From Xenophilus azovorans DSM 13620 (GTDB lineage Bacteria > Pseudomonadota > Gammaproteobacteria > Burkholderiales > Burkholderiaceae_C): DNA of 64,000 nucleotides. A model generated the notes under the pieces. The model worked only from the letters and a program-made list of their open reading frames with translations, searched no databases and had not been told where the DNA came from. Where the stretch lies: NCBI RefSeq assembly GCF_000745855.1, contig NZ_JQKD01000005.1:124001-188000 (forward strand), written 5' to 3'. Below, piece after piece: positions 1 to 64,000 of this stretch (position 1 is its first letter; each line of letters begins with the position of its first letter). Both the position numbers and the translations under genes were made by a program.

Positions 1-280
1 GTCCTGTCAAAGTGTCGCGAATGCTTTGCAACGCCCGGCTGACGGGCTGTGCAATCTGATCGGCCAAGGGCGTGGGCTGCATGCCACTGGCGGTGCGCAC
101 GAACAGCTCATCGTTGAGGATGCGCCGCAGACGCCCCAAGGCTGCGCTCACAGTGGGCTGTGACAGCCCCAGGTTCTCTGCCGCGAGCGACACCTTCCGG
201 TCACGGTAAACCTGCGTGAAGGCGACCAGCAGGTTGAGGTCGATGTCTCGCACATGCGTTTCTAGGGATGAACTCAGCAT
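1..280 (-). CDS. LysR-family regulator, N-terminal part (cut by window edge)
   Basis: The reading frame starts at ATG 280-278 and is open to the left edge, giving 93 residues. Residues about 12-72 are a typical LysR winged helix-turn-helix (DLNLLVAF start, then SLAAENLGLSQPTVSAALGR and LNDELFVRT). The effector-binding domain lies outside the window. It is divergent from the catabolic operon starting at 456, the usual arrangement for a LysR activator of an aromatic degradation operon, so it probably controls that operon in response to an aromatic or CoA-ester effector. The family is certain; the effector is inferred only from the neighbours. Confidence 0.9.
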   Translation of the reverse strand, partial: MLSSSLETHVRDIDLNLLVAFTQVYRDRKVSLAAENLGLSQPTVSAALGRLRRILNDELFVRTASGMQPTPLADQIAQPVSRALQSIRDTLTG

Positions 281-341
281 TGTTTGGGGTCCTTGGTTCG
301 GTGCTTCCCGCCCATCGCATCAGCACGCGCACACAGACCAC

Positions 342-358
342 TATTTGAAATCCAAATA
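342..358. promoter_or_regulatory. Candidate LysR operator between divergent genes
   Basis: Perfect inverted repeat TATTTG-N5-CAAATA in the 175-bp gap between the LysR gene and the catabolic operon. It contains the T-N11-A pattern of LysR binding boxes (T344, A356). It lies 98 bp before the first operon start codon, a suitable place for an activator site. Binding is inferred. Confidence 0.6.
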
Positions 359-455
359 AAGCCTATCGGCAGAATTTCTCGAAAAAAAACAGCGGGAATC
401 CTACATTCGCTTCCAGTGCGTGGTGCGACGCACCCAGCGATTTCTTGGAGACAAA

Positions 456-2117
456 ATGCTCGACGGATTCATTCCCTGGCCCAAAGACGCGGCCGAAAAA
501 TACATCAAGGCCGGCCTGTGGGAGGAACGAACCATCACCGACATGGTGTATGCCGTGGCGGCCCGTCATCCGGACAAGATTGCCGTCATTGACGGGCAGA
601 GCCAGTACACCTATGGGCAGTTGCGCCAGAGGGTGGATCGACTGGCTTGTCGCCTGCTGCGCGAAGGCATGGGTCCGCGAGACCGCATCGTCATGCAGCT
701 GCCCAATTCGGCGGAATTCATCTTTGCCTACCTGGCCATCACCCGAATCGGTGCCATTCCCGTCATGGCCTTGCGGGCGCACCGCGAAACCGAGATTCTC
801 CATTTCGTGCGTTCGGCGGCAGCAGCGGGATACATGATCCCCGCCGAGTACAGCCGTTTTGATTACCGAAGGATGGCCGAGGCCGTGGCGCGGCAGTGCC
901 CTTCGCTGAGAAGAACCTTTGTCTTGGGTCAGCCTGCTGCCGGACAAGTCTCGTTGACTGACATGTTCACGGAGCCGCTCGACGAGGCTGTGGTGGCTGC
1001 TGAGTTGGCCAAGGTCAGTGTAGACCCCAGCGAAGTGGCGACGATGCTGCTGTCTGGGGGCACCACTTCCATGTCCAAGTTGATTCCGCGCACGCACAAC
1101 GATTTCGTGCTGAATGCCCGCTTGTGCGGCAAGGCGGGCGGGTTCGACGAAAACACCGTGTTCATGGCGGTGCTGCCGTTGGGCCACAACTACAACCTGG
1201 CTTCCCCCGGCATGCTGGCTGTTTTCTACTTCGGCGGAACGGTGCTGGTGGGGGCGGGCACCGATGCCGAAGCGGTGTTTCCGCAGATCGCCAAGCACCG
1301 TGTGAACGTGATCGCCGCCGCAGTTCCCATGATTGCGAACTGGCTGCAGTCCACTGCAGCGGTTCAACACGATCTGTCGTCGCTGAAAGTCATCCAGAAC
1401 GGTGGGGCGCGTCTGGCTCCGGAACTGCGTCGCCGCATCATGGAGCAATTGCACTGCATCCCGCAGGAGGTGTACGGCACTGCCGAGGGGTTGATCAACA
1501 TGACCCGTCTGGACGACCCGGAGGACCTGTTGCTCGAAAGCTCTGGCGCGCCGGTCTGTGACGAAGATGAGATCAAGGTCGTGGATGACGACGGCAACGA
1601 GGTGCCGGATGGCGAGGCCGGTGAACTGCTCTGCCGGGGTCCTTACACCATTCAGGGCTATTACAACGCTCCCGAAAAGAACAAGGAAGCCTTCACCGAG
1701 GACGGTTTTTACCGCATGGGCGACGTGGTGCGCAAGCGAGGCCGCTACGTGTTCGCCGAAGGGCGAAAGAAGGATCTCATCAACCGTGGGGGTGAAAAGA
1801 TCAGCTGTGAAGAAGTTGAAGACCTGATCTTCAAACACCCTGCGGTACATCAAGTTGCGCTGGTGGCCATGCCAGACCCCGTGTTTGGCGAAAAGGCGTG
1901 TGCCTTTGTGGTGACCAAACCCGGACAAACGCTGACTTTTGAAGAACTGATCGGGTTCTTGAAAAAGCAGAACATCGCCAGCTTCAAGTTGCCTGAGCGA
2001 CTGGAAGTGGTTGAGCAGTTTCCGACCAGCCTGGTGGGAAAGATTCTCAAGCGCCAGTTGCGCGAGACCATTCTGGCCAAGCTCACCGAGCAAGGTTGGG
2101 CTATTCCTAAGTCCTGA
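456..2117 (+). CDS. Aryl-AMP/aryl-CoA ligase, probably salicylate-activating
   Basis: 553-residue ANL-superfamily adenylating enzyme closest in layout to 2,3-dihydroxybenzoate-AMP ligases (EntE/DhbE). Visible motifs are the phosphate loop LLSGGTTSMSK (198-208), YGTAEG (340-345), the hinge region YRMGDV...GRKKDLINRGGEKI (about 419-450) and a C-terminal GKILKR holding the catalytic Lys. The ATG at 456 is chosen because TTGGAG sits just upstream; a GTG at 420 in frame has no ribosome binding site. With an aryl-CoA hydroxylase and gentisate dioxygenase downstream, salicylate is the likely substrate, as for SdgA of Streptomyces. Family assignment is firm; the substrate is inferred. Confidence 0.85.
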   Translation: MLDGFIPWPKDAAEKYIKAGLWEERTITDMVYAVAARHPDKIAVIDGQSQYTYGQLRQRVDRLACRLLREGMGPRDRIVMQLPNSAEFIFAYLAITRIGAIPVMALRAHRETEILHFVRSAAAAGYMIPAEYSRFDYRRMAEAVARQCPSLRRTFVLGQPAAGQVSLTDMFTEPLDEAVVAAELAKVSVDPSEVATMLLSGGTTSMSKLIPRTHNDFVLNARLCGKAGGFDENTVFMAVLPLGHNYNLASPGMLAVFYFGGTVLVGAGTDAEAVFPQIAKHRVNVIAAAVPMIANWLQSTAAVQHDLSSLKVIQNGGARLAPELRRRIMEQLHCIPQEVYGTAEGLINMTRLDDPEDLLLESSGAPVCDEDEIKVVDDDGNEVPDGEAGELLCRGPYTIQGYYNAPEKNKEAFTEDGFYRMGDVVRKRGRYVFAEGRKKDLINRGGEKISCEEVEDLIFKHPAVHQVALVAMPDPVFGEKACAFVVTKPGQTLTFEELIGFLKKQNIASFKLPERLEVVEQFPTSLVGKILKRQLRETILAKLTEQGWAIPKS

Positions 2118-2146
2118 AATTCCTTCTCATATTCAAGGAGATAGTC

Positions 2147-3295
2147 ATGAAAATTCGAATCATTGGTGCAGGCCCCGCCGGCCTGTATTTCGCGAGCCTG
2201 ATGAAGCGCCAGAACCCCAATCACGACATCGTGATCCACGAGCGCGGCCCTCGTGGCGCCACTTGGGGCTTCGGTGTGGTGTTCTCTGACCGTGCCCTGG
2301 AATTTCTGCGTGCCGATGACGAAGAGATGTACCAGTACCTGGCGCCTCACATGGAAACTTGGCCGAACCTGACCATTGTTTACAACGACACCACTATTCC
2401 GATCACGGGCAACGGGTTTGCTGCCATTGGCCGTCTGCATATGTTGCAGCTGATGTACGCCTATGCGGAAAAGCTGGGCGTTCAAGTTCAGTTTGACTCG
2501 GAAATCCTGTCGCTGAAAGATGAGAAGCTGGCCGGCGCTGATTTGGTGGTGGGCTGTAACGGTGCTTTCTCGTGGGTCCGCGCCGAGAATGAAGACAAGT
2601 TCGGGACCATTTACGACTGGCGTCCCAACAAGTTCATTTGGTATGGCACCACCAAGGCTTTTGACAGCCTGTCGCTGACGTTCCGTGAAACCGACAAGGG
2701 CGTGTTCTGTGCCCACCACTACCGTTTCGCCCCCGACATGAGCACTTTCCTGGTCGAGGTCGAAGACGTCACTTGGAAAAACGCGGGCCTCGACCAGATG
2801 AGCCCGGAAGACACGATTCGCTATTGCGAAAAAGTGTTTGCCAAGGACCTGGACGGCCATCCCATCGTGTCCAACAACTCCTACTGGCGCAACTTCCCCG
2901 CGATCTGGAACCAGCACTGGAGTTTTGACAATGTGGTGCTGATGGGCGATGCGCTGCGCACGGCACACTTCTCGATCGGCTCCGGCACCCGTCTGGCCAT
3001 GGAGGACGCGGTGGTGCTGGCCAAGGTCTTCAAAGACACCGGCGATGTGAAGGCTGCCCTGTCTCGTTACCAAGAGCTGCGTCAACCCCCAATGAAAAAA
3101 ATCTGGGACGCGGCCAACATCAGCCTGCGCTGGTACGAAGACATGACCGACAAGATGAAGAGGATGTCGCCGGTCGAGTTCGCCTACAGCTACATGACCC
3201 GCACTGGCCGCGTGGACCACGCCGAAATGCGCCGCCGCGACCCGAACCTGGCCGCAGCGTTCGAAAAGCTGCATCCTGAACTCGCCGCGAAATGA
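2147..3295 (+). CDS. FAD-dependent aryl-CoA hydroxylase (salicylyl-CoA 5-hydroxylase-like)
   Basis: 382-residue group A flavoprotein monooxygenase. The N-terminal dinucleotide fold IGAGPAGLYFA (5-15) and the FAD-binding GDA motif (267-269) are present. The sequence resembles the monooxygenase half of anthraniloyl-CoA monooxygenase/reductase and salicylyl-CoA 5-hydroxylase (SdgC) rather than salicylate 1-hydroxylase. It should hydroxylate the ring of the CoA ester para to the existing hydroxyl, giving gentisyl-CoA. A strong ribosome binding site (AAGGAG) lies 29 bp after the ligase stop codon, so the two are one operon. An anthraniloyl-CoA substrate is the main alternative. Confidence 0.8.
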   Translation: MKIRIIGAGPAGLYFASLMKRQNPNHDIVIHERGPRGATWGFGVVFSDRALEFLRADDEEMYQYLAPHMETWPNLTIVYNDTTIPITGNGFAAIGRLHMLQLMYAYAEKLGVQVQFDSEILSLKDEKLAGADLVVGCNGAFSWVRAENEDKFGTIYDWRPNKFIWYGTTKAFDSLSLTFRETDKGVFCAHHYRFAPDMSTFLVEVEDVTWKNAGLDQMSPEDTIRYCEKVFAKDLDGHPIVSNNSYWRNFPAIWNQHWSFDNVVLMGDALRTAHFSIGSGTRLAMEDAVVLAKVFKDTGDVKAALSRYQELRQPPMKKIWDAANISLRWYEDMTDKMKRMSPVEFAYSYMTRTGRVDHAEMRRRDPNLAAAFEKLHPELAAK

Positions 3296-3334
3296 CGCTC
3301 GGTACCGCTTCGCATTAAGTTGTTTGGAATCCGT

Positions 3335-5410
3335 ATGGCCACCGACCGCATGATCACAGACATCCGCCGTCGCAATTTGGCGCGGCTTCTCTCACCGACG
3401 TCCATCGCGGTCGTCGGTGCTTCGGCAGATCCGACCAAGGCCGGTTCGCAAGCACTGCAGGTGCTGAGCCGGTTTCCTGGGCGACGGGTGGCCGTTCACC
3501 CCCGCGAAAAGGAGATCCAGGGCGTCAATTGCTATCCCAGCTTTGCAGCCTTGCCGGAGCCGGTAGACCTTGCGGTGTTGGCCATTCCGGCCGAGCGCTG
3601 CGTCGAAGCTGCGCGAGAGGCTGCGGCTCGCGGTGTGGGGGGGGTGCTCATTGTTTCCGGTGGGTTCGGGGAAAGTGGCGAAGCGGGGGCCAGGCTACAA
3701 GCGGAACTGCACGCGATTTGCCAGGAAACGGGCCTGCGTGTGTTGGGGCCCAACACATCTGGGTTTATTCATCCAGCAGCGCAATGCGTGGCCAGTTTCG
3801 TGCCCGGCGCCGATCGCCTGAAGCCGGGCCGCGTGGCGGTGGTGGCCCAGTCCGGCGGGGTCAATCTGTCGCTGTGCTTCCTGCTCGATCGCTTGGGACA
3901 AGGCGTCTCCTTCGCGATGGGCTTGGGCAACGCGGTGGACGTGGATACAGCGGAAGTGCTTGAGTGGCTGGGGGACGAGCCCGGCACGTCGGCCATTGCA
4001 CTGCACCTGGAAGGCATCCCGAACGGTCGGGAGTTGTTCGACGTGCTGTCCCGTGTCACTGAGAAGAAGCCGGTGGTGGCATTGCCCGCTGGGCGCTCCG
4101 ATGTGGGTGAATTCGCCGTGTCGCACACCGGCAAGTTGCTCGGCTCGCACCAACGCACCGTGGCCGGACTCGCTCAGGCCGGTGTGGTGGTCGTTGATTC
4201 GACGGAGGAACTGGTGCAAGCGGTCGCGGTGTTGAGTTGTTTCCGTCTGCCGCCTATGCCGGAACCGGGCTTTGCGTTGGTGACGGGGCAGGCCGGGCCG
4301 GGTTTGCTGGTCGCCGATGGCCTCAAGACCGAGTCTCTCGCGGTGCCTCCTTTGTCGCCAGATACTGTGGCCGGCGTGGCCACTCTGCTGCCGCCCATGA
4401 CCTATCTGAAGAACCCGATTGACACTGGTCGCCCGGGTCCTGGTTTCGCCGAGTTGCTGCGCACGGTGGGGCGCGATCCTGCCATCGACGCTTTGCTGGT
4501 TTTCGAGCTGCACGAGCCCGCGGTGCTGGACCCCGTGCAGGTGCTGCCAGACGTGTCGGCGACGCTGGGCAAGCCGGTGGTGTTCGGTTCGTTGGGACCG
4601 ATCGGCGACACCACGCCCACGCGTGATGCCTTGGCGTCCGCCGGCATTCCCATGGTGGAAAGTCCGGAGCGTTTGGTGCAGGCGGCGCTGGCTTTGGCCA
4701 CCGACGCACGTGCCCGCTGGCGCAAAGCCCGCGTCGAACCCGTTGGGGCGGTTGGAACGGCCACCCCCATCACGGGGCATCTGGACGAAGACAGCGCCAA
4801 GCGCTTGCTGGCGGGGTATGGCATTGACAGTCCGAGTCGTACTTTGTGCACCACCCGTGAGGAAGCCGTGGGCGCGTTCCGCTCCCTCAAGACGCCCCTT
4901 GTGGTGAAAGTCGTGTCGAAAGAGATTCCCCACAAAACCGAAGTCGGTGGCGTGCATTTGGGCATCGACAACGAAACCCGTCTGGGCGTGGCACTCGATG
5001 CGATAGACCGCATTCCCACCCTGGGCCCGAAAGCCTATCTGCTCGAGCAAATGGCCACTGCGGGGGTTGAGTTGATTGTTGGCGGTGTGCGTGATCCCTC
5101 CTGGGGCCCCTGTGTGGTGGTTGGGCTCGGTGGTGTCATGGCCGAAGCCTTGGCCGACACCACGGTGCGCCTGGTGCCGATCAGCAGACTCGATGTCGAA
5201 CAAATGTTGAACAGCCTGCGTGGACGCGATTTGCTCGACGGCTTCCGCACGCTGCCCAAGTGCAACAGAGAAGCGATTGCAAACGCCATGCTCGGTATCT
5301 CCCGGTTGATGTTCGAGCACCCTGAAATCGCAGAGGTAGAAATCAACCCGCTGCGGGTCAACAGCGAGGGCGCTTTGGCTCTTGACGCGTTGGTTCGATT
5401 GAATGGCTGA
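3335..5410 (+). CDS. ADP-forming-type acyl-CoA synthetase (CoA-binding plus ATP-grasp)
   Basis: About 691 residues with the two halves of acetyl-CoA synthetase (ADP-forming) fused: an N-terminal CoA-binding Rossmann domain (SIAVVGASADPTKAG), succinyl-CoA-ligase-like domains with a SHTGKL phosphohistidine-region motif, and a C-terminal ATP-grasp domain (EVGGVHLGI, VVGLGGVMAEAL, EINPLRV). Three starts are possible: TTG 3320, ATG 3335 and ATG 3350; 3335 is chosen for the weak GGAA upstream. In this operon it may form the aryl-CoA thioester from free acid or from the acyl-AMP made by the first gene, the role assigned to SdgB in Streptomyces. That role is an inference. Confidence 0.8.
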   Translation: MATDRMITDIRRRNLARLLSPTSIAVVGASADPTKAGSQALQVLSRFPGRRVAVHPREKEIQGVNCYPSFAALPEPVDLAVLAIPAERCVEAAREAAARGVGGVLIVSGGFGESGEAGARLQAELHAICQETGLRVLGPNTSGFIHPAAQCVASFVPGADRLKPGRVAVVAQSGGVNLSLCFLLDRLGQGVSFAMGLGNAVDVDTAEVLEWLGDEPGTSAIALHLEGIPNGRELFDVLSRVTEKKPVVALPAGRSDVGEFAVSHTGKLLGSHQRTVAGLAQAGVVVVDSTEELVQAVAVLSCFRLPPMPEPGFALVTGQAGPGLLVADGLKTESLAVPPLSPDTVAGVATLLPPMTYLKNPIDTGRPGPGFAELLRTVGRDPAIDALLVFELHEPAVLDPVQVLPDVSATLGKPVVFGSLGPIGDTTPTRDALASAGIPMVESPERLVQAALALATDARARWRKARVEPVGAVGTATPITGHLDEDSAKRLLAGYGIDSPSRTLCTTREEAVGAFRSLKTPLVVKVVSKEIPHKTEVGGVHLGIDNETRLGVALDAIDRIPTLGPKAYLLEQMATAGVELIVGGVRDPSWGPCVVVGLGGVMAEALADTTVRLVPISRLDVEQMLNSLRGRDLLDGFRTLPKCNREAIANAMLGISRLMFEHPEIAEVEINPLRVNSEGALALDALVRLNG

Positions 5411-5458
5411 ACCTTCAGTCGTTGGTATTCACTGACTCATCTTTTCAAAGGAGACATC

Positions 5459-6514
5459 ATGAGCACAGAACTCGGTCGCGTTGAAGATCTGCCTCCGGAC
5501 TACTACAACGGATTGCGCAGCCGGAACATGATGCCCCTGTGGCCATCATTGCGTGCCGCCTTGCCCTTCGACATGCCGTCGCGCCGGACCAAACCTGCAC
5601 TGTGGCGCTATCGGCAGGAGGTTCGTCCGGATCTGATGCGTGCAGGTGAATTGACCCCCATTGAAAAGGCCGAGCGGCGTGTGCTCGTGCTTTGCAATCC
5701 CGGCCTGGGTTTGGACGAGCTCAAAGCCACGCCCACCATCTACATCGGCTTGCAGCTTATCTTGCCGGGTGAATCCGCGCCCAACCACAAGCACACACCT
5801 TCGGCCGTGCGTTTTGTGGTGGAGGGCAAGGGCGGGTATACCGTCGTGCGCGGCGAGAAGCTGCCGATGCACCGGGGTGACCTGATCCTGACCCCTCCTG
5901 GCATGTGGCACGAGCATGGTCACGACGGCAATGAACCGGTGGTGTGGCTCGATGCGCTGGATCTGCCATTGGTCTATGGAGTCGAGGCCTCTTACTGCGT
6001 GGATGGCCACAAATCCCAAGTCATCACTGATCCATTGAACTCATCGGCCGTGCGCTTTGCGCAAGGCGGTGTAGTTCCCTACGCCACCCTGAACCGTCCC
6101 CGCGGTGACTACCCGATGTTGCGCTTCGCTTGGAACAACGTGCGCTCCACGTTGGTTGAGTTGGCGCGTGTTACTCCCCTTGGGCAGGCCGTGCACCTGG
6201 CCTATGTGAATCCGGAGACCGGTCGCGAGTGCATGCCCACCCTGGGTTTCTCCGCCATCATGCTGCGCCCTGGGGAAGAGGTGCGCTTGCCGCGTCGTTC
6301 GTCCTCGGCCGTGTTCCATGTGGTTGAGGGGGGCGGTTCGGCCGCGATCGATGGCGAGGTATTGACCTTCGAAGAGGCCGACACACTGGCCGCACCGACG
6401 CACGCGACGATTGTCTTGAGCAATGCGTCGAAGACTGCACCGGCGTTCCTGTTCATGGTGGACGATGCCCCCATGCAGCGCAAGCTCGGTTTCCATGAGG
6501 TGTTTGACCGTTAA
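5459..6514 (+). CDS. Gentisate 1,2-dioxygenase
   Basis: 351-residue bicupin of the gentisate 1,2-dioxygenase / 1-hydroxy-2-naphthoate dioxygenase family, normal in length. Candidate Fe(II) ligands are H110 and H112 ([11 protein letters not shown]) and H151 (GMWHEHG) in the N-terminal cupin; a degenerate second cupin follows. It would open gentisate between C1 and C2 to give maleylpyruvate. The start has a strong AAAGGAG ribosome binding site. Salicylate or hydroxynaphthoate dioxygenases share this fold, so the substrate rests on the operon context. Confidence 0.9.
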
Positions 6515-6531
6515 CCCAAGGAGAACGAGAC

Positions 6532-7458
6532 ATGATTCGATCCCTGCACCATGTGGGCTTCACGGTGCCCGACCTTGAAGTGGGCCGACAGTTCTACAAA
6601 ATCTTCGGTCTCAACGACCAGGCCAGTGGCAACGACTTGGTGTTGCGTTGCGCCGACCGCGATCAAGACCAACTGCGCCTTGTTGAAGGGGCCAAGAAGC
6701 GTCTGAGCTACATTGCCTTCGGCACCGACGAAGCAGGCATGCGTACCGCCAAGACGCGCTTGGAAGCGGCAGGAGTACCGCTGAACCGGATGCCGTTCAA
6801 GGGCGTGGAAGAGGGCATCTGGTGCCAGGACCCCGACGGCTTGTGGGTCAACCTGCGTGTCGCTGAGGACGCGCCGTCCAAACGCGCCCCGGCCCGTGAG
6901 GTCAACATGCCCGGGCGTGTCCGTCGTCTCACCGACCGCGCTTTTGGGGCCTGTACCCCGGTCGCTTCCGTGAGCCCCCGCCGTCTGGGGCACCTGATCA
7001 AGTTCACGCCCGATGTGCGTCGTTCGGTGGACTTTTATACCCGCGTGCTGGGGATGAAGGAGTCGGACCGTGCGCAGGACATCATTTCCTTCCTTCGCTG
7101 CTCAAACGGAGGGGATCACCACACCCTGGCATTCGCCAAGAGTTCTCATGTGGGCTTCCACCACCTGAGTTTCGAGGTGGACAGCGTGGACGACATTGAA
7201 CTGGGCGCACGCAACCTGATCAATGCAGGCTACCGTGACTGCTTCGGTTTGGGTCGCCATGTGGCGGGGTCGAACTTCTTCCATTACATTCGCGATCCCT
7301 GGGGTAGTCTGGTCGAAATGTTCTGGGACATGGACGTCATTCCGGAGGACGATTCCGGCTGGACCGTGATGGATGGCTCGCCCGAAGACGTGACCGCTGT
7401 GTGGGCTGCCAAGGTGCCCCCGGAAGATTTCGTCGTCAATTTTGAATCGGCTGACTGA
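6532..7458 (+). CDS. Two-domain VOC extradiol-type dioxygenase
   Basis: 308-residue protein with two vicinal-oxygen-chelate domains, the architecture of type I extradiol ring-cleavage dioxygenases. The C-terminal domain keeps a plausible metal triad: H154 (RLGHLIKF), H210 or H211 (GFHHLSFEV) and E262 (LVEMFWD). It starts 17 bp after the gentisate dioxygenase stop with an AAGGAG site, so it is in the operon. A catechol-type ring-cleavage step is not needed in the gentisate route, so its substrate is unclear; it may act on a substituted dihydroxy compound or on a non-catechol substrate. Confidence 0.75.
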   Translation: MIRSLHHVGFTVPDLEVGRQFYKIFGLNDQASGNDLVLRCADRDQDQLRLVEGAKKRLSYIAFGTDEAGMRTAKTRLEAAGVPLNRMPFKGVEEGIWCQDPDGLWVNLRVAEDAPSKRAPAREVNMPGRVRRLTDRAFGACTPVASVSPRRLGHLIKFTPDVRRSVDFYTRVLGMKESDRAQDIISFLRCSNGGDHHTLAFAKSSHVGFHHLSFEVDSVDDIELGARNLINAGYRDCFGLGRHVAGSNFFHYIRDPWGSLVEMFWDMDVIPEDDSGWTVMDGSPEDVTAVWAAKVPPEDFVVNFESAD

Positions 7459-7764
7459 CTACGCGGCCATCAACGGTAGAGAGCATTGCTGTGATTTTCT
7501 CGATGGTCGAAAGGCCTGCATGAAAATCAACCTGCTCGAGGATGGAAGTCGCAGCGCTGACGTCGGCAAGTCACTGTCAGTGCACATGAGCGCTTGTGTT
7601 CATGATGATCGAACTGCGACACCTTGGCTCCACGCCTAGGGCACTCGCTGCGAACATGATGGCGGCCGGCGAGGCCAGAGCGTAGATCACGGAGACCTTT
7701 GGCCCGCTATCGAAGCGGCGTGAAGGTCATCGAACGGGAATGAGGCGTCATAAGACTTCGGTGT
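7459..7764. other. Gene-free junction between catabolic operon and LysR fragment
   Basis: No convincing gene in 306 bp. The only coding trace is a plus-strand start at 7602 encoding MMIELRHL, which looks like the first residues of a LysR protein but stops resembling one at once. No clear terminator hairpin with a T-run follows the operon. This looks like debris at the boundary of a cargo segment. Confidence 0.5.
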
Positions 7765-8391
7765 TCAGAGGGTAACGCGGGCTCGTTGAATGAAACGCGC
7801 CTGCGGTGCCGTTAAGCTCGTGCAAGGGCGCAGCAGGTAGGTCACCACGATGGTCGGTCGGTCCTCCAGTGGCCGCAGTGCGATGCCGCGGTGCAAGTGG
7901 CCGATCAACCTGGCGGCGGGTGCGATGAAGACCCCATAGCCAGCGGCAACCAGCGTCATCGCGATGTCGAAACTGCGCGCCGTCTGCTCGCGCTCATGCG
8001 GTACGTAGCCGAGCAGAGCTCGCGCCGTAGAGCGCCACGGTTCATCGCCGGTCGATTGCGTGTAGATCAGTGACTGCTTGAGCAGTTCTTGGCAAGGCAC
8101 TTCTCGATAGGCGAGAAGATGAGAGCGCTTGGCGACAGCGACCGCCAGCGTGTCATGCCACAGTGGCTCGCATTCCCAGCCGGACCACTGCTGTGGGGTC
8201 GTGGACAAGGCAAGATCGAAGCATGCGTCCGGCGGCCCTTCTGCCTGCTCTGTGGTGGTGCAACCGATCAATTCTGCGGCGGACCCGGGTTCGTCTGCTC
8301 GCTGCAGCGCCAACACACTAGCGAGCTGCGGCGGCACCCAGTCGCCAAGCACGGCCACCCGGATTTCTGCGCTGGCGTCACTTGATCTCAC
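7765..8391 (-). CDS. LysR effector-binding domain without HTH (stand-alone or truncated)
   Basis: 208 residues matching only the substrate-binding domain of LysR regulators, beginning EIRVAVLGDW, with the normal two-lobed layout to the end. The frame starts at GTG 8391, and upstream codons are open only to 8428, where an in-frame stop excludes a full N-terminal HTH. It is either the remnant of a broken regulator or an expressed effector domain that could interfere with other LysR proteins. No good ribosome binding site is seen, so a pseudogene is quite possible. Confidence 0.55.
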   Translation of the reverse strand: MRSSDASAEIRVAVLGDWVPPQLASVLALQRADEPGSAAELIGCTTTEQAEGPPDACFDLALSTTPQQWSGWECEPLWHDTLAVAVAKRSHLLAYREVPCQELLKQSLIYTQSTGDEPWRSTARALLGYVPHEREQTARSFDIAMTLVAAGYGVFIAPAARLIGHLHRGIALRPLEDRPTIVVTYLLRPCTSLTAPQARFIQRARVTL

Positions 8392-8730
8392 ATCGGCGCC
8401 CCTTAGATGTGTGAAGGTGGTTCTCCGCTAGATCCTGGAAGGGTGCTTCAAATTTTCGCTGAAGCTGGACTGCGCGAACAGCCAACCGAAGAACATGCCA
8501 GGGTGTCTCGCATCAATTCTCATGTCGTCACCTGCCGCTCAAAGCCTTGTCCTCAAAGAAAAAAAAGTCCGATCCTCCACTCGAATCCTCTCCGCCAATG
8601 CTCCGGCTCGGCTCCACGAGTCCAGCCTTTAGTGGAAATCGACATGGTGAATACACGCAGTGGGATCTGCGAAGATTTTGAGTTAAGTTTACCGTGGTTT
8701 AGTTCGCTTCTTTGGTTGACGCTTTTGCCA
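8392..8730. other. Intergenic region before the Xre regulator
   Basis: 339 bp without a supported gene. It holds an A-rich tract around 8556-8567, a tRNA-Ser-3'-end-like stretch at 8579-8597 (TCGAATCCTCTCCGCCA) and an AT-rich segment at 8680-8720 that probably contains the promoter of the Xre gene at 8731. Confidence 0.45.
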
Positions 8731-9036
8731 ATGCAGAAGCGTCAGATTCAAATAGGCCGGCCCGTCGGCACGACCACCTACGAGGAAGCGCCCGCCGTCG
8801 CGTTCGGCGCGGCCGTGCGTGAGGAACGAGCCAAGCAAGGAATTGGCCAGGAGATGCTGTCCGACCTGTCCGGAATCGATCGCTCGCATATCGGCAAGAT
8901 CGAGCGCGGCGAGCACATGCCCACGCTCGCCCTGATCCTCAAGATTTCCCGTGCGTTGAAGTGCAGTGCTGCCCACCTGATGACACTGACGGAGTCCAAG
9001 CTAGCGAAAGCGGCGACAGCCAAGTCCGAGAGCTAG
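8731..9036 (+). CDS. Xre-family DNA-binding regulator
   Basis: 101 residues with one HTH_3 domain at about 24-84 (AVREERAKQGIGQEMLSDLSG, then DRSHIGKIERGEHMPTLAL). The ATG at 8731 is preferred because the frame upstream does not look like protein. It faces the TraI gene tail-to-tail (stop 9036, TraI stop 9066). Small Xre proteins in this position of related ICEs are probable transfer or maintenance regulators; the target here is unknown. Confidence 0.8.
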   Translation: MQKRQIQIGRPVGTTTYEEAPAVAFGAAVREERAKQGIGQEMLSDLSGIDRSHIGKIERGEHMPTLALILKISRALKCSAAHLMTLTESKLAKAATAKSES

Positions 9037-9065
9037 AGTCGGTCTGGCTAGTGGCCGCGCGTCGA

Positions 9066-10922
9066 CTACTGCGCGCTGTTCCTCTCCCCAGGGGTGGGAC
9101 TTTCGCGCTTCATGGCTTCGTTGACGAGACTCAGGAAGGGATTGTCTGGGGGCAATTCCTGAAACAGCGCGCCCGGGTCGGCCAGGAGATAGCCATGCAG
9201 GCGCCTCGACTTGCGCGGCCCCGTGACTTCGCAAGTCCAGATGTTCAAGCCGCTGGCCTGCTTGCGGTGCCGGCCCAGCCTCTCGAAGCCTTTCTGCACC
9301 CACTGCCACGCCTCTAGCTTCTCCTGCTTGGCCAGGGCTGCAGCGTGCAGATGCTCCTGCGCATATCGTTGGAAAACACCGGGGCTGACCAAGTAGGCGG
9401 TGCCGGCGACGGTATGTACCAGCGCTTTCGCATCGTTGATGATCAACTTGCGTGCCAGGATGCCCTGACGCAGCCAAGCCATGAAGTGCGCGCCGGAAGG
9501 CTCGGGCCGCGCCTCCGTGGCCGCGGTGTTTGCCGCCAGAGGGGGGGCTGGCGTTGGTGCTGGCGCCGAGGTGGGCTCGCGCTCTGTCTCTTGGGTGGGA
9601 GAGCCGGGCCGTACTGGCGCAGCCTGCGCCACGCCCAGCACATCGAGTAGCGCCATGACGCCACTGTCCGTCGACGGAGCCGACACTGTGCTCGGCGGCG
9701 TTCCCGCCGCGGGCACGACAGGCTGGACATCAGGCGCGACGGGCGTCAGTGGCGGCGACACGCCCTGATCCTCTTGCTCGACCTGCACCTGGCCCGCGAA
9801 CGGCGCTGGTCGCTCAGCCGCCTCCCAGATCAGCGCGGGCGAGAGCTTCAGAAAAGTGAAGCTGTGCGACCAGCCGGCATCGCTCGTGACGGTCGCCTTC
9901 CAGATCGCCTTGCCTTCCGGCGTGGCCAGGGCGATGCCGTGGTCCTGCAGCACATTGAAAACCGCTGTGTTGTTCGCTGGGATGCCGTCGATGCCCTGCG
10001 ACAGCAGGTGGGCGCGCAGCTTGTCCGAGACGGTCTTGCTCACTAGCCAGAGCGTGTCCTGGGTCAGCCAGCCATCCGAGGCACCGGACTGGTTCAGCTT
10101 GAATTCCTCCTTGAGAAGGTAGCGCAGTCCATCGAGCAGCTTGCGTTGAAGGGCATGCTTCGGGGCGGCCATCGCCTTTGCAGGATCTCCGCCGAGTTCC
10201 TGGGCGACCGAAGCCTGATCGGCCTGCACGACCAGTTCGCCGAGCGTGCCGGCGTGCTCGTACTGGCCGGCCAGCACATACAGCAGCGCGGCCCACAGAT
10301 CGGGATAGCCCACCAGCCAGTCGAAGATGTCCTGGTCGAGCACCTGGCGGTACAGCAAGCCTGTTGCCGCGCTGTGCAGTCGGTACTGGCGATCCTCGCG
10401 GTAGCGGAAGCGGTACGGCTGTTGCAGCGGGCCGTGCCAAGGGTGCCATATTGAGCCGTCGGCCAACTCGACATGCAGGTCGACGGCGATCTTGCCGATG
10501 TCGTGCAGCAGCGCTGCATAGGCGACGGCGGCCGTCCAGGCCTCGGATTGCGCCGCCTGGTCCTCGGGGCTGGAGCCGATGGGCAGCAGATGGGACTGCC
10601 GCAGCTTCAGGCTGTAGGCGACGATCTCCAGGCCATGGTCCAGCATGCCGCCCGGGTAGGCGTGGTGGTGGCTCTCGGAGGCGGGAAACTGCTGGACCAG
10701 TTCCGCGTAGCGCCCCAGTGGTGCGCGGTACAGGGTGGCGAACTGTCTGCGCGACAGCGACGTGCGCTGCCAGATGTGTTCCAGCAGCTTCTGCCGACGC
10801 GGCGTGGCCAGCAGAGATGCGGCCGACTCGGGCCGCAGCAGCCCTTTGGGGGGATCGGCTGCGGGTGTTGGCGACGGAGCGGCTGCGACCGAAGTCCGTT
10901 TTCGCTGGAACAGGGAGAGCAT
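9066..10922 (-). CDS. traI: MobH-type relaxase TraI of the ICE
   Basis: 618 residues. The N-terminal TraI_2 domain has the MobH histidine/HD signature: HHH at 85-87 in HHHAYPGGMLDHG, H96, and HD at 140-141 in ALLHDIGKIA. A Pro/Ala-rich linker (about 385-470) leads to a C-terminal domain (HFMAWLRQGILARKLIINDA onward) shared by PFGI-1-class TraI proteins. It should nick oriT and lead the transferred strand. In related elements the integrase often lies beside this gene, but none is present downstream here. Confidence 0.9.
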   Translation of the reverse strand: MLSLFQRKRTSVAAAPSPTPAADPPKGLLRPESAASLLATPRRQKLLEHIWQRTSLSRRQFATLYRAPLGRYAELVQQFPASESHHHAYPGGMLDHGLEIVAYSLKLRQSHLLPIGSSPEDQAAQSEAWTAAVAYAALLHDIGKIAVDLHVELADGSIWHPWHGPLQQPYRFRYREDRQYRLHSAATGLLYRQVLDQDIFDWLVGYPDLWAALLYVLAGQYEHAGTLGELVVQADQASVAQELGGDPAKAMAAPKHALQRKLLDGLRYLLKEEFKLNQSGASDGWLTQDTLWLVSKTVSDKLRAHLLSQGIDGIPANNTAVFNVLQDHGIALATPEGKAIWKATVTSDAGWSHSFTFLKLSPALIWEAAERPAPFAGQVQVEQEDQGVSPPLTPVAPDVQPVVPAAGTPPSTVSAPSTDSGVMALLDVLGVAQAAPVRPGSPTQETEREPTSAPAPTPAPPLAANTAATEARPEPSGAHFMAWLRQGILARKLIINDAKALVHTVAGTAYLVSPGVFQRYAQEHLHAAALAKQEKLEAWQWVQKGFERLGRHRKQASGLNIWTCEVTGPRKSRRLHGYLLADPGALFQELPPDNPFLSLVNEAMKRESPTPGERNSAQ

Positions 10923-11187
10923 GTGGGTGTGCTGGTGGCGGGCCGACCGGGAGGCCTTTTTGCCTTTTCAAGGTAGGGCCTTTCCCCTTGCCATCCATTC
11001 CCTTGCCCAGCCTTTTGCCCTTCAACCATTTGGTATAGCGCTGCCCCGCACGCCGCTCCACCGTCAAAGGGAACTGGGTCGACTCGGATTGGACGGCGAC
11101 CCGGCGCGAGGGCTGGCCCTATGCTGAGCGCATACCGCCGCCCGGCCGGGCGGCAATGGCCTTTGCCGAAGTGAGTCACTCCGCAAG

Positions 11188-11203
11188 TTGTCAAAGTTGA
11201 CAA
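11188..11203. promoter_or_regulatory. Palindromic operator of the RES/Xre toxin-antitoxin operon
   Basis: Perfect palindrome TTGTCAA-AG-TTGACAA. Its right arm contains the -35 hexamer TTGACA of the promoter at 11197-11225, so a bound antitoxin would block RNA polymerase. Autoregulation by the Xre-type antitoxin is the usual arrangement for this toxin class; binding here is inferred. Confidence 0.65.
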
Positions 11204-11225
11204 GTGAGACGTAGGAGACTAAAGT
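11197..11225 (+). promoter_or_regulatory. Sigma-70 promoter of the toxin-antitoxin operon
   Basis: TTGACA (11197-11202), a 17-bp spacer and TAAAGT (11220-11225), close to consensus. The antitoxin ATG at 11260 follows with GGGAG just upstream. Confidence 0.65.
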
Positions 11226-11259
11226 GACTCCTGTCTCAATCTGCCTGTGGGAGATGACC

Positions 11260-11886
11260 ATGCCCAAGACCCTCGGATTCATTGCTGACCATCTGCCGCG
11301 CGTCACGGTGGAGGACGTGCGCCGTTTCGCCGCGACTGTCGAAATCCGGGATGCAGGGGCTTTCGCGGCCGAACTGCAAGCGTTCGTCCACGAGCGGGTG
11401 GAGGCGGTGGAGCTTCCCGCCGGCCTGGAAATGGAAACGGTGGGGCAGACCTTGGCCCGCAAGGCAGCTGCACTGCGCGCCGGTACGCGCTGGGTGCCCG
11501 GCGAAACCGACATCCAGCGCGGCCGCGCCGTCTTGCTGGACGCCTTCGAGCAGCCGCACAACCTGCCGCTGGCCGAGTTCGCCAAGTTGGCCGACAAGTC
11601 GCGCCAGCAGATTTATAAGGACATCATCGCCCGTCGGCTGCTTGCGCTGAACGTGGGGCCGCGTGGCCAGAAGCTGCCCGACTGGCAACTCGATCCTGTG
11701 AAGCAGCAGTTGACGCAGACGGTGCTCCAGGAGGTCGAGGGCATCGACAACTGGACGATCTACCGCGCGCTGTCCGAACCGCTCGAAGGCCTGGGCGGGC
11801 GTTCGCCGGTGGAGGCGGTGACGCCCGGTACGATCGACGACGTGGCCAACGCTGTGTTCAATGTGCTGGGCGTGCACGTGCATTGA
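11260..11886 (+). CDS. Xre/MbcA/ParS-type antitoxin
   Basis: 208 residues. The C-terminal third (about 155-208: TVLQEVEGIDNWTIYRALSE, then GRSPVEAVTPGTIDDVANAVFNVLG) is a ParS/MbcA toxin-binding domain; a central helical segment (ADKSRQQIYKDIIARRLLAL) is a likely DNA-binding helix-turn-helix. It directly precedes a RES-domain toxin, the standard order of these pairs. The start at 11260 fits the GGGAG site; 11254 is an alternative. Confidence 0.85.
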   Translation: MPKTLGFIADHLPRVTVEDVRRFAATVEIRDAGAFAAELQAFVHERVEAVELPAGLEMETVGQTLARKAAALRAGTRWVPGETDIQRGRAVLLDAFEQPHNLPLAEFAKLADKSRQQIYKDIIARRLLALNVGPRGQKLPDWQLDPVKQQLTQTVLQEVEGIDNWTIYRALSEPLEGLGGRSPVEAVTPGTIDDVANAVFNVLGVHVH

Positions 11887-11898
11887 GATGAGGTTGCC

Positions 11899-12531
11899 GT
11901 GAGCATCAAGTTGCCGTCGCTTCCGATCGATGCAGGTGAACTGCTCCAGCACGTGAGCCGCATCGCGTATCGGGGCAGTCCGCTGTACTACGGCCGCGAC
12001 GGCACCAATCGCTACGACGACCCCGAGCAAGCCTACGGCGTGCTTTACCTGGGCCGTGACCTTCCCACAGCGCTGATGGAGTCGGTGTTTCACAAGCACC
12101 AGTGGCTCGTGGACACGAAGCGCTCCATCGCGCTGAACGAAGTCCAGAGCCGGATGGTGCGCGCCGTAGGCGTCCTGGAAGACCTGCGCTTGGCCGATCT
12201 CACGGCACCGGGCGTCATGGCGGGCCGCTTCGGCTTGAATCTGGAGCAGTTGGCCAGTCGGGACTACACGCATACGCAACAGGTGTCTGCTCAGGCGCAT
12301 GCGATGCTCGGAGATGACGGCCTGCCGCTGTTCGACGGGGTGCTCTATCCCTCGCGCAACAACTATCCGGCCGCGAGCATCGCGCTGTTCGAGCGAGCCA
12401 GGGCGAAGATCAGTGTCATCGAGGACATCGACTTGGTTGACCATGTGGACTGGCCGCGTTTCGTTGCCACCTATCGCATCGGCGTGGCACCCGATCCCGG
12501 CCCGGTGGAACCTGATGACGAAGCGTCCTGA
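11899..12531 (+). CDS. RES-domain toxin
   Basis: 210 residues starting at GTG 11899, 12 bp after the antitoxin stop. The RES signature is visible: R25 in AYRGSPLYYG, E61-S62 in ALMESVFHKH and a Ser near residue 150 in GVLYPSRNN. Characterised RES toxins (MbcT and relatives) degrade or ADP-ribosylate using NAD and stop growth until neutralised. On an ICE such a pair favours cells that keep the element. Confidence 0.88.
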   Translation: MSIKLPSLPIDAGELLQHVSRIAYRGSPLYYGRDGTNRYDDPEQAYGVLYLGRDLPTALMESVFHKHQWLVDTKRSIALNEVQSRMVRAVGVLEDLRLADLTAPGVMAGRFGLNLEQLASRDYTHTQQVSAQAHAMLGDDGLPLFDGVLYPSRNNYPAASIALFERARAKISVIEDIDLVDHVDWPRFVATYRIGVAPDPGPVEPDDEAS

Positions 12532-12616
12532 AGCAGCTAGAAAACACGTTGAAGTCACGAGCAGAATGGATTGGAGCAAACTGGAGTAGGCCTTCCTCAT
12601 GTAGCAGGAGACGACC

Positions 12617-12976
12617 ATGAACACGACAACCCGCAGCAGTACCGCACAGCGCCTTGGCCGCTGGCTCGGCCATGGATGGCGCGCTTATCTGCGTGGCGAG
12701 CGCTGGCTTTCGGGCTGGCTTGTTCGGCAGGGCCTGCCGGCGCGTGTTGCTCAAGTACTGCTGTGGGCGATTAAGCTGAGTGTCCTCGGTGGGCTGCTCT
12801 ACTACGCTTTCTGGTTGGCGCTATTGCTGGCGTTCCTGGTCGCAGCGACTCACGGTGATTGGGCAGCCGAGCCAGATCTGCCGGAACCCGAGTGGAGGGA
12901 GGGCCCGGTCGGCTTTGGCCTCTACACATACGACGGGTATCGGATCGATCCGCACGATTTCAGAGATGAGACTTAG
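12617..12976 (+). CDS. DUF3742 membrane protein
   Basis: 119 residues. A basic amphipathic N-terminus (about 1-50) is followed by one or two transmembrane segments (about 52-80, WAIKLSVLGGLLYYAFWLALLLAF) and an acidic tail. This matches the DUF3742 family, known almost only from conjugative elements next to traG. An AGGAG site precedes the ATG. It ends 19 bp from the convergent TraG stop codon. Role unknown, probably inner-membrane. Confidence 0.75.
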   Translation: MNTTTRSSTAQRLGRWLGHGWRAYLRGERWLSGWLVRQGLPARVAQVLLWAIKLSVLGGLLYYAFWLALLLAFLVAATHGDWAAEPDLPEPEWREGPVGFGLYTYDGYRIDPHDFRDET

Positions 12977-12994
12977 CCTTAGATTCGAGGCGGC

Positions 12995-14542
12995 TCACTT
13001 TTTCTTGGCGGGTGCTCCGGCCATCCTCATGGCGCCACCGAATGCCATGTTGCTCGCCTTCCCGCCAGCGGCTTTGGCGTCGCCTGTACCGTTGATCAAA
13101 CCCTGTAGCGAACCTCCAGCGTGAATGCCTGCCCAACCCAGAGCCGCCACCCAGAAGGTGGGCAGCACGATGAACATGGTGCCCATGACGAAGTTGAGTA
13201 GCAGATCGCCAAAAGCGTTGTTCAGCCCCATCACAGGATCGAAATTGCTGTGCGGCCGATTCCATCCCCAGCCCCATCCGTAGAGCGCGTCGAGGATCGT
13301 GGAATCGACCCAGCGAGCCAACTGGAACCAGAAATCGACAAAGAAGAACGAGAACTGGACCACGCTCACGGTTACAAGGGTCTTCAGGTCATAGGTGCCG
13401 ACGACCAGCAGAAGCGGGATACAGATCACGAGCGCCATCTTGAGGAGTGCCATCACCATCGGCACGGCCTGACGCACGACATCCATAGCAGGAAACGCTC
13501 CAATGGCTCCGACCGCAAGCCCCGCATCGCCAGCAGCGCGTGTCACGATGTTCGGCAGTGTCTTGTCGATCTGCCCGCCGTAGTCCGTATAGACCGAACC
13601 CCTGTTGAGCTTCTGCTGCCGCGGCGAGGCGATCGTGCGGATCACCGAGTCATCCACCTCGGCGCGGCTCAGGAACCCGGCCCAGCCCGCCAGCCGCGTG
13701 AGAAGGCTGGGGTCCACCTGACCCAGCAGCCGCGCCCGCAGGCCGTTGCCACCATCGGCCCACCATTGCCTGCAGGTCGGGTAGCCGCCCCCGCTGGCCA
13801 CCTGCGCCAGCCCGGCATCGCGGTTGCTGTCGTAGGGCCAATCGTCGCGTGGCGTGCTGGACCGATAGTTGTCGTAGTAGCCGGCCGTGTCCGTGAAGAA
13901 GCGCGAGCCGATCCACGTCACGTCGTGCATCTGCGCCTCATCAAGTTGAGGGCGCTGCATGAACAGCTTGGCGCGGGCAGGCCCGTAGCAGTCGTGCGTG
14001 AAATCCGCCACATCCTGGGCCAGCACCGGATCGCCGATGCGCGTGGCGTCGATCTCCATGCGCATCTGCCGCAGGTCGGTACCGCACGGGATCGCCGCCA
14101 CCGAGGCGCCCGTGACCGCACGCGACAGAGCGTGCATGAAGCCCCACCAGACCGGCACCTTCGCCGACTGGTTGTTGAGCGTGCTGAAGGACTGCGACCA
14201 TCCCGTGTCGGTGGGCTGCGGCACGCTGACCTGGCACTGCGCCGAGCGCGAACTGTCGTACTGGATGGTGTTCAGATCCACGTCGATGAACGGGATGCCC
14301 GCAAACATCACGACCACGATGGCGACGAAAACCCGGTTCTCGATGCGCGCGGCCGAGAGCACGCCCTTGTTGCCTTCGTCGGCACCCTCCGAGCGGGCCT
14401 TGAGCCATTCCTGCACGATGATCGCCACGAAGGGCAGGGCGAACACGCCGCTGGACACCAGCACTGCCCAGATCCCGTTGTGGACGATCCAGGAGACCAG
14501 CGTCAGGTAGTACTCCAGATAGTCGGTCGTGAACAGCGTCAT
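12995..14542 (-). CDS. traG: TraG-like conjugal transfer membrane protein
   Basis: 515 residues of the TraG N-terminal family. Transmembrane segments are seen at about 12-45, 90-108 and in a cluster around 365-490; the stretch between is predicted periplasmic and Cys-containing. In F-type systems TraG acts in pilus assembly and mating-pair stabilisation. It is shorter than F TraG and ends near the membrane domain, as is normal in this ICE class. It is the last gene of the minus-strand transfer operon before TraI. Confidence 0.85.
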   Translation of the reverse strand: MTLFTTDYLEYYLTLVSWIVHNGIWAVLVSSGVFALPFVAIIVQEWLKARSEGADEGNKGVLSAARIENRVFVAIVVVMFAGIPFIDVDLNTIQYDSSRSAQCQVSVPQPTDTGWSQSFSTLNNQSAKVPVWWGFMHALSRAVTGASVAAIPCGTDLRQMRMEIDATRIGDPVLAQDVADFTHDCYGPARAKLFMQRPQLDEAQMHDVTWIGSRFFTDTAGYYDNYRSSTPRDDWPYDSNRDAGLAQVASGGGYPTCRQWWADGGNGLRARLLGQVDPSLLTRLAGWAGFLSRAEVDDSVIRTIASPRQQKLNRGSVYTDYGGQIDKTLPNIVTRAAGDAGLAVGAIGAFPAMDVVRQAVPMVMALLKMALVICIPLLLVVGTYDLKTLVTVSVVQFSFFFVDFWFQLARWVDSTILDALYGWGWGWNRPHSNFDPVMGLNNAFGDLLLNFVMGTMFIVLPTFWVAALGWAGIHAGGSLQGLINGTGDAKAAGGKASNMAFGGAMRMAGAPAKKK

Positions 14543-14557
14543 GGCCCGAATCTCCCT

Positions 14558-14923
14558 TCAGCCCTGCATCAACAGGCTGGCTTCCAGCGCCACGATGGCG
14601 GCGACACCAGCGATCTCGCTGCGCCCCATGCGGCGCCGCGCCTGCGCGTCGGTCTCGCGCGCCAGCAGCCGCCGTCGCATCCAGACCCAGCCGTAAGCCG
14701 TTGCGCTGTACAGGCACAGCCGCCACACCAGGAAGTAGCCTGACGCGGCCGCCAGCCACCGTTCCCAGCCGGCAACGCTGCCGACCAGGTAGATGCCGGC
14801 GACGTTGGCCGCCAATGCAGCGGCGACGATCAGCGCCGTCCACAGCAGCGCCTTCGCCGCGCGCCGGCAGAACAGCCAGCGTGGCCGCAGCCAGGCCGCA
14901 CGCATCGGGTGCATCAGGTTCAT
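14558..14923 (-). CDS. Conserved ICE membrane protein, unknown
   Basis: 121 residues with two or three transmembrane segments (about 25-50, 55-80 and 100-120) separated by basic stretches. Its ATG overlaps the stop of the preceding gene (ATGA), so translation is coupled. Small membrane proteins in this slot are constant in PFGI-1-class transfer modules. I do not recognise a named family. Confidence 0.65.
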   Translation of the reverse strand: MNLMHPMRAAWLRPRWLFCRRAAKALLWTALIVAAALAANVAGIYLVGSVAGWERWLAAASGYFLVWRLCLYSATAYGWVWMRRRLLARETDAQARRRMGRSEIAGVAAIVALEASLLMQG

Positions 14924-16314
14924 GGCCGGCCTCCCGGATTGCCCTTCTGCAACCGGTCGAGGCGATCGGGCACCGGGTCGCCCTCGTAGATGCCGCGCGA
15001 GCCCGCCGCACGCGTGCCGTGGCGCTGGATGATGGCCATGGGCGAGTTGTTCGCCAGCTCGCGGCGCAGCTCCAGCTCGGTCTTGAGGTTCTGGATCTCG
15101 CGGTCGAGCGCGTCGCTCTCGTGGTTCACTGCCTCGACCGCGAGTTCATTGGCGGCGACGTTGGGCTCCTTCTTGCCCGTCAATAGCGTGCGCTGCAGCA
15201 GCAATGCCTTCTCCAGCACCGACGACAGCGCGACCTCGGATGCCAGGCGGCGCGCCAGCAGGTCCTGGTCCGGCTCGTCGCGCAGCGCCTCGATGACGCC
15301 GCGCGTGATGGGCAGCGAGGTGCTGCCAGCTTCGCGCAGGTTCTCGAACGTCGTGTTGCGGGTGCCGGAGACCAACTCCTGCAAGGCTTGCAGCCTGGCC
15401 TCGTATTCCTCCTGGATCAGCGGCGTGAGCCCGACGCCAGGCACCGTCTGGGTCTTGGTGCAGGAATCGCAGGTGCGCTGCTCCTTCTCGCCCAGGACCC
15501 GCGTGGCCCACTCGACCGCCTGCTGTGGCGACGTCCAGGTCTGGCAGGACAGGCTCGTGCAACTCGCCGGTGCGATGGAGGACGTGTCGGTCACGCCGCG
15601 GCCGTTGACGAGGTTGTAGCCCGCGCGGGTGACGTCGCCGACCACCCGGATGGCCGACTGGCCGGCGCCACCGGCATTGCCGCCGCCCACCCAGGGAACG
15701 CCGTCGTTGCCCCGGCGTGTCTCGGCCTGCTCGATCGCGGACACGGCATCGGTGCTCGACACGGCCTGGCGCAGCGCCATGCCCTCGGCGAGTTGGCTCC
15801 ATCCGAGCTGGCCGCCCGCCATGTCGGCCATCTTCTCGGCCATCGCGCGGCACGTCAGCTTCGAGCGGTCGAAATCGAGCCGCGCCTGCAGCACGCCGTT
15901 GGTCAGCAGGTTGTAGAGACCGGGATCGGCGCGCTGGATGATCAGCGCCGGCAGGGATGCCACGGCGCTGGTCGCGCTCTGGATCACGTTGCTCATGATC
16001 TGCTGGAAGCCCTGAGTGAGGCCGTTGAGCTGGTTGCGCAGCGTGGTCTGGATGCTCATGTCGCCGCAGATCAGGTTGCTGTTCCAGCCCACGCCCACGC
16101 CGATCGAGCGCATGCCGGCCGCGCGGCCCATCGACACCGCACTGCCGCCGCCGATCGAGTACATGACCTCATCGCCGATGACCGGGCCGCTGTTCTGGAA
16201 GCCGACCTGTGCCCACGCCAGGCCGCAGCCCAGGGCGAGCGCGCCGGCCAGCGCCGTCGAACGCAGCAGGCGGCACGCCTTGGCGGAGAGATTTGCAAGT
16301 TCAGGACGTTTCAT
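14920..16314 (-). CDS. ICE protein of the TIGR03755 (PFL_4711) family
   Basis: 464 residues from ATG 16314, chosen because it gives a proper signal peptide (LRSTALAGALALGCGLAWAQ, about 13-32). The mature part contains Cys residues spaced like secreted disulfide proteins (CTSLSCQTW, CDSC) and a C-terminal coiled segment. It is the counterpart of the periplasmic TraH-like component in F-type systems and should act in the envelope with the TIGR03756 protein encoded just upstream. Confidence 0.8.
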   Translation of the reverse strand: MKRPELANLSAKACRLLRSTALAGALALGCGLAWAQVGFQNSGPVIGDEVMYSIGGGSAVSMGRAAGMRSIGVGVGWNSNLICGDMSIQTTLRNQLNGLTQGFQQIMSNVIQSATSAVASLPALIIQRADPGLYNLLTNGVLQARLDFDRSKLTCRAMAEKMADMAGGQLGWSQLAEGMALRQAVSSTDAVSAIEQAETRRGNDGVPWVGGGNAGGAGQSAIRVVGDVTRAGYNLVNGRGVTDTSSIAPASCTSLSCQTWTSPQQAVEWATRVLGEKEQRTCDSCTKTQTVPGVGLTPLIQEEYEARLQALQELVSGTRNTTFENLREAGSTSLPITRGVIEALRDEPDQDLLARRLASEVALSSVLEKALLLQRTLLTGKKEPNVAANELAVEAVNHESDALDREIQNLKTELELRRELANNSPMAIIQRHGTRAAGSRGIYEGDPVPDRLDRLQKGNPGGRP

Positions 16315-16324
16315 CGCCGTGCCC

Positions 16325-17275
16325 TCAGTTGAAATCGACGCTGCCGAGGAACACCTGCCCACGGCGTTCGCAGCACGCGTAGGGCCGCCACAGCGCCCAG
16401 GCGTAGTCGCCTTGCTGTGCCTGCGTCAGGAAGCCGCTGCGCGGGAAGACCGTGCAGGACGAGGACAGGACGGGCGTGAGTTCCTGCCACTTGCCGGTCG
16501 TGGCATCGCCCTCCATCAGCGCGCCGGCCGGCCAGTAGCCGTCGCGAGAGTTGGCGAGCAGCGGTTGATAGACGTGGATCTGCCCGCGGCGCGTGACGAC
16601 ATCGCCCGCGCGCTGGGCCACCACGGCACCGGCCTTGTGGTCGTCGGTCTGGTGCAGGAACCCACCGCGGGGATACACGTTGCCCCAGAGGTTCAAGGTC
16701 GAGCGCGCGCCGACCTCGCGCAGGCCCGGGATCAGCGCTTCCGGATACGCCATCTCGGGCACGTTGTAGCGCCAGGCCAGCGTGTCCAGGGTACTGAGCA
16801 GATACGGCATGAATGCTGTGCCTGCGCCCTCGCAGAAGTAGCCCGACGACGAGATGAACTGGTTGAACACCTCGACACCGGGATGGCCGATGACGTCGGC
16901 GTTCTTGAATTTCGCGAGATTGTTCTCGTGGTCTTCGTTGGTGGTGCCGTCGCCGCCGGCCTGGGCCGACGGGTTGGGCGTGCTCATGGCACGCACTTCG
17001 ACCCAGGGGTTCTCGCCGGTGTTGCTGTAGCTGGAGACGACCGCATCGGGCACGTAATGGCGCACCTTGACGGACGTGCGCACCCTGCAGCCGGACCAAC
17101 TGCAGTAGAGCCAGTAGCAGATGCCCACCACCCGGTACTCCAGGCAGTCCGGCGACATGACGGAGGACACGATGGTGGCGGTGTTCAAGGCGTAGCTGCC
17201 CGTGGCGCTGATCAGCAGCAGCGAGGCCACGGCAACGCGCAGGCGGCGCAGCAGGTCGAATGGACGGCGGATCAC
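16325..17275 (-). CDS. ICE protein of the TIGR03756 (PFL_4710) family, TraU-like
   Basis: 316 residues. A GTG start at 17275 is supported by a GTGA overlap with the upstream stop and by the signal peptide that follows it (RLRVAVASLLLISATGSYAL). The mature region is rich in Cys (CLEYRVVGICYWLYCSWSGC), as in TraU of F-like systems, and probably relies on the DsbA-like protein encoded upstream. Periplasmic, part of pilus assembly or channel formation. Confidence 0.82.
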   Translation of the reverse strand: MIRRPFDLLRRLRVAVASLLLISATGSYALNTATIVSSVMSPDCLEYRVVGICYWLYCSWSGCRVRTSVKVRHYVPDAVVSSYSNTGENPWVEVRAMSTPNPSAQAGGDGTTNEDHENNLAKFKNADVIGHPGVEVFNQFISSSGYFCEGAGTAFMPYLLSTLDTLAWRYNVPEMAYPEALIPGLREVGARSTLNLWGNVYPRGGFLHQTDDHKAGAVVAQRAGDVVTRRGQIHVYQPLLANSRDGYWPAGALMEGDATTGKWQELTPVLSSSCTVFPRSGFLTQAQQGDYAWALWRPYACCERRGQVFLGSVDFN

Positions 17276-17715
17276 GGTTGCGCCCTCCGATGCCGCTCGA
17301 TGCGGGCTACGGCCAGGGCCACGTCCGGCTCGCCATAGACCACATAGCGCTGGTCCACCACGACGGCTGGGATGCTGGTGATACCCAGGCTCCATGCGTC
17401 GGTGATGCCCTGGTAGGCCATCTGCAGGCGGCGTTGGAGGGTCGGCCCTCCCGCCTGGAGACGCTGGCGCACGATGGACTGGGCCTCTTGCGGATCACGG
17501 GGCAAGCCCGCCGACAGTTCCGCCTCGATGCGCCGGGCGGCATCCAGTTCGATCGTGCGCGTGGGGAGGCGTTTCCCTTGCAGCGGCCGTGTGGAGTCGG
17601 TGATGAACCAGACCTCCTGGGCCACGCAAGTGGCCGACCACAGCAGAGTTGCCATGAGCGCCAATGTGGGCCTGCACAAACGCTGGCGCGGGGATGTGGG
17701 CGTGGAAAAGGACAT
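17272..17715 (-). CDS. ICE protein of the TIGR03757 (PFL_4709) family
   Basis: 147 residues from ATG 17715, with a signal peptide (about 1-32, ending SATCVAQ). The mature part keeps the family pattern EVWFITDSTRP and, near the end, a stretch like IPAVVVDQRYVVYGEPDVALA that recalls a thioredoxin-fold TrbC-like protein. It is the first gene of the sub-operon 17715-12995, behind the HU/Xre insertion. Confidence 0.78.
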   Translation of the reverse strand: MSFSTPTSPRQRLCRPTLALMATLLWSATCVAQEVWFITDSTRPLQGKRLPTRTIELDAARRIEAELSAGLPRDPQEAQSIVRQRLQAGGPTLQRRLQMAYQGITDAWSLGITSIPAVVVDQRYVVYGEPDVALAVARIERHRRAQP

Positions 17716-17920
17716 GATGGGGGACCCAAAGAGGGATGACCCCGTTAGTCCAAACCAAAGCGCTGCCGCGGGCCACGAACAATGCGCAGCGTGGCGTGCC
17801 CCTATTGGTGCAGGTGAGGCCGTGCCACTCGGCAGCGAAACCGGCACATGCGCTGCTGGATGGGCACGGTCGGGCATCGGATATAAACCAGGGATCGCAA
17901 CCTCAACCCATACCTTCGAT

Positions 17921-18232
17921 ATGAATCGCGTCCAACTCGTTGAAATCCTCGCTGCCAAGAACGACCTGTCCAAGGCTGCTGCCAACGCCGTCCTCGAGAC
18001 CTTGATCGACACTGTCCAGACGGCCGTGAAGAAAGGCGATGCCGTTCAACTGGTTGGCTTCGGCACCTTCAAATCCGCCAAGCGCGCCGCGCGCACGGGC
18101 AAGAACCCCGCCACCGGCGCGGCCCTGAAGATCCCCGCATCGACCGTGCCGAAGTTCGTGCCGGGCGCCAAGTTCAAGGCCGTGGTCGATCCCAAGGCGG
18201 CCAAGCGCAAGGCGGAAAAGACTGGCAAGTAG
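17921..18232 (+). CDS. HU-family nucleoid protein
   Basis: 103 residues, a full HU fold: N-terminal helices (MNRVQLVEILAAKNDLSKAA), the beta-arm signature VGFGTFKSAKRAARTGKNPA and a Lys/Ala-rich C-terminal tail. HU proteins bend DNA and help form nucleoprotein complexes. It lies on the opposite strand in the middle of the transfer genes, together with an Xre gene. TATAAA at about 17882 may belong to its promoter. Confidence 0.92.
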   Translation: MNRVQLVEILAAKNDLSKAAANAVLETLIDTVQTAVKKGDAVQLVGFGTFKSAKRAARTGKNPATGAALKIPASTVPKFVPGAKFKAVVDPKAAKRKAEKTGK

Positions 18233-18332
18233 TCCTGACTGCCTGGGCAGGTGCCGCTGCTGCAAAGGGCCAGCCCGCATTGGCTTCTTCGACTGATCTC
18301 CATCCAATCCACCGGCGACGGTGCCACCGACC

Positions 18333-18815
18333 ATGACTGCGTTTTCTGAATCGTTCCGCTCGGAAGTTGCTCGCATAGCGCGCAAGGAGAACAAAGGGGA
18401 GATGAGCTCCCTGCGCAAGACGGCCACGAACCAGCGCTCTGAGATCGCGACACTCAAGCGCGACGTCAAGGACCTGGCCGGGCAGGTGCGCAGCCTGACC
18501 AAGGCATTGAAAAAAGCCGTCGCAGCGGCCGCGCGCCAGCAACCCCGCAAGCAGTCCGATGATTCGTCTTCGGGGGCGCAGGCGCCTGCGAAGCCGGGAG
18601 GCCGTGCATTCGTCTTCAGTCACGAAGCGCTGGTCGCGAAGCGGCAGGCGTTCCACATGACCCAGAAAGAGATGGCGCACCTGCTCGGCGTCTCGGCGCT
18701 GAGCGTCTACAAATGGGAGACCGGCAAGGTCACTCCCCGCGAGGCCCAACTGGTGCGCGTGCGCGAAGTGCTCGGGATGGGCGTGCGCGAAGCCCGCCGG
18801 CAGATCGCCGAATGA
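18333..18815 (+). CDS. Xre-type regulator with N-terminal coiled coil
   Basis: 160 residues from ATG 18333. Residues about 20-75 form a charged coiled coil (SSLRKTATNQRSEIATLKRD); a Ser/Ala-rich linker follows; the C-terminus (about 100-160) is an HTH with the pattern FHMTQKEMAHLLGVSALSVYKWETGK. It is 100 bp after the HU gene on the same strand. Probably a DNA-binding regulator of element genes; target unknown. Confidence 0.8.
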   Translation: MTAFSESFRSEVARIARKENKGEMSSLRKTATNQRSEIATLKRDVKDLAGQVRSLTKALKKAVAAAARQQPRKQSDDSSSGAQAPAKPGGRAFVFSHEALVAKRQAFHMTQKEMAHLLGVSALSVYKWETGKVTPREAQLVRVREVLGMGVREARRQIAE

Positions 18816-18864
18816 ACCATCGCCGGCGCGGCGCAGGCCGCAGCACAACCATGTGATTCGCCGG

Positions 18865-19641
18865 CTACCTGGGCACGTCGCCGGCGCCGCTGGCTGGCGT
18901 TCCGGCACCATCCGAGGGCTTTGTCTCGGCCAGGTCGTTCGCGGCGAGCATGTCGATCGCCGACAGCAATGCGTCGCCCGGCACGGGGCCGGGCAGCACG
19001 ATGCTCCTGCCGCTCGTGCGATCGATCAGGCGCAGCGAAGGCGTCGCCGTGATGCCCGACGCGGCGGCTTCTGCGGCCTGCGCATGCACGATGCGCGCGG
19101 ATGGCTCGCCGCTCAGGCATGCCTTGAGGTCAGCGGACATGCCGGGAAACATCTCCAGGTCCGGCACGCCCTGGCCATCGCTGCGCGTGTTGGCATAGAC
19201 CCACTGGACCGCGGCCCAGAACGCTTCGTGCCCTCCCGCCTGGCCGGCGCACTCGACCAGGCGTGCCTCCTGGCTTGCGGCGGGTTCATGGATGGACATC
19301 GGCACGTGGTGCCACTGCAGGTTCACGTCCTGGTGCGCGTCGATCCACTGTTGCAGCTGCGGTGAGTACGCCTTGCAGTATGGGCACTCGAGATCGGCAT
19401 AGAAGACGATAGTGAAACGTGCCTCGGGACTGCCCAGCCGCCACGGGCGCGCGGCCACCTCCGTGGCATCGACCTCGCGCGAGGGTTGCGGCCCCGGCTC
19501 GCCGGAGGAACTGAACATGAACCAGATCAGCAGCGCCGCGGTCAGGCCCGCCGCCAGTGCCCAGAGCAAGCGAAGCCACCGGCGTGGCCGCCGTCGAAAG
19601 GCTTGCATCTCGATCGGAAGGGAAGGGCGTTTCGGCGTCAT
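18865..19641 (-). CDS. Membrane-anchored DsbA-family thiol-disulfide oxidoreductase
   Basis: 258 residues. One transmembrane anchor (about 21-46) precedes a DsbA/DsbG-like thioredoxin domain with the active site CPYC in FYADLECPYCKAY and a cis-Pro region (ITATPSLRLID). It should form or isomerise disulfides in Cys-rich transfer proteins such as the TIGR03756 and TIGR03755 products downstream. It starts 15 bp after the ATPase stop codon. Confidence 0.88.
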   Translation of the reverse strand: MTPKRPSLPIEMQAFRRRPRRWLRLLWALAAGLTAALLIWFMFSSSGEPGPQPSREVDATEVAARPWRLGSPEARFTIVFYADLECPYCKAYSPQLQQWIDAHQDVNLQWHHVPMSIHEPAASQEARLVECAGQAGGHEAFWAAVQWVYANTRSDGQGVPDLEMFPGMSADLKACLSGEPSARIVHAQAAEAAASGITATPSLRLIDRTSGRSIVLPGPVPGDALLSAIDMLAANDLAETKPSDGAGTPASGAGDVPR

Positions 19642-19656
19642 GGGACTCTCCGGCGA

Positions 19657-22575
19657 TTATTGCGGCAGGTCCAGGGCCGGCGACTCGATGCCGCGCGCCT
19701 GGTCGATCTTCTCGGCCACCTTGAACGCGGCCTCCAGTTCGCTGATGCCGTACTGCTGCATGAACTGGTAGCGCTCGGCTTTCTCCTCGGGCTCCGTTTG
19801 GGCCAACGCCAGGAAAAGGCTCGGCGGCACGGCCCGGAAAAGCACCTCCATCGACTTCGACAAGATCACCCCCTCGGTGAACTTGCCCGCTTCCTTGCGC
19901 GCGGAGAGCATCAATGCCTTCTGCGCGGGCGAAAGTTCGCGAAAGCGCGCGATCTTCTCGACTTCATCGGGCGGCATCGACAGGCACACCCACCACTCGA
20001 TCATGTTGAGCATGGGCTCGGCCGCACGCGGCAGGTCGTCGATGTTCTGGGTGGCCAACCAGAACCACGCGCCCAGCTTGCGCCACATCTTCGTGATCTT
20101 CACGACGTAAGGCGCGAGCAGCGGGTTCTTGGTGATCACATGTCCTTCATCGGTGACGTTGATGATCGGCCTGCCGAGGTATTGGTCGCGCTCGGCGATG
20201 TTGTTCACCGTGCTGATGAGGCTGATGTACGCGATGGAGAGCTGCGCGTTGTAGCCCTCGCGGGCATAGGTCGCCAGATCGACCAGGGTGATGTCCGCTT
20301 CGGGCCACGGGGTGCCGGGCCGGTCGAACATCTCGCCGTCGGCCCCTTGGCAGAACATGTCCATCGCATCCGCCATCTCCAGCAAGCGCACGCGCCGCAT
20401 CTCGGGCAGCGTGGTGTCGCTGCCGCGTGTGCGCAACGCATCGCGCACGTCGCGCGTGAGCACCGTGCGCTGCTCGCCGCCCTCGCTACCTTCGCCATAG
20501 CAGTGCTCGGCGGCATCGAGGATGCACTGGCGGATCAGCGAGCGGTCGGCTCTCGTCATGCGGGCTTCTTCCTTGTCCTCGCCGCCCGTGATCATCAGCC
20601 GTGCGGTGATTTCCAGCTCGCCCAGCACGTCGCGCTGCTCGTCGGCGTGGGCGGCCTCCGGTGGCGTGTCTTCGTCCAACGCATCGGCGTCGAGCGTCTG
20701 CACGTCGCTGGGTGTCTCGATCAACCGGCGCGCGTCGGCGAACGGCGCCAGGCTCACGCCCGAGCCGGGTGCCAGCTTTACGCGGTTCACGGTCAGACCC
20801 AGGCGCTTGGCGAAGTCACTGAACAAACCAAAGCTGTTGCCGGCTTCCACGATGAACAGGCGCGGCCGGTAGATGGCCGTGACCTGGTTCAGCAAGTTGT
20901 TGAGCGTGGCGGACTTGCCCGAGCCCGTCGGCCCGAACAGGAACAGGTGGGCGTTCATCTGCCGGTCCAGCCGGTTGAGCGGGTCGAAGGTGAGCGGTCC
21001 ACCCCCACGGTTGAACATCGTCACGCCGGGATGCCCTGTGCCCTGGCTGCGCCCCCACACCGGCGACAGGTTCGCCGCGTGCTGGGCGAACATCAGTTGC
21101 GTGTACCACTTGCGCCGATCCTGGCCGGGGTTGTAGCAGCACGGCAACCAGCGCAGGTAGCTGTTGAGCGGTGCCACCTCGTCGTCTTCGCGCACCGGCT
21201 GCAAGCCTGCGTTGAGCATCACGTTCGCCAGATCCAGGCCGCGCCGGTCCAACTCGGCTTCGTCGCGCCCGCGCAGATAGAACGCCAGCGTGCCCCGGTA
21301 GAGCTTGTGTGCGCTGCCGATCAGCGAGCGGGCTTCATGCACGTCCTTGAGGGTCTGTTCCGACGCCAGCGTCTCGCCCACGGCCTTCCTCGCCAGATGG
21401 TTGAGATCGGATTCGAGGACATCCTGCGGCGTGGCGACCATCGTCAGGCACATCAAGGTGTCCTCGGGCATCTGGTCGAACAGCGTGTTGATCGCGTCGC
21501 CCTTGCGGGTCTCGCCGGTCAGGTGCCCCGTGCCCGGTGGCATGCGCAGCCGGTCGGCGATCAGCACGCGGTGTGGCATCCCATCGAAGTGCCAGGCCCC
21601 GTGCGCGACGTCAGAGCGCGGCTGCCCGAAGAACAGCCGCTGGCTGAAATCCCGTCCGCTCGCCAGTTCGATCTCGCCGTCTTCGGTCTCGGCGGGGTAC
21701 CGTGCCAGCGCATAGAAGCGCTCCCTATCCTCGACTCCAGGCCCGAGCAGGGCAGGGCGGGGGTTGAACCACCGCAGCAGCCAGTCGTGAACGTCTGCCG
21801 CAAGCATGCGCCGGGCCTGGATGCCGGCGTTCGCCAGCCCGCCGCACAGGCGGTCGCAGACGATGTTCAGCATCTGCTCGGGCGTCTGGCCCCTGCGCAT
21901 GATCTGGCTCGCCTGGCCCTGGCCCTGTCCTTGTCCGGTCACGCGGCGATAGACCACCATGCGCACGCGCCGCGTCTGGCCGCGCCAGCGCAGCCGCGTG
22001 ACCACCGTGTCCTCGAACAGGCCTCCGGGCTTGGCCACCGCGCGCAGGTGGTGGCCGAAGAAGCGCAGGTAGAACTCCGTGAACGCCGTGCCGCGGGCGC
22101 GCGGTTGCACGTAGTCGCGCAGGGTTTGCATGTACTGGTCGAAGCTGGGTTCATCCTGGGCATAGAGCTGGAGCACCCAAGGGTTCTCGTCCAGTTCATC
22201 GAAGCTGTCCTGCAGCGCGTTCTCCAACGCATCCCTGGCCTGGGCCAGCCAGGCCGGCTCGCGGCCCTCGGTGCCCAGCGGCACCAGCTCGAAGAAGGCG
22301 GCCACGGACTGCCCGTCCTCCAGCAGCATGGACTTCGATTCCGGCAGGAACTCTACCCAGGGCAGCAGCTCCACGAACGACGGCGCGACGTCGTACAGCG
22401 CCTGCTCGTCGGCCATGGTCGCCGGCCTGCGGCCCTGGACCGCCGCGCCAGGTTCGGGAATACCTGCCTGCCGCAGGGCCTCGACGTGGCGCTGCCAGCC
22501 GTCCAGCTGTCCATCGTCGGCCGGGCCTCCGATGCCGCCGGCGGCCAGCTTCGGCCATGGGAGGGTCCAGCGCAT
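19657..22575 (-). CDS. Conjugative transfer ATPase (VirB4/TraC type, TIGR03744)
   Basis: 972 residues. An N-terminal TraC-like domain (about 1-450) is followed by a RecA-like ATPase domain with Walker A GPTGSGKSATLNN (about residue 545) and a Walker B region near 800 (INVTDEGHVIT). It powers pilus assembly and substrate transfer at the inner membrane. Its ATG overlaps the lipoprotein stop by one base (TGATG). Length fits the family. Confidence 0.92.
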   Translation of the reverse strand: MRWTLPWPKLAAGGIGGPADDGQLDGWQRHVEALRQAGIPEPGAAVQGRRPATMADEQALYDVAPSFVELLPWVEFLPESKSMLLEDGQSVAAFFELVPLGTEGREPAWLAQARDALENALQDSFDELDENPWVLQLYAQDEPSFDQYMQTLRDYVQPRARGTAFTEFYLRFFGHHLRAVAKPGGLFEDTVVTRLRWRGQTRRVRMVVYRRVTGQGQGQGQASQIMRRGQTPEQMLNIVCDRLCGGLANAGIQARRMLAADVHDWLLRWFNPRPALLGPGVEDRERFYALARYPAETEDGEIELASGRDFSQRLFFGQPRSDVAHGAWHFDGMPHRVLIADRLRMPPGTGHLTGETRKGDAINTLFDQMPEDTLMCLTMVATPQDVLESDLNHLARKAVGETLASEQTLKDVHEARSLIGSAHKLYRGTLAFYLRGRDEAELDRRGLDLANVMLNAGLQPVREDDEVAPLNSYLRWLPCCYNPGQDRRKWYTQLMFAQHAANLSPVWGRSQGTGHPGVTMFNRGGGPLTFDPLNRLDRQMNAHLFLFGPTGSGKSATLNNLLNQVTAIYRPRLFIVEAGNSFGLFSDFAKRLGLTVNRVKLAPGSGVSLAPFADARRLIETPSDVQTLDADALDEDTPPEAAHADEQRDVLGELEITARLMITGGEDKEEARMTRADRSLIRQCILDAAEHCYGEGSEGGEQRTVLTRDVRDALRTRGSDTTLPEMRRVRLLEMADAMDMFCQGADGEMFDRPGTPWPEADITLVDLATYAREGYNAQLSIAYISLISTVNNIAERDQYLGRPIINVTDEGHVITKNPLLAPYVVKITKMWRKLGAWFWLATQNIDDLPRAAEPMLNMIEWWVCLSMPPDEVEKIARFRELSPAQKALMLSARKEAGKFTEGVILSKSMEVLFRAVPPSLFLALAQTEPEEKAERYQFMQQYGISELEAAFKVAEKIDQARGIESPALDLPQ

Positions 22576-23027
22576 CAGTAGTCCTCCACGCGCTCGCCCG
22601 GCATCGCGTACTGCACCCGCTGGTACAGGGGGAACACCGTCGTGTAGCCCGGCACAGGCACCGGGTCCGTGCCTGTCAAGTGCGGAAAGACATACATCAC
22701 CAGGTCGGGGTTGGGCAGGCGCTGGAACTGGCGATGGATCTCGTTGCGAGCCGTGCGCGTGTAGCGCATCTGCTCGGCGGGCGCGGCCTGCACGTCCGCC
22801 TCGGTCAGCGGCCGCCGCAGACTCTGGCGCGCATCGAGCAGCTGGCGGCGCGCCACCTGACCTGCGCCACCACCTGCGCTGTCACCAGTCTCCTGCTGCC
22901 AGATGTCCATCATGGTGCGGTCGCCATGGGTCAGCAGTTCCTCCTTGCTGGTGGCGCAGCCGCCCAGCACCGCGATGGCGGCGGCCAGCGCGAGGCCTTG
23001 GGCCCGGTTAGTCCAATTCGAGAGCAT
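22575..23027 (-). CDS. Conjugative transfer lipoprotein (TIGR03751)
   Basis: 150 residues from ATG 23027. The signal sequence ends with a lipobox AVLGGC (Cys about 24), so it is lipid-anchored, probably in the outer membrane like TraV of F. It overlaps the previous gene by 20 bp and the ATPase by one base. Confidence 0.85.
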   Translation of the reverse strand: MLSNWTNRAQGLALAAAIAVLGGCATSKEELLTHGDRTMMDIWQQETGDSAGGGAGQVARRQLLDARQSLRRPLTEADVQAAPAEQMRYTRTARNEIHRQFQRLPNPDLVMYVFPHLTGTDPVPVPGYTTVFPLYQRVQYAMPGERVEDY

Positions 23028-24417
23028 GGCTTTCTCCTGCGCGGTGATCGACCTTGCGGCCTTCGGGATCGAAATCGATGGCGAGCGGCTTTTCGAGGTG
23101 AACCGCGACCTTGGCGCCGGGCTGCACATAGACCGCCGCGAAAGCCTGGCCGTACAGCTTGTTGACCCAGTTCGACATCTCCTGGACACCCCCGGCGAGA
23201 ATCCGGCCGACCGCTTCCTGGCCACTGATGCCCACGGTGCCGATGGAGCCGTCCGAGCCCACGTAGGACACCCGGCCGCTGTCGCTCTTGATGAGCGAGG
23301 CCACGCCGGCACCGGCTGCCGTGATCAGGGCTTGCGAGCCGAGGTACTGCTGGGCGTTGCTGCGCCGATCCCCGCTGACACAGGGAATGCCGTGGGGATC
23401 GCTGATCCAGCCCAGGCCCCCGCCCTGATGGTTGTTCTGCTGGTTGCCCTCGCGGTCCTCTGGAATCGTGCGGATCGTCCCGTCGTGGAACACGAAGGTG
23501 ATGCTGCGCACCTGGCCGCGCACGCACGAAAGCGTCCAGTCGCCGGAAGCCGTGCCGCTGAACACGGCACCCGCTACATCGGGAATGTCGATGCCGTTGG
23601 CCGTCAGGTTGTCGGGGCCGACGAGCACCTTGAACGGGTACGGATCGTTGACCGTGCCGTCGATCGGCACGCGGCCGATCAGCGCCGTCATCGCGACCGA
23701 CCCCATGAGCGTTGAGTTCGTCGGGACGGTGTAAACCGGCTTGGCCCCCTTGACCCCGGCGGCGCGGGCGCCGGTGTTCGCCACGCTTTCCGCCGAGGCT
23801 TCCTGCGTGCGCTGCGCCGGGCCGAAGCTCGTCGGGAAGCTCATGCCGCCGCTGGACGATCCGCGCCCCTCGGCCTTTTTCGCATCCTGAGGCTCCACCC
23901 AGCGCAGGCCGCCTTCCATGCCTGCCTCATCACCATCGCGCAGCCCCAGGCCCACCGGCAGATCGGCATGAGCGCCACCGCGGCTGCCGATGCTGTCCAG
24001 GCGCCGTTGCAGGTCGGCGAGCAGCCCCTCCGTCTGCTGGCGTTCACCGGCCGCCTGCTGCTGGTCGCGGCGCAGGTTGGAGCGCTCGGCCTCCAGCGCC
24101 GAGTTGATGCGCTGGTCGATCGAGTTCTCGCGCTGGCGCAGGCGCTGGTTCTCTTCGCGCTGGGACTTGTTGTCCGAGAGCGCGGTCTGCAGCTCGGTGC
24201 GCAGCTGCTTGACCTGTGCCACCAGCGTCGCCACGGTGTCGCGCGGGGTGTCGCCCGCGATCCCGAGTGCTTTCATCTCTTCGGGCGTGAGCTGGCTGCC
24301 CATGCCGGCCGGGGAGGGCGCCGAGGCGCCGCCGCCCGAGAACAGCCGGATGCCGATGAACAGCACCAGGAGGGCCACCGGGATCATCAGCCACTTGAGC
24401 AGGCCGTTACTGCGCAT
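23008..24417 (-). CDS. Conjugative channel protein TIGR03752 (PFL_4705), TraB-like
   Basis: 469 residues: an N-terminal transmembrane anchor (about 7-26), a long coiled coil (about 60-135, many Gln/Glu/Arg), a Gly-rich linker and a C-terminal beta-rich domain from about 200 with AKPVYTVPTNSTLMGSVAMTA, as in the TraB/VirB10 class. It should span the envelope and link the inner-membrane and outer-membrane parts of the channel. Confidence 0.85.
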   Translation of the reverse strand: MRSNGLLKWLMIPVALLVLFIGIRLFSGGGASAPSPAGMGSQLTPEEMKALGIAGDTPRDTVATLVAQVKQLRTELQTALSDNKSQREENQRLRQRENSIDQRINSALEAERSNLRRDQQQAAGERQQTEGLLADLQRRLDSIGSRGGAHADLPVGLGLRDGDEAGMEGGLRWVEPQDAKKAEGRGSSSGGMSFPTSFGPAQRTQEASAESVANTGARAAGVKGAKPVYTVPTNSTLMGSVAMTALIGRVPIDGTVNDPYPFKVLVGPDNLTANGIDIPDVAGAVFSGTASGDWTLSCVRGQVRSITFVFHDGTIRTIPEDREGNQQNNHQGGGLGWISDPHGIPCVSGDRRSNAQQYLGSQALITAAGAGVASLIKSDSGRVSYVGSDGSIGTVGISGQEAVGRILAGGVQEMSNWVNKLYGQAFAAVYVQPGAKVAVHLEKPLAIDFDPEGRKVDHRAGESHALELD

Positions 24418-25333
24418 GGCGGACCTCCTTGTCGGCCTGGGCCTCGGGAGCCGGCTGCGGAAGATGCACGGCGGGGTCGAAGCGGTGGATGGCGGGCAAC
24501 AGCGATTGCGCGAGGCCGCGGCCGCGCGTCACCAGGTACAGGACGGTGGTGTCCTCTGGGGTGCCACGCGGGCCCAGTGCCTCGTGCTGGAAGGCCGCCG
24601 TGAGGAAATCGCCTTGAAGCATGCGCGGGTCGAGCGTGATCCAGCCAGTGCTGGTGTTGGTGAGGCGCACGGCGGTCACCCACTGGTCCTCCAGGCGCCA
24701 CGAGGCGAGCGCGACGGCGCGCACCGGCAGCGTCGGCATCAGCGTGCCGAGATCCAGGTCGCGGCGCAGGGTGACCCGCATGACGCCCGGCAGCGGCTCG
24801 ACCGTGCGCAGCGGCGCGTAGAGGTTCTGCGCGGCAAAGCGCGTCAGCACGACCGGGACCGGGGTTTCGCGCCGCAGCGACCGTGTGCCCGCCTGGTCAT
24901 TGGGGCGTGCTGGCGCCTCGTCGGAGCTTGCCGCCTGGTCGCCATAGCGCGAGGGGGTGACGTTGCCCTCGACGATGCGCACCGGTTCTAGCGCGGGCTC
25001 CTCGTCCTTGGCCGGCTCGGCGGTAATGTCCAGCAGAATCAACGCGCCCGTGTCGGCGTCTTGCAGCTGCAGCCGCGTGGGTTCGATCGGCTCGCTCGCG
25101 CGCAGGTACACCGCGCCGCCCGCGCTCTGCACGCGCAACCGCTCGCCCACGCCGACCGGCACGCCCACGCGGACGTTCCGGTCGATGAACACGATGCGCT
25201 CCTGGCCGACCCGCAGGGGCACGGCCAGCGGCATGCGCTCCCAGCGCAGAATCTCCACCGCCTGGGCAACAGGCGCCGAAGCCACGGCCAGCAGCCCCAG
25301 CAACGCGAGAACAAGGTGCTTGATGGGCTTCAT
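24407..25333 (-). CDS. TIGR03749 (DUF3438) transfer protein, TraK-like
   Basis: 308 residues from ATG 25333, with a signal peptide (about 1-25, ending VAQA). The mature part begins VEILRWERMPLAVPL and is beta-rich, like the secretin-like TraK component. It overlaps the TIGR03752 gene by 11 bp, and its start overlaps the stop of the upstream gene (ATGA). Confidence 0.83.
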   Translation of the reverse strand: MKPIKHLVLALLGLLAVASAPVAQAVEILRWERMPLAVPLRVGQERIVFIDRNVRVGVPVGVGERLRVQSAGGAVYLRASEPIEPTRLQLQDADTGALILLDITAEPAKDEEPALEPVRIVEGNVTPSRYGDQAASSDEAPARPNDQAGTRSLRRETPVPVVLTRFAAQNLYAPLRTVEPLPGVMRVTLRRDLDLGTLMPTLPVRAVALASWRLEDQWVTAVRLTNTSTGWITLDPRMLQGDFLTAAFQHEALGPRGTPEDTTVLYLVTRGRGLAQSLLPAIHRFDPAVHLPQPAPEAQADKEVRHAQ

Positions 25334-26022
25334 GGGGTGTTTCCTCCTTGAGGCGCTTGCGGAGACAGGCCGCCTGGCGCCGGACGCGCGGGCTCCGGCA
25401 CGGTGATGCGCTGGGGCGTGCCTTCGTAGCAATCGAGCGCCAGGCCGAACGGATTGCGCGCGGGATTGACGTCCACCCGCGTGACCTTGATGGGGTAGCG
25501 CACCAGGGCGCGCTTGACCTGCTCGGCACCGTGGTACTCGTCGGCGCTGATGTCCAGCGTCACGACCCAATCCCGGTCGGAGACCACGCGCACGCGGGCG
25601 GTGGGGTCGTCGCCGTAGCCGCGGCCGGGGATTTCGTAGAGGCCGCGCACGCGCTGGCGCAGCTCGCCCGTGCTGCGCCGGTAGTCGTAGTCGGCCCGCA
25701 GGAAGGCCTGGCAGGACGGCGTGAGGTACGGCGACAGCGCATGCAGGTTGCGCGGGTAGTCGTCCTCGCCATTGGCCGGCCAGCGGTTGAGCTGCTGGAA
25801 CACGTAGAACGTGAAGGCGTACACGCTCTCGGGCGGCACTTCCCACCACTTGCGGGTGCTGCCGGAACGCAGGTCGGGCGGAACGTGGATGGTCAGATCG
25901 CGCGGCGCGCTCCACCAGCCGCCGCCCATCAGCAGCGCAATGGCCACCAGCGCGCCAGCGCCCAGGCGCAGCGTCTTGATGTGCGCCTGCAAGTGGGTGA
26001 TCTCGTTCTTGAAACGGCTCAT
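25330..26022 (-). CDS. TIGR03746 (DUF2895) transfer protein, TraE-like
   Basis: 230 residues from ATG 26022. A single N-terminal membrane anchor (about 21-40) is followed by a periplasmic domain with WWEVPPESVYAFTFYVFQQL, typical of DUF2895. The F counterpart is TraE/VirB8, an inner-membrane scaffold of the channel. It has 4-bp overlaps with both neighbours. Confidence 0.85.
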   Translation of the reverse strand: MSRFKNEITHLQAHIKTLRLGAGALVAIALLMGGGWWSAPRDLTIHVPPDLRSGSTRKWWEVPPESVYAFTFYVFQQLNRWPANGEDDYPRNLHALSPYLTPSCQAFLRADYDYRRSTGELRQRVRGLYEIPGRGYGDDPTARVRVVSDRDWVVTLDISADEYHGAEQVKRALVRYPIKVTRVDVNPARNPFGLALDCYEGTPQRITVPEPARPAPGGLSPQAPQGGNTP

Positions 26023-26429
26023 CGAGTCCCCCTTGGCACGCACCTTCGGGTGGTCCAGAAGCCCGAGCGCGAGATCAGCAGATGACCACCCACCCAGCCT
26101 GCCGCCAGCGGATGCCGTGTGGCGATGCGCCACTGCAACTGCCGGTACAGCCAGGTGTCGGGCCGTCCGCGCTTGAGCCGGCGCAGGATGCCGCCGCCCA
26201 CGAACACGCCCAGGGCTACGCCCAGGACGATGAACGTGGGCGCCAGCGCGATCGTGCGGAACACCCAGGACAGCGGTGCGCCGATCAGCAAGCCGGCGGC
26301 GCCGGACAGGGCGCAGCAGATCCACAGCTCGTCCGCCGTGAGACCGCGCACGACCACCGGATGGCGGTTGAGCCGGTGCGGAAGGAACGTGACCGTTCCG
26401 TCCGCACGGACGTGCTGGTGCTCGGACAT
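26019..26429 (-). CDS. TIGR03750 (DUF3487) transfer protein, TraL-like
   Basis: 136 residues with two transmembrane segments (about 38-58 and 60-82) after a hydrophilic start containing TVTFLPHRLNRHPVVVRGLT. Small inner-membrane partner of the channel, like TraL. The tail after about residue 115 is a little longer than usual. Confidence 0.82.
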   Translation of the reverse strand: MSEHQHVRADGTVTFLPHRLNRHPVVVRGLTADELWICCALSGAAGLLIGAPLSWVFRTIALAPTFIVLGVALGVFVGGGILRRLKRGRPDTWLYRQLQWRIATRHPLAAGWVGGHLLISRSGFWTTRRCVPRGTR

Positions 26430-26442
26430 GGCCCGCCCCCGC

Positions 26443-26802
26443 TTACAGGATGCCGGTGGCTTCGGTGAGCAGCCAGATGCCGATCACGAGCAGCACGGCG
26501 CCGATGGCGACGGTGAGGCCGAACTGGCCCCAGGTCTTGCGGCCGGTGTGGATCTCTGCGTAGGTGCCGTAGGCGTGGTAGCACACGCCAATGAACATGG
26601 AGGCCACCACCAGCAAGGCCACGAGCATGATGATGTCGTAGCCGTAGTTGCGGATGGTCTCCATGATGCCGTTGCCGGTGCCGCGCGTGGGGTTCTCCAG
26701 TTGCGGCAGGCCCTGCGCGAACGACAGCGCGGGCAGCGCGGCGGTGCCCAGGGCCACGGCGGCGCGCTGGGCGAGACGGGAATTGAGGATGCGGTTTTGC
26801 AT
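26443..26802 (-). CDS. TIGR03745 (DUF2976) membrane protein, possible pilin
   Basis: 119 residues: signal peptide (about 1-29, ending LSFAQ), then two hydrophobic helices (about 55-76 and 90-112). Size and layout are like VirB2/TraA-type pilins, and the gene lies beside TraL-, TraE- and TraK-like genes as in pilus operons. The pilin role is inferred. Confidence 0.78.
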   Translation of the reverse strand: MQNRILNSRLAQRAAVALGTAALPALSFAQGLPQLENPTRGTGNGIMETIRNYGYDIIMLVALLVVASMFIGVCYHAYGTYAEIHTGRKTWGQFGLTVAIGAVLLVIGIWLLTEATGIL

Positions 26803-26818
26803 GGTCAGGCCTTTCAGG

Positions 26819-27052
26819 TCAGGAGAGGAGGAAGAAACTCAGGACGAGGTACATCGCGACGAAGCGGATGCAGACGCCCAGGAACTGGCGCTGGTTGAGG
26901 CGGCTTTCCGACCACCCCACGTAGGCCGTTCGGATGGCCCACACGCCCCACACGAGCAGCACGGCGAAGACGGCGCCGACCAGCACGGTCGCCATCGCGG
27001 AAGGCGCGATGCCGCTGTTGGCTTGAAATGCCGAGACCTGGGCGCCGTTCAT
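26819..27052 (-). CDS. TIGR03758 (DUF3262) small membrane protein
   Basis: 77 residues from ATG 27052, with two hydrophobic segments (about 20-42 and 58-76). The family occurs in the same place in PFGI-1-class elements. Its start overlaps the RAQPRD stop codon by 4 bp. Function not established. Confidence 0.78.
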   Translation of the reverse strand: MNGAQVSAFQANSGIAPSAMATVLVGAVFAVLLVWGVWAIRTAYVGWSESRLNQRQFLGVCIRFVAMYLVLSFFLLS

Positions 27053-27432
27053 GGCTTGCCCTCCGCAGACGTCGACGGTGATGGTGGGGCGGCCCGCTCG
27101 GCGCGGTAGTCGCCGGTCAGTTCGGTGGGGTCGCGTGGCTGGGCACGCGACGGCGTGAGGTGGGCCTGGATGCCAGCGCGCACACGCGCCAGGTCCACCA
27201 GCAGCCGTGGGTAATCGAAGTGGTAGCGCTCGCCCGGCTGGACGGGGGCATGCGCGGCGCTGTCCGTGACGGTGCGCTCCAGCGCGTCGAGCTGGCGCAG
27301 CGCGGCGACCAGCTCCTGGCGTTGCGCCGGGGATTCGGCCAACGCCGTCTGGGACTGGCCCAGCAGGAGGGCCGTCACGAAAAAAGTGGGCACGCCGCGA
27401 TGCGCGGCGCGCAGCCAGGTTGAAGCCACCAT
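27049..27432 (-). CDS. RAQPRD-family ICE protein
   Basis: 127 residues with a signal peptide (about 1-32) and the family-naming stretch SRAQPRDPTELTGDYR near the C-terminus. Periplasmic component of unknown function, first gene of the sub-operon 27432-18865. Confidence 0.85.
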   Translation of the reverse strand: MVASTWLRAAHRGVPTFFVTALLLGQSQTALAESPAQRQELVAALRQLDALERTVTDSAAHAPVQPGERYHFDYPRLLVDLARVRAGIQAHLTPSRAQPRDPTELTGDYRAERAAPPSPSTSAEGKP

Positions 27433-27543
27433 CGCGCCATTCCTGTGTGATCAGCAATGGCTTGATCGTGGAGATCGGGGTGGCTTCAGGCCGCAAACAA
27501 TGGGAACTCGCTGGCGACCGGATTGATGGAATCGCAGGAGGCC

Positions 27544-27581
27544 TTCGGTGCTGGAAAGTGGCTACATGTGCCAGCACCGAA
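27544..27581. repeat. 11-bp inverted repeat before RAQPRD operon and orphan gene
   Basis: Perfect arms TTCGGTGCTGG (27544-27554) and CCAGCACCGAA (27571-27581) separated by 16 bp, in the divergent gap between the RAQPRD gene and the plus-strand gene at 27640. It could be an operator for one of these promoters or an RNA hairpin. No T-run follows, so it is not a simple terminator. Confidence 0.55.
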
Positions 27582-27639
27582 CGCAGAATTGGCCGTTCGA
27601 GCGATTGGGTGAAAGAGCGCTCTGGATTATTCTTTCGAT

Positions 27640-28020
27640 ATGTCAGATTGGCGTTTTTCGCGTCTCATGCACTACAAGCTCGATGGTCGTCGCGCAGTGC
27701 TGTGCGACAGCATGGTGGAGTGGTCCGCGTGGTACGAGGTGGCCGACCGTCGCGTGGCGGAAACATGGATCGACGACGTCCGTATTTCAACGGTCTTCCT
27801 CGGCCTGGACCACAATCCCGTACCCGGCGCTGATCCGGCCTTGTTCGAGACGATGGTCTTCGCAGACGACACGACGCACGAGATGCGCCGGTACTTTATC
27901 TGGGAAGAAGCCGAGGCCGGTCATGCCGAGATGGCCGAACTGATCCGCGCCGAAATGGAGGCGGCGCAGGTTCAAGCCACGCAGGCGTGGGCGAAGGTGT
28001 ACGAGCGAATCAAGGCCTGA
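27640..28020 (+). CDS. Unrecognised protein inserted in the transfer region
   Basis: 126 residues, acidic, without signal or membrane segments. It looks like a small family I have seen in phages and actinobacteria (pattern YKL.G..AV....EW..W.E.A.R.VA, then VSTVFLGLDH and LFETMVF); no function is known to me. Start 27640 has no clear ribosome binding site; ATG 27667 is an alternative that fits the homologous start better. It sits alone on the plus strand between minus-strand transfer genes. Confidence 0.7.
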   Translation: MSDWRFSRLMHYKLDGRRAVLCDSMVEWSAWYEVADRRVAETWIDDVRISTVFLGLDHNPVPGADPALFETMVFADDTTHEMRRYFIWEEAEAGHAEMAELIRAEMEAAQVQATQAWAKVYERIKA

Positions 28021-28058
28021 GCACCGCCTGGTGTCAACGCTGCCCGCTCCACTGAGTC

Positions 28059-28820
28059 TCACAGGTACTTCTTGAAGCTGCCCGCGGTCAGGCTCACCGC
28101 CAGTCCCAGCAAGGCGGCGCTGGGCAGCAGGATCGCGAGCGGATGCACCGAGATGGGCAACGCCAGATACGTGACCCAAGGCAGCAAGGCCAGTGGCATC
28201 AGGCTGGCTTTGGCACGGTGGTAGATGAAGCCGGATTCGCGGCCCGCGCCGAACCGGCGCACGTCACGCCGCACCAAGCCGTCGATCAAACCGACGAAGG
28301 CTGCCGTGAAGATCAGCGGCAACGTGAGCACCAGGACCAGCAGGCGCACCAGGAAGGTCAACGTCGTGAAGGCCACGGCGATCAGGTAGCTCTCGGCCCA
28401 GACATAGACTTGGCTGATGTAGTAGCGGAAGTTGCGCCCCCCGTCCTGGTTTTTCCCATGGCTGGGTGCGCGGGCGCGCTCAGCGGTCTGGCTCATGCGC
28501 TCCAGCAGCCCCGAGTGCACGAACACCCACTCATACCCTCTATCCACCAGTTCGTGCGCCGTGCGCCCTGGCTCCTGCACGACCACGCTGCGCGTGAAGT
28601 GGCCGGAAAGGTGCCCCAGCTCGTACTGCAGCATCTGCTGGGAGTGGCGCCAGCCCTGGTCCTTCCAGAACAGGTGCATGCCGACGCACTCCACCACGAT
28701 CGAAAACAGCAACGAGCCGATCAGCACCCCGAGCAGCCGGAACGGCAAGGTGATGGTGCCGACGATCAGGCCCTGGCGCTGGTTCTGCTCGCGCTGCGCA
28801 GTCGAGGCGGCGTCCTTCAT
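28059..28820 (-). CDS. TIGR03747 (DUF4400) ICE membrane protein
   Basis: 253 residues with transmembrane segments at about 22-45, 158-190 and 220-245. The DUF4400 family member next to TraD is usual in this class. Its ATG overlaps the TraD stop (ATGA), so it is probably made together with the coupling protein and may assist it in the inner membrane. Confidence 0.82.
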   Translation of the reverse strand: MKDAASTAQREQNQRQGLIVGTITLPFRLLGVLIGSLLFSIVVECVGMHLFWKDQGWRHSQQMLQYELGHLSGHFTRSVVVQEPGRTAHELVDRGYEWVFVHSGLLERMSQTAERARAPSHGKNQDGGRNFRYYISQVYVWAESYLIAVAFTTLTFLVRLLVLVLTLPLIFTAAFVGLIDGLVRRDVRRFGAGRESGFIYHRAKASLMPLALLPWVTYLALPISVHPLAILLPSAALLGLAVSLTAGSFKKYL

Positions 28821-31009
28821 GGCGAGGCCTCGTCGCCGGTGCCATCGTCAGCGCCGGTGGCTGCGGCAGTAGGCGCGGCCGGAGCGGCATCGTCCAGCAG
28901 GTCATCGGGCAAGCCCGCGTCCTGCAAGGCCGGGGAACTGGTGAACTCCCACCACTGCGTAGCCTCGGTATAGCTCTGGCGCATGTAGCCCGCGAGCTGT
29001 TGCAGATCCTGCGGCATCACCTCATCGGGGTCAGGTGCGGGCAGCGGCATCCTGATTTTCCAGAGCTGTCCGCCCTGCAGCAGCGCGAAACACTGCCCCT
29101 TGGGCAGGCCGACGACGTGCGATGGCTCGATCATCGGCACGCTGGACATGCTGATGCGGTCCTGCGTGTTCGACGTGAAATCCGTCGCGCCGCGGATGTC
29201 CGAACTGTCCGTCGCACCCGAGACGATGGTGGTGGTATAGACCTCGACCTTCGGCAATTGCCGGGTCAGCAGTTCGGCGGTGGCCGTCTCCCGGACCCGC
29301 AACATGAACAGGTTGTTGAAGTTGCCGATCACCTGGCCAGCCTTCGCGCGGTTGCCGATGCGGGCCTCGATGTCCGAGAGGGTCTGCGTGTACGCGGTGA
29401 CTTGCAGCCCGGCGCCGCCGCCCTTGTTGATGAGCGGGATGAACTCGTCGCCCATCAGCTCGTTGAACTCATCGGCATGCACATTGATCGGCACGCGCGT
29501 ACCCGCCGACGCCGCAGGCAGGCCGTCGTCGATCCCATGCTTGTAGATGTGCCCGGCGACCGACACGAGATCGGAGAACATGGAGTTCCCGACCGCCGCG
29601 GCGACCTCGGCGTCGGACAGCGCATCCAGGCCCACATAGACGATGGCGCGCTTCCTGATGATCTGCATCCAATCGAAGATCGGACGCGGGTCGGCCAGGT
29701 CGGAGTAGTTCGGGGCCAGGAGCTGAGCGATCTTGCCGCTGGTGAGCTTCTCCAGCAGCGGCAGGAGGCTGGCGACGATCTTGTCGAAGTACGTCTTGTC
29801 GTACCTGACGGCAGAGCGCAGGCCGTCGAGCACGGGGTCGTAGTTGCGAGCCTGGGAGAGGTACTGCTCCAGCGCCACGACGCGCTTCTCGCGCCCGATC
29901 ATGTTGCGCGGGATGTTCTTCTCGTTGAGCTTGGCCTCGATCTGGACGATCACCTCCCAGGCCTTGGGCTCGGTCTTGGCGAAGTAATGCTGGGCGTACT
30001 CGATGAACAGCGCGTCGATGTTGATGACGTGCCGCTGGATCAGCATGTAGTCCGGGCGCTGCCCCAACTCCACCAATGCCCTCGCGATGATGTTCACGAA
30101 GCGCCAGGCGAATTCGCGGAACGCCGCGCTGTTGCCCTCGCCGGAGAGTTGGCCCGCGATGCGGGTGGCCACCTCCGAGATCCGCCCGAAGCGTCCCACG
30201 GCGTTGTAGCGCGCGGAAATCTCCGGCCAGCCCAAATGGAAGATGTAGAACTCGCCCTCGCGATCCGCGCGCTTGGCCTCGACATACATCCGCTTCAGGA
30301 GATCGGCATCGCCCTTGGGGTCGATGACGATGACGACCTCATGCTCGCCCGCGGCGTTCTTGCGGCGGATGTCCTGGGTCACGAACAACTCGGCGAGCCG
30401 GGTCTTGCCCACGCGCGTGGTGCCCAGCACCAGCGAATGGCCGACCCGCTCGCCCAGGGGCAGGCTGACGTCCACCTCCTCGGGCTCTATGCCATGCAGC
30501 CGTGGCAGACCGCCCACGGGCGGCAGCGGCCGCACCGGATTGAAGGGAACATCCCAGCCCGTGAGCCTTGGCAGGCGTGAAAGCGGAAACGGTGCGAATT
30601 CCAGCCGCTCCTCCAGCCGCCGCGCCAGCCGGTAAGCAGGTGTCGGCTCCACGTAGCGGCGGAACTCCGGCCGGTACGTCTGCATGAGCCTATGGGTGTG
30701 CTTCTGCTCCCACAGAAAGCCCCGCCCTATGAAGAGGCGCTGCTGGCTGACCGGCACGTCCCGGCTCGTCATCACGTAGCGCGGCAACCTGCGGATGTTG
30801 CGCCGGTAGCGCAGGATGACGCGGGCATCGCGGTAGCGGATCGCGCCGTAGGCGCCGAACGCCAGCGCGCTGCCGACGCCCATGGCCGGGCTCAACGCGA
30901 GCGACCACGGGGCCACCAGGGACAGAAACGCGGCGCCCGCACATGCGGCGACGGTGTATAGCTCCACCGCTGGGCGCAGCAGAACCTCGACCGGCTGTTT
31001 CCCCGACAT
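28817..31009 (-). CDS. traD: Conjugative coupling factor TraD (SXT/TOL subfamily, TIGR03743)
   Basis: 730 residues. Two N-terminal transmembrane segments (about 15-55), then an ATPase domain with Walker A LGTTRVGKTRLAE (about residue 195), a Walker B region with VHADEFNELMGDEF, and an acidic Ala-rich C-terminus. It brings the TraI-DNA complex to the secretion channel. Confidence 0.92.
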   Translation of the reverse strand: MSGKQPVEVLLRPAVELYTVAACAGAAFLSLVAPWSLALSPAMGVGSALAFGAYGAIRYRDARVILRYRRNIRRLPRYVMTSRDVPVSQQRLFIGRGFLWEQKHTHRLMQTYRPEFRRYVEPTPAYRLARRLEERLEFAPFPLSRLPRLTGWDVPFNPVRPLPPVGGLPRLHGIEPEEVDVSLPLGERVGHSLVLGTTRVGKTRLAELFVTQDIRRKNAAGEHEVVIVIDPKGDADLLKRMYVEAKRADREGEFYIFHLGWPEISARYNAVGRFGRISEVATRIAGQLSGEGNSAAFREFAWRFVNIIARALVELGQRPDYMLIQRHVINIDALFIEYAQHYFAKTEPKAWEVIVQIEAKLNEKNIPRNMIGREKRVVALEQYLSQARNYDPVLDGLRSAVRYDKTYFDKIVASLLPLLEKLTSGKIAQLLAPNYSDLADPRPIFDWMQIIRKRAIVYVGLDALSDAEVAAAVGNSMFSDLVSVAGHIYKHGIDDGLPAASAGTRVPINVHADEFNELMGDEFIPLINKGGGAGLQVTAYTQTLSDIEARIGNRAKAGQVIGNFNNLFMLRVRETATAELLTRQLPKVEVYTTTIVSGATDSSDIRGATDFTSNTQDRISMSSVPMIEPSHVVGLPKGQCFALLQGGQLWKIRMPLPAPDPDEVMPQDLQQLAGYMRQSYTEATQWWEFTSSPALQDAGLPDDLLDDAAPAAPTAAATGADDGTGDEASP

Positions 31010-31013
31010 GGCT

Positions 31014-31571
31014 TCATTGCTCGATGCCGGTGGCCGTGATCAGCGCCGGGTAGTGCCGTAGGCCCAGGCGTTCTACCAGGTCGTCACCGGATGCGGGCGC
31101 CAGCGGCACGCCGGGCGCCAGTGCGCGCAGCCGCGCCAGGGCCTGTGCGGTCTCGACGTTGACCACCAGGCCGACCGCACCGCGCTCGCGCAACGAGGCC
31201 GCATGGCGGCGCAGCCACGCCTGGGACGCCGCGTCGTCTCCGACGACCACGAAGGGCCGCAGACCCGGCGCTTCGATCACCCGCCGCGCCACGGTGCCGG
31301 GCGTGAGCTTGGCGCTGCGCACTGGCAGCATCGCTGCCTCATCGGCAGGCGTTGCCGGGACCTGGGGTACAGGGATGGGCGGCCGCGCTGTGCCGTTGCC
31401 ATCCGATTTGCGAGGCTGAAGGTTCAGGGCTTCGTAGTACGGCAGTGCCGAGGTGCCGCCCCGGTCTTCGACCACGATCAGCGGCTCGGCGGCATGCGAG
31501 GCCAGCGGCATCGCCGCCACCAGCACGAGAAGGCCTTTCAACGTGAGATTGGCCAGATGAGATTTCGTCAT
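31014..31571 (-). CDS. TIGR03765 (PFL_4695) ICE protein
   Basis: 185 residues from ATG 31571, with signal peptide (about 1-28, ending ASHA). The C-terminal half (about 95-180, PFVVVGDDAASQAWLRRHAA and HYPALITATG) looks like a small thioredoxin-like or restriction-of-secretion fold without a CxxC. Starts with a 4-bp overlap behind the transglycosylase. Periplasmic; role unknown. Confidence 0.78.
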   Translation of the reverse strand: MTKSHLANLTLKGLLVLVAAMPLASHAAEPLIVVEDRGGTSALPYYEALNLQPRKSDGNGTARPPIPVPQVPATPADEAAMLPVRSAKLTPGTVARRVIEAPGLRPFVVVGDDAASQAWLRRHAASLRERGAVGLVVNVETAQALARLRALAPGVPLAPASGDDLVERLGLRHYPALITATGIEQ

Positions 31572-32173
31572 GGGGAGGTCTCCTGACGCACGGCGAGCGC
31601 CGCGACGGTGGGGCGCGTGCCCTGCACGCGGGCGAGATGCCGGGACACGCTGCGCCGATACCGCGCGGCGGGCTCTCCGCCTGCGGGGCGGTGGTAGCGG
31701 CCGATCGCGAGCAGCCAGTCCTCGCCGGGGACGTATTGCTCTTTCAGGATCTCGGCGGCGATGGCGAGGTTGCGGTACGGGTCCATCAGGTCGCACGGGC
31801 TGGTGAAGCGGTGCTTCTGGTAGCCGAGGTTGATCTGCCCCAGGCCGGCGTCGATGCGTGTGTGCGGCGTGGAGCGCATTGCCTGCTGCAGGCCAGTGCA
31901 GGCGTCGGCGCGGGTGGCGAAGCGACGTGTCTGACCGGCGACGTTGAGGGACCACGGCCACGGCACGATCCGCCCGTTGCGCCGAATCCCGCTCTCCTGC
32001 AATGCCACGGCGTAGAGCACTGCCGAGGGAATGCCGGCGCGCTGCGCGGCGAGCTGGTAGGCCGGCGGTGGAACCTCCTGGGCATGGGCGGTGCCGGCGT
32101 TCGAGCCGGCGGCGAGCAGCAGCGCGAGCAACATGCGCGAGGCAGGCACGGCGATCAGGGTTGACGCTGCCAT
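31568..32173 (-). CDS. Lytic transglycosylase (SLT domain)
   Basis: 201 residues from ATG 32173, with signal peptide (about 1-31). The SLT domain shows the catalytic Glu in VALQESGIRR, the GLGQINLGYQ motif and a LLAIGRYHRP motif. It opens peptidoglycan locally for the secretion machine, the VirB1 role. Confidence 0.88.
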   Translation of the reverse strand: MAASTLIAVPASRMLLALLLAAGSNAGTAHAQEVPPPAYQLAAQRAGIPSAVLYAVALQESGIRRNGRIVPWPWSLNVAGQTRRFATRADACTGLQQAMRSTPHTRIDAGLGQINLGYQKHRFTSPCDLMDPYRNLAIAAEILKEQYVPGEDWLLAIGRYHRPAGGEPAARYRRSVSRHLARVQGTRPTVAALAVRQETSP

Positions 32174-32895
32174 TGGCCGTTGACCTCGCGCACGACAGCC
32201 GGCAGTTCGCCGGGCAGGCCCAGCGACAGCCAGCGGCCGCCATCGTGGTTGAGCGTGATGCTGCCGCTGCGCACCCGTGCCGGGTCGATCTGCGCGCGCT
32301 TGGCCCAGTCGCGGATGCGCGCATCGTCCTGGCGGCTGCCGACCATGTACAGGTCGAACGGGGAACCTGATGTCTGCAGGCGCTGCACGAGCTGCCCGCA
32401 GGCCGCGCAGCCGTCCTTCACGAAAACCGCCGTCCGGCCGCTGCTGCGCACGGCTGCGGCGCTTGCTGTGGTGCCCGGCATGTCGTCGGGCAGGTTCACG
32501 CGCTGCATGCCGGGGTTCAGGCGCTGCCACGCGGCGTCATAGGCGCGCTGGTAGGCGAGCAGCTTCTCCACGCGGCGCGCCTCGGCCTGCACTTGCAATT
32601 CGGCATAGCGCCGCCGCTCTTCATCCGAGCGGGCCTCGACGCCCAGCGCGGACAGCGGGTCCAGGTTGGGCGAGTAGATGCCCAGCGGCCCCTCCATGAG
32701 TTCCCGGTAGCGGACGAACTCGTCGTCGCGCAGGCCCCATTCCTTCGCCAGCCGCGAGTCCTGGCTGTGCGCGATCTGACTCTGGCTCGTGCGGGCGGGC
32801 TGGACGTTGGAGGCTTGCTGGGGTGTCTGCTGTGCTGGCGCCGGCAGGTGCAGCGTTGCCAGCAGAGACAGGATGAGGATGGGATGGCGTTGCAT
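32155..32895 (-). CDS. TIGR03759 (PFL_4693) ICE protein
   Basis: 246 residues with signal peptide (about 1-21). Contains WGLRDDEFVRYRELMEGPLG and LDPLSALGVEARSDEERRRY, typical of the family, and a C-terminal thioredoxin-like part with a CAAC motif (KDGCAACGQLVQ). Possible periplasmic redox or assembly factor. It overlaps the transglycosylase gene by 19 bp. Confidence 0.8.
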   Translation of the reverse strand: MQRHPILILSLLATLHLPAPAQQTPQQASNVQPARTSQSQIAHSQDSRLAKEWGLRDDEFVRYRELMEGPLGIYSPNLDPLSALGVEARSDEERRRYAELQVQAEARRVEKLLAYQRAYDAAWQRLNPGMQRVNLPDDMPGTTASAAAVRSSGRTAVFVKDGCAACGQLVQRLQTSGSPFDLYMVGSRQDDARIRDWAKRAQIDPARVRSGSITLNHDGGRWLSLGLPGELPAVVREVNGQWQRQP

Positions 32896-32907
32896 CGCGT
32901 GGCCTCC

Positions 32908-33549
32908 TCAAGGAACCGCCACGCGGCGGATCTGCTCGCCGGCCTGGAACACGGCGGTGCTGCCCTCGATGGCCTGCAAGCGCCATGGGCCGACGGCATC
33001 GCCCGGCAGCAGCACCTGCACCTGGTCGGCGGTGAAATCCCCCGCAGCTGGCGCGACGGACACGCTGCGCTGGCCGGCGCGCAACTCGGCGCCCACGACA
33101 CGGAACGGCAGCGGCGGTGGCACGGGGGTGACGGCGGCGGGCTTGGGTGGGCGCGGTTGTACTGGTGCGGGAGCACGCGCCGCTGTCTGGCGCGCCTTGA
33201 TCTGCTCGACTTCGGCACGCAGCGCCTGAAGCTCTTCCGCGGCGGCATGGCCTCCCAGCGCTTGCTCGGCCTGCGCGATGCGCGCCTCCAGGGCCTGGCG
33301 GGTGTCTTGCAGGCCTGCTGCCGTGGCGGCCGCTGGCCGCTGCTGCAAGGCCTGGGTGGTCTCGGCCAGCCCGGCCACCTGCGCTGCGAGGCGTTGCAGG
33401 CCGGCATCGGCCCGCTCTCGGTCGGCCAGTTCGTTCATCGCCTGGGAGCCCAGGAGCACGAAGACGCTGAGACAGAGCAGCCACAGCCAGAGCAGGCTCT
33501 GCACGACCACGGCGGCGGTCGCGCGCCGGGGAGGCTGCGCGGCGTTCAT
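32908..33549 (-). CDS. Membrane-anchored coiled-coil protein, unknown
   Basis: 213 residues: one transmembrane segment (about 15-35), a coiled coil rich in Ala, Gln and Glu (about 40-125), a Pro-rich linker and a small C-terminal beta domain (RVVGAELRAGQRSVSVAP). The layout resembles PilP/PilO-like or TraB-like anchoring proteins; it lies between the PilL2-like and TIGR03759 genes, as in related elements. No firm family name. Confidence 0.7.
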   Translation of the reverse strand: MNAAQPPRRATAAVVVQSLLWLWLLCLSVFVLLGSQAMNELADRERADAGLQRLAAQVAGLAETTQALQQRPAAATAAGLQDTRQALEARIAQAEQALGGHAAAEELQALRAEVEQIKARQTAARAPAPVQPRPPKPAAVTPVPPPLPFRVVGAELRAGQRSVSVAPAAGDFTADQVQVLLPGDAVGPWRLQAIEGSTAVFQAGEQIRRVAVP

Positions 33550-34112
33550 GGCTGGCCTCCGTCGATGGGAAATGTCTGCACCGCCTCGGCGGCGGGTGCC
33601 TCGGGAACCGGCTCGGCCGCTGCGTCGCCGCCGGGCCGCTCGAAGCAGACCTGGCGCGTGCGGTCATCCGCGTGCAGTTCCCAGGCCGGCCCGGCCAGGG
33701 TGAGCAGCGCATCGCGCAGGCTCATGGGACCGAGATGCAGGTGCGCTGCCGGCAGCGGCAGCGCGTACAGTTCGATCGCGGCATGCGCCGTCTGGCACAG
33801 GCCGTAGCCGCTGCGCTTGAGCACGTGCCGCAGCCCGTCACCGACCGTGGCGCGGGCGTCCTCGGGCATGGACACGTCGATGGTCTGCAGCAGCAGGTCG
33901 CGCTGCGCCGCCAGCGGCGCCAGTTCCACGAGGGTGTAGCGGCCGTAGCGCACGACGGGGATGAGTTCTGACGCCTCGGGTGCGGGCGCGGGCGAGGCTT
34001 CCTCGATGGCGTCGGGCGCCGGTGGCGCTGCGGTGGTCGCGCAGCCGCTGGCCAGGACCGCGGCCAGCAGGCCGGCGCCGACCAGACGCCGGGGGAGATG
34101 GATTGCGAGCAT
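33546..34112 (-). CDS. PilL2-like lipoprotein (TIGR03748 type)
   Basis: 188 residues from ATG 34112, with a lipobox at AVLASGC (Cys about 22). The mature part has the pattern VVRYGRYTLVEL and a secretin-N-like segment (DARATVGDGLRHVLKRSGY), as in the PilL2 proteins of PFGI-1-class ICEs. First gene of the transfer region in the transcribed direction; its promoter should lie in 34113-34324. The other pil genes of a full type IVb pilus locus are not nearby. Confidence 0.8.
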   Translation of the reverse strand: MLAIHLPRRLVGAGLLAAVLASGCATTAAPPAPDAIEEASPAPAPEASELIPVVRYGRYTLVELAPLAAQRDLLLQTIDVSMPEDARATVGDGLRHVLKRSGYGLCQTAHAAIELYALPLPAAHLHLGPMSLRDALLTLAGPAWELHADDRTRQVCFERPGGDAAAEPVPEAPAAEAVQTFPIDGGQP

Positions 34113-34324
34113 GGCATCGGCTCTTCTGTTGGGATGCTGATACCTTGGCCGCACGCCGCGGCGCGGTCAGCCAGAAATGCGAACTGCGGGCTGCCCGGTT
34201 TTGGCGGGGCGGGGCGTATCGTCTGGGGGCACGCCGACGTTGCAATGGCTGTGGCGCGTAGACGGGCAGCCAGCTTGGCCTACTGCATGGCGATTTGCAT
34301 TTGATTCGCGATGTGGGACATAAA

Positions 34325-35179
34325 ATGGTACATTGCGCGAATCCATTGCAAAACATCGCCCTGGCCATGCCTCAACACCTGTCGGATGTCCTGAACGCCT
34401 GTGAGCGCGCGGGCAAGCTGAACGTGCGCGGCAAGGACTTACACGCCAAGCTGCCCGATGCGAGCCCCGAGGCACTGCGCAAGGCGCTGTACCGCCAGCA
34501 GCGGGCCGGGCGGCTGGTGCGCCTGTCCCGCGGCTCGGACCATTGGCTGATCGTGCCGTTGCAGTACGCGGCCACCGGCAGTCCGCCGCTGGAGGCCTGG
34601 CTCGACGCCTACCTGCGCAAGACCCTGGAGACGCCTTACTACGTCGGGCTGCTCAGCGCGGCGGAGGCCCACGGCGCCTCGCCCTATGCCGTCATGGTCA
34701 CGCAGGTGATGGTGGAAACCAAGCGCCGCCCGATCACCGTTGGCCGGCACGAACTCGTTTTCCACACCTGCGCGCGCATCGAAGCGATGCCGACCCGCTG
34801 GCACGAGAGTGCCGATGGCCGCTTCAAGGTCAGCACACCCGAGTTGACCGCGCTGGACCTGATCCAGCGCGACAGCGCGCTGGGCGGCATGGGCCGGGTG
34901 CGGGAAGTTCTGCGCGCGCTCTGGTCCCACTGCACGCCGGCGGGCCTGACCCAGGCGCTGGACGCCCTGCAGAGCGTGCCGGTGGCGCAACGGCTCGGCG
35001 CGCTCCTGACGCTCGACGAGCAGGCCAACCTGCTGGCGCCGCTGTCCCACTGGCTGCGGGGCAGGCCGATGCGGCTGATCGCGCTCGAAGGCCCGCTTCC
35101 CCCAGGTGAAGAACGCAGCGACCACACCAATACAGATTTCAAGGTCTGGATGGGACCCCAGCAAGGAGCCAATACGTGA
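34325..35179 (+). CDS. abiEi: AbiEi-family antitoxin
   Basis: 284 residues from ATG 34325 (ATG 34367 is an alternative). An N-terminal winged helix (LSDVLNACERAGKLNVRGKD, then EALRKALYRQQRAGRLVRLS) is followed by the AbiEi antitoxin domain (ETPYYVGLLSAAEAHGASPY, RPITVGRHELVFH). The winged helix usually represses its own operon. The short palindrome AATG-GTA-CATT at 34324-34334 may be an operator. Coupled to the toxin gene. Confidence 0.87.
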   Translation: MVHCANPLQNIALAMPQHLSDVLNACERAGKLNVRGKDLHAKLPDASPEALRKALYRQQRAGRLVRLSRGSDHWLIVPLQYAATGSPPLEAWLDAYLRKTLETPYYVGLLSAAEAHGASPYAVMVTQVMVETKRRPITVGRHELVFHTCARIEAMPTRWHESADGRFKVSTPELTALDLIQRDSALGGMGRVREVLRALWSHCTPAGLTQALDALQSVPVAQRLGALLTLDEQANLLAPLSHWLRGRPMRLIALEGPLPPGEERSDHTNTDFKVWMGPQQGANT

Positions 35180-36030
35180 TGCAGCAAACCCACCTGACAG
35201 CCTGGCAGTCCCATGCCCCCTGGCCCAAGCGCAGCCAGGTCGAACAGGACCTGCGCCTGTCGCGTGGCGTGGCCGCGATCTTTGCCGACGAAGTGCTGCG
35301 CGAGCACCTGGCCATGCGCGGCGGCACGGTGCTGCACAAGGCCCACCTGGCGCCGGCGGCGCGCTACTCCGAGGACATCGACCTGGTGCTGGTCAAGGCG
35401 ATGGACACCGACACGCTGGACCGCCACCTGCGCCGCGTGCTGGCGCCGGTGCTGGGCCGCCCCAGCGATTCGCTGATCGCCGATGCCTGGCTGGCGATCC
35501 GCAACGTGTTGCGGCCTTCCAAGATCCTGCGCATGGCCTTCAAGTTCGTGCCGCTGGGCCTGCAGCGCGAGGAGACCATCAAGGTCGAGGTCAACCTCAA
35601 CGAAAGCGCCTCCCTCTATCCCCTGGTCGACGTGGCGCTGGACGTGCTCGACGACGAGGGCGACCCCCTGCAGGCCGTGGCGCGCTCCTACGACATCAAC
35701 GAAATGCTGGGCACCAAGACGCGCGCGCTGATGCAGCGCGAGCAAGGGCGCGACCTGTTCGACCTGGCCCACGCCTGGCAGCTCAGCGAGGCCGGCAGCA
35801 CGCCCTACGCCGTCGATGGGGCCAAGGCCATGCAGGCGTTCGTCTGGTATCTGGAGAAGGAAGGCACGCAGTTCAGCGCCCAGGAAGCCAACGCGCATCT
35901 GGACGCGCGCCTGGGCAAGGCGGGCTTCCGCCATGACATGGACACGCTGCTGCGGCCCGGCCTGCCGGCCTTCGATGTGGACCGGGCGGGCGAGATCGTG
36001 CGCGAGGCGTATTTCAGGCACTTGCCATAG
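35179..36030 (+). CDS. abiEii: AbiEii-family nucleotidyltransferase toxin
   Basis: 283 residues from ATG 35179, overlapping the antitoxin stop (TGATG); GTG 35176 is also possible, and AAGGAG at 35163 serves either. Motifs of the AbiEii/DUF1814 class are clear: RGGTVLHKA and the catalytic YSEDIDLVL early, KVEVN in the middle, and LGTKTRALMQREQGRDLFDL. Such toxins (MenT group) transfer nucleotides to tRNA and block growth; the pair gives abortive infection and element maintenance. Confidence 0.9.
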   Translation: MQQTHLTAWQSHAPWPKRSQVEQDLRLSRGVAAIFADEVLREHLAMRGGTVLHKAHLAPAARYSEDIDLVLVKAMDTDTLDRHLRRVLAPVLGRPSDSLIADAWLAIRNVLRPSKILRMAFKFVPLGLQREETIKVEVNLNESASLYPLVDVALDVLDDEGDPLQAVARSYDINEMLGTKTRALMQREQGRDLFDLAHAWQLSEAGSTPYAVDGAKAMQAFVWYLEKEGTQFSAQEANAHLDARLGKAGFRHDMDTLLRPGLPAFDVDRAGEIVREAYFRHLP

Positions 36031-36038
36031 CGCCCAGG

Positions 36039-36060
36039 AAAAAGGCCCCGGGTGGGGCCT
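36039..36060 (-). terminator. Rho-independent terminator after the minus-strand block
   Basis: Stem AGGCCCC/GGGGCCT with a 4-base loop, followed on the minus strand by TTTTT. It ends transcription of the gene at 36089-36958 before the convergent abiE operon. Confidence 0.8.
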
Positions 36061-36088
36061 GTGAAAATGGTTGTCGTACTTCGCCGGA

Positions 36089-36958
36089 TCAATCCCTGGC
36101 CAGCTTCAGGCCGGGATCGACCTGCGCCAGCTGGGTATGCGCCCAACAGCGCACGAGCTGGCCGTTTTCGCCGACTGGCCGAACCGCCATCGCTGACGAA
36201 TACCCGCCCAAGTCGCTGGTGTCGTAGCAGATGACTTTGACCTGGCCGGCGTCGCAGCGGACAGATTGGATTTGGCGGTCGGTCATATCGAGCACGATGA
36301 CCTGCGGGACAAGACCCAGTTCGCGGGCGGCCGACAGGACGGCTCCGTGTTCGGCTGCGTCGAAGCAGACGAACGGCCCTTCATACCGAGCTTCTTCGGC
36401 CAAGTCCTTGGCCTTGCCGTAGTGGATACCCAGGTCGTATTCTTCCTGGGTGATCCAGACCTTGAAGACTGGCATGTCGGGACTGCCAGAGACATCGATG
36501 CAGGCAACCGCGACTTGCATCTCGATCTCACCGTCATCGGCAGGTTCGGTCGAGGGGATGATGGCTTGGCCCGAGGGAACTTCGTCGGCCATGCCCATGC
36601 GCTCGCGCATTTCGTCGACGAAATCCTCGGGGGCCATCAGGCCATAGCGCGCCAGGCGCAAGGGAATGTCCTCTGCACCGAGGTTGCCGTCCTCGATGCG
36701 CTGCTGCATGAAGGCGGCGATCTCGGCTTCGAGCGCATCGCTGTTAGTCGCCGAGGGCAACTCGGTCACCTCGATCGACCAGGCATCCACCTTCGCGGCG
36801 GTCTCATCGATTAGCAACCTCTCGCCGATGGCGCGTTCCCACATGCGTTGTAGCCGTGCCAGCATTTCAGGCGCGGCCTCACCGTTGAGCAGATAGGTCA
36901 CGTCCAGCGTCAGGCGAGCATTGACGGTTTCGGGCGTAGCTTGGGTATGGGTATTCAT
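36089..36958 (-). CDS. Unrecognised accessory protein
   Basis: 289 residues from ATG 36958, with a strong AAGGAG site. The N-terminal half (1-120) is helical and acidic; the C-terminal half holds a segment like a small alpha/beta domain (VAVACIDVSGSPDMPVFKVW, then FVCFDAAEHGAVLSAARELG). No motif that I can assign. It ends in a good terminator and closes the accessory block. Confidence 0.7.
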   Translation of the reverse strand: MNTHTQATPETVNARLTLDVTYLLNGEAAPEMLARLQRMWERAIGERLLIDETAAKVDAWSIEVTELPSATNSDALEAEIAAFMQQRIEDGNLGAEDIPLRLARYGLMAPEDFVDEMRERMGMADEVPSGQAIIPSTEPADDGEIEMQVAVACIDVSGSPDMPVFKVWITQEEYDLGIHYGKAKDLAEEARYEGPFVCFDAAEHGAVLSAARELGLVPQVIVLDMTDRQIQSVRCDAGQVKVICYDTSDLGGYSSAMAVRPVGENGQLVRCWAHTQLAQVDPGLKLARD

Positions 36959-36977
36959 GGAAATCTCCTTGGGATGG

Positions 36978-37019
36978 AAAAAGCGCAGCCACGACCACTG
37001 AGATCGTGGGCGTGGCTGC
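36978..37019 (-). terminator. Hairpin with T-run between helicase gene and 36958 gene
   Basis: Stem GCAGCCACG (36985-36993) / CGTGGCTGC (37011-37019), followed on the minus strand by GCTTTTTCC and then directly by the AAGGAG site of the next gene. Terminator-like, but no room for a promoter after it; see the finding on leader hairpins. Confidence 0.65.
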
Positions 37020-37070
37020 AAGGTGGAAACAACGGAAAGCCGGCGGCACTAGGCCGGCGTTGGCATGGGA

Positions 37071-39353
37071 TCAGGCGGCAACAAGCTGCCGGGCCAGTGC
37101 GACCTCGACGGAATCACCATCCTGGTTGAGCACATCCAGCCCGGACTCGGGCACGTCTCCCGACGTGCTTTGGGACACGAGGATCTTCTTGGCCATCAGC
37201 GCGAGGCATGCCATCTGCGAAGAGGCGGCATACCCCAGGTAGATCACCCTCACGGCCAGCTTCTGGCCGATGCGCCAGGAGCGGCGCGCGGCCTGCTGCA
37301 GCGTGTAGACGTTCCACCCCGATTGCAGAAACACGATCGTGGGGAATTCGAGCAAATCCAACCCCGTCTTGACGAGTTCGGGGTTCGTGATGAGAACGTC
37401 GATGCCCCGGTCCAGCTGCTCGGCAATCCAGTCCTCGCGCTGGCTGGCATCCACGCTCGCGCGCAGCACCGCCACCCGAAAACCTTCCTGCTCCAGCAGC
37501 ATCTTCAACCGGCTCGTGGTGTCCCGCGTGCCGGTATAGACCGAATAGACCAAGGTCTTGCGACCCGCTTCCTTCTCCTGGCGGCAGATGTCGATCAGTT
37601 CGCGCTCCTTGGGCATCACCTGGAGCTCGTTGAACTGAGCCGGGGTGAAGGCCAGCACCTCGCGCGTGCGCGGATGGCGCACCGTCTCCGCCCTGAAGCA
37701 GCAGTCGGGCCACGCCAGCAGCGTGTTGAGGACCACGCCCAGCAAGGTGGTGTCCCGCTTGCGCAGGGCCTCCTTGAGCTGCTGCGTCAGGCTGGAAGCC
37801 AGCTTCTGATACGCCTCGCCTTGCTCGGCGCTCATCGCCACGTCCCGGAACTCTTCGTCATACGGCGGCAGAACGCCACCGATGTCGCGCAGCTTCAGGA
37901 AGATGGTGTACGGCAGGATGCACCGCAGCACACCCTTGGGGCCGAAGCCCGGAGCCTTGACCGTTCTGACCGTGACCTTGCTGCCCTTGGCCGTCTTGTG
38001 CGCCGGGCCGTCGGACTCCGAATAGATATCCCGCAAGACCCCGTGATCCCTCATGAAGGCCATCGCGGCGGCGTTCATGCTGCCGTTGCGGCCGGGGATG
38101 TAGCCGTCCTCGATCATGCGGCCCGGAAGCGCGCGGAAGAGCAAATGGAAAAGATCGTCGGCATACCCGCCCATCAGCGTGCCGGTGAGCGAGACCGTTT
38201 TGCGGACCTTGGACGCGATGACGCCCATGGCTTGGCCTTGGGCGGAACCCCCGGTCTTGTACTCGTGGGCCTCATCTGCGATGAGTAAGTCGAACGTGCT
38301 GCGCGGCAGATAGCGCTTCACATACTCGCTGGGCTGATAGCCGCCTTCGCCAAAGCCGAACTCCATGTTCGCCATGGCCCGCTCCATGCGGTGCGCCTGG
38401 CGATCGGAGAACACCAGCTTCCCGCTCGCGTCCATCAGGTTGATGAAGTTGTGCAGGTTGTCGCCGAGCATCGAGGCCAGGAAGCCGTCCCCGAAGGTTT
38501 TCATCAGGCGCTGCGCGGTGGCTTCGCCGATGGTCGGGATGCGCTTCAGGGCGCGCAGTACGGCCGAGGACTGATCGCTGCCGGAGAGGGCCCGTGGACG
38601 CATCAGCGTCCACAGCGCGCCGCCGCAGCCGCTGCACTTGCGGCGGAACTCTTCTGCCTCCAGTTCTTGAACAGGGATCGGCTCGCCGTCGAGGTTGGTG
38701 ATGACCTCCCCGCAGTGCGGGCAGACTCCCACGTCGCCGTGGCGGGTGCGCTTGTGCGCAAAGGCGGGTTTCCAATGGAACCCCATCCTCATGCGGACAC
38801 GACCGAGGACGAAAAACTCCTGCGCCGGCGAAGGCACGCCCAACTGCTCGCGCAGCTTGATGAGCTTGAGCAGCGTGTCCGGGCCATTGAGCACCCAGAC
38901 CTTCGCGCCCGCGACGGTTTCGAGAATTTCCCGGCGCCACTTGTAGACCAGGTGCGGCGGGCTCAGGACCAGCGTGCGGCGGTAGCCCTCGGCGTGCAGA
39001 ACCGCCGCCAGCGCAATGCCGATGGTGGTCTTGCCGGTGCCCATCTCGCCATTGACGAAGACAGCCCGCTCGCCCTGGTTGACGAGCAGTTCCGAGGCCG
39101 CATGCACGACCTCGGCCTGGGCGGGGAACAACTGGCGTTTCAGCCCGGCCAGCACCAGCTGGCGGTGCGGGCGCGGCGTGCCGCTGTAGACGGGCGGGTT
39201 CGCCCGGTTGAGGGATTCCAGCAGCTCGTCCCCGAACTCGGAAACGAAGTCCTGAAGGCTCATGGACAGCTCGGACGATTCCTGTTCGAGCAGATCGTCC
39301 ACGGGGGACGAGATATCAGCGGCCGGGGCCGCTTCGATGGCTTGCGCGTTCAT
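37071..39353 (-). CDS. SNF2/DEAD-type helicase
   Basis: 760 residues from ATG 39353, with GGAG 8 bp upstream. Walker A GEMGTGKTTIG (about 95-105), DEAH box in LIADEAHEYKTG, a zinc-ribbon insert with CPHC and CSGC between the two, and a C-terminal helicase domain with RRSWRIGQKLAVRV, the arginine-rich motif VI of SNF2-like enzymes. Probably works on DNA during element replication, transfer or defence. Related proteins are common in this ICE class. Confidence 0.87.
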   Translation of the reverse strand: MNAQAIEAAPAADISSPVDDLLEQESSELSMSLQDFVSEFGDELLESLNRANPPVYSGTPRPHRQLVLAGLKRQLFPAQAEVVHAASELLVNQGERAVFVNGEMGTGKTTIGIALAAVLHAEGYRRTLVLSPPHLVYKWRREILETVAGAKVWVLNGPDTLLKLIKLREQLGVPSPAQEFFVLGRVRMRMGFHWKPAFAHKRTRHGDVGVCPHCGEVITNLDGEPIPVQELEAEEFRRKCSGCGGALWTLMRPRALSGSDQSSAVLRALKRIPTIGEATAQRLMKTFGDGFLASMLGDNLHNFINLMDASGKLVFSDRQAHRMERAMANMEFGFGEGGYQPSEYVKRYLPRSTFDLLIADEAHEYKTGGSAQGQAMGVIASKVRKTVSLTGTLMGGYADDLFHLLFRALPGRMIEDGYIPGRNGSMNAAAMAFMRDHGVLRDIYSESDGPAHKTAKGSKVTVRTVKAPGFGPKGVLRCILPYTIFLKLRDIGGVLPPYDEEFRDVAMSAEQGEAYQKLASSLTQQLKEALRKRDTTLLGVVLNTLLAWPDCCFRAETVRHPRTREVLAFTPAQFNELQVMPKERELIDICRQEKEAGRKTLVYSVYTGTRDTTSRLKMLLEQEGFRVAVLRASVDASQREDWIAEQLDRGIDVLITNPELVKTGLDLLEFPTIVFLQSGWNVYTLQQAARRSWRIGQKLAVRVIYLGYAASSQMACLALMAKKILVSQSTSGDVPESGLDVLNQDGDSVEVALARQLVAA

Positions 39354-39372
39354 GGTGATGCTCCAGAAGAAC

Positions 39373-39411
39373 GGGGCATGCACCACTCCCCAAGGGGCGA
39401 TGGCATGCCCC
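39373..39411 (-). other. Leader hairpin before the helicase gene
   Basis: Outer stem GGGGCATG / CATGCCCC with inner CCCC-AA-GGGG; it lies 20 bp upstream of the helicase start codon, just before the ribosome binding site. Confidence 0.5.
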
Positions 39412-39465
39412 AGGGTGGGAAGGAAAGGTCGGCCGGATTCGGGACCTGGCCGGTGATGACGACGA

Positions 39466-39777
39466 TCAGTACTCGCTGGGCAGCAGCACTGTGGTGACGC
39501 TGCGATCCCATTCGGTGATGACCCAGACCTTCAGGTTCGGGCCGACCTCGTAGGCCGAGAACAGACGGTCCTCGCCCGACCTCAGCGCGGCGTCGTTCTG
39601 GCGCCGGTCGCTGTCGTCGAGGTCGCCCCAGTCGCCACCGAGATGGCGGCGCAGATAGACGTTGGGATTGAGACGGCCTTGCTGGACCAGTGCTGACACG
39701 CCATTGGTCATGACGATCTGGCCCGGGTCAAAGCGAACATTGGGAACAAGGCTGATGAAGACGGATTCGGGTGCCAT
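39466..39777 (-). CDS. Small accessory protein, paralogue of the next gene upstream
   Basis: 103 residues from ATG 39777. The part YLRRHLGGDWGDLDDSDRRQ followed by a short beta-rich tail matches FVQRHLRGDWGEVSEAERQS in the protein encoded at 39876-40193, so the two arose by duplication. No known function; no membrane or signal segment. Both have their own ribosome binding site. Confidence 0.72.
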   Translation of the reverse strand: MAPESVFISLVPNVRFDPGQIVMTNGVSALVQQGRLNPNVYLRRHLGGDWGDLDDSDRRQNDAALRSGEDRLFSAYEVGPNLKVWVITEWDRSVTTVLLPSEY

Positions 39778-39875
39778 GGATGGCTCCTTGGAGATGGAAG
39801 GGCCATGGCGCCCCATCGGGGCGCAGACCCCGGTGGGTGGAAAGAAAGAACGCCGCGGCTGCGGACGTTCTGCGA

Positions 39876-40193
39876 TCAGATCAATGCCATTTCTTCGGGC
39901 AATTGCACGACCGTGATGCGCTGGTCGTCACCGGTGATGACGACCAGAAACAGCCGTGGCGTGATCTGGAAGCGCGACGTCATCGGCGCGCCTTGTTCCA
40001 GCGCGACGTCGTTCGACTGGCGCTCGGCCTCGCTGACCTCGCCCCAGTCGCCGCGCAGATGGCGCTGCACGAAGGGCAAAGGATCGATGAGGCTCTTGCT
40101 CGCCAGCCAATGCACCTTCTCGCTCAGCTTGAGCGTGCCCAGTGCGAACAGCGGTTGAACTGGGGGCTTGCGCCCCTGAAAGATGGACAGCAT
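39876..40193 (-). CDS. Small accessory protein, paralogue of the next gene downstream
   Basis: 105 residues. Shares the core RHL.GDWG...E..RQ.ND.AL and a terminal I(T/K)V..LP.E pattern with the 39466-39777 protein. N-terminus differs (MLSIFQGRKPPVQPLFALGT). Function unknown; this type of small protein is common on plasmids and ICEs. Confidence 0.72.
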   Translation of the reverse strand: MLSIFQGRKPPVQPLFALGTLKLSEKVHWLASKSLIDPLPFVQRHLRGDWGEVSEAERQSNDVALEQGAPMTSRFQITPRLFLVVITGDDQRITVVQLPEEMALI

Positions 40194-40245
40194 GGGGATA
40201 CTCCTTGCAAGGGATGAAGACCAGGCGGCAAGCCGCCCTTGGGAA

Positions 40246-41367
40246 TCAATGGATGGTGAGAACCTGGCCCAGCGTGGCCGAGCCGGGCGTGAGGTCCCAG
40301 GCCCGAATCACCGGGACGAACTTGTCCGTCAGGATGCGGGTCTCGGCCAAGGAGCCGTCGTCGCGCTCGCGGTACTCCACCGCGGAAGACTTCTGCTTGA
40401 ACGTGTCGCCCTTGACGGCCAGGATGCGGCCGCCGAGTGACTTCACGACACCCGAGATCGCACCGGCCGCGAGGGCCAGTGCCAGGTGCCATTTGGACAA
40501 TTCACGTGCCGGAGCGCGCAAGGTCTGCTGGGTCGCGCCGAGGTGGGTCTCGAACGCGGGCCACAGGCCGTTGAGGCGCCGCACTTCATCGGCGAACTGC
40601 TCCGGCTCCATGCTGATCCGGTAGAAATGCTCCGGCTCGGCCTGGGCCGTGGGGACCACATACGGCAGCAGCGTCCATTCGGACGGCAATTCATCCGCCT
40701 CCTGTTCGCCCAGGCCGATTTGCAGCAGCCGGGCGCGGAACGCTTTCACGTCATCGCCGGCCTGGTCGCGCTGCCGGACACGTCGTCCGAACACCACGAC
40801 CTGCTTGAACTGCTTGTCCGCCGCCTGGAACACGGACAGGTCCGTGAAATGGCGTGTCAGCCAGCCGACCATCTCCTGATCCAGCACATAGGACGGTAGG
40901 ATGAAGACAAGGATGCCGCCGTACTGCAACAGGGGCAGCGTGCGCTGGTAGAACAGCTTTTCCAGACGGGCGCGGCCCTTGCCTTCGTAGCCCAGGTTGC
41001 CGCTGGTGTCCCTTGCGAGATCGCCATAGGGCGGGTTGAGCCACAGGAGGCCGAAGGCCTGCCGCGAGATCATGGTGTCCATCAGGTCACCGTGGATGCA
41101 GTGATCGACCAGCAGCCGGGCATGGCTGGCCCGCTCCTGGTCGAACTCGACCGCATAGGCGCTGGCCAGCTCAGGCCCGAGGGCATGGGCGGCTTCGGCG
41201 ATGGCAACGCCTTCGCCTGCGCAGGGATCAAGAATGCACATCGACCCGCTGGATGTGGAGTCTGCGGGCGCCAGTGCGCCGAGGGTTCTTTCGAGGGTGG
41301 TTGCGTCGGTCGGGTAGTAGCCGTTCTTGGCGAAATTCCGAGCGAGCCTGGGGAACATCAATGCCAT
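40246..41367 (-). CDS. DUF6094-type DNA methyltransferase-like protein
   Basis: 373 residues from ATG 41367 with an AGGAGATTTCC site. SAM-binding region CILDPCAGEGVAIAEAAH (about 44-61) and catalytic motif NPPYGD (about 112) are those of gamma-type N6-adenine methyltransferases. The C-terminal half (about 220-373) is a family-specific domain. Probably modifies element DNA or acts as an antirestriction methylase. No cognate endonuclease is nearby. Confidence 0.83.
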   Translation of the reverse strand: MALMFPRLARNFAKNGYYPTDATTLERTLGALAPADSTSSGSMCILDPCAGEGVAIAEAAHALGPELASAYAVEFDQERASHARLLVDHCIHGDLMDTMISRQAFGLLWLNPPYGDLARDTSGNLGYEGKGRARLEKLFYQRTLPLLQYGGILVFILPSYVLDQEMVGWLTRHFTDLSVFQAADKQFKQVVVFGRRVRQRDQAGDDVKAFRARLLQIGLGEQEADELPSEWTLLPYVVPTAQAEPEHFYRISMEPEQFADEVRRLNGLWPAFETHLGATQQTLRAPARELSKWHLALALAAGAISGVVKSLGGRILAVKGDTFKQKSSAVEYRERDDGSLAETRILTDKFVPVIRAWDLTPGSATLGQVLTIH

Positions 41368-41438
41368 GGAAATCTCCTGTCTGGCGGGTATGAAGGAAGT
41401 GATGGATGCGCGCAGGGCACGCATCCATCGCGGCAACG

Positions 41439-42095
41439 TCAGGCGGTGGCCGCCATCTCCAGCGCGGCCGGAGCCGGCTGCTGGGTCGGATGGGCGGCGA
41501 GCACGCCTTGGCGGATGAGGTCGCCCAGCGCGTTGGTGAGCGCGGGCACGTCGATGGCGAGCCGGAACCCTTGCAGCGGCCCGAGGGCCACGGGCAGGGA
41601 GCACAGCATTTCGCGCTCGCGCAGCAGCGCCAGGACGGGCGATTGCCAGTGGTCCAGCAGCGGCAGCGGGCACGTGTCCTTGACCAGGTGCCACAGGCGT
41701 GACGTGGGATCGGCCGCGGAGCGCGGCAGCAGCGCCAAGGCGCTGGCCGAACTCTTGTCGGGCCGGATGCAGCGCCGGTCGAAGAGCCAGAGATTGACCA
41801 TCGAGCCGAACAGCGTGCGGCGATAGCTGCGGGTCAGGCGCTTTTCCAGCCGCTCGACCGAGCCGACGAACACGGGCAGCGAGCTGCCTTCGCTGGTGAT
41901 GACGTGGAACTGGTCCAGGCCGTCCTCGCTGCGACCCAGGGTGAGCCGCCCGATGAACTGCTGGATGGCGGTGTCGCGCGCCCAGACCGAGAGAAAGATC
42001 AGGTCGCCCTGGTCCCCGCAGACGCAGGCATCGGCCATGAGGTCGCTGCATTCGTCGATGCGGTACAGGGGCTGGTCGGATGAAGTGGCAGGCAT
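41439..42095 (-). CDS. Unrecognised accessory protein
   Basis: 218 residues. Begins with a Cys-containing stretch (CSDLMADACVCGDQGDLIFL) and has a basic middle (EKRLTRSYRRTLFGSMVN). No assignable motif, signal or membrane segment. It lies between the DUF6094 gene and two other small genes with the same kind of spacer. Confidence 0.65.
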   Translation of the reverse strand: MPATSSDQPLYRIDECSDLMADACVCGDQGDLIFLSVWARDTAIQQFIGRLTLGRSEDGLDQFHVITSEGSSLPVFVGSVERLEKRLTRSYRRTLFGSMVNLWLFDRRCIRPDKSSASALALLPRSAADPTSRLWHLVKDTCPLPLLDHWQSPVLALLREREMLCSLPVALGPLQGFRLAIDVPALTNALGDLIRQGVLAAHPTQQPAPAALEMAATA

Positions 42096-42209
42096 GGTGG
42101 TTTCCTCGATGTGAGGGGCGCACCGCCCGCAGGGGCAGTGAATGCCCCGTTAAGGATGAAGGAGCGCGCAGTGCTTGGGGCGGATGCCTCGACTGCGCCG
42201 CAGGTGACG

Positions 42210-42551
42210 TCAGGCTCCCAGTTCGGCGAACGAACCGTCGGCCTGGTGCTTGACGACGCGATTGCCGACATTTCCCACGTAGTCCTGCTGGACTTCGGTG
42301 AACATGGTGTCGGGCACGTCGATGTGGAAATGGCCCAGGACTGCACGGTAGTAGTCCAGGCCGTGGCCGAACGGGTCTTCCTCGTGCAGGTTGCTGTACA
42401 GGAAATCCTCGTCCTTGACCTTCATGGCGCTGTCGATCAACTCGGCAGGCTTGCAAATGGTCAGGAAGAAGTAGCGCAGCGGCCGATCCCAGCCGATCAT
42501 CACGGTGATGGGAAATCCCTTGTGATGGGTTTCGAAGAGGTGCTGACTCAT
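42210..42551 (-). CDS. Unrecognised small protein
   Basis: 113 residues from ATG 42551; aromatic-rich (WDRPLRYFFLTICKP, GLDYYRAVLGHFHIDVPDT). Its size and codon use suggest a real gene, and it has an upstream leader hairpin (CACTTGCCCC/GGGCGGTG) like its neighbours. Function unknown. Confidence 0.65.
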   Translation of the reverse strand: MSQHLFETHHKGFPITVMIGWDRPLRYFFLTICKPAELIDSAMKVKDEDFLYSNLHEEDPFGHGLDYYRAVLGHFHIDVPDTMFTEVQQDYVGNVGNRVVKHQADGSFAELGA

Positions 42552-42627
42552 GGTGGTGTGCATGGATGAGCTGGAACAGCACCGCCCGCAGGGGCAAGTG
42601 CCGTCCCAATGGGCGGAGGGAAAATGC

Positions 42628-43035
42628 TCAGGCCGTCAGTTCCGCGGCGGGAGCCGCGGCTGCCGTGGGTGAGCTCGATTGCGCGTGGTAGGCGCGAACG
42701 CCTGCACGCCATTGGGCGGACTGCTCCGGCGCGAGATCCAGATAGGACAGTGGGCACGAGTAGTAGAACGGGTGCATGGACTCGTCCATCGGCTTGTAGC
42801 CCCATTGGCGGCCACTGCCTTCCAGCAGGTCGCAGCGGATGTAACGCAGGGATTGGCCCGGCGCGAGATCATGATGCAAGCCTTCGACCTTGGCGGTCAT
42901 TTCGATCACGGACCACAGCACGTTACCGCGCAGGGTGTGGGCGATGACCTTCGCGCTGCCGCGCTCGGTCTCTTGCGGTGCGATCAGCTCCGCGATCAGT
43001 TCAGACCGCGATTGAGGAGAGAAATACCAGCCCAT
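42628..43035 (-). CDS. Unrecognised small protein
   Basis: 135 residues from ATG 43035 with a strong GGAGG site. Contains GNVLWSVIEM and SLRYIRCDLLEGSGRQWGYK; it ends in an Ala-rich tail. A family of similar small proteins is often annotated hypothetical on ICEs. No function assigned. Confidence 0.65.
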   Translation of the reverse strand: MGWYFSPQSRSELIAELIAPQETERGSAKVIAHTLRGNVLWSVIEMTAKVEGLHHDLAPGQSLRYIRCDLLEGSGRQWGYKPMDESMHPFYYSCPLSYLDLAPEQSAQWRAGVRAYHAQSSSPTAAAAPAAELTA

Positions 43036-43135
43036 GACAGGCCTCCGTGAAAAGTGGAGCCGGAGGTCTCCCCGCGGGGAGAACCCCCAGCGGGTGATGG
43101 AATGCCGCGTGTGCGGCGATGGAACCCAGTGCAGA

Positions 43136-43459
43136 CTAGGAACCGCAGCCGGCCGGGCAGTAACCCAGTTCGATGCCGTGCGTGCAGAAGCCGTTTTCGG
43201 CAAGCCAGTCCTGGGTTTCCTGCCGCTCGGCAGGTGTTGCGTAGTCCCATTCCTGGGCCGCGATTTCCAGAGCATGAACGCGCTGGCTTTCCGGCAACCG
43301 ACTGGCTTGCGCGTCGATCTCCGAACTGAAAAGCGTGACCCAGTGGTCCCAGGACAGGCCGCAGCCGCGCTGGGCGTGTGCGGCAGCCGTCTTGCAGAGA
43401 GCCCGCCACGCGGGTTCATCCAGTGCGGAACGGGGCGTATCGCAAGCGATGGTGGACAT
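43136..43459 (-). CDS. Unrecognised small Cys-containing protein
   Basis: 107 residues from ATG 43459 with GGAGG upstream. Helical, with a C-terminal group of Cys residues (GFCTHGIELGYCPAGCG) that could bind metal. No known family recognised. Confidence 0.62.
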   Translation of the reverse strand: MSTIACDTPRSALDEPAWRALCKTAAAHAQRGCGLSWDHWVTLFSSEIDAQASRLPESQRVHALEIAAQEWDYATPAERQETQDWLAENGFCTHGIELGYCPAGCGS

Positions 43460-43473
43460 GATGGAGACCTCCA

Positions 43474-43510
43474 GAAAAAAAGCCGAGGCCTCCCCCGCAT
43501 GGGGAAGGAG
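43474..43510 (-). terminator. Terminator-like leader hairpin with T7 run
   Basis: CCCC (493-496) and GGGG (501-504) core with flanking CTCC/GGAG, followed on the minus strand by CGGCTTTTTTT and then, within a few bases, the GGAGG site of the gene starting at 43459. No promoter fits between. Confidence 0.6.
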
Positions 43511-43554
43511 CCCCGGCGGGTGGATGAAGAACACCGCGGATGCGGCGTCTGCGA

Positions 43555-44244
43555 TCACGCAGGTTGCAGTTCGGCCTCGCGGCTCCACTCCTGCGTCTTG
43601 AAGTCCAGTGCGTAGCCCAGTTCGCCCAGGCGGGCGATCTGCGCGCGCAGGGCGCGGCGGTCGATGGTCGAATCAAGTTTCACGGACTCACCCAGCGGCC
43701 ACAGGATGCCGAACAGTGCAGCATCGCCATCTTCGGCACTGCCGGGGGCCGTGACCGCAGCGGGCGGCGGTGCATCCGCACCGAACGGTGTGGTATCGAC
43801 CAGCGGGTCCACGGACGCCTGCACGGGTGCGGGCTTGGCGGGCCTGGATGCCTTGGCGGGCTTGACCGGCGATGCCGCAGGCTGCGTCCCTTGCTCTTCA
43901 TCGAGCGGATCAACCTCCTGCGGAGCGAAGCTGCGGGCCTCGTCGCGGCTCAGTTTGTCGATGCCGTTCAGCGTCATCCCGTCCAGGCTGGCGCGGACTT
44001 CAAACCGCGCGCCGCCCGCGACCGGATAGGACTTCGCAAAGATGTAGCGGATGACGAAATCCCCGTCGTACTTGCCTTCGGGGTACTGCTCCAGTTCCGC
44101 ATCCTTGACGGCGAACTCGCCGATGGGTGTGGCCAGGCGACCGACCGTGAACGGACCGTTCTTGCCGCGGATGGTCCGCAACGTGAGCTGGCCCGGGACG
44201 ACGATGGGCAGGACTGATCTTGTGGGTGCCGATGTGGCTGCCAT
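43555..44244 (-). CDS. DUF3275 family protein
   Basis: 229 residues from ATG 44244. The N-terminal domain (VVPGQLTLRTIRGKNGPFTV, then GEFAVKDAELEQY and GDFVIRYIFAKSY) is the DUF3275 domain found on ICEs; a Pro/Ala-rich linker and a C-terminal segment about an ALDFKTQEW motif follow. Possible nucleic-acid-binding accessory protein of element replication; role unknown. Confidence 0.75.
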   Translation of the reverse strand: MAATSAPTRSVLPIVVPGQLTLRTIRGKNGPFTVGRLATPIGEFAVKDAELEQYPEGKYDGDFVIRYIFAKSYPVAGGARFEVRASLDGMTLNGIDKLSRDEARSFAPQEVDPLDEEQGTQPAASPVKPAKASRPAKPAPVQASVDPLVDTTPFGADAPPPAAVTAPGSAEDGDAALFGILWPLGESVKLDSTIDRRALRAQIARLGELGYALDFKTQEWSREAELQPA

Positions 44245-44267
44245 GATGGTTCTCCTTGGGGAACAGG

Positions 44268-44293
44268 AAAAAGGCAAGGCCCCGTGAGGGGCC
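44268..44293 (-). terminator. Terminator-like hairpin inside the DUF3577-DUF3275 spacer
   Basis: GGCCCC-GTGA-GGGGCC (44278-44293), followed on the minus strand by TTGCCTTTTT and then the AAGGAG site of DUF3275. The spacer is only 57 bp, so the downstream gene depends on read-through of this hairpin. Confidence 0.65.
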
Positions 44294-44301
44294 ATGCCGG
44301 A

Positions 44302-45219
44302 TCAGAACGAAGCAGCCAATGCCGGCGCCTGCTCCTCGACTTCGCCTGCGGGCTCGCGCTCGGCAAGCTGCTCGGCAGCGGTGTCGGCGGTGTCGGCGGC
44401 GTCCCCGGCTTCGGGCGCGGGTGCGTCCTCGGCCGGCGGCGCCTCGGCTTGCGCCTGGCTCGTCGGATAGACCCGGGTGCCGTCGATCTTGATCAGACCG
44501 ATGTGGACCAGCGTGGATTCCAGGCTCGCGGCCGGTTCCCCAGCGTGCTCGCCCTTTGTACGAATGTACGGATCGATCTTCATGTCGTTCAGACGGAAGG
44601 CGATCAGCACCTTGCGGTCCCCCTCGATGGCCTGGACGCACCGGCGAACCAGATGCTCGGCCTCGGGAGCACCGACGATCGTGTCGAAGTACCGATACTC
44701 CGGTTCATCGACAGGCCCCACCAGTGCGGCGATGGAGCATGCGAGGAATGGGTCGCCATCCGGGGGACTGACATCCTCGGGACGATTGAGATAGCCGATG
44801 CCGCGGGTGATCAGCTCGTGCTGCTGGATCGAAGCCAGTTCGGCCCGGTCGATCAGCTCGGCCTTGAGCAGCCGCGCCTTGATGGACGCGGCAACCTTGC
44901 CCTTGTGCTCACCCTTGTCGCGGATGTAGGGATCGCTGCGCAGGTCGCCGACGCGAAACCGCACCAGCGGACGCTGCTTGGGATCGTCAACGCCGATGTG
45001 GCGCTCGACCAGTTTCTTGGCCTCGGCACCGGAGACCTTGACATCGATGTAGCGGTAGCTCGGGTCCCGGGCGGGACCGACCAGCGCGGCGATGGTGCAT
45101 GCCAGGAAGGGCTGGGCACGGCGGCCGCCCTTGACAGGCACTTCACGGGCACGCTGCAGATAGCCGATGCCCGAGGTGTGGAGGTCGAAGTACGATTTCT
45201 CGTTGGATGGGGTGTTCAT
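44302..45219 (-). CDS. DUF3577 (STY4534-like) ICE protein with internal duplication
   Basis: 305 residues from ATG 45219. Two tandem copies of the same domain: about 18-125 (GIGYLQRAREVPVKGG, LACTIAALVGPARDPSYRY, DPYIRDKGEHKG) and about 140-250 (GIGYLNRPEDVSPPDG, LACSIAALVGPVDEPEYRY, DPYIRTKGEHAG). An acidic Ala-rich tail follows. DUF3577 proteins go with ICE replication and stability genes and may be single-strand-binding-like. It is preceded by structured leader A. Confidence 0.82.
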   Translation of the reverse strand: MNTPSNEKSYFDLHTSGIGYLQRAREVPVKGGRRAQPFLACTIAALVGPARDPSYRYIDVKVSGAEAKKLVERHIGVDDPKQRPLVRFRVGDLRSDPYIRDKGEHKGKVAASIKARLLKAELIDRAELASIQQHELITRGIGYLNRPEDVSPPDGDPFLACSIAALVGPVDEPEYRYFDTIVGAPEAEHLVRRCVQAIEGDRKVLIAFRLNDMKIDPYIRTKGEHAGEPAASLESTLVHIGLIKIDGTRVYPTSQAQAEAPPAEDAPAPEAGDAADTADTAAEQLAEREPAGEVEEQAPALAASF

Positions 45220-45310
45220 GGTGAATCTCCATTGGGAAGAAGGCGGAGACACACCGGCCCACGCATGCGGGGAAAGGTGCGTAACCCCGCGGTGGGTTGA
45301 GAAGGCGAAA

Positions 45311-45446
45311 GCATCCGCCACCAGAGACTGGTGGCCGCTCGCGGATGGATGCGGTGCGAGCTGGCTCGGTCACGCAGCGGGCGCTGCGCCTCAACCTCGA
45401 AGACCGATGGTTGCCGGGCATGTCGCTGAACACGTCAGCAGGCATG
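45311..45446 (-). ncRNA. Structured leader RNA element, copy A
   Basis: Read 5' to 3' on the minus strand: P1 inner stem GCTGA/TCAGC within a CATG/CATG outer pair; P2 CAACC/GGTTG (45392-45413); P3 CGCAGC-loop-GCTGCG (45373-45388); P4 GCTCGC/GCGAGC (45337-45361) with loop GCATCC; P5 CCACCAG/CTGGTGG (45318-45334); then GGATGC (45311-45316), fully complementary to the P4 loop. It sits 92 bp upstream of the DUF3577 gene. P2 and P3 differ from copies B-E by paired changes, evidence for an RNA structure. Confidence 0.7.
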
Positions 45447-45658
45447 GAGGCAGCATGACCAGGCCTCGCGCGCGCGGCAGCAATCAATCGGCATCCGGGT
45501 GCTTCCCTTTGTCCACCCCGCCCGGCGCCTGCCAAAGGCATTTGGGGCCGCGCAGGTGCTCGGGGGTGTCGGTGCGGGGGCGGCTCGGACGGCTCCAGAC
45601 GCCGCCGCCGCGCGTGCCGACCAGCCGCCAGCCGGCGGCGCGCACGCTGGCGCCGCCT

Positions 45659-46498
45659 TCAATCGCCGCAGAAGCAGGCGATCGGCTCTTCGGCGGCGTC
45701 GAACAGATCCCCCTGGTCGGCGGCGAAGCGCGCCAGGTCGGCGTAGCTGGGGCCGTCGGCCCGGAACCGAGCGCCGCTGGGCTTGCTCGCCAGGTTCAGG
45801 GACTCCATGCGAATCCACCAGACAGCGGCTTCGGGCCGGGCCTTGATGAGGGCCAGGCGCTGCCCGCGCGGCTTCAGGAAACACAGGTCGCAGTTGCCTT
45901 CGAGCGTGCGTCCGTTCACCGTGAGCAGGTCGAGGTCGAACGGCTGCGCTTGCCAGAAGGCGCCCACGTCGCGCACGGTGACGCCGGCGTCCGCCAGCGG
46001 CATGCACATGGTCTCGTGCGTCGATTCGGTGGAGTGGCCGCGCGCACGGATCTTGGCGACGCGCCGCTGCTCGTCGGCGCGGATGCCGATCATCTGGTCC
46101 CAGTCCGTCCAGCCCAGATGCCGCAGGAAGCGGTGCATCGGGCGAATCTTCAAGCTGGTGCAGCCTCTCGCCACGGGGTTGGGCAAATACTGGCGCTTGC
46201 GGATCAGCGCCTCGAACGGTTCGCCCTGCCGGCTGGCCCGGTCGAAGTCGACCAACGCGAAGCCCAGTTCCGAGGGCAGGTATTCGAGCCAGTGGATCGG
46301 CACCCGCCAGTGTTCGGCGCAGTCTCGCACGAAGCGCAGGGTCGCTTCTACTTCCTTGCCGGTGTTGGCGAAGCAGACCACGGTGTCGGCAGGAAGGCCG
46401 TCGTTGGCTTGCAGCACGCGCCAGAGCATGTAGGCGCTCGTGCGCCCGCCGCTGAAGCTGATGCAGGTCGGTTGGGTGATCTTGAACGGGTCGTGCAT
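45659..46498 (-). CDS. PAPS-reductase-family protein (DndC/CysH-like PP-loop)
   Basis: 279 residues. PP-loop SGGRTSA at 16-22 (ISFSGGRTSAYMLW), FANTGKEVEATLRFVRD, then Cys residues typical of Fe-S members (RGCTSLKIRP, EGNCDLCFLKPRG, and CFCGD at the very end). Family members activate substrates with ATP; relatives include CysH and the DNA phosphorothioation protein DndC. No other dnd genes are nearby, so the substrate is unknown. Such proteins are found in phages and ICEs next to DNA methylases. Confidence 0.82.
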   Translation of the reverse strand: MHDPFKITQPTCISFSGGRTSAYMLWRVLQANDGLPADTVVCFANTGKEVEATLRFVRDCAEHWRVPIHWLEYLPSELGFALVDFDRASRQGEPFEALIRKRQYLPNPVARGCTSLKIRPMHRFLRHLGWTDWDQMIGIRADEQRRVAKIRARGHSTESTHETMCMPLADAGVTVRDVGAFWQAQPFDLDLLTVNGRTLEGNCDLCFLKPRGQRLALIKARPEAAVWWIRMESLNLASKPSGARFRADGPSYADLARFAADQGDLFDAAEEPIACFCGD

Positions 46499-46606
46499 GC
46501 GGTTGTCTCTGGCGGCATGCCGGCGGGTGGGCCGGCGAGGCAGGCCATGGCGGCCGGAGACGAGCGCGCACGCGCGGTGATGGCCGCGGTGCGGAGAAAA
46601 GAGAAA

Positions 46607-46621
46607 GCCCCCGGTGGGGGC
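46607..46621 (-). terminator. Hairpin after the 39-residue ORF
   Basis: GCCCCC-GGT-GGGGGC, followed on the minus strand by a pyrimidine-rich TTTCTCTTTTCTC tract. It lies 28 bp after the stop codon of the small gene at 46649 and looks like its terminator. Confidence 0.6.
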
Positions 46622-46648
46622 CGCGAGGGACGAGCGGCTGATGCCGCG

Positions 46649-46768
46649 CTATGCCGGTGCAGCCACCTCCCACGACAGGTGCGTGGCGGTGGCAGACAGC
46701 ATCAGATCGTCCGCGGTGTGCAGGAGGCGAGTGAAGAAGAGCCGCCTGGCTTCGGTGCGAGGCTTCAT
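46649..46768 (-). CDS. Small coupled ORF of 39 residues
   Basis: Starts at ATG 46768, whose last bases overlap the upstream gene's stop codon (ATGA), and is followed by a terminator hairpin at 46607-46621. Sequence begins MKPRTEARRLFFTRLLHTAD. No homology recognised; translational coupling and terminator placement are the only support. Confidence 0.4.
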   Translation of the reverse strand: MKPRTEARRLFFTRLLHTADDLMLSATATHLSWEVAAPA

Positions 46769-47577
46769 GCCGCGGCGGCCTGGCGCTGCCGGGCCGCCTT
46801 CGCGTCGATCACGCTCACGCCGATCAGGCGCCAGCGCCCGTCGTCGATGAGCCGCTCCAGCACTTCGCCGAGCATGTCGAAGTACACCTCGTCGTGCCGT
46901 TCGACCAATTCGCCGTCGCGGTGCAGTTCCACCACGTAGACGTCGCCCGCGCGGTCGTACAGCACCGTCACCCGGCCCTCGAACTTCGCGGTCGAGACCG
47001 TGAAGCTGATCGCCGGAGGCGTTTCGATGATCTTGGACGGCTTCGGATCGACCCAGGTGAAATCCCGGGCGCCCGCATCGACCAGCATGTGGGTGATGCG
47101 CCGGAAGCCGTCGGGCGCTGGCATCTCCTCCAACTGCTCGATGAGCTGGCCCAGTTCCATGCACTGCGGCGCGGGAATGGGCAGCTTGGCTGGCGCGGAG
47201 CCCAGGATGTGCGTCTTGACGGTGTAGGGAACGCCGTCGGACGTCATCTCCGTGCGCTCTTGAGGAGTGTCCGCGCGCAGTCCATCGAAACGGCGCCGTG
47301 CGTAGGGTTGGACATGCACCTTGGCGCCTTCGCTGGGGACGGTGGTCACCAGGTTGGGATCGAGCACCGCGAACTCGCTGGGTTTGAGTTTGACGACGAT
47401 GGCGTCGTCGTTGGCCGCGACCACTTTTCCGTCGAAGGGTTGGGGGTCGATGGCGAAGCCCAGTGCCGAAGACTGGGGCTGATCGTCGAACACGCGGTAC
47501 TTGAACGACCGCACGTTGCGAGGCACGTGGCCTGCGACGAGCGAAGGCATCAGGGACTTGATGAAGGAACGGTCCAT
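46765..47577 (-). CDS. Unrecognised accessory protein
   Basis: 270 residues from ATG 47577 with an AAGGAG site. N-terminal part begins MDRSFIKSLMPSLVAGHVPR; there is a middle beta-rich stretch and a C-terminal part (KFEGRVTVLYDRAGDVYVVE, LDDGRWRLIGVSVIDAKAAR region). Conserved in this ICE class but with no function known to me. Structured leader B precedes it. Confidence 0.7.
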   Translation of the reverse strand: MDRSFIKSLMPSLVAGHVPRNVRSFKYRVFDDQPQSSALGFAIDPQPFDGKVVAANDDAIVVKLKPSEFAVLDPNLVTTVPSEGAKVHVQPYARRRFDGLRADTPQERTEMTSDGVPYTVKTHILGSAPAKLPIPAPQCMELGQLIEQLEEMPAPDGFRRITHMLVDAGARDFTWVDPKPSKIIETPPAISFTVSTAKFEGRVTVLYDRAGDVYVVELHRDGELVERHDEVYFDMLGEVLERLIDDGRWRLIGVSVIDAKAARQRQAAAA

Positions 47578-47682
47578 GGGAATCTCCTTGAGAAAGAACA
47601 AGGGACTCCCCGCCCGCAAGGGAAGGGTCCCTTGGGGGTGGCGTGGATGGACGCGGCGCGCCCGTGGAAAGAAACGACCAGC

Positions 47683-47753
47683 GCGGTTTCCCGCACCTGC
47701 AGCCTCGAAGGTCTCGGCTGCCTGGGCATGTGTCGGCAATGCCGACGAACATA
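47683..47753 (-). ncRNA. Structured leader RNA element, copy B (short form)
   Basis: P1 TCGGC/GCCGA (47733-47745) with outer ATGT/ACAT; P2 CAGCC/GGCTG (47700-47720); P3 GCGG-TTTC-CCGC (47683-47694). P4, P5 and the GCATC/GATGC pair of copies A, C, D and E are missing; a different small hairpin (GCGT/ACGC, about 47641-47654) takes their place. It lies 106 bp upstream of the gene starting at 47577. Confidence 0.6.
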
Positions 47754-48000
47754 GGGGCAAGGATGGCGTGGTACAAGGCGGCCCGCTCACAGGAAACGGC
47801 ACCGCATCTCGCCCGCTTTCCTGCGCTGCAGCAAGCAGGAAGTCGTCAAGAAATAGCGGTGGGAGGCGACTAAGCGCCCCAGGATCGGAACTGTGCGCGT
47901 ACTGCGCCGGAAGCAATCGGTGCTGGAACCTGAAGAAAAGGCCGGTACGAGCATCGTGCGGGCCCCAAGCCGAAGGGACCTGCAGACAGAAGCTGCTGCG
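47754..48000. other. Gene-free stretch
   Basis: No gene, repeat or clear regulatory site that I can support between leader B and the small membrane protein gene at 48001. Confidence 0.5.
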
Positions 48001-48306
48001 TCAGTCGGTTGGAGGCGGCACTTCCTCGTGGCCCGGCACAGACTTGATGCCCAAGCCCATCAACACAAGCAGCCCGACCACGAGAAAACCTACGCCCGTC
48101 ACCATCCCCAACAGCCCGGGCCAGATCCCAAAGTAACGCCGGAAATCGAGAAACGCGAGGATGTTCTCCGGCGAGATCACAGTGGGCAACGGTTCGAAGC
48201 CAACGACGTCGCGCGCGCCGAACGCAGCGACGACCGTGCCGAACAGCAGCACGGCCCAGCCGACGTATCGACGGCCCATGTCGTGCTTCTCACTCTCGGG
48301 GCTCAT
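48001..48306 (-). CDS. Small two-helix membrane protein
   Basis: 101 residues with transmembrane segments at about 14-32 and 62-86 and hydrophilic ends. Isolated between spacers; no family recognised. The hydrophobic pattern supports a real gene, but there is no strong ribosome binding site at the chosen start (ATG 48306; ATG 48279 is an alternative). Confidence 0.6.
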   Translation of the reverse strand: MSPESEKHDMGRRYVGWAVLLFGTVVAAFGARDVVGFEPLPTVISPENILAFLDFRRYFGIWPGLLGMVTGVGFLVVGLLVLMGLGIKSVPGHEEVPPPTD

Positions 48307-48387
48307 GGTGCTGATTGTGCAACTATTCTCCAGATCCAGGCCGGCGCGGTCATCGGCCGACGGTATCGCGCCCCGCGACGAGCCGAG

Positions 48388-48416
48388 AAAAAGCCCCTCG
48401 ATTGAAGTGAGGGGCT
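48388..48416 (-). terminator. Terminator after the 48424-48702 gene
   Basis: Stem AGCCCCTC (48392-48399) / GAGGGGCT (48409-48416), followed on the minus strand by TTTTTCTC. It lies 8 bp after the gene's stop codon. Confidence 0.75.
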
Positions 48417-48423
48417 GGAGGTG

Positions 48424-48702
48424 TCAGGCGCCGCACACGAAGCAGTGCGTGCGCTGCCGTGGGAAGAACACGTGCTTCCAGCTGTCGCCGCTGAGGGTGC
48501 CGCCGTCGAACACCACCATGTCGTAGCGGTCGATGTCGGTGTCCACGAGGTCGTCGATGGCGATGGGGCGCATGTGCAGCATGCCCTTGTCGCGCTCGAA
48601 CACCAGGGTCTGGCCGATGGCGTCGTCCTGGCACATGGCGCTGACGCAGGCACCGAGTTGCTGCTCGAAGTCCAGGGCAGGTGTGATGAGGTCTGGGAAC
48701 AT
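48424..48702 (-). CDS. Unrecognised small protein
   Basis: 92 residues from ATG 48702 with an AGGAG site. Acidic, with MVVFDGGTLSGDSWKHVFF and a C-terminal CFVC pair. No family recognised. A good terminator follows. Confidence 0.66.
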   Translation of the reverse strand: MFPDLITPALDFEQQLGACVSAMCQDDAIGQTLVFERDKGMLHMRPIAIDDLVDTDIDRYDMVVFDGGTLSGDSWKHVFFPRQRTHCFVCGA

Positions 48703-48798
48703 GAAATCGCTCCTGTGAAAAAGGGGTCCAGCCCGGCTCCCTGGCGGGAGACGGGCCGGCATGGATGACAAAGAGAAAGTTGGCGCGGTGCGAGCCCG

Positions 48799-49515
48799 TC
48801 AGGGCCCGGCCAGCGGCAGGCCCGGCAGCACAGGCGCGTCGGCGTCGAGGATGAGGATGCGCACATCGGCCTGGCCGGCCAGCGCCAGCACATGGGCCAG
48901 GTCTTCGGGCATGCCCCTGGAAAGATGCTCCTGGCGCAATTGCCCGGCGGTGATGCCTTCGGCCTGCATCAGGTTCTCGTCCGTCCACGGCGTGGTGAGC
49001 AGCTTGACGCCGACCGCCGGGCTGTACGGGATGCGGAAGGCGATGAACAGGAAGGCCTCGGGCGTGTCGATGTCGGCCCGCTCGGCCAGATAGTGGCCGG
49101 ATTCCTCGGTGATGTGCGCGCTGCTGACTTCCCAGCACCGGCTGTAGATACCGGTCTCGAAGCTCAGCCGCCGTATCACCTCGCGAGCCGCTTCCTCGGA
49201 GTAGGTGTCGCCTACGAGTCCGCGGCGTCCGTCGAAGTCTTCTCCTTCGATGGCATAGACCACCGAACGCACGATACCGTCGGCCTGGCTTTGCGCTTCC
49301 AGTTCCTCGGGCACTTCCTGTCCCTCGGTGATCAGCGCGAAGTCCTTTCCGACCAGGCACGGGAACTGCGCCACCTGATCGTCGGGCAGATGTGCCTGGG
49401 TGGGATGAAGAGTCCGCCAGACCGGAGGACTGTCGTCCTCGTAGGTGATGAGCAATGTGCGGATGGTGCGCAGATTCCGATAACCGCGGATGAAGGGGTT
49501 GTTGGACTCGGACAT
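48799..49515 (-). CDS. DUF5983-like accessory protein
   Basis: 238 residues from ATG 49515 with a GGAGG site. The C-terminal part (CWEVSSAHITEESGHYLAER, then LILDADAPVLPGLP) resembles DUF5983-type proteins that end with a short conserved stretch after VS.AHI..E. The N-terminal part is unassigned. Family placement is tentative; function unknown. Confidence 0.6.
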   Translation of the reverse strand: MSESNNPFIRGYRNLRTIRTLLITYEDDSPPVWRTLHPTQAHLPDDQVAQFPCLVGKDFALITEGQEVPEELEAQSQADGIVRSVVYAIEGEDFDGRRGLVGDTYSEEAAREVIRRLSFETGIYSRCWEVSSAHITEESGHYLAERADIDTPEAFLFIAFRIPYSPAVGVKLLTTPWTDENLMQAEGITAGQLRQEHLSRGMPEDLAHVLALAGQADVRILILDADAPVLPGLPLAGP

Positions 49516-49547
49516 GGAATGGTTCCTCCGTAGAGAATACCGAGGCC

Positions 49548-49564
49548 ACTCCCCGCCGGGGAGT
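49548..49564 (-). other. Leader hairpin before the 49515 gene
   Basis: Perfect 7-bp stem ACTCCCC-GCC-GGGGAGT, in the 81-bp spacer and followed on the minus strand by a short C/T-rich stretch and the GGAGG site. Same type as at 39808-39824 and 43474-43510. Confidence 0.5.
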
Positions 49565-49596
49565 GAAACCCCGGTGGGTGGAAAACGAAAAGGGCG

Positions 49597-50301
49597 TCAG
49601 GTGCGGGCGGCCGGCGCTCGGGCCAGGCGTTCGGCAACGCGCTGGCGCACGCCCATGCGGAAGTGGTCGTCCTGGATGCCTGCGAACAGGCCCTGCGTCT
49701 CCTTGTCGATCAGCGCGGCAGCCGTTTCGGGATCGTGGTCGACGACGGCCTTTCGCAGTGCCTGCCCCAGCGGTATGGCGGTGGATGACCCGCGGAACAC
49801 CCGGACCTCGCGGCTCAGGAAGCTGGCCGCACCGCCGAACTCGAACAGCAAGGGCTTGCTGCAATACCAACTGCCCTCGAACTCGATGGCCACCAGCCGG
49901 TGGCCGTCGTCGAAGGCGGTGGCGAGCAAGAACAGGGCTTCGAGGTCCGCCTCGCCCTTGAATCCGTGGTGCTCGATGAGGTTCAGAAGATCCGTGTCCT
50001 CCTGCGCACCGAAGCGGGAGGCGAGCAGGTCGAGGATGACCTGGATCGACACGTCGTCGCTGTCGTCCTGCGCGTCGTCGGATTCTGGTGCGGGAAGGTC
50101 GAGTTGCGCAGCCAGCGTGATGAGGTCGAGCAGCACGCCGTCCCACTCGGGAACGTGCGCCTCGGAGAGGCGGGCGATGTAAGCCCTGCCGTTGCCGGGA
50201 TGGGATCCTTCCAGCCGGAAGCGGCCGAACAGCGCGGAGATGACCGGTGTCACCCGGTCGAGAACGAGAACGCCAGTGGCGTCGTAGTAGTTGTTGGCCA
50301 T
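49597..50301 (-). CDS. Unrecognised accessory protein
   Basis: 234 residues from ATG 50301 with an AGGAG site. Acidic (DDAQDDSDDVSIQVILDLLA), with a C-terminal helical domain. No recognised motif, signal or membrane segment. Confidence 0.68.
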   Translation of the reverse strand: MANNYYDATGVLVLDRVTPVISALFGRFRLEGSHPGNGRAYIARLSEAHVPEWDGVLLDLITLAAQLDLPAPESDDAQDDSDDVSIQVILDLLASRFGAQEDTDLLNLIEHHGFKGEADLEALFLLATAFDDGHRLVAIEFEGSWYCSKPLLFEFGGAASFLSREVRVFRGSSTAIPLGQALRKAVVDHDPETAAALIDKETQGLFAGIQDDHFRMGVRQRVAERLARAPAART

Positions 50302-50410
50302 GGTGGCTCCTGCGATGTGAAGGCGGAGCCAGGCCCATGCGGACGATGGCATCCGCAGGGGAAGGCACCGAATCCGGGCGTGGATTCGATGGATGGCTGG
50401 CTGGCCGGGA

Positions 50411-50878
50411 TCAGCCGCCGAAGTCCGTGGGATCGCCCATGGCCTTCAGCACCTCCACCAGGCTGTCGTGGACAAGCTGGTACAACTGCTCATAGTCCTC
50501 GCCAGTCGGCGACTGGTCTGACTTGATGAGCAGTTCGTCGGCATCGACGATGTATTTGCGCAGTTCGCGCAGCTTGACGACTGGCGGGTCGTCGGCGTCT
50601 TCGTCGTCGATGGGCTGGCCGATGGCCGACAGCACCGCGCCGGGTGACAGCACATCCGCCTGGTCCGTGTAGACCAGGGGATCTTCGCCCCGGCAGAAGG
50701 CCTCGACGACATCATTGCCGATGTGGAAGCGGGTCAGTTCCTCGCGGTCCGCGCCTTCGGTGTCGTGGTCCACGATGGCGACGCGGGGCAGCGCGAGGTG
50801 GGCGGGCCAGTTCTGCACGATAAAGGCCTGTACCAGCCCGCCTTCGAGAACGACCGCGATGGAAGGGGTAGGGGACAT
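50411..50878 (-). CDS. Unrecognised accessory protein
   Basis: 155 residues from ATG 50878 with an AGGAG site. The N-terminal part (PSIAVVLEGGLVQAFIVQNW, RVAIVDHDTEGADREEL) has an alternating strand/helix pattern of a small alpha/beta domain; the rest is acidic and helical. No function known. Confidence 0.68.
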   Translation of the reverse strand: MSPTPSIAVVLEGGLVQAFIVQNWPAHLALPRVAIVDHDTEGADREELTRFHIGNDVVEAFCRGEDPLVYTDQADVLSPGAVLSAIGQPIDDEDADDPPVVKLRELRKYIVDADELLIKSDQSPTGEDYEQLYQLVHDSLVEVLKAMGDPTDFGG

Positions 50879-50894
50879 GTTCGCTCCTGTGAAG

Positions 50895-50934
50895 AGAAAG
50901 AGGGACATGGCCCCGGACGGGGGCGCATGTCCCT
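50895..50934 (-). terminator. Strong hairpin before the 50878 gene
   Basis: Stem AGGGACATG (50901-50909) / CATGTCCCT (50926-50934) with inner GCCCC/GGGGC, followed on the minus strand by CTTTCTCTT and then the AGGAG site of the gene at 50878. Terminator-like but upstream of a start codon. Confidence 0.6.
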
Positions 50935-50978
50935 TGTGGGGTGGGATGAAGGAAACAGCGGTGGTGCGCCGGGTGGGC

Positions 50979-51371
50979 TCACCAGCCGCCGTAGTGCAGC
51001 AGCAGGTCGGCAAGCACACCGCGGCGTTCCATGTCGAGCCCACCGAAGTCGGCGAGCCCATGGAAGCCGCAGCGCTTGAGCAGCGTGCCGCCCTTGCGCT
51101 CGTTGTAGAAGCTGACCATGGCGGCGAGGAACATGCGTTCCCCGCCGCTCAGGACGCTGAGGGCTTTGCTGATCCTCGGTACATCCGGGCACAGATCCCA
51201 TTTGTCCCGTGCCTGGTTCAGCCCTTCGGGGGTGCCGTCGCCAAACCATTGCGGTCCGGCGAGCCGCACACCCCGCTTCCAGGCTTGGAGAAACGCCTTG
51301 GGCGCAGCAGCGAAATGCCGCTCCTCCCGTGCGATCTGTTCGACGATGTCCGATGGCAGAAGCTGGCGCAT
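50979..51371 (-). CDS. Unrecognised small protein
   Basis: 130 residues from ATG 51371 with an AAGGAG site; it starts only 26 bp after the previous stop. Helical with GGERMFLAAMVSFYNERKGG and a C-terminal GLADFGGLDMERRG segment. No family recognised. Confidence 0.66.
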   Translation of the reverse strand: MRQLLPSDIVEQIAREERHFAAAPKAFLQAWKRGVRLAGPQWFGDGTPEGLNQARDKWDLCPDVPRISKALSVLSGGERMFLAAMVSFYNERKGGTLLKRCGFHGLADFGGLDMERRGVLADLLLHYGGW

Positions 51372-51397
51372 GACAGACTCCTTGCAGAGTTGATCCA

Positions 51398-51622
51398 TCA
51401 GGGATTGGCGAGCTGGGACCAGCCGCCTCTTTCGAGGGCGCGTTCCGCTGCGGCATGGCTGCGGAAGTACTCGCAGGATTCCCGTGAAACGGGTCCTTCG
51501 GTGTCGCGCGTGCCGATGTAGTGGCCCGCGGCACTGTGCAGGACTTCGAGCGGCAGGAACTTGCCGCAGTAGACCAAGGCCAATTGACCGAAAGATCGGC
51601 CGAAAGAGGGGTTCTGGGACAT
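51398..51622 (-). CDS. Unrecognised small protein
   Basis: 74 residues from ATG 51622 with AAGGAG upstream. Contains LALVYCGKFLPLEVLHSAAG and a C-terminal region SRESCEYFRSHAAAERALER. No family recognised. Structured leader C precedes it. Confidence 0.62.
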   Translation of the reverse strand: MSQNPSFGRSFGQLALVYCGKFLPLEVLHSAAGHYIGTRDTEGPVSRESCEYFRSHAAAERALERGGWSQLANP

Positions 51623-51694
51623 GGATGGGCTCCTTGAAGAGGCGGGGCCTTGTCCCTCGCGGGATGGCAGCTCCCGCAGGCGGTTGAAGAACAA

Positions 51695-51824
51695 GCATCG
51701 GCGTCGCAAGGACGCTCGTCCGCAGGATCGATGCATGGCGGACTGGAGGGTGGCGCGGAGAGAACCCCGCGGCAGCCTGGAAACCCTGGCTGCTGGCATG
51801 TGCTGACGGATCAGCGACACATGC
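51695..51824 (-). ncRNA. Structured leader RNA element, copy C
   Basis: P1 GCATGTG/CACATGC (51796-51824) with inner CTGA/TCAG; P2 CAGCC/GGCTG (51773-51792); P3 CGCGG/CCGCG (51754-51771); P4 GTCCGC/GCGGAC (51718-51743) with loop GCATCG; P5 GCGTC/GACGC (51701-51715); then CGATGC (minus strand, 51695-51700), complementary to the P4 loop over six bases. It lies 73 bp upstream of the 51622 start. Confidence 0.72.
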
Positions 51825-51901
51825 GGGCAGCTTCGTCCGGGGGCCAGCGCGCGTCAGCCGGAAATCGGCACCCGGCCCGCTCCCGATTGATGGGCGCGCG
51901 C

Positions 51902-51933
51902 AAAAAAGAAAGCCCCGCATCGCGTGCGGGGCT
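51902..51933 (-). terminator. Terminator after the 51959-52516 gene
   Basis: Stem AGCCCCGCA (51911-51919) / TGCGGGGCT (51925-51933), followed on the minus strand by TTCTTTTTTG. It is 25 bp after the stop codon at 51959. Confidence 0.78.
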
Positions 51934-51958
51934 GTGAGGACGGTGCGGTGGCGCAGGA

Positions 51959-52516
51959 TCAGCGGGGCTTGTCGCCCAGGACATGCTGTTTCCACAGCGC
52001 GAATGCCTCGTCCGGCGGCAGCTCGGCGAGGATGACGATGGGCTGGGCCTGCCGGGCCCGCAGCGACGCGAAGTACGCCTTGCGGTCCGCGATGGCCTTG
52101 AGCTTGATGCCCTTGAGGAACTTCAGCTTGCCGTCCTTGATGAACAGCACCTTGTTGCCGATGTCGCGGCTGAACGCGGTGCGCAGCTTGCGCTCCGCGT
52201 GCATCGCGTCGGCCAACTGGTCGACGAGGAAGTCGAGCGTGATGTCGATGCGCAGCGGCTCCTCGTCCTCGCGTTCGAGGTCGAGCGTGGCCGGCGGCAG
52301 GCCCTTGGCGAATGCCTCGGCCTGGGCCAGCAGCGCGGCCTGGCCTTGCAGCGCGCGCACGAACGTCGAGCCGCCATGCCCGTCGTTGCGGGCCTCGGCG
52401 ATGGGAGTGCCGTCGAACACGACGGTGGCGGTGAAGCACAGCGTTTCTTCGCTGGCGAAATCCGCCACCTTGAGGTTCTTCAGCGTGATGCGGTCTTGTT
52501 GGGTGATGGTTTCCAT
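51959..52516 (-). CDS. Unrecognised accessory protein
   Basis: 185 residues. N-terminal strand-rich domain (TLKNLKVADFASEETLCFTA, VVFDGTPIAEARNDG) resembling small SSB-like or YegP-like beta folds, then an acidic helix and a basic C-terminal region (KDGKLKFLKGIKLKAIADRK). No named family. Preceded by structured leader D and followed by a good terminator. Confidence 0.7.
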   Translation of the reverse strand: METITQQDRITLKNLKVADFASEETLCFTATVVFDGTPIAEARNDGHGGSTFVRALQGQAALLAQAEAFAKGLPPATLDLEREDEEPLRIDITLDFLVDQLADAMHAERKLRTAFSRDIGNKVLFIKDGKLKFLKGIKLKAIADRKAYFASLRARQAQPIVILAELPPDEAFALWKQHVLGDKPR

Positions 52517-52594
52517 GGGAAGTCCTGAAGTCGACCGGGTGGCGACACGCCCCTACGGGATGTGGCGACCATCCCGTGGGTTGGAGAAGAGGAG

Positions 52595-52725
52595 GCATCG
52601 ATGCCCCGGTGGGCAGCGTTCGCCGGTGGGATGCCGGGGCGAACTGGCGGGTGGCGTGGGCGGAACCCACGGCAGCCTCGACACCCTGGCTGCGGGCATG
52701 GTGCTGCCACGGCAGCGACACATGC
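52595..52725 (-). ncRNA. Structured leader RNA element, copy D
   Basis: P1 GCTGCC/GGCAGC (52703-52716) within GCATG/CATGC; P2 CAGCC/GGCTG (52673-52692); P3 CGTGGG-loop-CCCACG (52655-52671); P4 GTTCGCC/GGCGAAC (52618-52644) with loop GCATCC; P5 TGCCC/GGGCA (52602-52615); then CGATGC, which pairs with the P4 loop over GATGC. Every stem differs in sequence from another copy yet still pairs. Located 79 bp upstream of the 52516 start. Confidence 0.72.
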
Positions 52726-52802
52726 GAAGGAGCATCGGCCCAGCACCCGCGTGCGTCATCCGGCAATCTGGATTCATCGCGGCCGGATTGCCGCAGCCCA
52801 AG

Positions 52803-52824
52803 AGAAAGCTCCCCGGAGGGAGCT
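52803..52824 (-). terminator. Terminator after the GHKL ATPase gene
   Basis: Stem AGCTCCC-CGGA-GGGAGCT (52807-52824), followed on the minus strand by TTTCTCTTG; 10 bp after the stop codon at 52834. Confidence 0.72.
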
Positions 52825-52833
52825 GAAGGGGGA

Positions 52834-54411
52834 TCACTGCACGCTCGCCAGCTTGCCCTCACCGTCGAAGCCCAGGCACACGGTGGCGCCGGCGAGCTTG
52901 GGCTGCTTTGAGAATCGCCAGGACGTGGGCAGCAGTTCCTCGATGGCACGGGCGGGCGAGTCCGAGCAACCGACCGCGATGAACGTGGCGATGGTCTGCG
53001 CATCCTCGTCCTCGCGCTCTTCGTCGTAGCGGTCGTCGAAGACGTAATCGGAGATGAGTCTGGTCACGTCGTGCGCGTGGGGTGCCACGTAGAGCATTCC
53101 ATGCCTGCGGATGGCGGCCACTGCATACTCGCGGGATTCATTTCCCAGGCTGGCGGCCAGCGTTCCGACCAGGGTGACGCCGATGGCGTCACCGTGCAGC
53201 GGCAGGCAGTCGTCCGCGTGGAGAACCGCGCCATGGTGGATGCCGATCTGCGCCGGGTCCGCGAAGTTGACGATCTCGATCAGCCAGTGGCCGCCATCGA
53301 GGCGGTGCTCCTCCAGCAGGAAAACCTGCCTGGCCGCCAGATAGACCTCGGCGGTCGGCACATCCTCGTCGTCTTCGGCGTCGATGGCCCAGACGCCGAC
53401 CTCCTGGAGCGCCTCCCGGGCGACGACGCCTTCGGCCTGGTGGCGATCCCAGTACCGGCCCCAATGGGTGCGGAAGCCCGGCGGCTCATGGGCCCAGTCA
53501 CGGAACCAGCTGCGCGGCACGAAGGGAATATCGTTGAGCAGATCCGCGTTCGATGAGGACAGGCACGTGGATGCGTACTGCATCACGAACTCGGCACCGG
53601 ACAACCGGTCCTTGGCTTCGGTCAACGCCTGGCGGAAGGCCTCCTCGACCGCCGCCCGAATGCGCTTGTGATCCTCGTCTTCATTGAGCAGATGCCGCCG
53701 GTCCGGCGGGCGGGCGATCATGTCGTCGCGCAGCACCACGATCTGGTGGTCCGGCGACGAAGGGACAGACCCGATGGGGAGCCCTTGGAGATAGCAACGG
53801 TATTGCGACGGTGCCCCGTTCAAGTCGATGAGAACCTGGCCGACGGCGGTGTCCCGCCAGGGCAGACCAGGCCGTGACAGCGGCCGGTCGAACTCCGTGC
53901 CGTTGAAGGTCACGCGGACGGGGAAGGCTTCGCACAGCCGCACCAGTTGCTGCTCGACCCACTCGGTCAGCGTCGGGCCCTGGTAGGGCGGCTCGACACC
54001 ACATAGGCGGATCTCGGTGCCGATGCGCGCCGGCGCGGTAATCACCTCCACCTCGTCGCCGCCGATGATCGCGGCGGTGGCGGCGCGAAAGGCCTTGTCC
54101 AGCGAATGCACGCGCAGGCTGCGCGCGAAGTACAGCGTGGAGAGCACGCCGATGCCGAAGGGATTCTCCCGGGCCTTCAGTTCCTCGTCCCAGCCGGACT
54201 CGGCGATGCAGATGAGGGCCTGGAGGTCGGCGATACCCTCGCCGTCGTCGCTGACGGTGAGCGTGTCGCCTTCGGCGGTGATGTGGATGTGGCGGGCCTT
54301 GGCGCGCCGGGCGTTCTGCAACAGCTCGCCCAGCATCGAGGCCGGGGTGAACGCATGGCGCAGGGTGGCGATCAGGCGGTTCTGGTTCGTTTGAAGACGG
54401 ATGGTGGTCAT
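52834..54411 (-). CDS. GHKL-family ATPase (HSP90/MutL/histidine-kinase fold)
   Basis: 525 residues. N box ASMLGELLQNARRAKA (E29, N33), G1 DDGEGI (55-60) and G2 FGIGVLSTLY (85-94) give a complete Bergerat ATP-binding site. The C-terminal 300 residues match no kinase or MutL domain that I know; a histidine phosphorylation site and response regulator are absent. It may be a DNA-repair-like or defence-like ATPase of the element. Structured leader E precedes it. Confidence 0.83.
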   Translation of the reverse strand: MTTIRLQTNQNRLIATLRHAFTPASMLGELLQNARRAKARHIHITAEGDTLTVSDDGEGIADLQALICIAESGWDEELKARENPFGIGVLSTLYFARSLRVHSLDKAFRAATAAIIGGDEVEVITAPARIGTEIRLCGVEPPYQGPTLTEWVEQQLVRLCEAFPVRVTFNGTEFDRPLSRPGLPWRDTAVGQVLIDLNGAPSQYRCYLQGLPIGSVPSSPDHQIVVLRDDMIARPPDRRHLLNEDEDHKRIRAAVEEAFRQALTEAKDRLSGAEFVMQYASTCLSSSNADLLNDIPFVPRSWFRDWAHEPPGFRTHWGRYWDRHQAEGVVAREALQEVGVWAIDAEDDEDVPTAEVYLAARQVFLLEEHRLDGGHWLIEIVNFADPAQIGIHHGAVLHADDCLPLHGDAIGVTLVGTLAASLGNESREYAVAAIRRHGMLYVAPHAHDVTRLISDYVFDDRYDEEREDEDAQTIATFIAVGCSDSPARAIEELLPTSWRFSKQPKLAGATVCLGFDGEGKLASVQ

Positions 54412-54551
54412 GGCATGGCTCCTTGGATGAGGTCATGCGCCGGTGGGGCGCTGGAAAGAAGCGGCACACGCCGATGCCCGCCGCGATGGCGTGGCGGGCG
54501 GGAATGGGCCGGTATGGAGGGGGATGGGCTCGGCGGCCCGTTGAAGAAGCG

Positions 54552-54679
54552 GCATCAACGCCCTGGTCGGGCGCGTGTCCGCGGCACGATGCGATGCGGA
54601 CAAGGACGGTCGGCGCGGGGAACCCGCGGCGCAGCCTGAACGACCGTGGCTGCTGGCAGTTGCCGATGCTCGGCTATGC
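54552..54679 (-). ncRNA. Structured leader RNA element, copy E
   Basis: P1 GCCGA-TGC-TCGGC (54662-54674), flanked by GCA/TGC; P2 CAGCC/GGCTG (54632-54652); P3 CGCGGG-GAA-CCCGCG (54614-54628); P4 GTCCGC/GCGGAC (54577-54601) with loop GCATCG; P5 CGCCC/GGGCG (54559-54573); then GATGC (54552-54556). It is 141 bp upstream of the GHKL ATPase start, the longest distance of the five. Confidence 0.7.
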
Positions 54680-54718
54680 AGGAACGAGGATGGCGCGGCC
54701 TGCTGGCTGCGTCGTGCA

Positions 54719-56218
54719 TCAATCCGAAGCGGTCGATCCCGTTTTGTGCAGGCACTGCACCAGCCGCTGGCCCAGCCATGCGACACAAGGCACGGCCATG
54801 GAATTGCCGATCGCCTTGTAGCGCGGGGCGTCCGCGGCGGGCTTGCCGCGGTACGGGACCAGGGTGTAGTCGTCGGGCATGCCCTGCAGCCGCTCGCACT
54901 CGGTGGGCATCAGCCGCCGCACCCGCCACTGCGACCAATCCCCCGGGCCGGGCTCATTCCAGTCGTAGCGCAAATGCGCCCCGTGGCCTGGCACCACGCC
55001 GAGCACCATCGGCCGGCCCTGGCCCGGCTTGCCACCCCCCGTCGAGAGAACCCCTGCGACCTGGCCATGACCGGATTCCAGCCGCAGTTCGCCGCGCGAG
55101 TTCTGCGCGAAGGCGATGGCCGGGACCACGCCCGCGTTCGCATGGCTGCCGCGATGCCCGCCTGCACGCAGCGTCGGCGTCCTCCCCACCGTCACATCGG
55201 CGCCGCAGCCCTGGGCCGTGAAGGCGATGATCGGGACACCCTTGCCCGTGCCATCTTCGCCGCAGCCCTTGCCGCCGTTGGCGGTGCACAGCGTGTGGCT
55301 GATGCCGCCAGCGACCGACTGCACCAGGTATGTCTCGGTGCAGATGTCGTGTTTCGGGCCGGCCGCCAGCAGGCTCGCGGCCACATCGGACGGGCCGCAT
55401 CCATTGCCGAACCCGAACGTCGTCGTCACCTTGCCGTAGGGCTGCTTCAGTCCCGCATGTCCGCCTGCTGCCGCAGCGCCAGGTCCAGCAGCGCGGGCAG
55501 CGTCTTGCCACGGCGCGAAGCCCGCACCAGAATCCCCGCGCAGGCCCGTGCGCTCAAAAAGTACTTCTGCGGGATCGAGATCAGGATTACCACTTGCCAC
55601 AAGAAACACGCGCTTGCGGCGTTGGGCGACACCGAAATATTGAGCGTCGAGCACGCGCCAGGCGATGCTGCGCCGGGGTCCAGACACACAACCAGCGTGC
55701 GCCCATTTTTGCCCTGGCGGTTCGAGCGCACGGCTTTCTCCGGCCAGTGCGCCCAGGAAATGACCGAAGGCATTGCTGCGGTCGTTGAGGACGCCCGGGA
55801 CGTTTTCCCAGACGAGGGTGGCCGGCGGGCGGCGGTCTTGGCGGCGGGTTTGGTCGATGGCATTGGCTAACTCCACATAGGCAAGGGTCAAGGCGCCGCG
55901 CGGGTCGTCCAGGCCCCCGCGTGCGCCGGCGATGCTGAACGACTGGCACGGCGTGCCGCCGACCAGGATGTCGGGCGCCGGCACGGTGCCGGCGCGCACC
56001 TGGCGGGCGATCGCGGTCATGTCGCCCAGGTTGGGCACGCGGGGGTAACGGTGGGCGAGCACGGCGCTCGGGAACGGCTCGATCTCGGCGAACCACGCGG
56101 CTTCGAGGCCGAGCGGATGCCAGGCGAGGCTCACGGCCTCGATGCCGCTGCACACGCTGCCGTACAGCAGCGGCGCGTTGCGCGGCGCACCGCGAGGGGT
56201 GCCAGGTTGCGGGTTCAT
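54719..56218 (-). CDS. C5-cytosine DNA methyltransferase
   Basis: 499 residues from ATG 56218. SAM motif I YGSVCSGIEAVSLAW (19-33), catalytic PCQ at 90-92 (GGTPCQSFSIAG; Cys91), ENV motif (VWENVPGVL), QRRKRVFLVA and a C-terminal motif with RLMPTECERLQGMPDDYT and YKAIGNSMAVP. The insert of about 200 residues between the QRR motif and the C-terminus is the target recognition region and is longer than in restriction-associated enzymes, typical of phage and ICE methylases. No restriction endonuclease is nearby. Its leader is the region to 56757. Confidence 0.9.
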   Translation of the reverse strand: MNPQPGTPRGAPRNAPLLYGSVCSGIEAVSLAWHPLGLEAAWFAEIEPFPSAVLAHRYPRVPNLGDMTAIARQVRAGTVPAPDILVGGTPCQSFSIAGARGGLDDPRGALTLAYVELANAIDQTRRQDRRPPATLVWENVPGVLNDRSNAFGHFLGALAGESRALEPPGQKWAHAGCVSGPRRSIAWRVLDAQYFGVAQRRKRVFLVASGNPDLDPAEVLFERTGLRGDSGAGFAPWQDAARAAGPGAAAAGGHAGLKQPYGKVTTTFGFGNGCGPSDVAASLLAAGPKHDICTETYLVQSVAGGISHTLCTANGGKGCGEDGTGKGVPIIAFTAQGCGADVTVGRTPTLRAGGHRGSHANAGVVPAIAFAQNSRGELRLESGHGQVAGVLSTGGGKPGQGRPMVLGVVPGHGAHLRYDWNEPGPGDWSQWRVRRLMPTECERLQGMPDDYTLVPYRGKPAADAPRYKAIGNSMAVPCVAWLGQRLVQCLHKTGSTASD

Positions 56219-56757
56219 GTCGGGTCTCCTGTTCGTGTGGCCCAGGCCAGAAGCCGGGCCGGGACGTTGATGGGCAGGAGAAAGGCGCCGAAGGCCCTGC
56301 GGCCTTCGGCTCGGGAGGACAGAACCACCCGTGGGCTGTGGCAGGCCCGGTCGTCGCTGGAACCGGCTGCTCATCAAGCAATCACACCCGGCCCATGTCG
56401 TGGCTGGGGCCGGCATCGTCTGGCGCACATCCGCGCACAAAGGGAGCCCGTTGTTGCACCGGCGGGCACCGGCACCGAATACCGCTGACCGCAAGGGGTC
56501 TCCCGATGGCTTGCGCGGCAGGCAAGCCATCGGAGGACCCTTCGCAATCGGCGGAAGAAACGCAGATCAGCAGAACGCGCGTGGCGCGGTTCGTGGAGAA
56601 GCCACCTTCAGATCTCGCCTCGCCCGCGTGGAGGGGGACGGCTGGGCGGGACGCGCACACGGAGCAGGAAGGCGTTGCGCGCTGGGCGTCCCGCGGGGCA
56701 TGCGGGACACGGGCTGCGCCGCCAACGGCGGGCACGGCCCACGGGGAACGGGGTCGG
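56219..56757. other. Intergenic region between topB and the C5 methyltransferase
   Basis: 539 bp without a supported gene. It contains the 12-bp inverted repeat at 56503-56533 and likely the promoter of the methyltransferase gene. No copy of the A-E leader element is complete here, although some GGCTG-type stretches occur around 56320-56370. Confidence 0.5.
56503..56533. repeat. 12-bp inverted repeat upstream of the C5 methyltransferase
   Basis: Perfect arms CCGATGGCTTGC (56503-56514) and GCAAGCCATCGG (56522-56533) with a 7-base loop. No T-run on either side. It could be an RNA hairpin after topB or a protein-binding site controlling the methyltransferase. Confidence 0.6.
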
Positions 56758-58800
56758 TCAGGGGCTCTTGCGGCCGCTGCTGTTCCGGCGTGGGGGACGC
56801 GAGGCGCCACGCTTGGATGTGCCGGATTCGACCGGCAGCGTGCCATTGCAGTCTGGGTAGCGGCTGCACGACCAGAACGGGCCGCTCTTGCCGCTGCGCT
56901 GGCGCGTGGGGGCGCCGCACTGCGGACATGCCGGCCCCTGGGGAACCTTGATGGACAGGGAGGCGCTGCCGTACTGCGCGATCAGCTGCGAAATCCACGC
57001 GGCCTGCTTGCCGATGAACACGTCCAGCGTGAGCTGTCCGGCCTCGATCATGTCGAGCGCCTGCTCCCAGGCGGCCGTGGTGCCGGGGTCGGCGATCGCC
57101 GCGGGCACAGCGTCGATCAGCATGCAAGCCGCATCCGATGCGCGGATCGAGCGGCCCTTCTTCACGAGATAGCCGCGTGCGATCAGGCCGCTGATGATGT
57201 TGGCCCGCGTCGCCTCGGTGCCGATGCCCGTTGTGTCCTTCAGCTTCTGCTTCAGGCGCGGATCGGTCACGAAGCGCGCAACGCCTTTCATAGCCTTGAC
57301 CAGTTCGCCCTGGGTATAGGGCTTCGGCGGGATCGTCTTGAGCGCCTTGATCTCAGCCTCGGCCACCGGGCATGCCAGGCCTTCATGCAGTTTCGGCAGC
57401 GCGGGCAGCCCCTGGCTGCGCACCGCGGTGTCGCCGTCCTCGCCGGCACCACCTTCATGTTCGGGTGCGGCCAGCACCAGGTGCCAACCCTTGACGACGA
57501 CCTGCTTGCCCGTCGCCGCCAGCGTCTGCTGGCCGCAGGCAAGCTGAGCCACCGTGCGGTCGAACTCGTGATGGGGGAGGAACTGCGCCAGGTAGTGCGC
57601 CCGGATGAGCCGGTACACCGCCAGTTCCTTCTCGTTCATGGCCGAGAGGTTCGCCGGTTCGAGCGTCGGGATGATGCCGTGGTGGGCCGTGACCTTGCCG
57701 TCGTTCCAGGCGCGCGAGCGCTGCGAGCGGTCGAGCTGGCCCATGATGGAACGCAGCGAGGGATCGGTCTTGAGCAGGCTGTCCAGGACCGTGGGCACCT
57801 CGGCGAACATGCTCTCGGGCAGATAGCCGGAATCCGAGCGCGGGTATGTCGTCGCCTTGTGCGTCTCGTACAGGGCCTGGGCGATCTCCAGGGTCTCCTG
57901 CACGTCCAGCCCAAGCTGCTTGGAACAGACCTCCTGCAAGGTGCCCAGGTCGAACAGCAATGGCGGGCCTTCGCGCACGCGCTCGGTCTCGACCGACACC
58001 ACCTGCGCGCTGCCCGCAGCGCGGATCTGCTGGGCGGCCTGCTGTGCGACCGGCTGTTGCACGCAGCGGCCCGCGTCGTCGGTGCAGGCATCGGGCGGAA
58101 CCCACTGCGCGCTGAAAGCCTGGCCGCCCGTGGACAAGGCCACGTCGATGGCCCAGTACGGCACGGACACGAAGGCCGCGATCTCGCGGTCGCGGTCGAC
58201 GACGAGCTTGAGCGTCGGGGTCTGGACGCGGCCGACCGACAGCACGCCGTCGTAGCCCGCCCGTCGCCCCAGCACGGTGAACAAGCGGCTGAGGTTCATG
58301 CCCGCAAGCCAGTCGGCCCGCGAACGCGCCAGCGCCGAGTAATACATCGGCAGCGTCTCGGCCGAGGGCCGCAGCTTGCCGAGCGCGGCGCGGATGGACG
58401 CATCGTTGAGCGCCGACAGCCACAGCCGCTCGATGGGGCCGCGGTAGCCGCACAGTTCGATGATCTCGCGGGCGATCAACTCGCCTTCACGGTCGGCATC
58501 GGTGGCGATGACGAGGTGGGTCGCCTTCGCCAGGAGCGCCTTGACGACCTTGAATTGCGCAGCGGTCCTGGGCTTGACCTCGACCCGCCAGCGCTCTGGG
58601 ATGATGGGCAACTGCTCGATGGACCAGCGCTTGAGCTGCGCGTCGTAGGCTTCGGGCGGCGCTGCTTCCACGAGATGGCCGATGCACCAGGTGACCGTGA
58701 CGCCGGAGCCATTGAGACAGCCTTCACCGCGCTGCGTGGCGCCGAGAATCCGGCCGATGTCTTTGCCCTGGGAGGGCTTCTCGCACAAGAACAGCCGCAT
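56758..58800 (-). CDS. topB: DNA topoisomerase III (type IA)
   Basis: 680 residues. Toprim domain with MRLFLCEKPSQGKDI (Glu7) and DADREGELIAREI (about 105-118), the type IA core with the catalytic Tyr in a TTYPRSDSGYLP motif (about residue 318), and a C-terminal zinc ribbon CPQCGAP...CSRYPDCNG. TopB-like enzymes are core genes of this ICE class and resolve catenated or single-stranded intermediates. The palindrome at 59005-59027 lies 205 bp upstream of its start. Confidence 0.93.
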   Translation of the reverse strand: MRLFLCEKPSQGKDIGRILGATQRGEGCLNGSGVTVTWCIGHLVEAAPPEAYDAQLKRWSIEQLPIIPERWRVEVKPRTAAQFKVVKALLAKATHLVIATDADREGELIAREIIELCGYRGPIERLWLSALNDASIRAALGKLRPSAETLPMYYSALARSRADWLAGMNLSRLFTVLGRRAGYDGVLSVGRVQTPTLKLVVDRDREIAAFVSVPYWAIDVALSTGGQAFSAQWVPPDACTDDAGRCVQQPVAQQAAQQIRAAGSAQVVSVETERVREGPPLLFDLGTLQEVCSKQLGLDVQETLEIAQALYETHKATTYPRSDSGYLPESMFAEVPTVLDSLLKTDPSLRSIMGQLDRSQRSRAWNDGKVTAHHGIIPTLEPANLSAMNEKELAVYRLIRAHYLAQFLPHHEFDRTVAQLACGQQTLAATGKQVVVKGWHLVLAAPEHEGGAGEDGDTAVRSQGLPALPKLHEGLACPVAEAEIKALKTIPPKPYTQGELVKAMKGVARFVTDPRLKQKLKDTTGIGTEATRANIISGLIARGYLVKKGRSIRASDAACMLIDAVPAAIADPGTTAAWEQALDMIEAGQLTLDVFIGKQAAWISQLIAQYGSASLSIKVPQGPACPQCGAPTRQRSGKSGPFWSCSRYPDCNGTLPVESGTSKRGASRPPRRNSSGRKSP

Positions 58801-59004
58801 GTCCGTCCATCCGATTCCCGTGGTTCGTTGAGTTGCCGGGATCGAGAATGCCGGGCATCACGAGGGGCGGCAGCAAACAAGCGGCATGCGGTCGCGACCG
58901 CTTTGGCGAGACGAAATGGCTGGGCGGGGATGGCGTGCGCTCGGCGGTGTGCGGGCCGGGAGCCGCGATTTACGGGAGCGCGTGGAAGCCGGTGGATGTT
59001 GATG

Positions 59005-59027
59005 GAGCTATCCCCTGGGGATAGCTC
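59005..59027. repeat. CTATCCCC palindrome, copy 1
   Basis: 11-bp arms around a central T: GAGCTATCCCC-T-GGGGATAGCTC. In the 278-bp spacer upstream of topB. Same core as three copies at 61944-62238. Confidence 0.75.
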
Positions 59028-59078
59028 GCGAGGGCATGGAGGGCGGCGAAGCACTCGGCAACCGCCCGCCATGCCGGA

Positions 59079-59519
59079 TTACTTCCTGCGCTTGGCCTCT
59101 TTCGGGGCAGCCGGTTCCTGGGTGGCCTGGGGCTTCGGCTCAGCGTCCTGCGGCTTCGGGCTGAGGGCCACGGACTCGATGCGGTACGGCAGGATGCCGA
59201 CGCTGCGCGCGTTGATCTGCCAGGTCTCGCGCGGCTGATCTTCGTTGTCCGTCCAGGGTTCGCGCTCCATGCGGCCGACGACCAGCACGCGCATGCCTTT
59301 CTGGTAGAGGTCCTTCCAGTGCGCGGCCTCGCGGTGCCAGATCTCCACCGGCGCCCAGAAGCCGCCGCGATCCTCGAAGTCGCCGCCCTTGGTGGGGACG
59401 GGGTTGTCGAAGTACACGTTCAGCCGCAGCAGGCGCCGCGGTTCGTCGTTGCCGTTGGGGAACTCCCGGTACTCGGGGGGCGAGCCGATGTTGCCTTCGC
59501 CCGAAAAATGCGTGCTCAT
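59079..59519 (-). CDS. ssb: Single-stranded DNA-binding protein (ICE type)
   Basis: 146 residues from ATG 59519. OB-fold segments LLRLNVYFDNP, GGFWAPVEIWHREAAHWKDL and RVLVVGRMEREPWT; the Pro/Ala/Lys-rich tail lacks the usual acidic DDDIPF end. It protects single-stranded DNA in element replication and transfer. In the row with the methyltransferase, DUF3158 and PFL_4669 genes. Confidence 0.88.
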   Translation of the reverse strand: MSTHFSGEGNIGSPPEYREFPNGNDEPRRLLRLNVYFDNPVPTKGGDFEDRGGFWAPVEIWHREAAHWKDLYQKGMRVLVVGRMEREPWTDNEDQPRETWQINARSVGILPYRIESVALSPKPQDAEPKPQATQEPAAPKEAKRRK

Positions 59520-59563
59520 GTTGCAATCTCCATCAGGGTGGTTGAAACCCGCGCCGACGTGCG

Positions 59564-60514
59564 TCAGTGCAGGCGCTGCTGGTCGATGAACGACCGGACG
59601 AGTTCGCAGCCGATGAAATGCCGCTGAAGTCGCAAGGCCACGGCGCCGGTGGTGCCGCTGCCGATGAAGGGATCCAGCACCGTGTCCCCCGCGCGGGAAC
59701 CGGCCAGGATGCAGGGGACGATCAGGCGGTCGGGAAACACCGCGAAGTGGCTGTCCCTGAACGGCCGGGTGGCCACGGTCCAGACATCGCGCTTGTTGCG
59801 CAGGGCGCGGGCGCCGATCCGGTGCAGGCCGCCCCGCAGGTTGGCGTTGGCGCTGGTGGCGCGTTCGCCGGGCGGCTGGCGCACGGGCCGCAGGTTGCCG
59901 GGTCCGCGCGGGTCGGTCGAGGGCTCGCGGATGGCGGCTTGGTCGAAGTAGTAGCGGGGGCGCTTGGACAGCAGGAAGATGTGCTCGTGCGAGCGCGTGC
60001 AGCGGTCGGCCACGCTCTCGGGCATGGTGTTGGGCTTGTGCCAGATCAGGTCCTGGCGCAGATACCAGCCGTCGCGCCGCAGTGCGAACGCCAGCATCCA
60101 CGGGATGCCCAGCATGTCCTTCGCCTTCACGTCGCCCGCAGGCCAGATCGCGCCGGCGGCGGCCTGGGCCGTGCCGTGCTTGGCGCCGCCCTTGCTGCTC
60201 GCGGCCTGGTAGGTGCGCGGTGCCGCGTAGCTGTCCCCGATCACGATCCACAGCGTGCCGTCGTCGGCCAGCAGGTCGCGCACCGCCCGGAACACGCGAA
60301 CCAGGCGCCCGATGTACTGCTCGGGCGTGCGGCACGCGCCGATCTCCAGGTGCTTGTCGGGATGGTCCGGCGGGAGGTAGCTGCGCAGTCCGAAGTACGG
60401 CGGGCTGGTGACGCAGGTCTGTATCCGCACGCCGTCCGAGCGCATGCGCTCCAGCAGACCCAGGCAGTCCCCGGCGTGGGTCCGGTCCAGCCAACGGCAC
60501 GTGGGCGGTTGCAT
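59564..60514 (-). CDS. Site-specific DNA methyltransferase (N4/N6 type)
   Basis: 316 residues from ATG 60514, which overlaps the DUF3158 stop (TGATG). Catalytic TSPPYFGLR (about 37-45) followed by the SAM motif DPFIGSGTTG near the C-terminus, the beta-type motif order. The SPPY form is often N4-cytosine, but N6-adenine is possible. Third DNA methylase-like gene of the block; no cognate nuclease is present, so self-protection or antirestriction is likely. Confidence 0.88.
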   Translation of the reverse strand: MQPPTCRWLDRTHAGDCLGLLERMRSDGVRIQTCVTSPPYFGLRSYLPPDHPDKHLEIGACRTPEQYIGRLVRVFRAVRDLLADDGTLWIVIGDSYAAPRTYQAASSKGGAKHGTAQAAAGAIWPAGDVKAKDMLGIPWMLAFALRRDGWYLRQDLIWHKPNTMPESVADRCTRSHEHIFLLSKRPRYYFDQAAIREPSTDPRGPGNLRPVRQPPGERATSANANLRGGLHRIGARALRNKRDVWTVATRPFRDSHFAVFPDRLIVPCILAGSRAGDTVLDPFIGSGTTGAVALRLQRHFIGCELVRSFIDQQRLH

Positions 60515-61050
60515 CACGGTTCCCGTGCGCCCGAGCGGCGGCTGGCGACCGCTGTCATCCGGCGCAGATAGGCGTCATCGGCCTGCGCGGCCTTGCTGGC
60601 GCATTCCCGGGCCTGCCTGCCCAGGGTGTGCAGCAGGCTGATCTGCAGGTTCAGCACGATGCGCTGCAGTTCGATCGCGTGCAGGTCGGCGAGCAGGTTG
60701 ACCGGCGTGCTGGTGCTGGCCATCAGCTCCTGCCACAGGGCCACGCCCATGGCTGAACGGTCGTGCCTGCGCCAGCGGAGGAACGTCGTTCCTGCGCCAG
60801 TGGTCTGCTGGGCCAGTTCGACGGGCAGCAGGTGGAAGGGGTGCCTGCACGCCTGCGCCAGCACTTGCCGCTGCGCCAGGGCGATCAACTCGTCGCGCAG
60901 GGCGAAGCATTGGCTGGCCCAGTCCTCAAGATCCCCCTTACCCTTAAAAGGCTTCAAAAGGCCCTTTAGAGAGGCCGCGTGTTCCAGCTTCATGAAGGCG
61001 CCCTGTTCCAGACGACGGAAGTGGCGGGCTTCGTGGTTCGGGTCGCTCAT
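60514..61050 (-). CDS. DUF3158 family ICE protein
   Basis: 178 residues from ATG 61050. Contains ARHFRRLEQGAFMKLEHAAS, SLKGLLKPFKGKGDLEDWAS and a basic C-terminus, as in DUF3158 proteins of ICE replication regions. Overlaps the PFL_4669 gene by 4 bp. Function unknown. Confidence 0.75.
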   Translation of the reverse strand: MSDPNHEARHFRRLEQGAFMKLEHAASLKGLLKPFKGKGDLEDWASQCFALRDELIALAQRQVLAQACRHPFHLLPVELAQQTTGAGTTFLRWRRHDRSAMGVALWQELMASTSTPVNLLADLHAIELQRIVLNLQISLLHTLGRQARECASKAAQADDAYLRRMTAVASRRSGAREP

Positions 61051-61826
61051 GCCGGATCGTCCTCGCCGGTGCTGGCCTTGGCCGGATCGGCGGCGGTGGC
61101 TTCGTCGCTGGAAGGCGCGGTCGCGGCAGAACTGTCGCCGCGCTGCTGCAGGCCACGGCGCACGACAGGCGGCGCGAACTTCGAGCGGCGCGTGCCTTCG
61201 AGCACCTCCTGCGGCAACTCGCCGAACTTCTCCAGCGCCGCCCGCGCTGCGGCATTCCTGGAGGCGAAGTCGGCGCGCGTCGTGCCCGAGTAGCGGTACT
61301 GCTGGGCCAGCGAGAACAGGCTGCGCAGCGCATGCGCGCCATCGTTGAGCCAGCGCTCCAGCGTGCTGCGGTCGATGAGCGCGGTGTGGTGGGCGAGGAT
61401 CAGCTTGCGGGCGATGTCGTCGTAGTCGGCCAGGAGATAGACCGCGGCAAAGCCGAGCTGGGCGTTGACGAAGAGCGGGAGCTTGACGGGCTGCACGTTG
61501 AGGTTCTCGCCCAGGCTCAATGCCGCGGGCACTCCGGCCAGCGCCTGGTCCACCTGCTCGCGCAGCGATTGCAGCGTTGCCTTGGTCTGGTCGAGCTTGT
61601 CTTCGATGCGCAGCATCCACCAGTCGCTGTACGGGTCGTCCTGTTCCGAACCGCGTTTCATCTTGTTCATGACGGCGATGTAGCCGTTCAGGCCGACGAT
61701 GCCCGGCCGCCCCTCGGCGGCGGCGCGGCCATGCCAGATGCGCGAGGCGTGGTGGGTGTGCAGCGTCAGCGACATCGCGCTGCGCAGCGAACCGAGGTTC
61801 AACTGCAAGGGTTCATTGGTGGCCAT
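61047..61826 (-). CDS. TIGR03761 (PFL_4669) ICE protein
   Basis: 259 residues. Carries the family features: NLGSLRSAMSLTLHTHHASR early, GIVGLNGYIAVMNKMKRGSEQDDPY, and a long middle region; Ala/Asp-rich tail. First gene of the operon 61826-59079; its upstream region holds three CTATCCCC palindromes. Function unknown. Confidence 0.82.
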   Translation of the reverse strand: MATNEPLQLNLGSLRSAMSLTLHTHHASRIWHGRAAAEGRPGIVGLNGYIAVMNKMKRGSEQDDPYSDWWMLRIEDKLDQTKATLQSLREQVDQALAGVPAALSLGENLNVQPVKLPLFVNAQLGFAAVYLLADYDDIARKLILAHHTALIDRSTLERWLNDGAHALRSLFSLAQQYRYSGTTRADFASRNAAARAALEKFGELPQEVLEGTRRSKFAPPVVRRGLQQRGDSSAATAPSSDEATAADPAKASTGEDDPA

Positions 61827-61943
61827 GGGGACAGCTCGCTCAGGGACAAGGAGCTGCCAGCATCGGCACGCAGCGGAAGGCAGTCAGTCAACAAACCGAT
61901 ATCGGCCAGACCCCGGTTGGGGGCGTGACAGCCGCTCGTGGCA

Positions 61944-61968
61944 GGAGCTATCCCCAGGGGATAGCTCC
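61944..61968. repeat. CTATCCCC palindrome, copy 2
   Basis: 12-bp arms around a central A: GGAGCTATCCCC-A-GGGGATAGCTCC; 118 bp upstream of the PFL_4669 start codon. It also shares flanking sequence GAGCTATCCCC and the CCATCAA-side bases with copy 1 in opposite orientation. Confidence 0.75.
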
Positions 61969-62089
61969 ATCAAACACCATGGAGCGCTGCTCGCGCCGAG
62001 GGCATGGCTATCCGCCGAGATGAGGTCGTTCTGAATCGGCCCGCACGCGCGACGGTCCATGCCTGCGCTTGTTGCACCTTGCACCACAT

Positions 62090-62106
62090 CTATCCCCTGG
62101 GGATAG
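62090..62106. repeat. CTATCCCC palindrome, copy 3
   Basis: Core only: CTATCCCC-T-GGGGATAG, 17 bp. 142 bp from copy 2, centre to centre. Confidence 0.75.
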
Positions 62107-62219
62107 CGCCATGGAGCGCCAGGGAATGCTCTTCGCCGAGGGCAGTTCGGACAGGATCGCACCGGCGCCGGCACCCGATACCTGCTTTGCACCCATTCAG
62201 CGTCCAGCGTTTGCGCGCG

Positions 62220-62238
62220 GCTATCCCCAGGGGATAGC
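62220..62238. repeat. CTATCCCC palindrome, copy 4
   Basis: 9-bp arms: GCTATCCCC-A-GGGGATAGC. 131 bp from copy 3 and 50 bp after the STY4528-type stop codon. Confidence 0.75.
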
Positions 62239-62287
62239 TTTGCTGAAGGCCACGGGTGTCTGCTCCATGGCCTTGCCACCCCCGGCG

Positions 62288-63472
62288 TCAGGTCTTGCGC
62301 AGCAGCTCGCGCAGCCGGTCGATGTGCTGCCGGGCCACCTCGGGTGGAACCACGTTGCGCGGTGGCTCCGGAGGCGCCCGCGCGGCCGCAGGTGTCGTTG
62401 GTGCCGTGTCGGTTTGCTTGGTCCAGGCATTGAACTCTCCGCGGATGGCGCGCTGGATGATGCCGAACAGATACCCGGCAGGGTTGCGGACGGTCGCGCC
62501 GCGACAGCGCTCGGCCCATTCGTCCAGCACGGCCTGCCGCAATGGCGCGTCGACCTGCTGCAGCGCCACCAGCGCGCCTGCCTGCTGTTCTTCCTTCAAG
62601 GCAAGGAAGCGCTCGGGCAGACGCAGGCCATGCGCCGCGCGCGCGGTAGTACGTACTTCATGGATACGACTACTACGTACAGTACGGTCCTGCTTCGGAT
62701 TCCGAAGAGCGTGGTCTGGCGCGGGTTTCGAGCCTGCTTCGGATTCCGAAGACGGCGCAGCTTCATTCCGAAGAAGGTCCGAAACCCCTTCTTCGGAATC
62801 GTGGACGGTACCCTCCTGTGGATAACTTTCGGAAGCGTCGATGCCCTGGCGGGCCAGGCGCTCGGCGAGCAGCTGCAGCCGCGACGGCAGCGTGCGGCCG
62901 GACAGCAGCGGGTCTTCCGCGATCTCCTTGAGGGCGTTGAGTCCCACCATCTGGACGGCCTTGGCCGAATGCCCGAGGGCGTGGCTGATGAGCTGCAAAT
63001 AGTCCGCGTCGAGCTGCATCGCTTCGAAGGGCGTCAGGGGCTCGTCGTGCAGGACGTAGAGGTTGCCGAGGATGCGGCCGGTCTTGGGGTCCCGGCGCCT
63101 GCGCACCAGGCTCAGCCAGCGCGTGAGGCGCAGCAGCGTCAGCGCCCGCGCCACGGTCTCGTGGGAGGCCTGTCCCGCGCACGGCATCGACGCCAGCCAG
63201 GGGCGCAACTGCTCATAGGTGGGGAACGCGGTGACGCCATCGTCGTTGAGCATCAGCCGGCACACCTGCCAGGCGTTGCGCTCCAGCGGCGTCAGTCGGC
63301 GGTCGAGGAAGAGTCGCCTCGGCACACTCTCGTGCCGGTTGCCGCTGAACAGGAAGCCGTCACCGGGCGCAGGTGTGCCGGGTGCGGGCGCGAGTTGCTT
63401 CAGGGCACCGTCGAACAGATCGGCGAGGGCGACGGGGCCGTGGCGTGGTGCGCGTGGTGGGGTGTCGTCCAC
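62288..63472 (-). CDS. STY4528-type ICE/pathogenicity-island replication protein
   Basis: 394 residues. N-terminal part with ADLFDGALKQLAPAP and FLFSGNRHESVPRRLFLD, then a winged-helix-like region (TPLERNAWQVCRLMLNDDGV, YEQLRPWLASM, ETVARALTLLRLTRWLSL), as in STY4528-family proteins. A Ser/Glu-rich linker (about 220-250) precedes a C-terminal domain with NPAGYLFGIIQRAIRGEFNA. It would bind DNA in element replication. It starts 10 bp after the DUF2857 stop codon. Confidence 0.8.
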   Translation of the reverse strand: MDDTPPRAPRHGPVALADLFDGALKQLAPAPGTPAPGDGFLFSGNRHESVPRRLFLDRRLTPLERNAWQVCRLMLNDDGVTAFPTYEQLRPWLASMPCAGQASHETVARALTLLRLTRWLSLVRRRRDPKTGRILGNLYVLHDEPLTPFEAMQLDADYLQLISHALGHSAKAVQMVGLNALKEIAEDPLLSGRTLPSRLQLLAERLARQGIDASESYPQEGTVHDSEEGVSDLLRNEAAPSSESEAGSKPAPDHALRNPKQDRTVRSSRIHEVRTTARAAHGLRLPERFLALKEEQQAGALVALQQVDAPLRQAVLDEWAERCRGATVRNPAGYLFGIIQRAIRGEFNAWTKQTDTAPTTPAAARAPPEPPRNVVPPEVARQHIDRLRELLRKT

Positions 63473-63481
63473 GGCCGCCGC

Positions 63482-64000
63482 CTATCCCAAGCCCTGATCG
63501 ACCCAGTTCTTGATCGCGGCCCAGACCACCGACAGCGGCAGCGACATGCCTTCGGCCAGGTCCATCGCCGCGCCGAGAATCGAGGTCTCGTCCTCCAGAT
63601 CGACGTTTCTGCTGCTGGTCACGGCCTTCCATTGCCGCCACAACGCCGTGTCCTGGGTTTCGTCCAGGACCGGATGGCGTCCCTTGCGCTTGGGCAGACC
63701 GAGAATACCGCGGCGCAGGGCGACCTCCTGATGGGTGAGGCCGTAGAAGCGGCTCACCATCTCCGTGCTGGCACCGAGGCGCAACATGCGGTCGACCGTG
63801 GCGATCTCCTTCTCCACGTCGTGCGCCTGCTTCAACAGCCGCTTGAGCACCTCGCGGTTCACGGAGACGGAGCACCAGGAGACGCTGGCGTTGGCCAGTA
63901 CGCTGATGAGGGCGGGATGCTTGAGCGCATCCAGTTCTTCCTCGCCGAACCCCATTGATTTGCACCGGCGCAGTTGCCCGTTGCGCAGGTCATAGAGCGC
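63482..64000 (-). CDS. DUF2857 domain protein (N-terminus cut by window edge)
   Basis: 173 residues visible. The frame is open through the right edge: codons before Met at 63955 read ALYDLRNGQLRRCKS, which belongs to the DUF2857 domain, so the true start lies outside the window. The domain continues with GFGEEELDALKHPALISVLA and FYGLTHQEVALRRGILGLPK. DUF2857 proteins stand next to STY4528-family genes in ICE replication modules. Function unknown. Confidence 0.82.
   Translation of the reverse strand, partial: ALYDLRNGQLRRCKSMGFGEEELDALKHPALISVLANASVSWCSVSVNREVLKRLLKQAHDVEKEIATVDRMLRLGASTEMVSRFYGLTHQEVALRRGILGLPKRKGRHPVLDETQDTALWRQWKAVTSSRNVDLEDETSILGAAMDLAEGMSLPLSVVWAAIKNWVDQGLG

Follow-up and report, generated by a model that had tools for sequence, protein, structure and literature searches.

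Behind the radC RNA in Xenophilus azovorans DSM 13620 lies a second folded RNA that appears to hide the ribosome site of the downstream gene and to control protein production. This module occupies the region between the radC RNA and the start codon, a region for which Rfam 15 has no entry. It is about 60-90 nt long and comprises, in order, a G-rich hairpin (P6), a strand with two alternative partners, namely the loop of P6 (pairing pk3) and the Shine-Dalgarno (SD) sequence, and the start codon.

The analyzed window is a stretch of 64,000 nt (GCF_000745855.1, contig NZ_JQKD01000005.1, positions 124,001-188,000, forward strand), in which copies of the radC RNA are labeled by the start of the gene behind them (A, 45219; B, 47577; C, 51622; D, 52516; E, 54411). 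An initial annotation had placed a structured leader on the minus strand 5′ of each of these starts, and the Rfam matches lie at those places. All five copies match the radC RNA (RF01754) over model positions 1-149 in cmscan with 68.2-107 bits (gathering score, 40), the E-values against Rfam, for a scan of the whole window, being 2e-19 to 1.4e-10: copy A at 45311-45456 (107 bits), B at 47612-47763 (104.2), C at 51695-51833 (83.0), D at 52595-52734 (68.2), and E at 54552-54691 (71.7), all on the minus strand. The conserved helices P1-P3 and their covariation are present. The guess that the leaders may be radC RNA was therefore right for every copy, each full length and above the gathering score, while the alternative of a new RNA fails for this part; the RNA without an Rfam entry is the module downstream. 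A sixth copy at 18794-18911 (minus strand), truncated and degraded, was recognized with 26.9 bits by R1, a covariance model of the radC RNA built in this analysis, and has no match in the Rfam scan of the window. Several copies per genome are usual within the host's family. The whole genome carries nine radC RNAs, all on two contigs, and one copy outside the window lies upstream of a RadC gene.

The genes behind the leaders, all on the minus strand, encode unrelated proteins, as had been claimed. The gene behind A (44302-45219) belongs to the DUF3577/STY4534 family of ICE replication proteins (Pfam 1e-88, NCBIfam 5.2e-72), and the product of that behind E (52834-54411, 525 aa) is assigned to the GHKL-type ATPases from Pfam scores below threshold. 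Those behind B (46765-47577, 270 aa; unassigned in both Pfam and NCBIfam), C (51398-51622, 74 aa), and D (51959-52516, 185 aa) have no family. The position of the radC RNA supports a cis-acting leader. In many genomes, 119 of 124 copies are followed on the same strand by an SD-led start codon within 260 nt, in agreement with the Rfam type of the family, Cis-reg. Across 80 loci, every one of 243 copies shares its strand with the local DUF3577 gene, and an excess of G.T over A.C mispairs in the helices (122 vs 52) indicates the sense strand.

With regard to the fold, P2 occurs as CAACC/GGTTG in A and as CAGCC/GGCTG in B-E, the five versions of P3 proposed earlier were all located in copies A-E, and P4 was located in A, C, D, and E, its absence from B being read from the sequence. 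The paired substitutions that had been taken as the mark of a selected RNA structure exceed chance: in 41 copies aligned with MAFFT, an alignment built without structure but itself the source of the structure then scored, 35 of 49 pairs change on both sides (shuffle mean 19.9; 35 reached in 0 of 500 shuffles). In 122 distinct model-aligned copies, an alignment biased towards structure, the proportion is 36 of 38 pairs. The helices first proposed thus exist, but the fold was incomplete, since two pseudoknots and the 3′ module had been overlooked. Both pseudoknots, arranged in tandem, are new for the radC RNA relative to the RF01754 consensus line in cmscan, which has neither P4 nor a pseudoknot. 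Among 51 copies of less than 80% identity, the longest Watson-Crick helix between a copy's own strands exceeds that between swapped partners for pk1 (4.80 vs 2.98) and for pk2 (5.57 vs 4.23), with 0 of 2000 permutations reaching the observed value in either case. In the accessible text of Rivas 2020 (PMC7657543), radC is listed, with the pairs unspecified, among families whose covarying pairs exceed the database structure. In copy A, pk1 joins CGGTC (45406-45402) to GACCG (45371-45367), and pk2 joins GCATCC (45352-45347) to GGATGC (45316-45311). The corresponding strands on the minus strand are GAGACC/GGTC for pk1 of B, which lacks a second domain (P4, P5, and pk2) of the usual form; GGGT/ACCC and GCATCG/CGATGC in C; GGGT/ACCC and GCATC/GATGC in D; and CGGTC/GACCG and GCATCG/TGATGC in E.

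Upstream of the radC RNA, promoter-like motifs stand at fixed distances. Of 124 copies, 23 have TTGAC at -24 to -27, against an expectation of 2.4 per 30-nt interval, a promoter box consisting of an inverted repeat like AATCGG/CCGATT lies at -34 to -36 in 59 others, and the remaining 42 have neither motif at these places. This fixed spacing suggests that the radC RNA probably begins at the 5′ end of the transcript. A matrix scan of the window yielded 11 box sites of at least 16 bits, all on the minus strand. Five belong to the radC copies: A, 45476-45517 (21.8 bits); B, 47784-47825 (28.2); C, 51853-51894 (33.7); D, 52755-52796 (21.2); and E, 54711-54752 (21.1). Six have no radC RNA, namely 58869-58910 (20.1 bits; 5′ of a topoisomerase gene starting at 58800), 34166-34207 (29.3 bits), and sites at 27489, 17771, 61883, and 11056. 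Terminator-like sites occur at 52824-52807, 51933-51911, and 46622-46606, the first two directly preceding the next radC promoter box.

The module was searched with two models, R2 and R3, both of which include the start codon. In the window, R3 finds it on the minus strand behind A at 45217-45301 (54.8 bits, E 1.6e-8), B at 47575-47642 (46.7 bits, overlapping the Rfam match at its 3′ end), C at 51620-51688 (a moderate match, 25.9 bits, E 0.0041), and D at 52514-52585 (a weak match, 19.0 bits, E 0.08), and leader E has no match at E ≤ 1. Where the second domain has its usual form, the module falls outside the RF01754 model. In A, the anti-SD strand GGTGTGTCTCCGC (45255-45243) faces the SD strand GGAGATTCACC (45230-45220), which ends at the AUG; in the predicted fold of B, GGGGAGTCCCTTG (47611-47599) pairs with the SD strand CAAGGAGATTCCC (47590-47578). 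The predicted probability of an open SD core is 0.00 in A, 0.11 in C, and 0.02 in E, consistent with masking; masking is partial in B (0.25, with one of four core bases bulged) and unclear in D (0.44).

Across genomes, in 51 radC leaders, predicted pairing of the SD with the own anti-SD strand is stronger than with swapped strands (-14.20 vs -11.20 kcal/mol; 0 of 5000 permutations), and the median probability of an unpaired SD core is 0.01, compared with 0.23 in 128 control genes (p = 1.6e-5), which were chosen in these loci ahead of the module's recognition and may include modules. These control genes also prefer their own strand, less strongly (-11.47 vs -10.43 kcal/mol; 0 of 5000). Fifty modules without a radC RNA within 260 nt upstream show the same preference (-14.85 vs -10.60; 0 of 5000), and their pk3 helices are longer with the own partner (4.54 vs 3.82; 0 of 5000). 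Two-sided change is seen in 17 of 19 pairs of the module alignment. A pk3 of at least 5 bp is formed in just 43 of 84 nonredundant modules, in 35 of which its 3′ strand overlaps the SD-masking strand by at least 2 nt. Among 123 module matches, which include 16 training leaders, 122 terminate at the start codon, a figure partly built in by the presence of that codon in the models.

No radC RNA lies within 260 nt of 60 of these 123 matches, and genes follow directly downstream of these modules too. Eight such modules lie on the minus strand of the window: 39351-39420 (R3 49.8 bits), before a 760-aa helicase-like gene (39353-37071; Pfam Helicase_C and ResIII); 39775-39842 (34.3 bits; reading frame 39777-39466); 42093-42160 (31.3; 42095-41439); 43033-43098 (30.7; 43035-42628); 43457-43524 (32.0; 43459-43136); 49513-49583 (42.7), before a DUF5983 gene (49515-48799); 50299-50365 (37.5; reading frame 50301-49597); and 50876-50945 (26.6; 50878-50411). 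A weak match is found at 36956-37028 on the same strand (19.0 bits, E 0.08; reading frame 36958-36089). A 300-kb stretch of the same chromosome gave no R2 match at E ≤ 0.1. Over the 6.5-Mb genome, R3 gave at least 20 matches at E ≤ 0.1 on five contigs, with 150 of 1270 first-look candidates scored; two of the five contigs found among the scored matches carry all nine radC RNAs. Within the genus, the module occurs in 5 of 15 genomes, the same five that have the radC RNA. In the family of genome G738, 5 of 28 module-positive genomes fall outside the radC-positive set, so the module and the radC RNA do not form an obligate pair. The earlier proposal that the radC RNA unites its genes in one regulon is thus plausible but too narrow, since the box marks six more sites and the module many more genes.

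Both radC and STAXI RNAs were first listed in 2010 by Weinberg et al. (PMC2864571), whose entry for STAXI RNA (RF01728) describes repeated pseudoknots near genes of DNA-handling proteins; the literature searched offered no function for the radC RNA. STAXI is a separate Rfam family, annotated as "Gene; sRNA" rather than as a leader, and has no match in the window at the gathering threshold. Like the radC RNA, however, it is followed by the same 3′ module: in the family of genome G838, 10 of 20 module loci have a STAXI RNA within 260 nt upstream, and DUF3577, encoded behind copy A, is also the product of the four STAXI-led genes that were checked. A known parallel is repZ of the IncI-alpha plasmid ColIb-P9, whose translation, as reviewed in PMC8383071, requires a pseudoknot upstream of the ribosome site. 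Here, the hairpin loop is predicted to compete for the SD-masking strand. As described there, repZ is a single gene with an antisense RNA, whereas here each element has many cistrons, and the loop sequences vary between genes. In ICEclc, where the transfer-competence promoters depend on BisDC, a 27-bp motif is shared by eight of nine bimodal promoters (Sulser 2022, PMC9286271; Carraro 2020, PMC7423338). The likeness is that one motif fronts several transcription units, as the 11 sites do here; the comparison covers this arrangement, and identity of the ICEclc motif with the present box could only be presumed.

The family assignment, both radC pseudoknots, the covarying SD pairing, the fixed promoter distances, and the confinement to five contigs among the candidates scored are established at the sequence level. 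They lead us to favor, with reasonable though far from full confidence, a 5′ regulatory RNA at operon heads combined with cistrons that carry a pseudoknot-gated translation switch, which would operate in the manner of IncI-alpha repZ. A promoter of the mobile element would drive each mRNA, and a radC copy would form its 5′ end. The radC RNA would begin at the transcription start or close to it and fold into P1 plus a tandem of pseudoknotted domains (P2/P3/pk1 and P4/P5/pk2), of which B lacks the second. In the separate module that follows, which ends with the start codon, the strand next to P6 would alternate between the P6 loop and the SD strand. Translation would be low while this strand masks the SD and would rise when pk3 captures it. 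The trigger may be a factor of the element, either protein or RNA, and the radC domain may contribute to its recruitment or detection. As later cistrons carry the module without the radC RNA, a single factor that targets the modules could determine how strongly the whole block is translated.

Processive antitermination offers a different role for the radC RNA. The put RNA of phage HK022 and the EAR RNA are processive antiterminators. The radC RNA, made first, could likewise bind RNA polymerase so that terminators in long operons are passed, the module being a separate matter; its place beside promoter-like boxes at operon heads and the three terminator-like sites near the leaders would suit this role, which is nevertheless unlikely and leaves unexplained why the same SD-masking module stands behind both radC and STAXI RNAs. 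A somewhat less likely view takes the modules as mere intercistronic terminators or ordinary ribosome sites that do not switch. They do fill intercistronic gaps, with the stop codon of an upstream frame nearby in 57 of 65 modules without radC RNA (median 33 nt before), and terminator-like sites (50914-50902 and 49555-49541) fall within modules of the window. However, the upstream stop precedes the module in 56 of these 57, so that the SD hairpin would not be translated through by the upstream ribosome; a U-run after P6 is absent, by eye, from most leaders, and the SD pairing covaries.

A metabolite riboswitch, with the radC RNA as the sensor and the module as its expression platform, is improbable. 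Its compact tandem pseudoknots, conserved unpaired stretches, and nearby SD masking resemble such a device, and Weinberg et al. 2010 (PMC2864571) give radC as switch "?", but the named downstream genes (DUF3577 replication protein, RadC) suggest no shared metabolism, and the module also occurs behind STAXI RNA and, in 60 of 123 matches, away from any radC RNA. Very improbable, finally, is a structure that works as single-stranded DNA in transfer, replication, or a single-strand promoter, an idea voiced for STAXI in the same paper and suited to the mobile-element character of the named genes. Strand agreement with DUF3577 in all 243 copies, the SD and start codon behind 119 of 124, and the TTGAC or box motifs 5′ of the fold argue against it, while the mispair ratio is compatible with RNA or sense-strand DNA.

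A wider form of this reading of a regulatory leader with translation switches is rated at slightly less than an even chance: a widespread, unlisted module (P6, loop/anti-SD pseudoknot, and SD hairpin up to the start codon) would precede numerous accessory cistrons in the conjugative elements of several proteobacterial families and would be common to radC and STAXI leaders. These two RNAs would be exchangeable 5′ components of a single post-transcriptional system, with one factor switching the translation of many cistrons together. The common SD-masking module provides a concrete, testable role, translation control of each cistron, and links the radC and STAXI RNAs to the same genes. The accessory genes would then be under double control, through a promoter box and an RNA switch that they all share, and the uncharacterized genes of the block would become open to study as one regulated set.

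The five recurring minus-strand leaders that precede the genes starting at 45219, 47577, 51622, 52516, and 54411 (copies A to E) are ordinary radC RNAs, a family already known. In an Rfam search, all of them matched RF01754 over the whole model (107, 104.2, 83.0, 68.2, and 71.7 bits, respectively; gathering score 40). The initial annotation had proposed a structured leader, present in five copies, that might be the radC motif or a new RNA; the former identification holds for every copy, and a purely new RNA is ruled out. The strands it assigned to P2, P3, and P4 were located in the sequence. In a MAFFT alignment of 41 copies, 35 of 49 pairs had changed on both sides.

The host genome (6.5 Mb, 132 contigs), in which the window spans 124001-188000 of contig C4, contains nine radC RNAs, five in the window and four on contig C9. 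Genomes with radC RNA amount to 5 of 15 in the genus, at least 10 of 200 in the host's family, at least 2 of 369 in a sample of the class, at least 6 of 398 in a sample of the phylum, and at least 72 of 248 in a second family, that of genome G738; the host is included where drawn, and the large samples give lower bounds, as stricter filters were applied and part of the candidates was scored. Positive genomes in the host's family carry 3 to 9 copies, so that multiple copies are usual there, and many in the family of G738 carry one or two. A covariance model built from the nested helices only (R1) yielded 129 matches in 73 sources, 124 of which were left once duplicates had been removed. Among these is a remnant of a sixth radC RNA at 18794-18911 on the minus strand (26.9 bits), matched around P1 and P2, which by eye stands behind a thioredoxin-like reading frame; a similar stretch stands before radC RNA and a RadC gene in other loci. 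Because R1 gave weak matches in a chromosome control as well (best 19.9 bits, E 0.008), the identity of the remnant rests on sequence and place besides score.

The fold drawn from the 41-copy alignment comprises P1 to P5 and two tandem pseudoknots, pk1 (the P2 loop paired to the strand that directly follows P3) and pk2 (the P4 loop paired to the strand that directly follows P5), and the observed values on all five measures were reached by none of 500 shuffles. The pseudoknots were assessed by a partner-swap test that is independent of aligning them; it took in 100 main-class copies of the 124, thinned to 51 below 80% identity, and left out B-type copies, those with odd loop or segment lengths, and the 18794 remnant. 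The longest Watson-Crick helix averaged 4.80 with the copy's own partner versus 2.98 with swapped partners for pk1, and 5.57 versus 4.23 for pk2 (0/2000 permutations each). Pairing is kept despite sequence change in both pk1 (GGUC/GACC, GAUC/GAUC, GGGU/ACCC, GAACC/GGUUC) and pk2 (GCAUCC/GGAUGC, GCUUCC/GGAAGC, GCAUUC/GAAUGC). In the B type (13 nonredundant copies), the number of Watson-Crick pairs in pk1 is four in five copies, two or three in seven, and zero in one. The consensus line of RF01754 given by cmscan differs in having neither pseudoknot nor P4, and its 3′ pairing 117-119/147-149 is replaced here by P4 and pk2, both of which covary. Since it was already reported, in general terms, that the database structure of radC misses covarying pairs (Rivas 2020, PMC7657543), the pseudoknots are a refinement.

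G.T pairs outnumber A.C pairs in the alignment (122 vs. 52), with more G.T in 28 of the 41 sequences, more A.C in 5, and a tie in 8. Of the 124 copies, 119 are followed on their own strand, at most 260 nt downstream, by an SD (Shine-Dalgarno)-led start codon; the five exceptions are those of loci L134, L119, and L048, that at L108:4474, and the 18794 remnant. In 80 loci of DUF3577, the product of the gene behind copy A (the best 80 of 125 relatives, many alike), R1 found 243 copies; every one is listed on the same strand as the DUF3577 gene, and a copy stands just upstream of that gene in 80/80. With positions counted from the first base of the model, 23 of the 124 copies have a TTGAC that starts at −24 to −27 (expected 2.4 per 30-nt window); 59 further copies have a CCGATT-like hexamer starting at −34 to −36. 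An AATCGG-like hexamer, which forms an inverted repeat with it, occurs at −54 to −56 in 42 copies, and 39 of these belong to the group of 59. The remaining 42 of the 124 copies have neither TTGAC nor this box at those distances. From these spacings, the −10 region would coincide with the first bases of the model, which would put the transcription start at about P1.

Within the window, a matrix of 31 nonredundant boxes, some from the window itself, found 11 minus-strand sites of at least 16 bits and no plus-strand site of that score; in five one-strand shuffles, the top score ranged from 8.2 to 13.8. Five sites are at the radC RNAs, and six lie elsewhere, at 58869 before a topoisomerase gene and at 61883, 34166, 27489, 17771, and 11056. 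A plus-strand site of 15.1 bits overlaps the box of C. The arrangement, with a common box before several units, recalls the transfer-competence regulon of ICEclc, for which a 27-bp motif common to eight of nine promoters has been reported.

Between radC RNA and start codon, the leaders are alike though their genes differ: the P6 hairpin comes first, then a strand with UCUCC or CCUCC at its end, and finally the SD and AUG. In duplex energies, pairing of the SD strand is stronger with the leader's own upstream strand (−14.20 kcal/mol) than with foreign ones (−11.20 kcal/mol; 51 nonredundant leaders; 0/5000); an uninterrupted-helix criterion missed B and others. The median probability that the SD core is unpaired was 0.01 in the leaders; for control genes taken from the same loci (n = 128) it was 0.23 (p = 1.6e-5). 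These control genes, which may include modules, favour their own strand too, less strongly (−11.47 vs. −10.43, 0/5000). A model of this 3′ module (R2) was built from 16 alike leaders, a MAFFT alignment across 30 leaders having misplaced P6, and was later widened by its matches. R2 gave 134 matches at E ≤ 0.1, training leaders included, across 306 kb of sequence from 40 element loci; a 300-kb stretch of the same chromosome yielded two matches at E ≤ 1 and no match at E ≤ 0.1. Among 123 matches at E ≤ 0.02, the 16 training leaders included, radC RNA lies within 260 nt upstream of 63 and not of 60; this second group also covers modules that follow STAXI RNA and those at second cistrons in radC operons. 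The module ends at a start codon in 122/123, the model itself containing AUG, and opens a reading frame of at least 50 aa in 120/123. Covariation is as strong in modules without radC RNA (own −14.85 vs. swapped −10.60, n = 50; 0/5000) as in those with it (−14.71 vs. −11.52, n = 36). In a model-fitted alignment, 17 of 19 pairs showed two-sided change, a count reached by 5 of 500 shuffles, and the covariation score was reached by none. The anatomy, covariation, position, and specificity of the radC RNA and the module are thus shown by the sequences.

At gathering score, Rfam 15 has no family at the modules: the window gave radC alone, and 141 kb of 13 other loci gave radC, STAXI, and EFASI only. 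EFASI RNA (RF02957) shares loci with STAXI RNA (L220:843-972, L258:11539-11686), and both are named in PMC12370729. Among the papers listed in the literature searches, none appears to assign a function to radC RNA or to describe the module.

A wider model, R3, found 17 matches in the window at E ≤ 1, of which 13 have E ≤ 0.1. Every one of the 17 is on the minus strand and ends at an ATG opening a reading frame of 92 to 760 aa. The 13 fall within 36.9-52.6 kb, in a region with about 22 minus-strand genes up to 54.4 kb by eye. A PAPS reductase-like gene (45659-46498, minus), between the gene of B and copy A, has neither a module match nor radC RNA before it. Modules without radC RNA (60, plus five weaker from the window) occupy gaps between cistrons, 57 of 65 having an upstream reading frame with a nearby stop. 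That stop lies a median of 33 nt before the module, and before rather than inside it in 56/57, which makes plain translational coupling through the SD hairpin unlikely.

Genome-wide, at least 20 matches at E ≤ 0.1 occur on the window's contig C4 and on C9, C77, C83, and C97 (150 of 1270 candidates scored). On the last three (loci L280, L281, and L282), the genes preceded by modules include a DUF932 gene and one that is methylase/helicase-like (1683 aa). That these contigs hold another copy of the window's element, the third, was considered and rejected: tblastn with 17 window queries, among them a methyltransferase query of wrong length and perhaps out of frame, gave a single find, on C97, a relative of the GHKL protein, and the stretches scanned with R1 contained no radC RNA, so these contigs may belong to another mobile element. 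In the genus, 5/15 genomes have the module, and these are also the five with radC RNA. For the family of G738 the figure is 28/119, of which 23 are radC-positive and five (G951, G955, G973, G1001, and G1022) are not among the radC-positive genomes. The module was also detected in 15 of 149 genomes of the family of G838, which we take to be the enterobacteria. In 20 loci of that family, from 35 matches listed, STAXI RNA lies within 260 nt upstream of the module in 10 and radC RNA in one; STAXI is 485 to about 1000 nt upstream in three, and six have no Rfam match in the locus. All four STAXI-led genes checked encode DUF3577.

The P6 loop can pair with a following strand over at least 5 bp (pk3) in 43 of 84 nonredundant modules. 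This strand overlaps the SD-masking strand by at least 2 nt in 35/43, and by at least 4 nt in 29/43, so that in those modules pk3 and SD masking would compete for one strand. The likeness of the P6 loop to the SD strand is 3.13 within a module versus 2.66 after swapping (0/5000). Such competition would follow the same logic as the repZ switch of IncI-alpha plasmids, in which translation, as stated in a review (PMC8383071), needs a pseudoknot upstream of the ribosome site. The best-scoring loop pairing of leader A is to another strand, with an overlap of 0, so that competition in A is a reading by analogy; GGUGUGU is a second possible partner of its loop sequence ACGCACC, the arrangement of L129 and L099. 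R3 matches are strong in A and B, moderate in C, weak in D, and absent in E, and the predicted probabilities that the SD core is unpaired are 0.00, 0.25, 0.11, 0.44, and 0.02 for A to E. B-type leaders, e.g., 47575-47642, contain the repeats CAAGGGAC, CCCTTG, and GTCCCTTG, in which a strand could pair with an upstream repeat or the SD; most of 14 nonredundant B leaders have small changes in these repeats.

We infer that translation is switched, and likewise the direction of switching and its trigger. The most likely mechanism, which we consider rather probable, is a promoter-proximal regulatory RNA combined with a pseudoknot-gated translation switch at each cistron. With the transcript starting at about P1, radC RNA would be its promoter-proximal part and may recruit or sense a trigger factor, and the translation of each cistron would be gated by pseudoknot-controlled SD masking. 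Terminator-like sites number 9 in 44.8-55 kb versus 4.7 ± 2.4 in shuffles, and one of them, at 47697-47680, is P3 of copy B. Only one lies between a radC RNA and a start codon, a weak site of five pairs in leader E (54478-54463); attenuation is thus rejected as a general leader mechanism but is possible in E. That the radC domain instead serves antitermination seems improbable. Assignment of the five genes to a defence system was dropped, as PADLOC gave no match.

The radC RNA family was known; the module, which is missing from Rfam 15, seems to be new and may resemble in its working a switch of a kind already described, placed here in a new setting.
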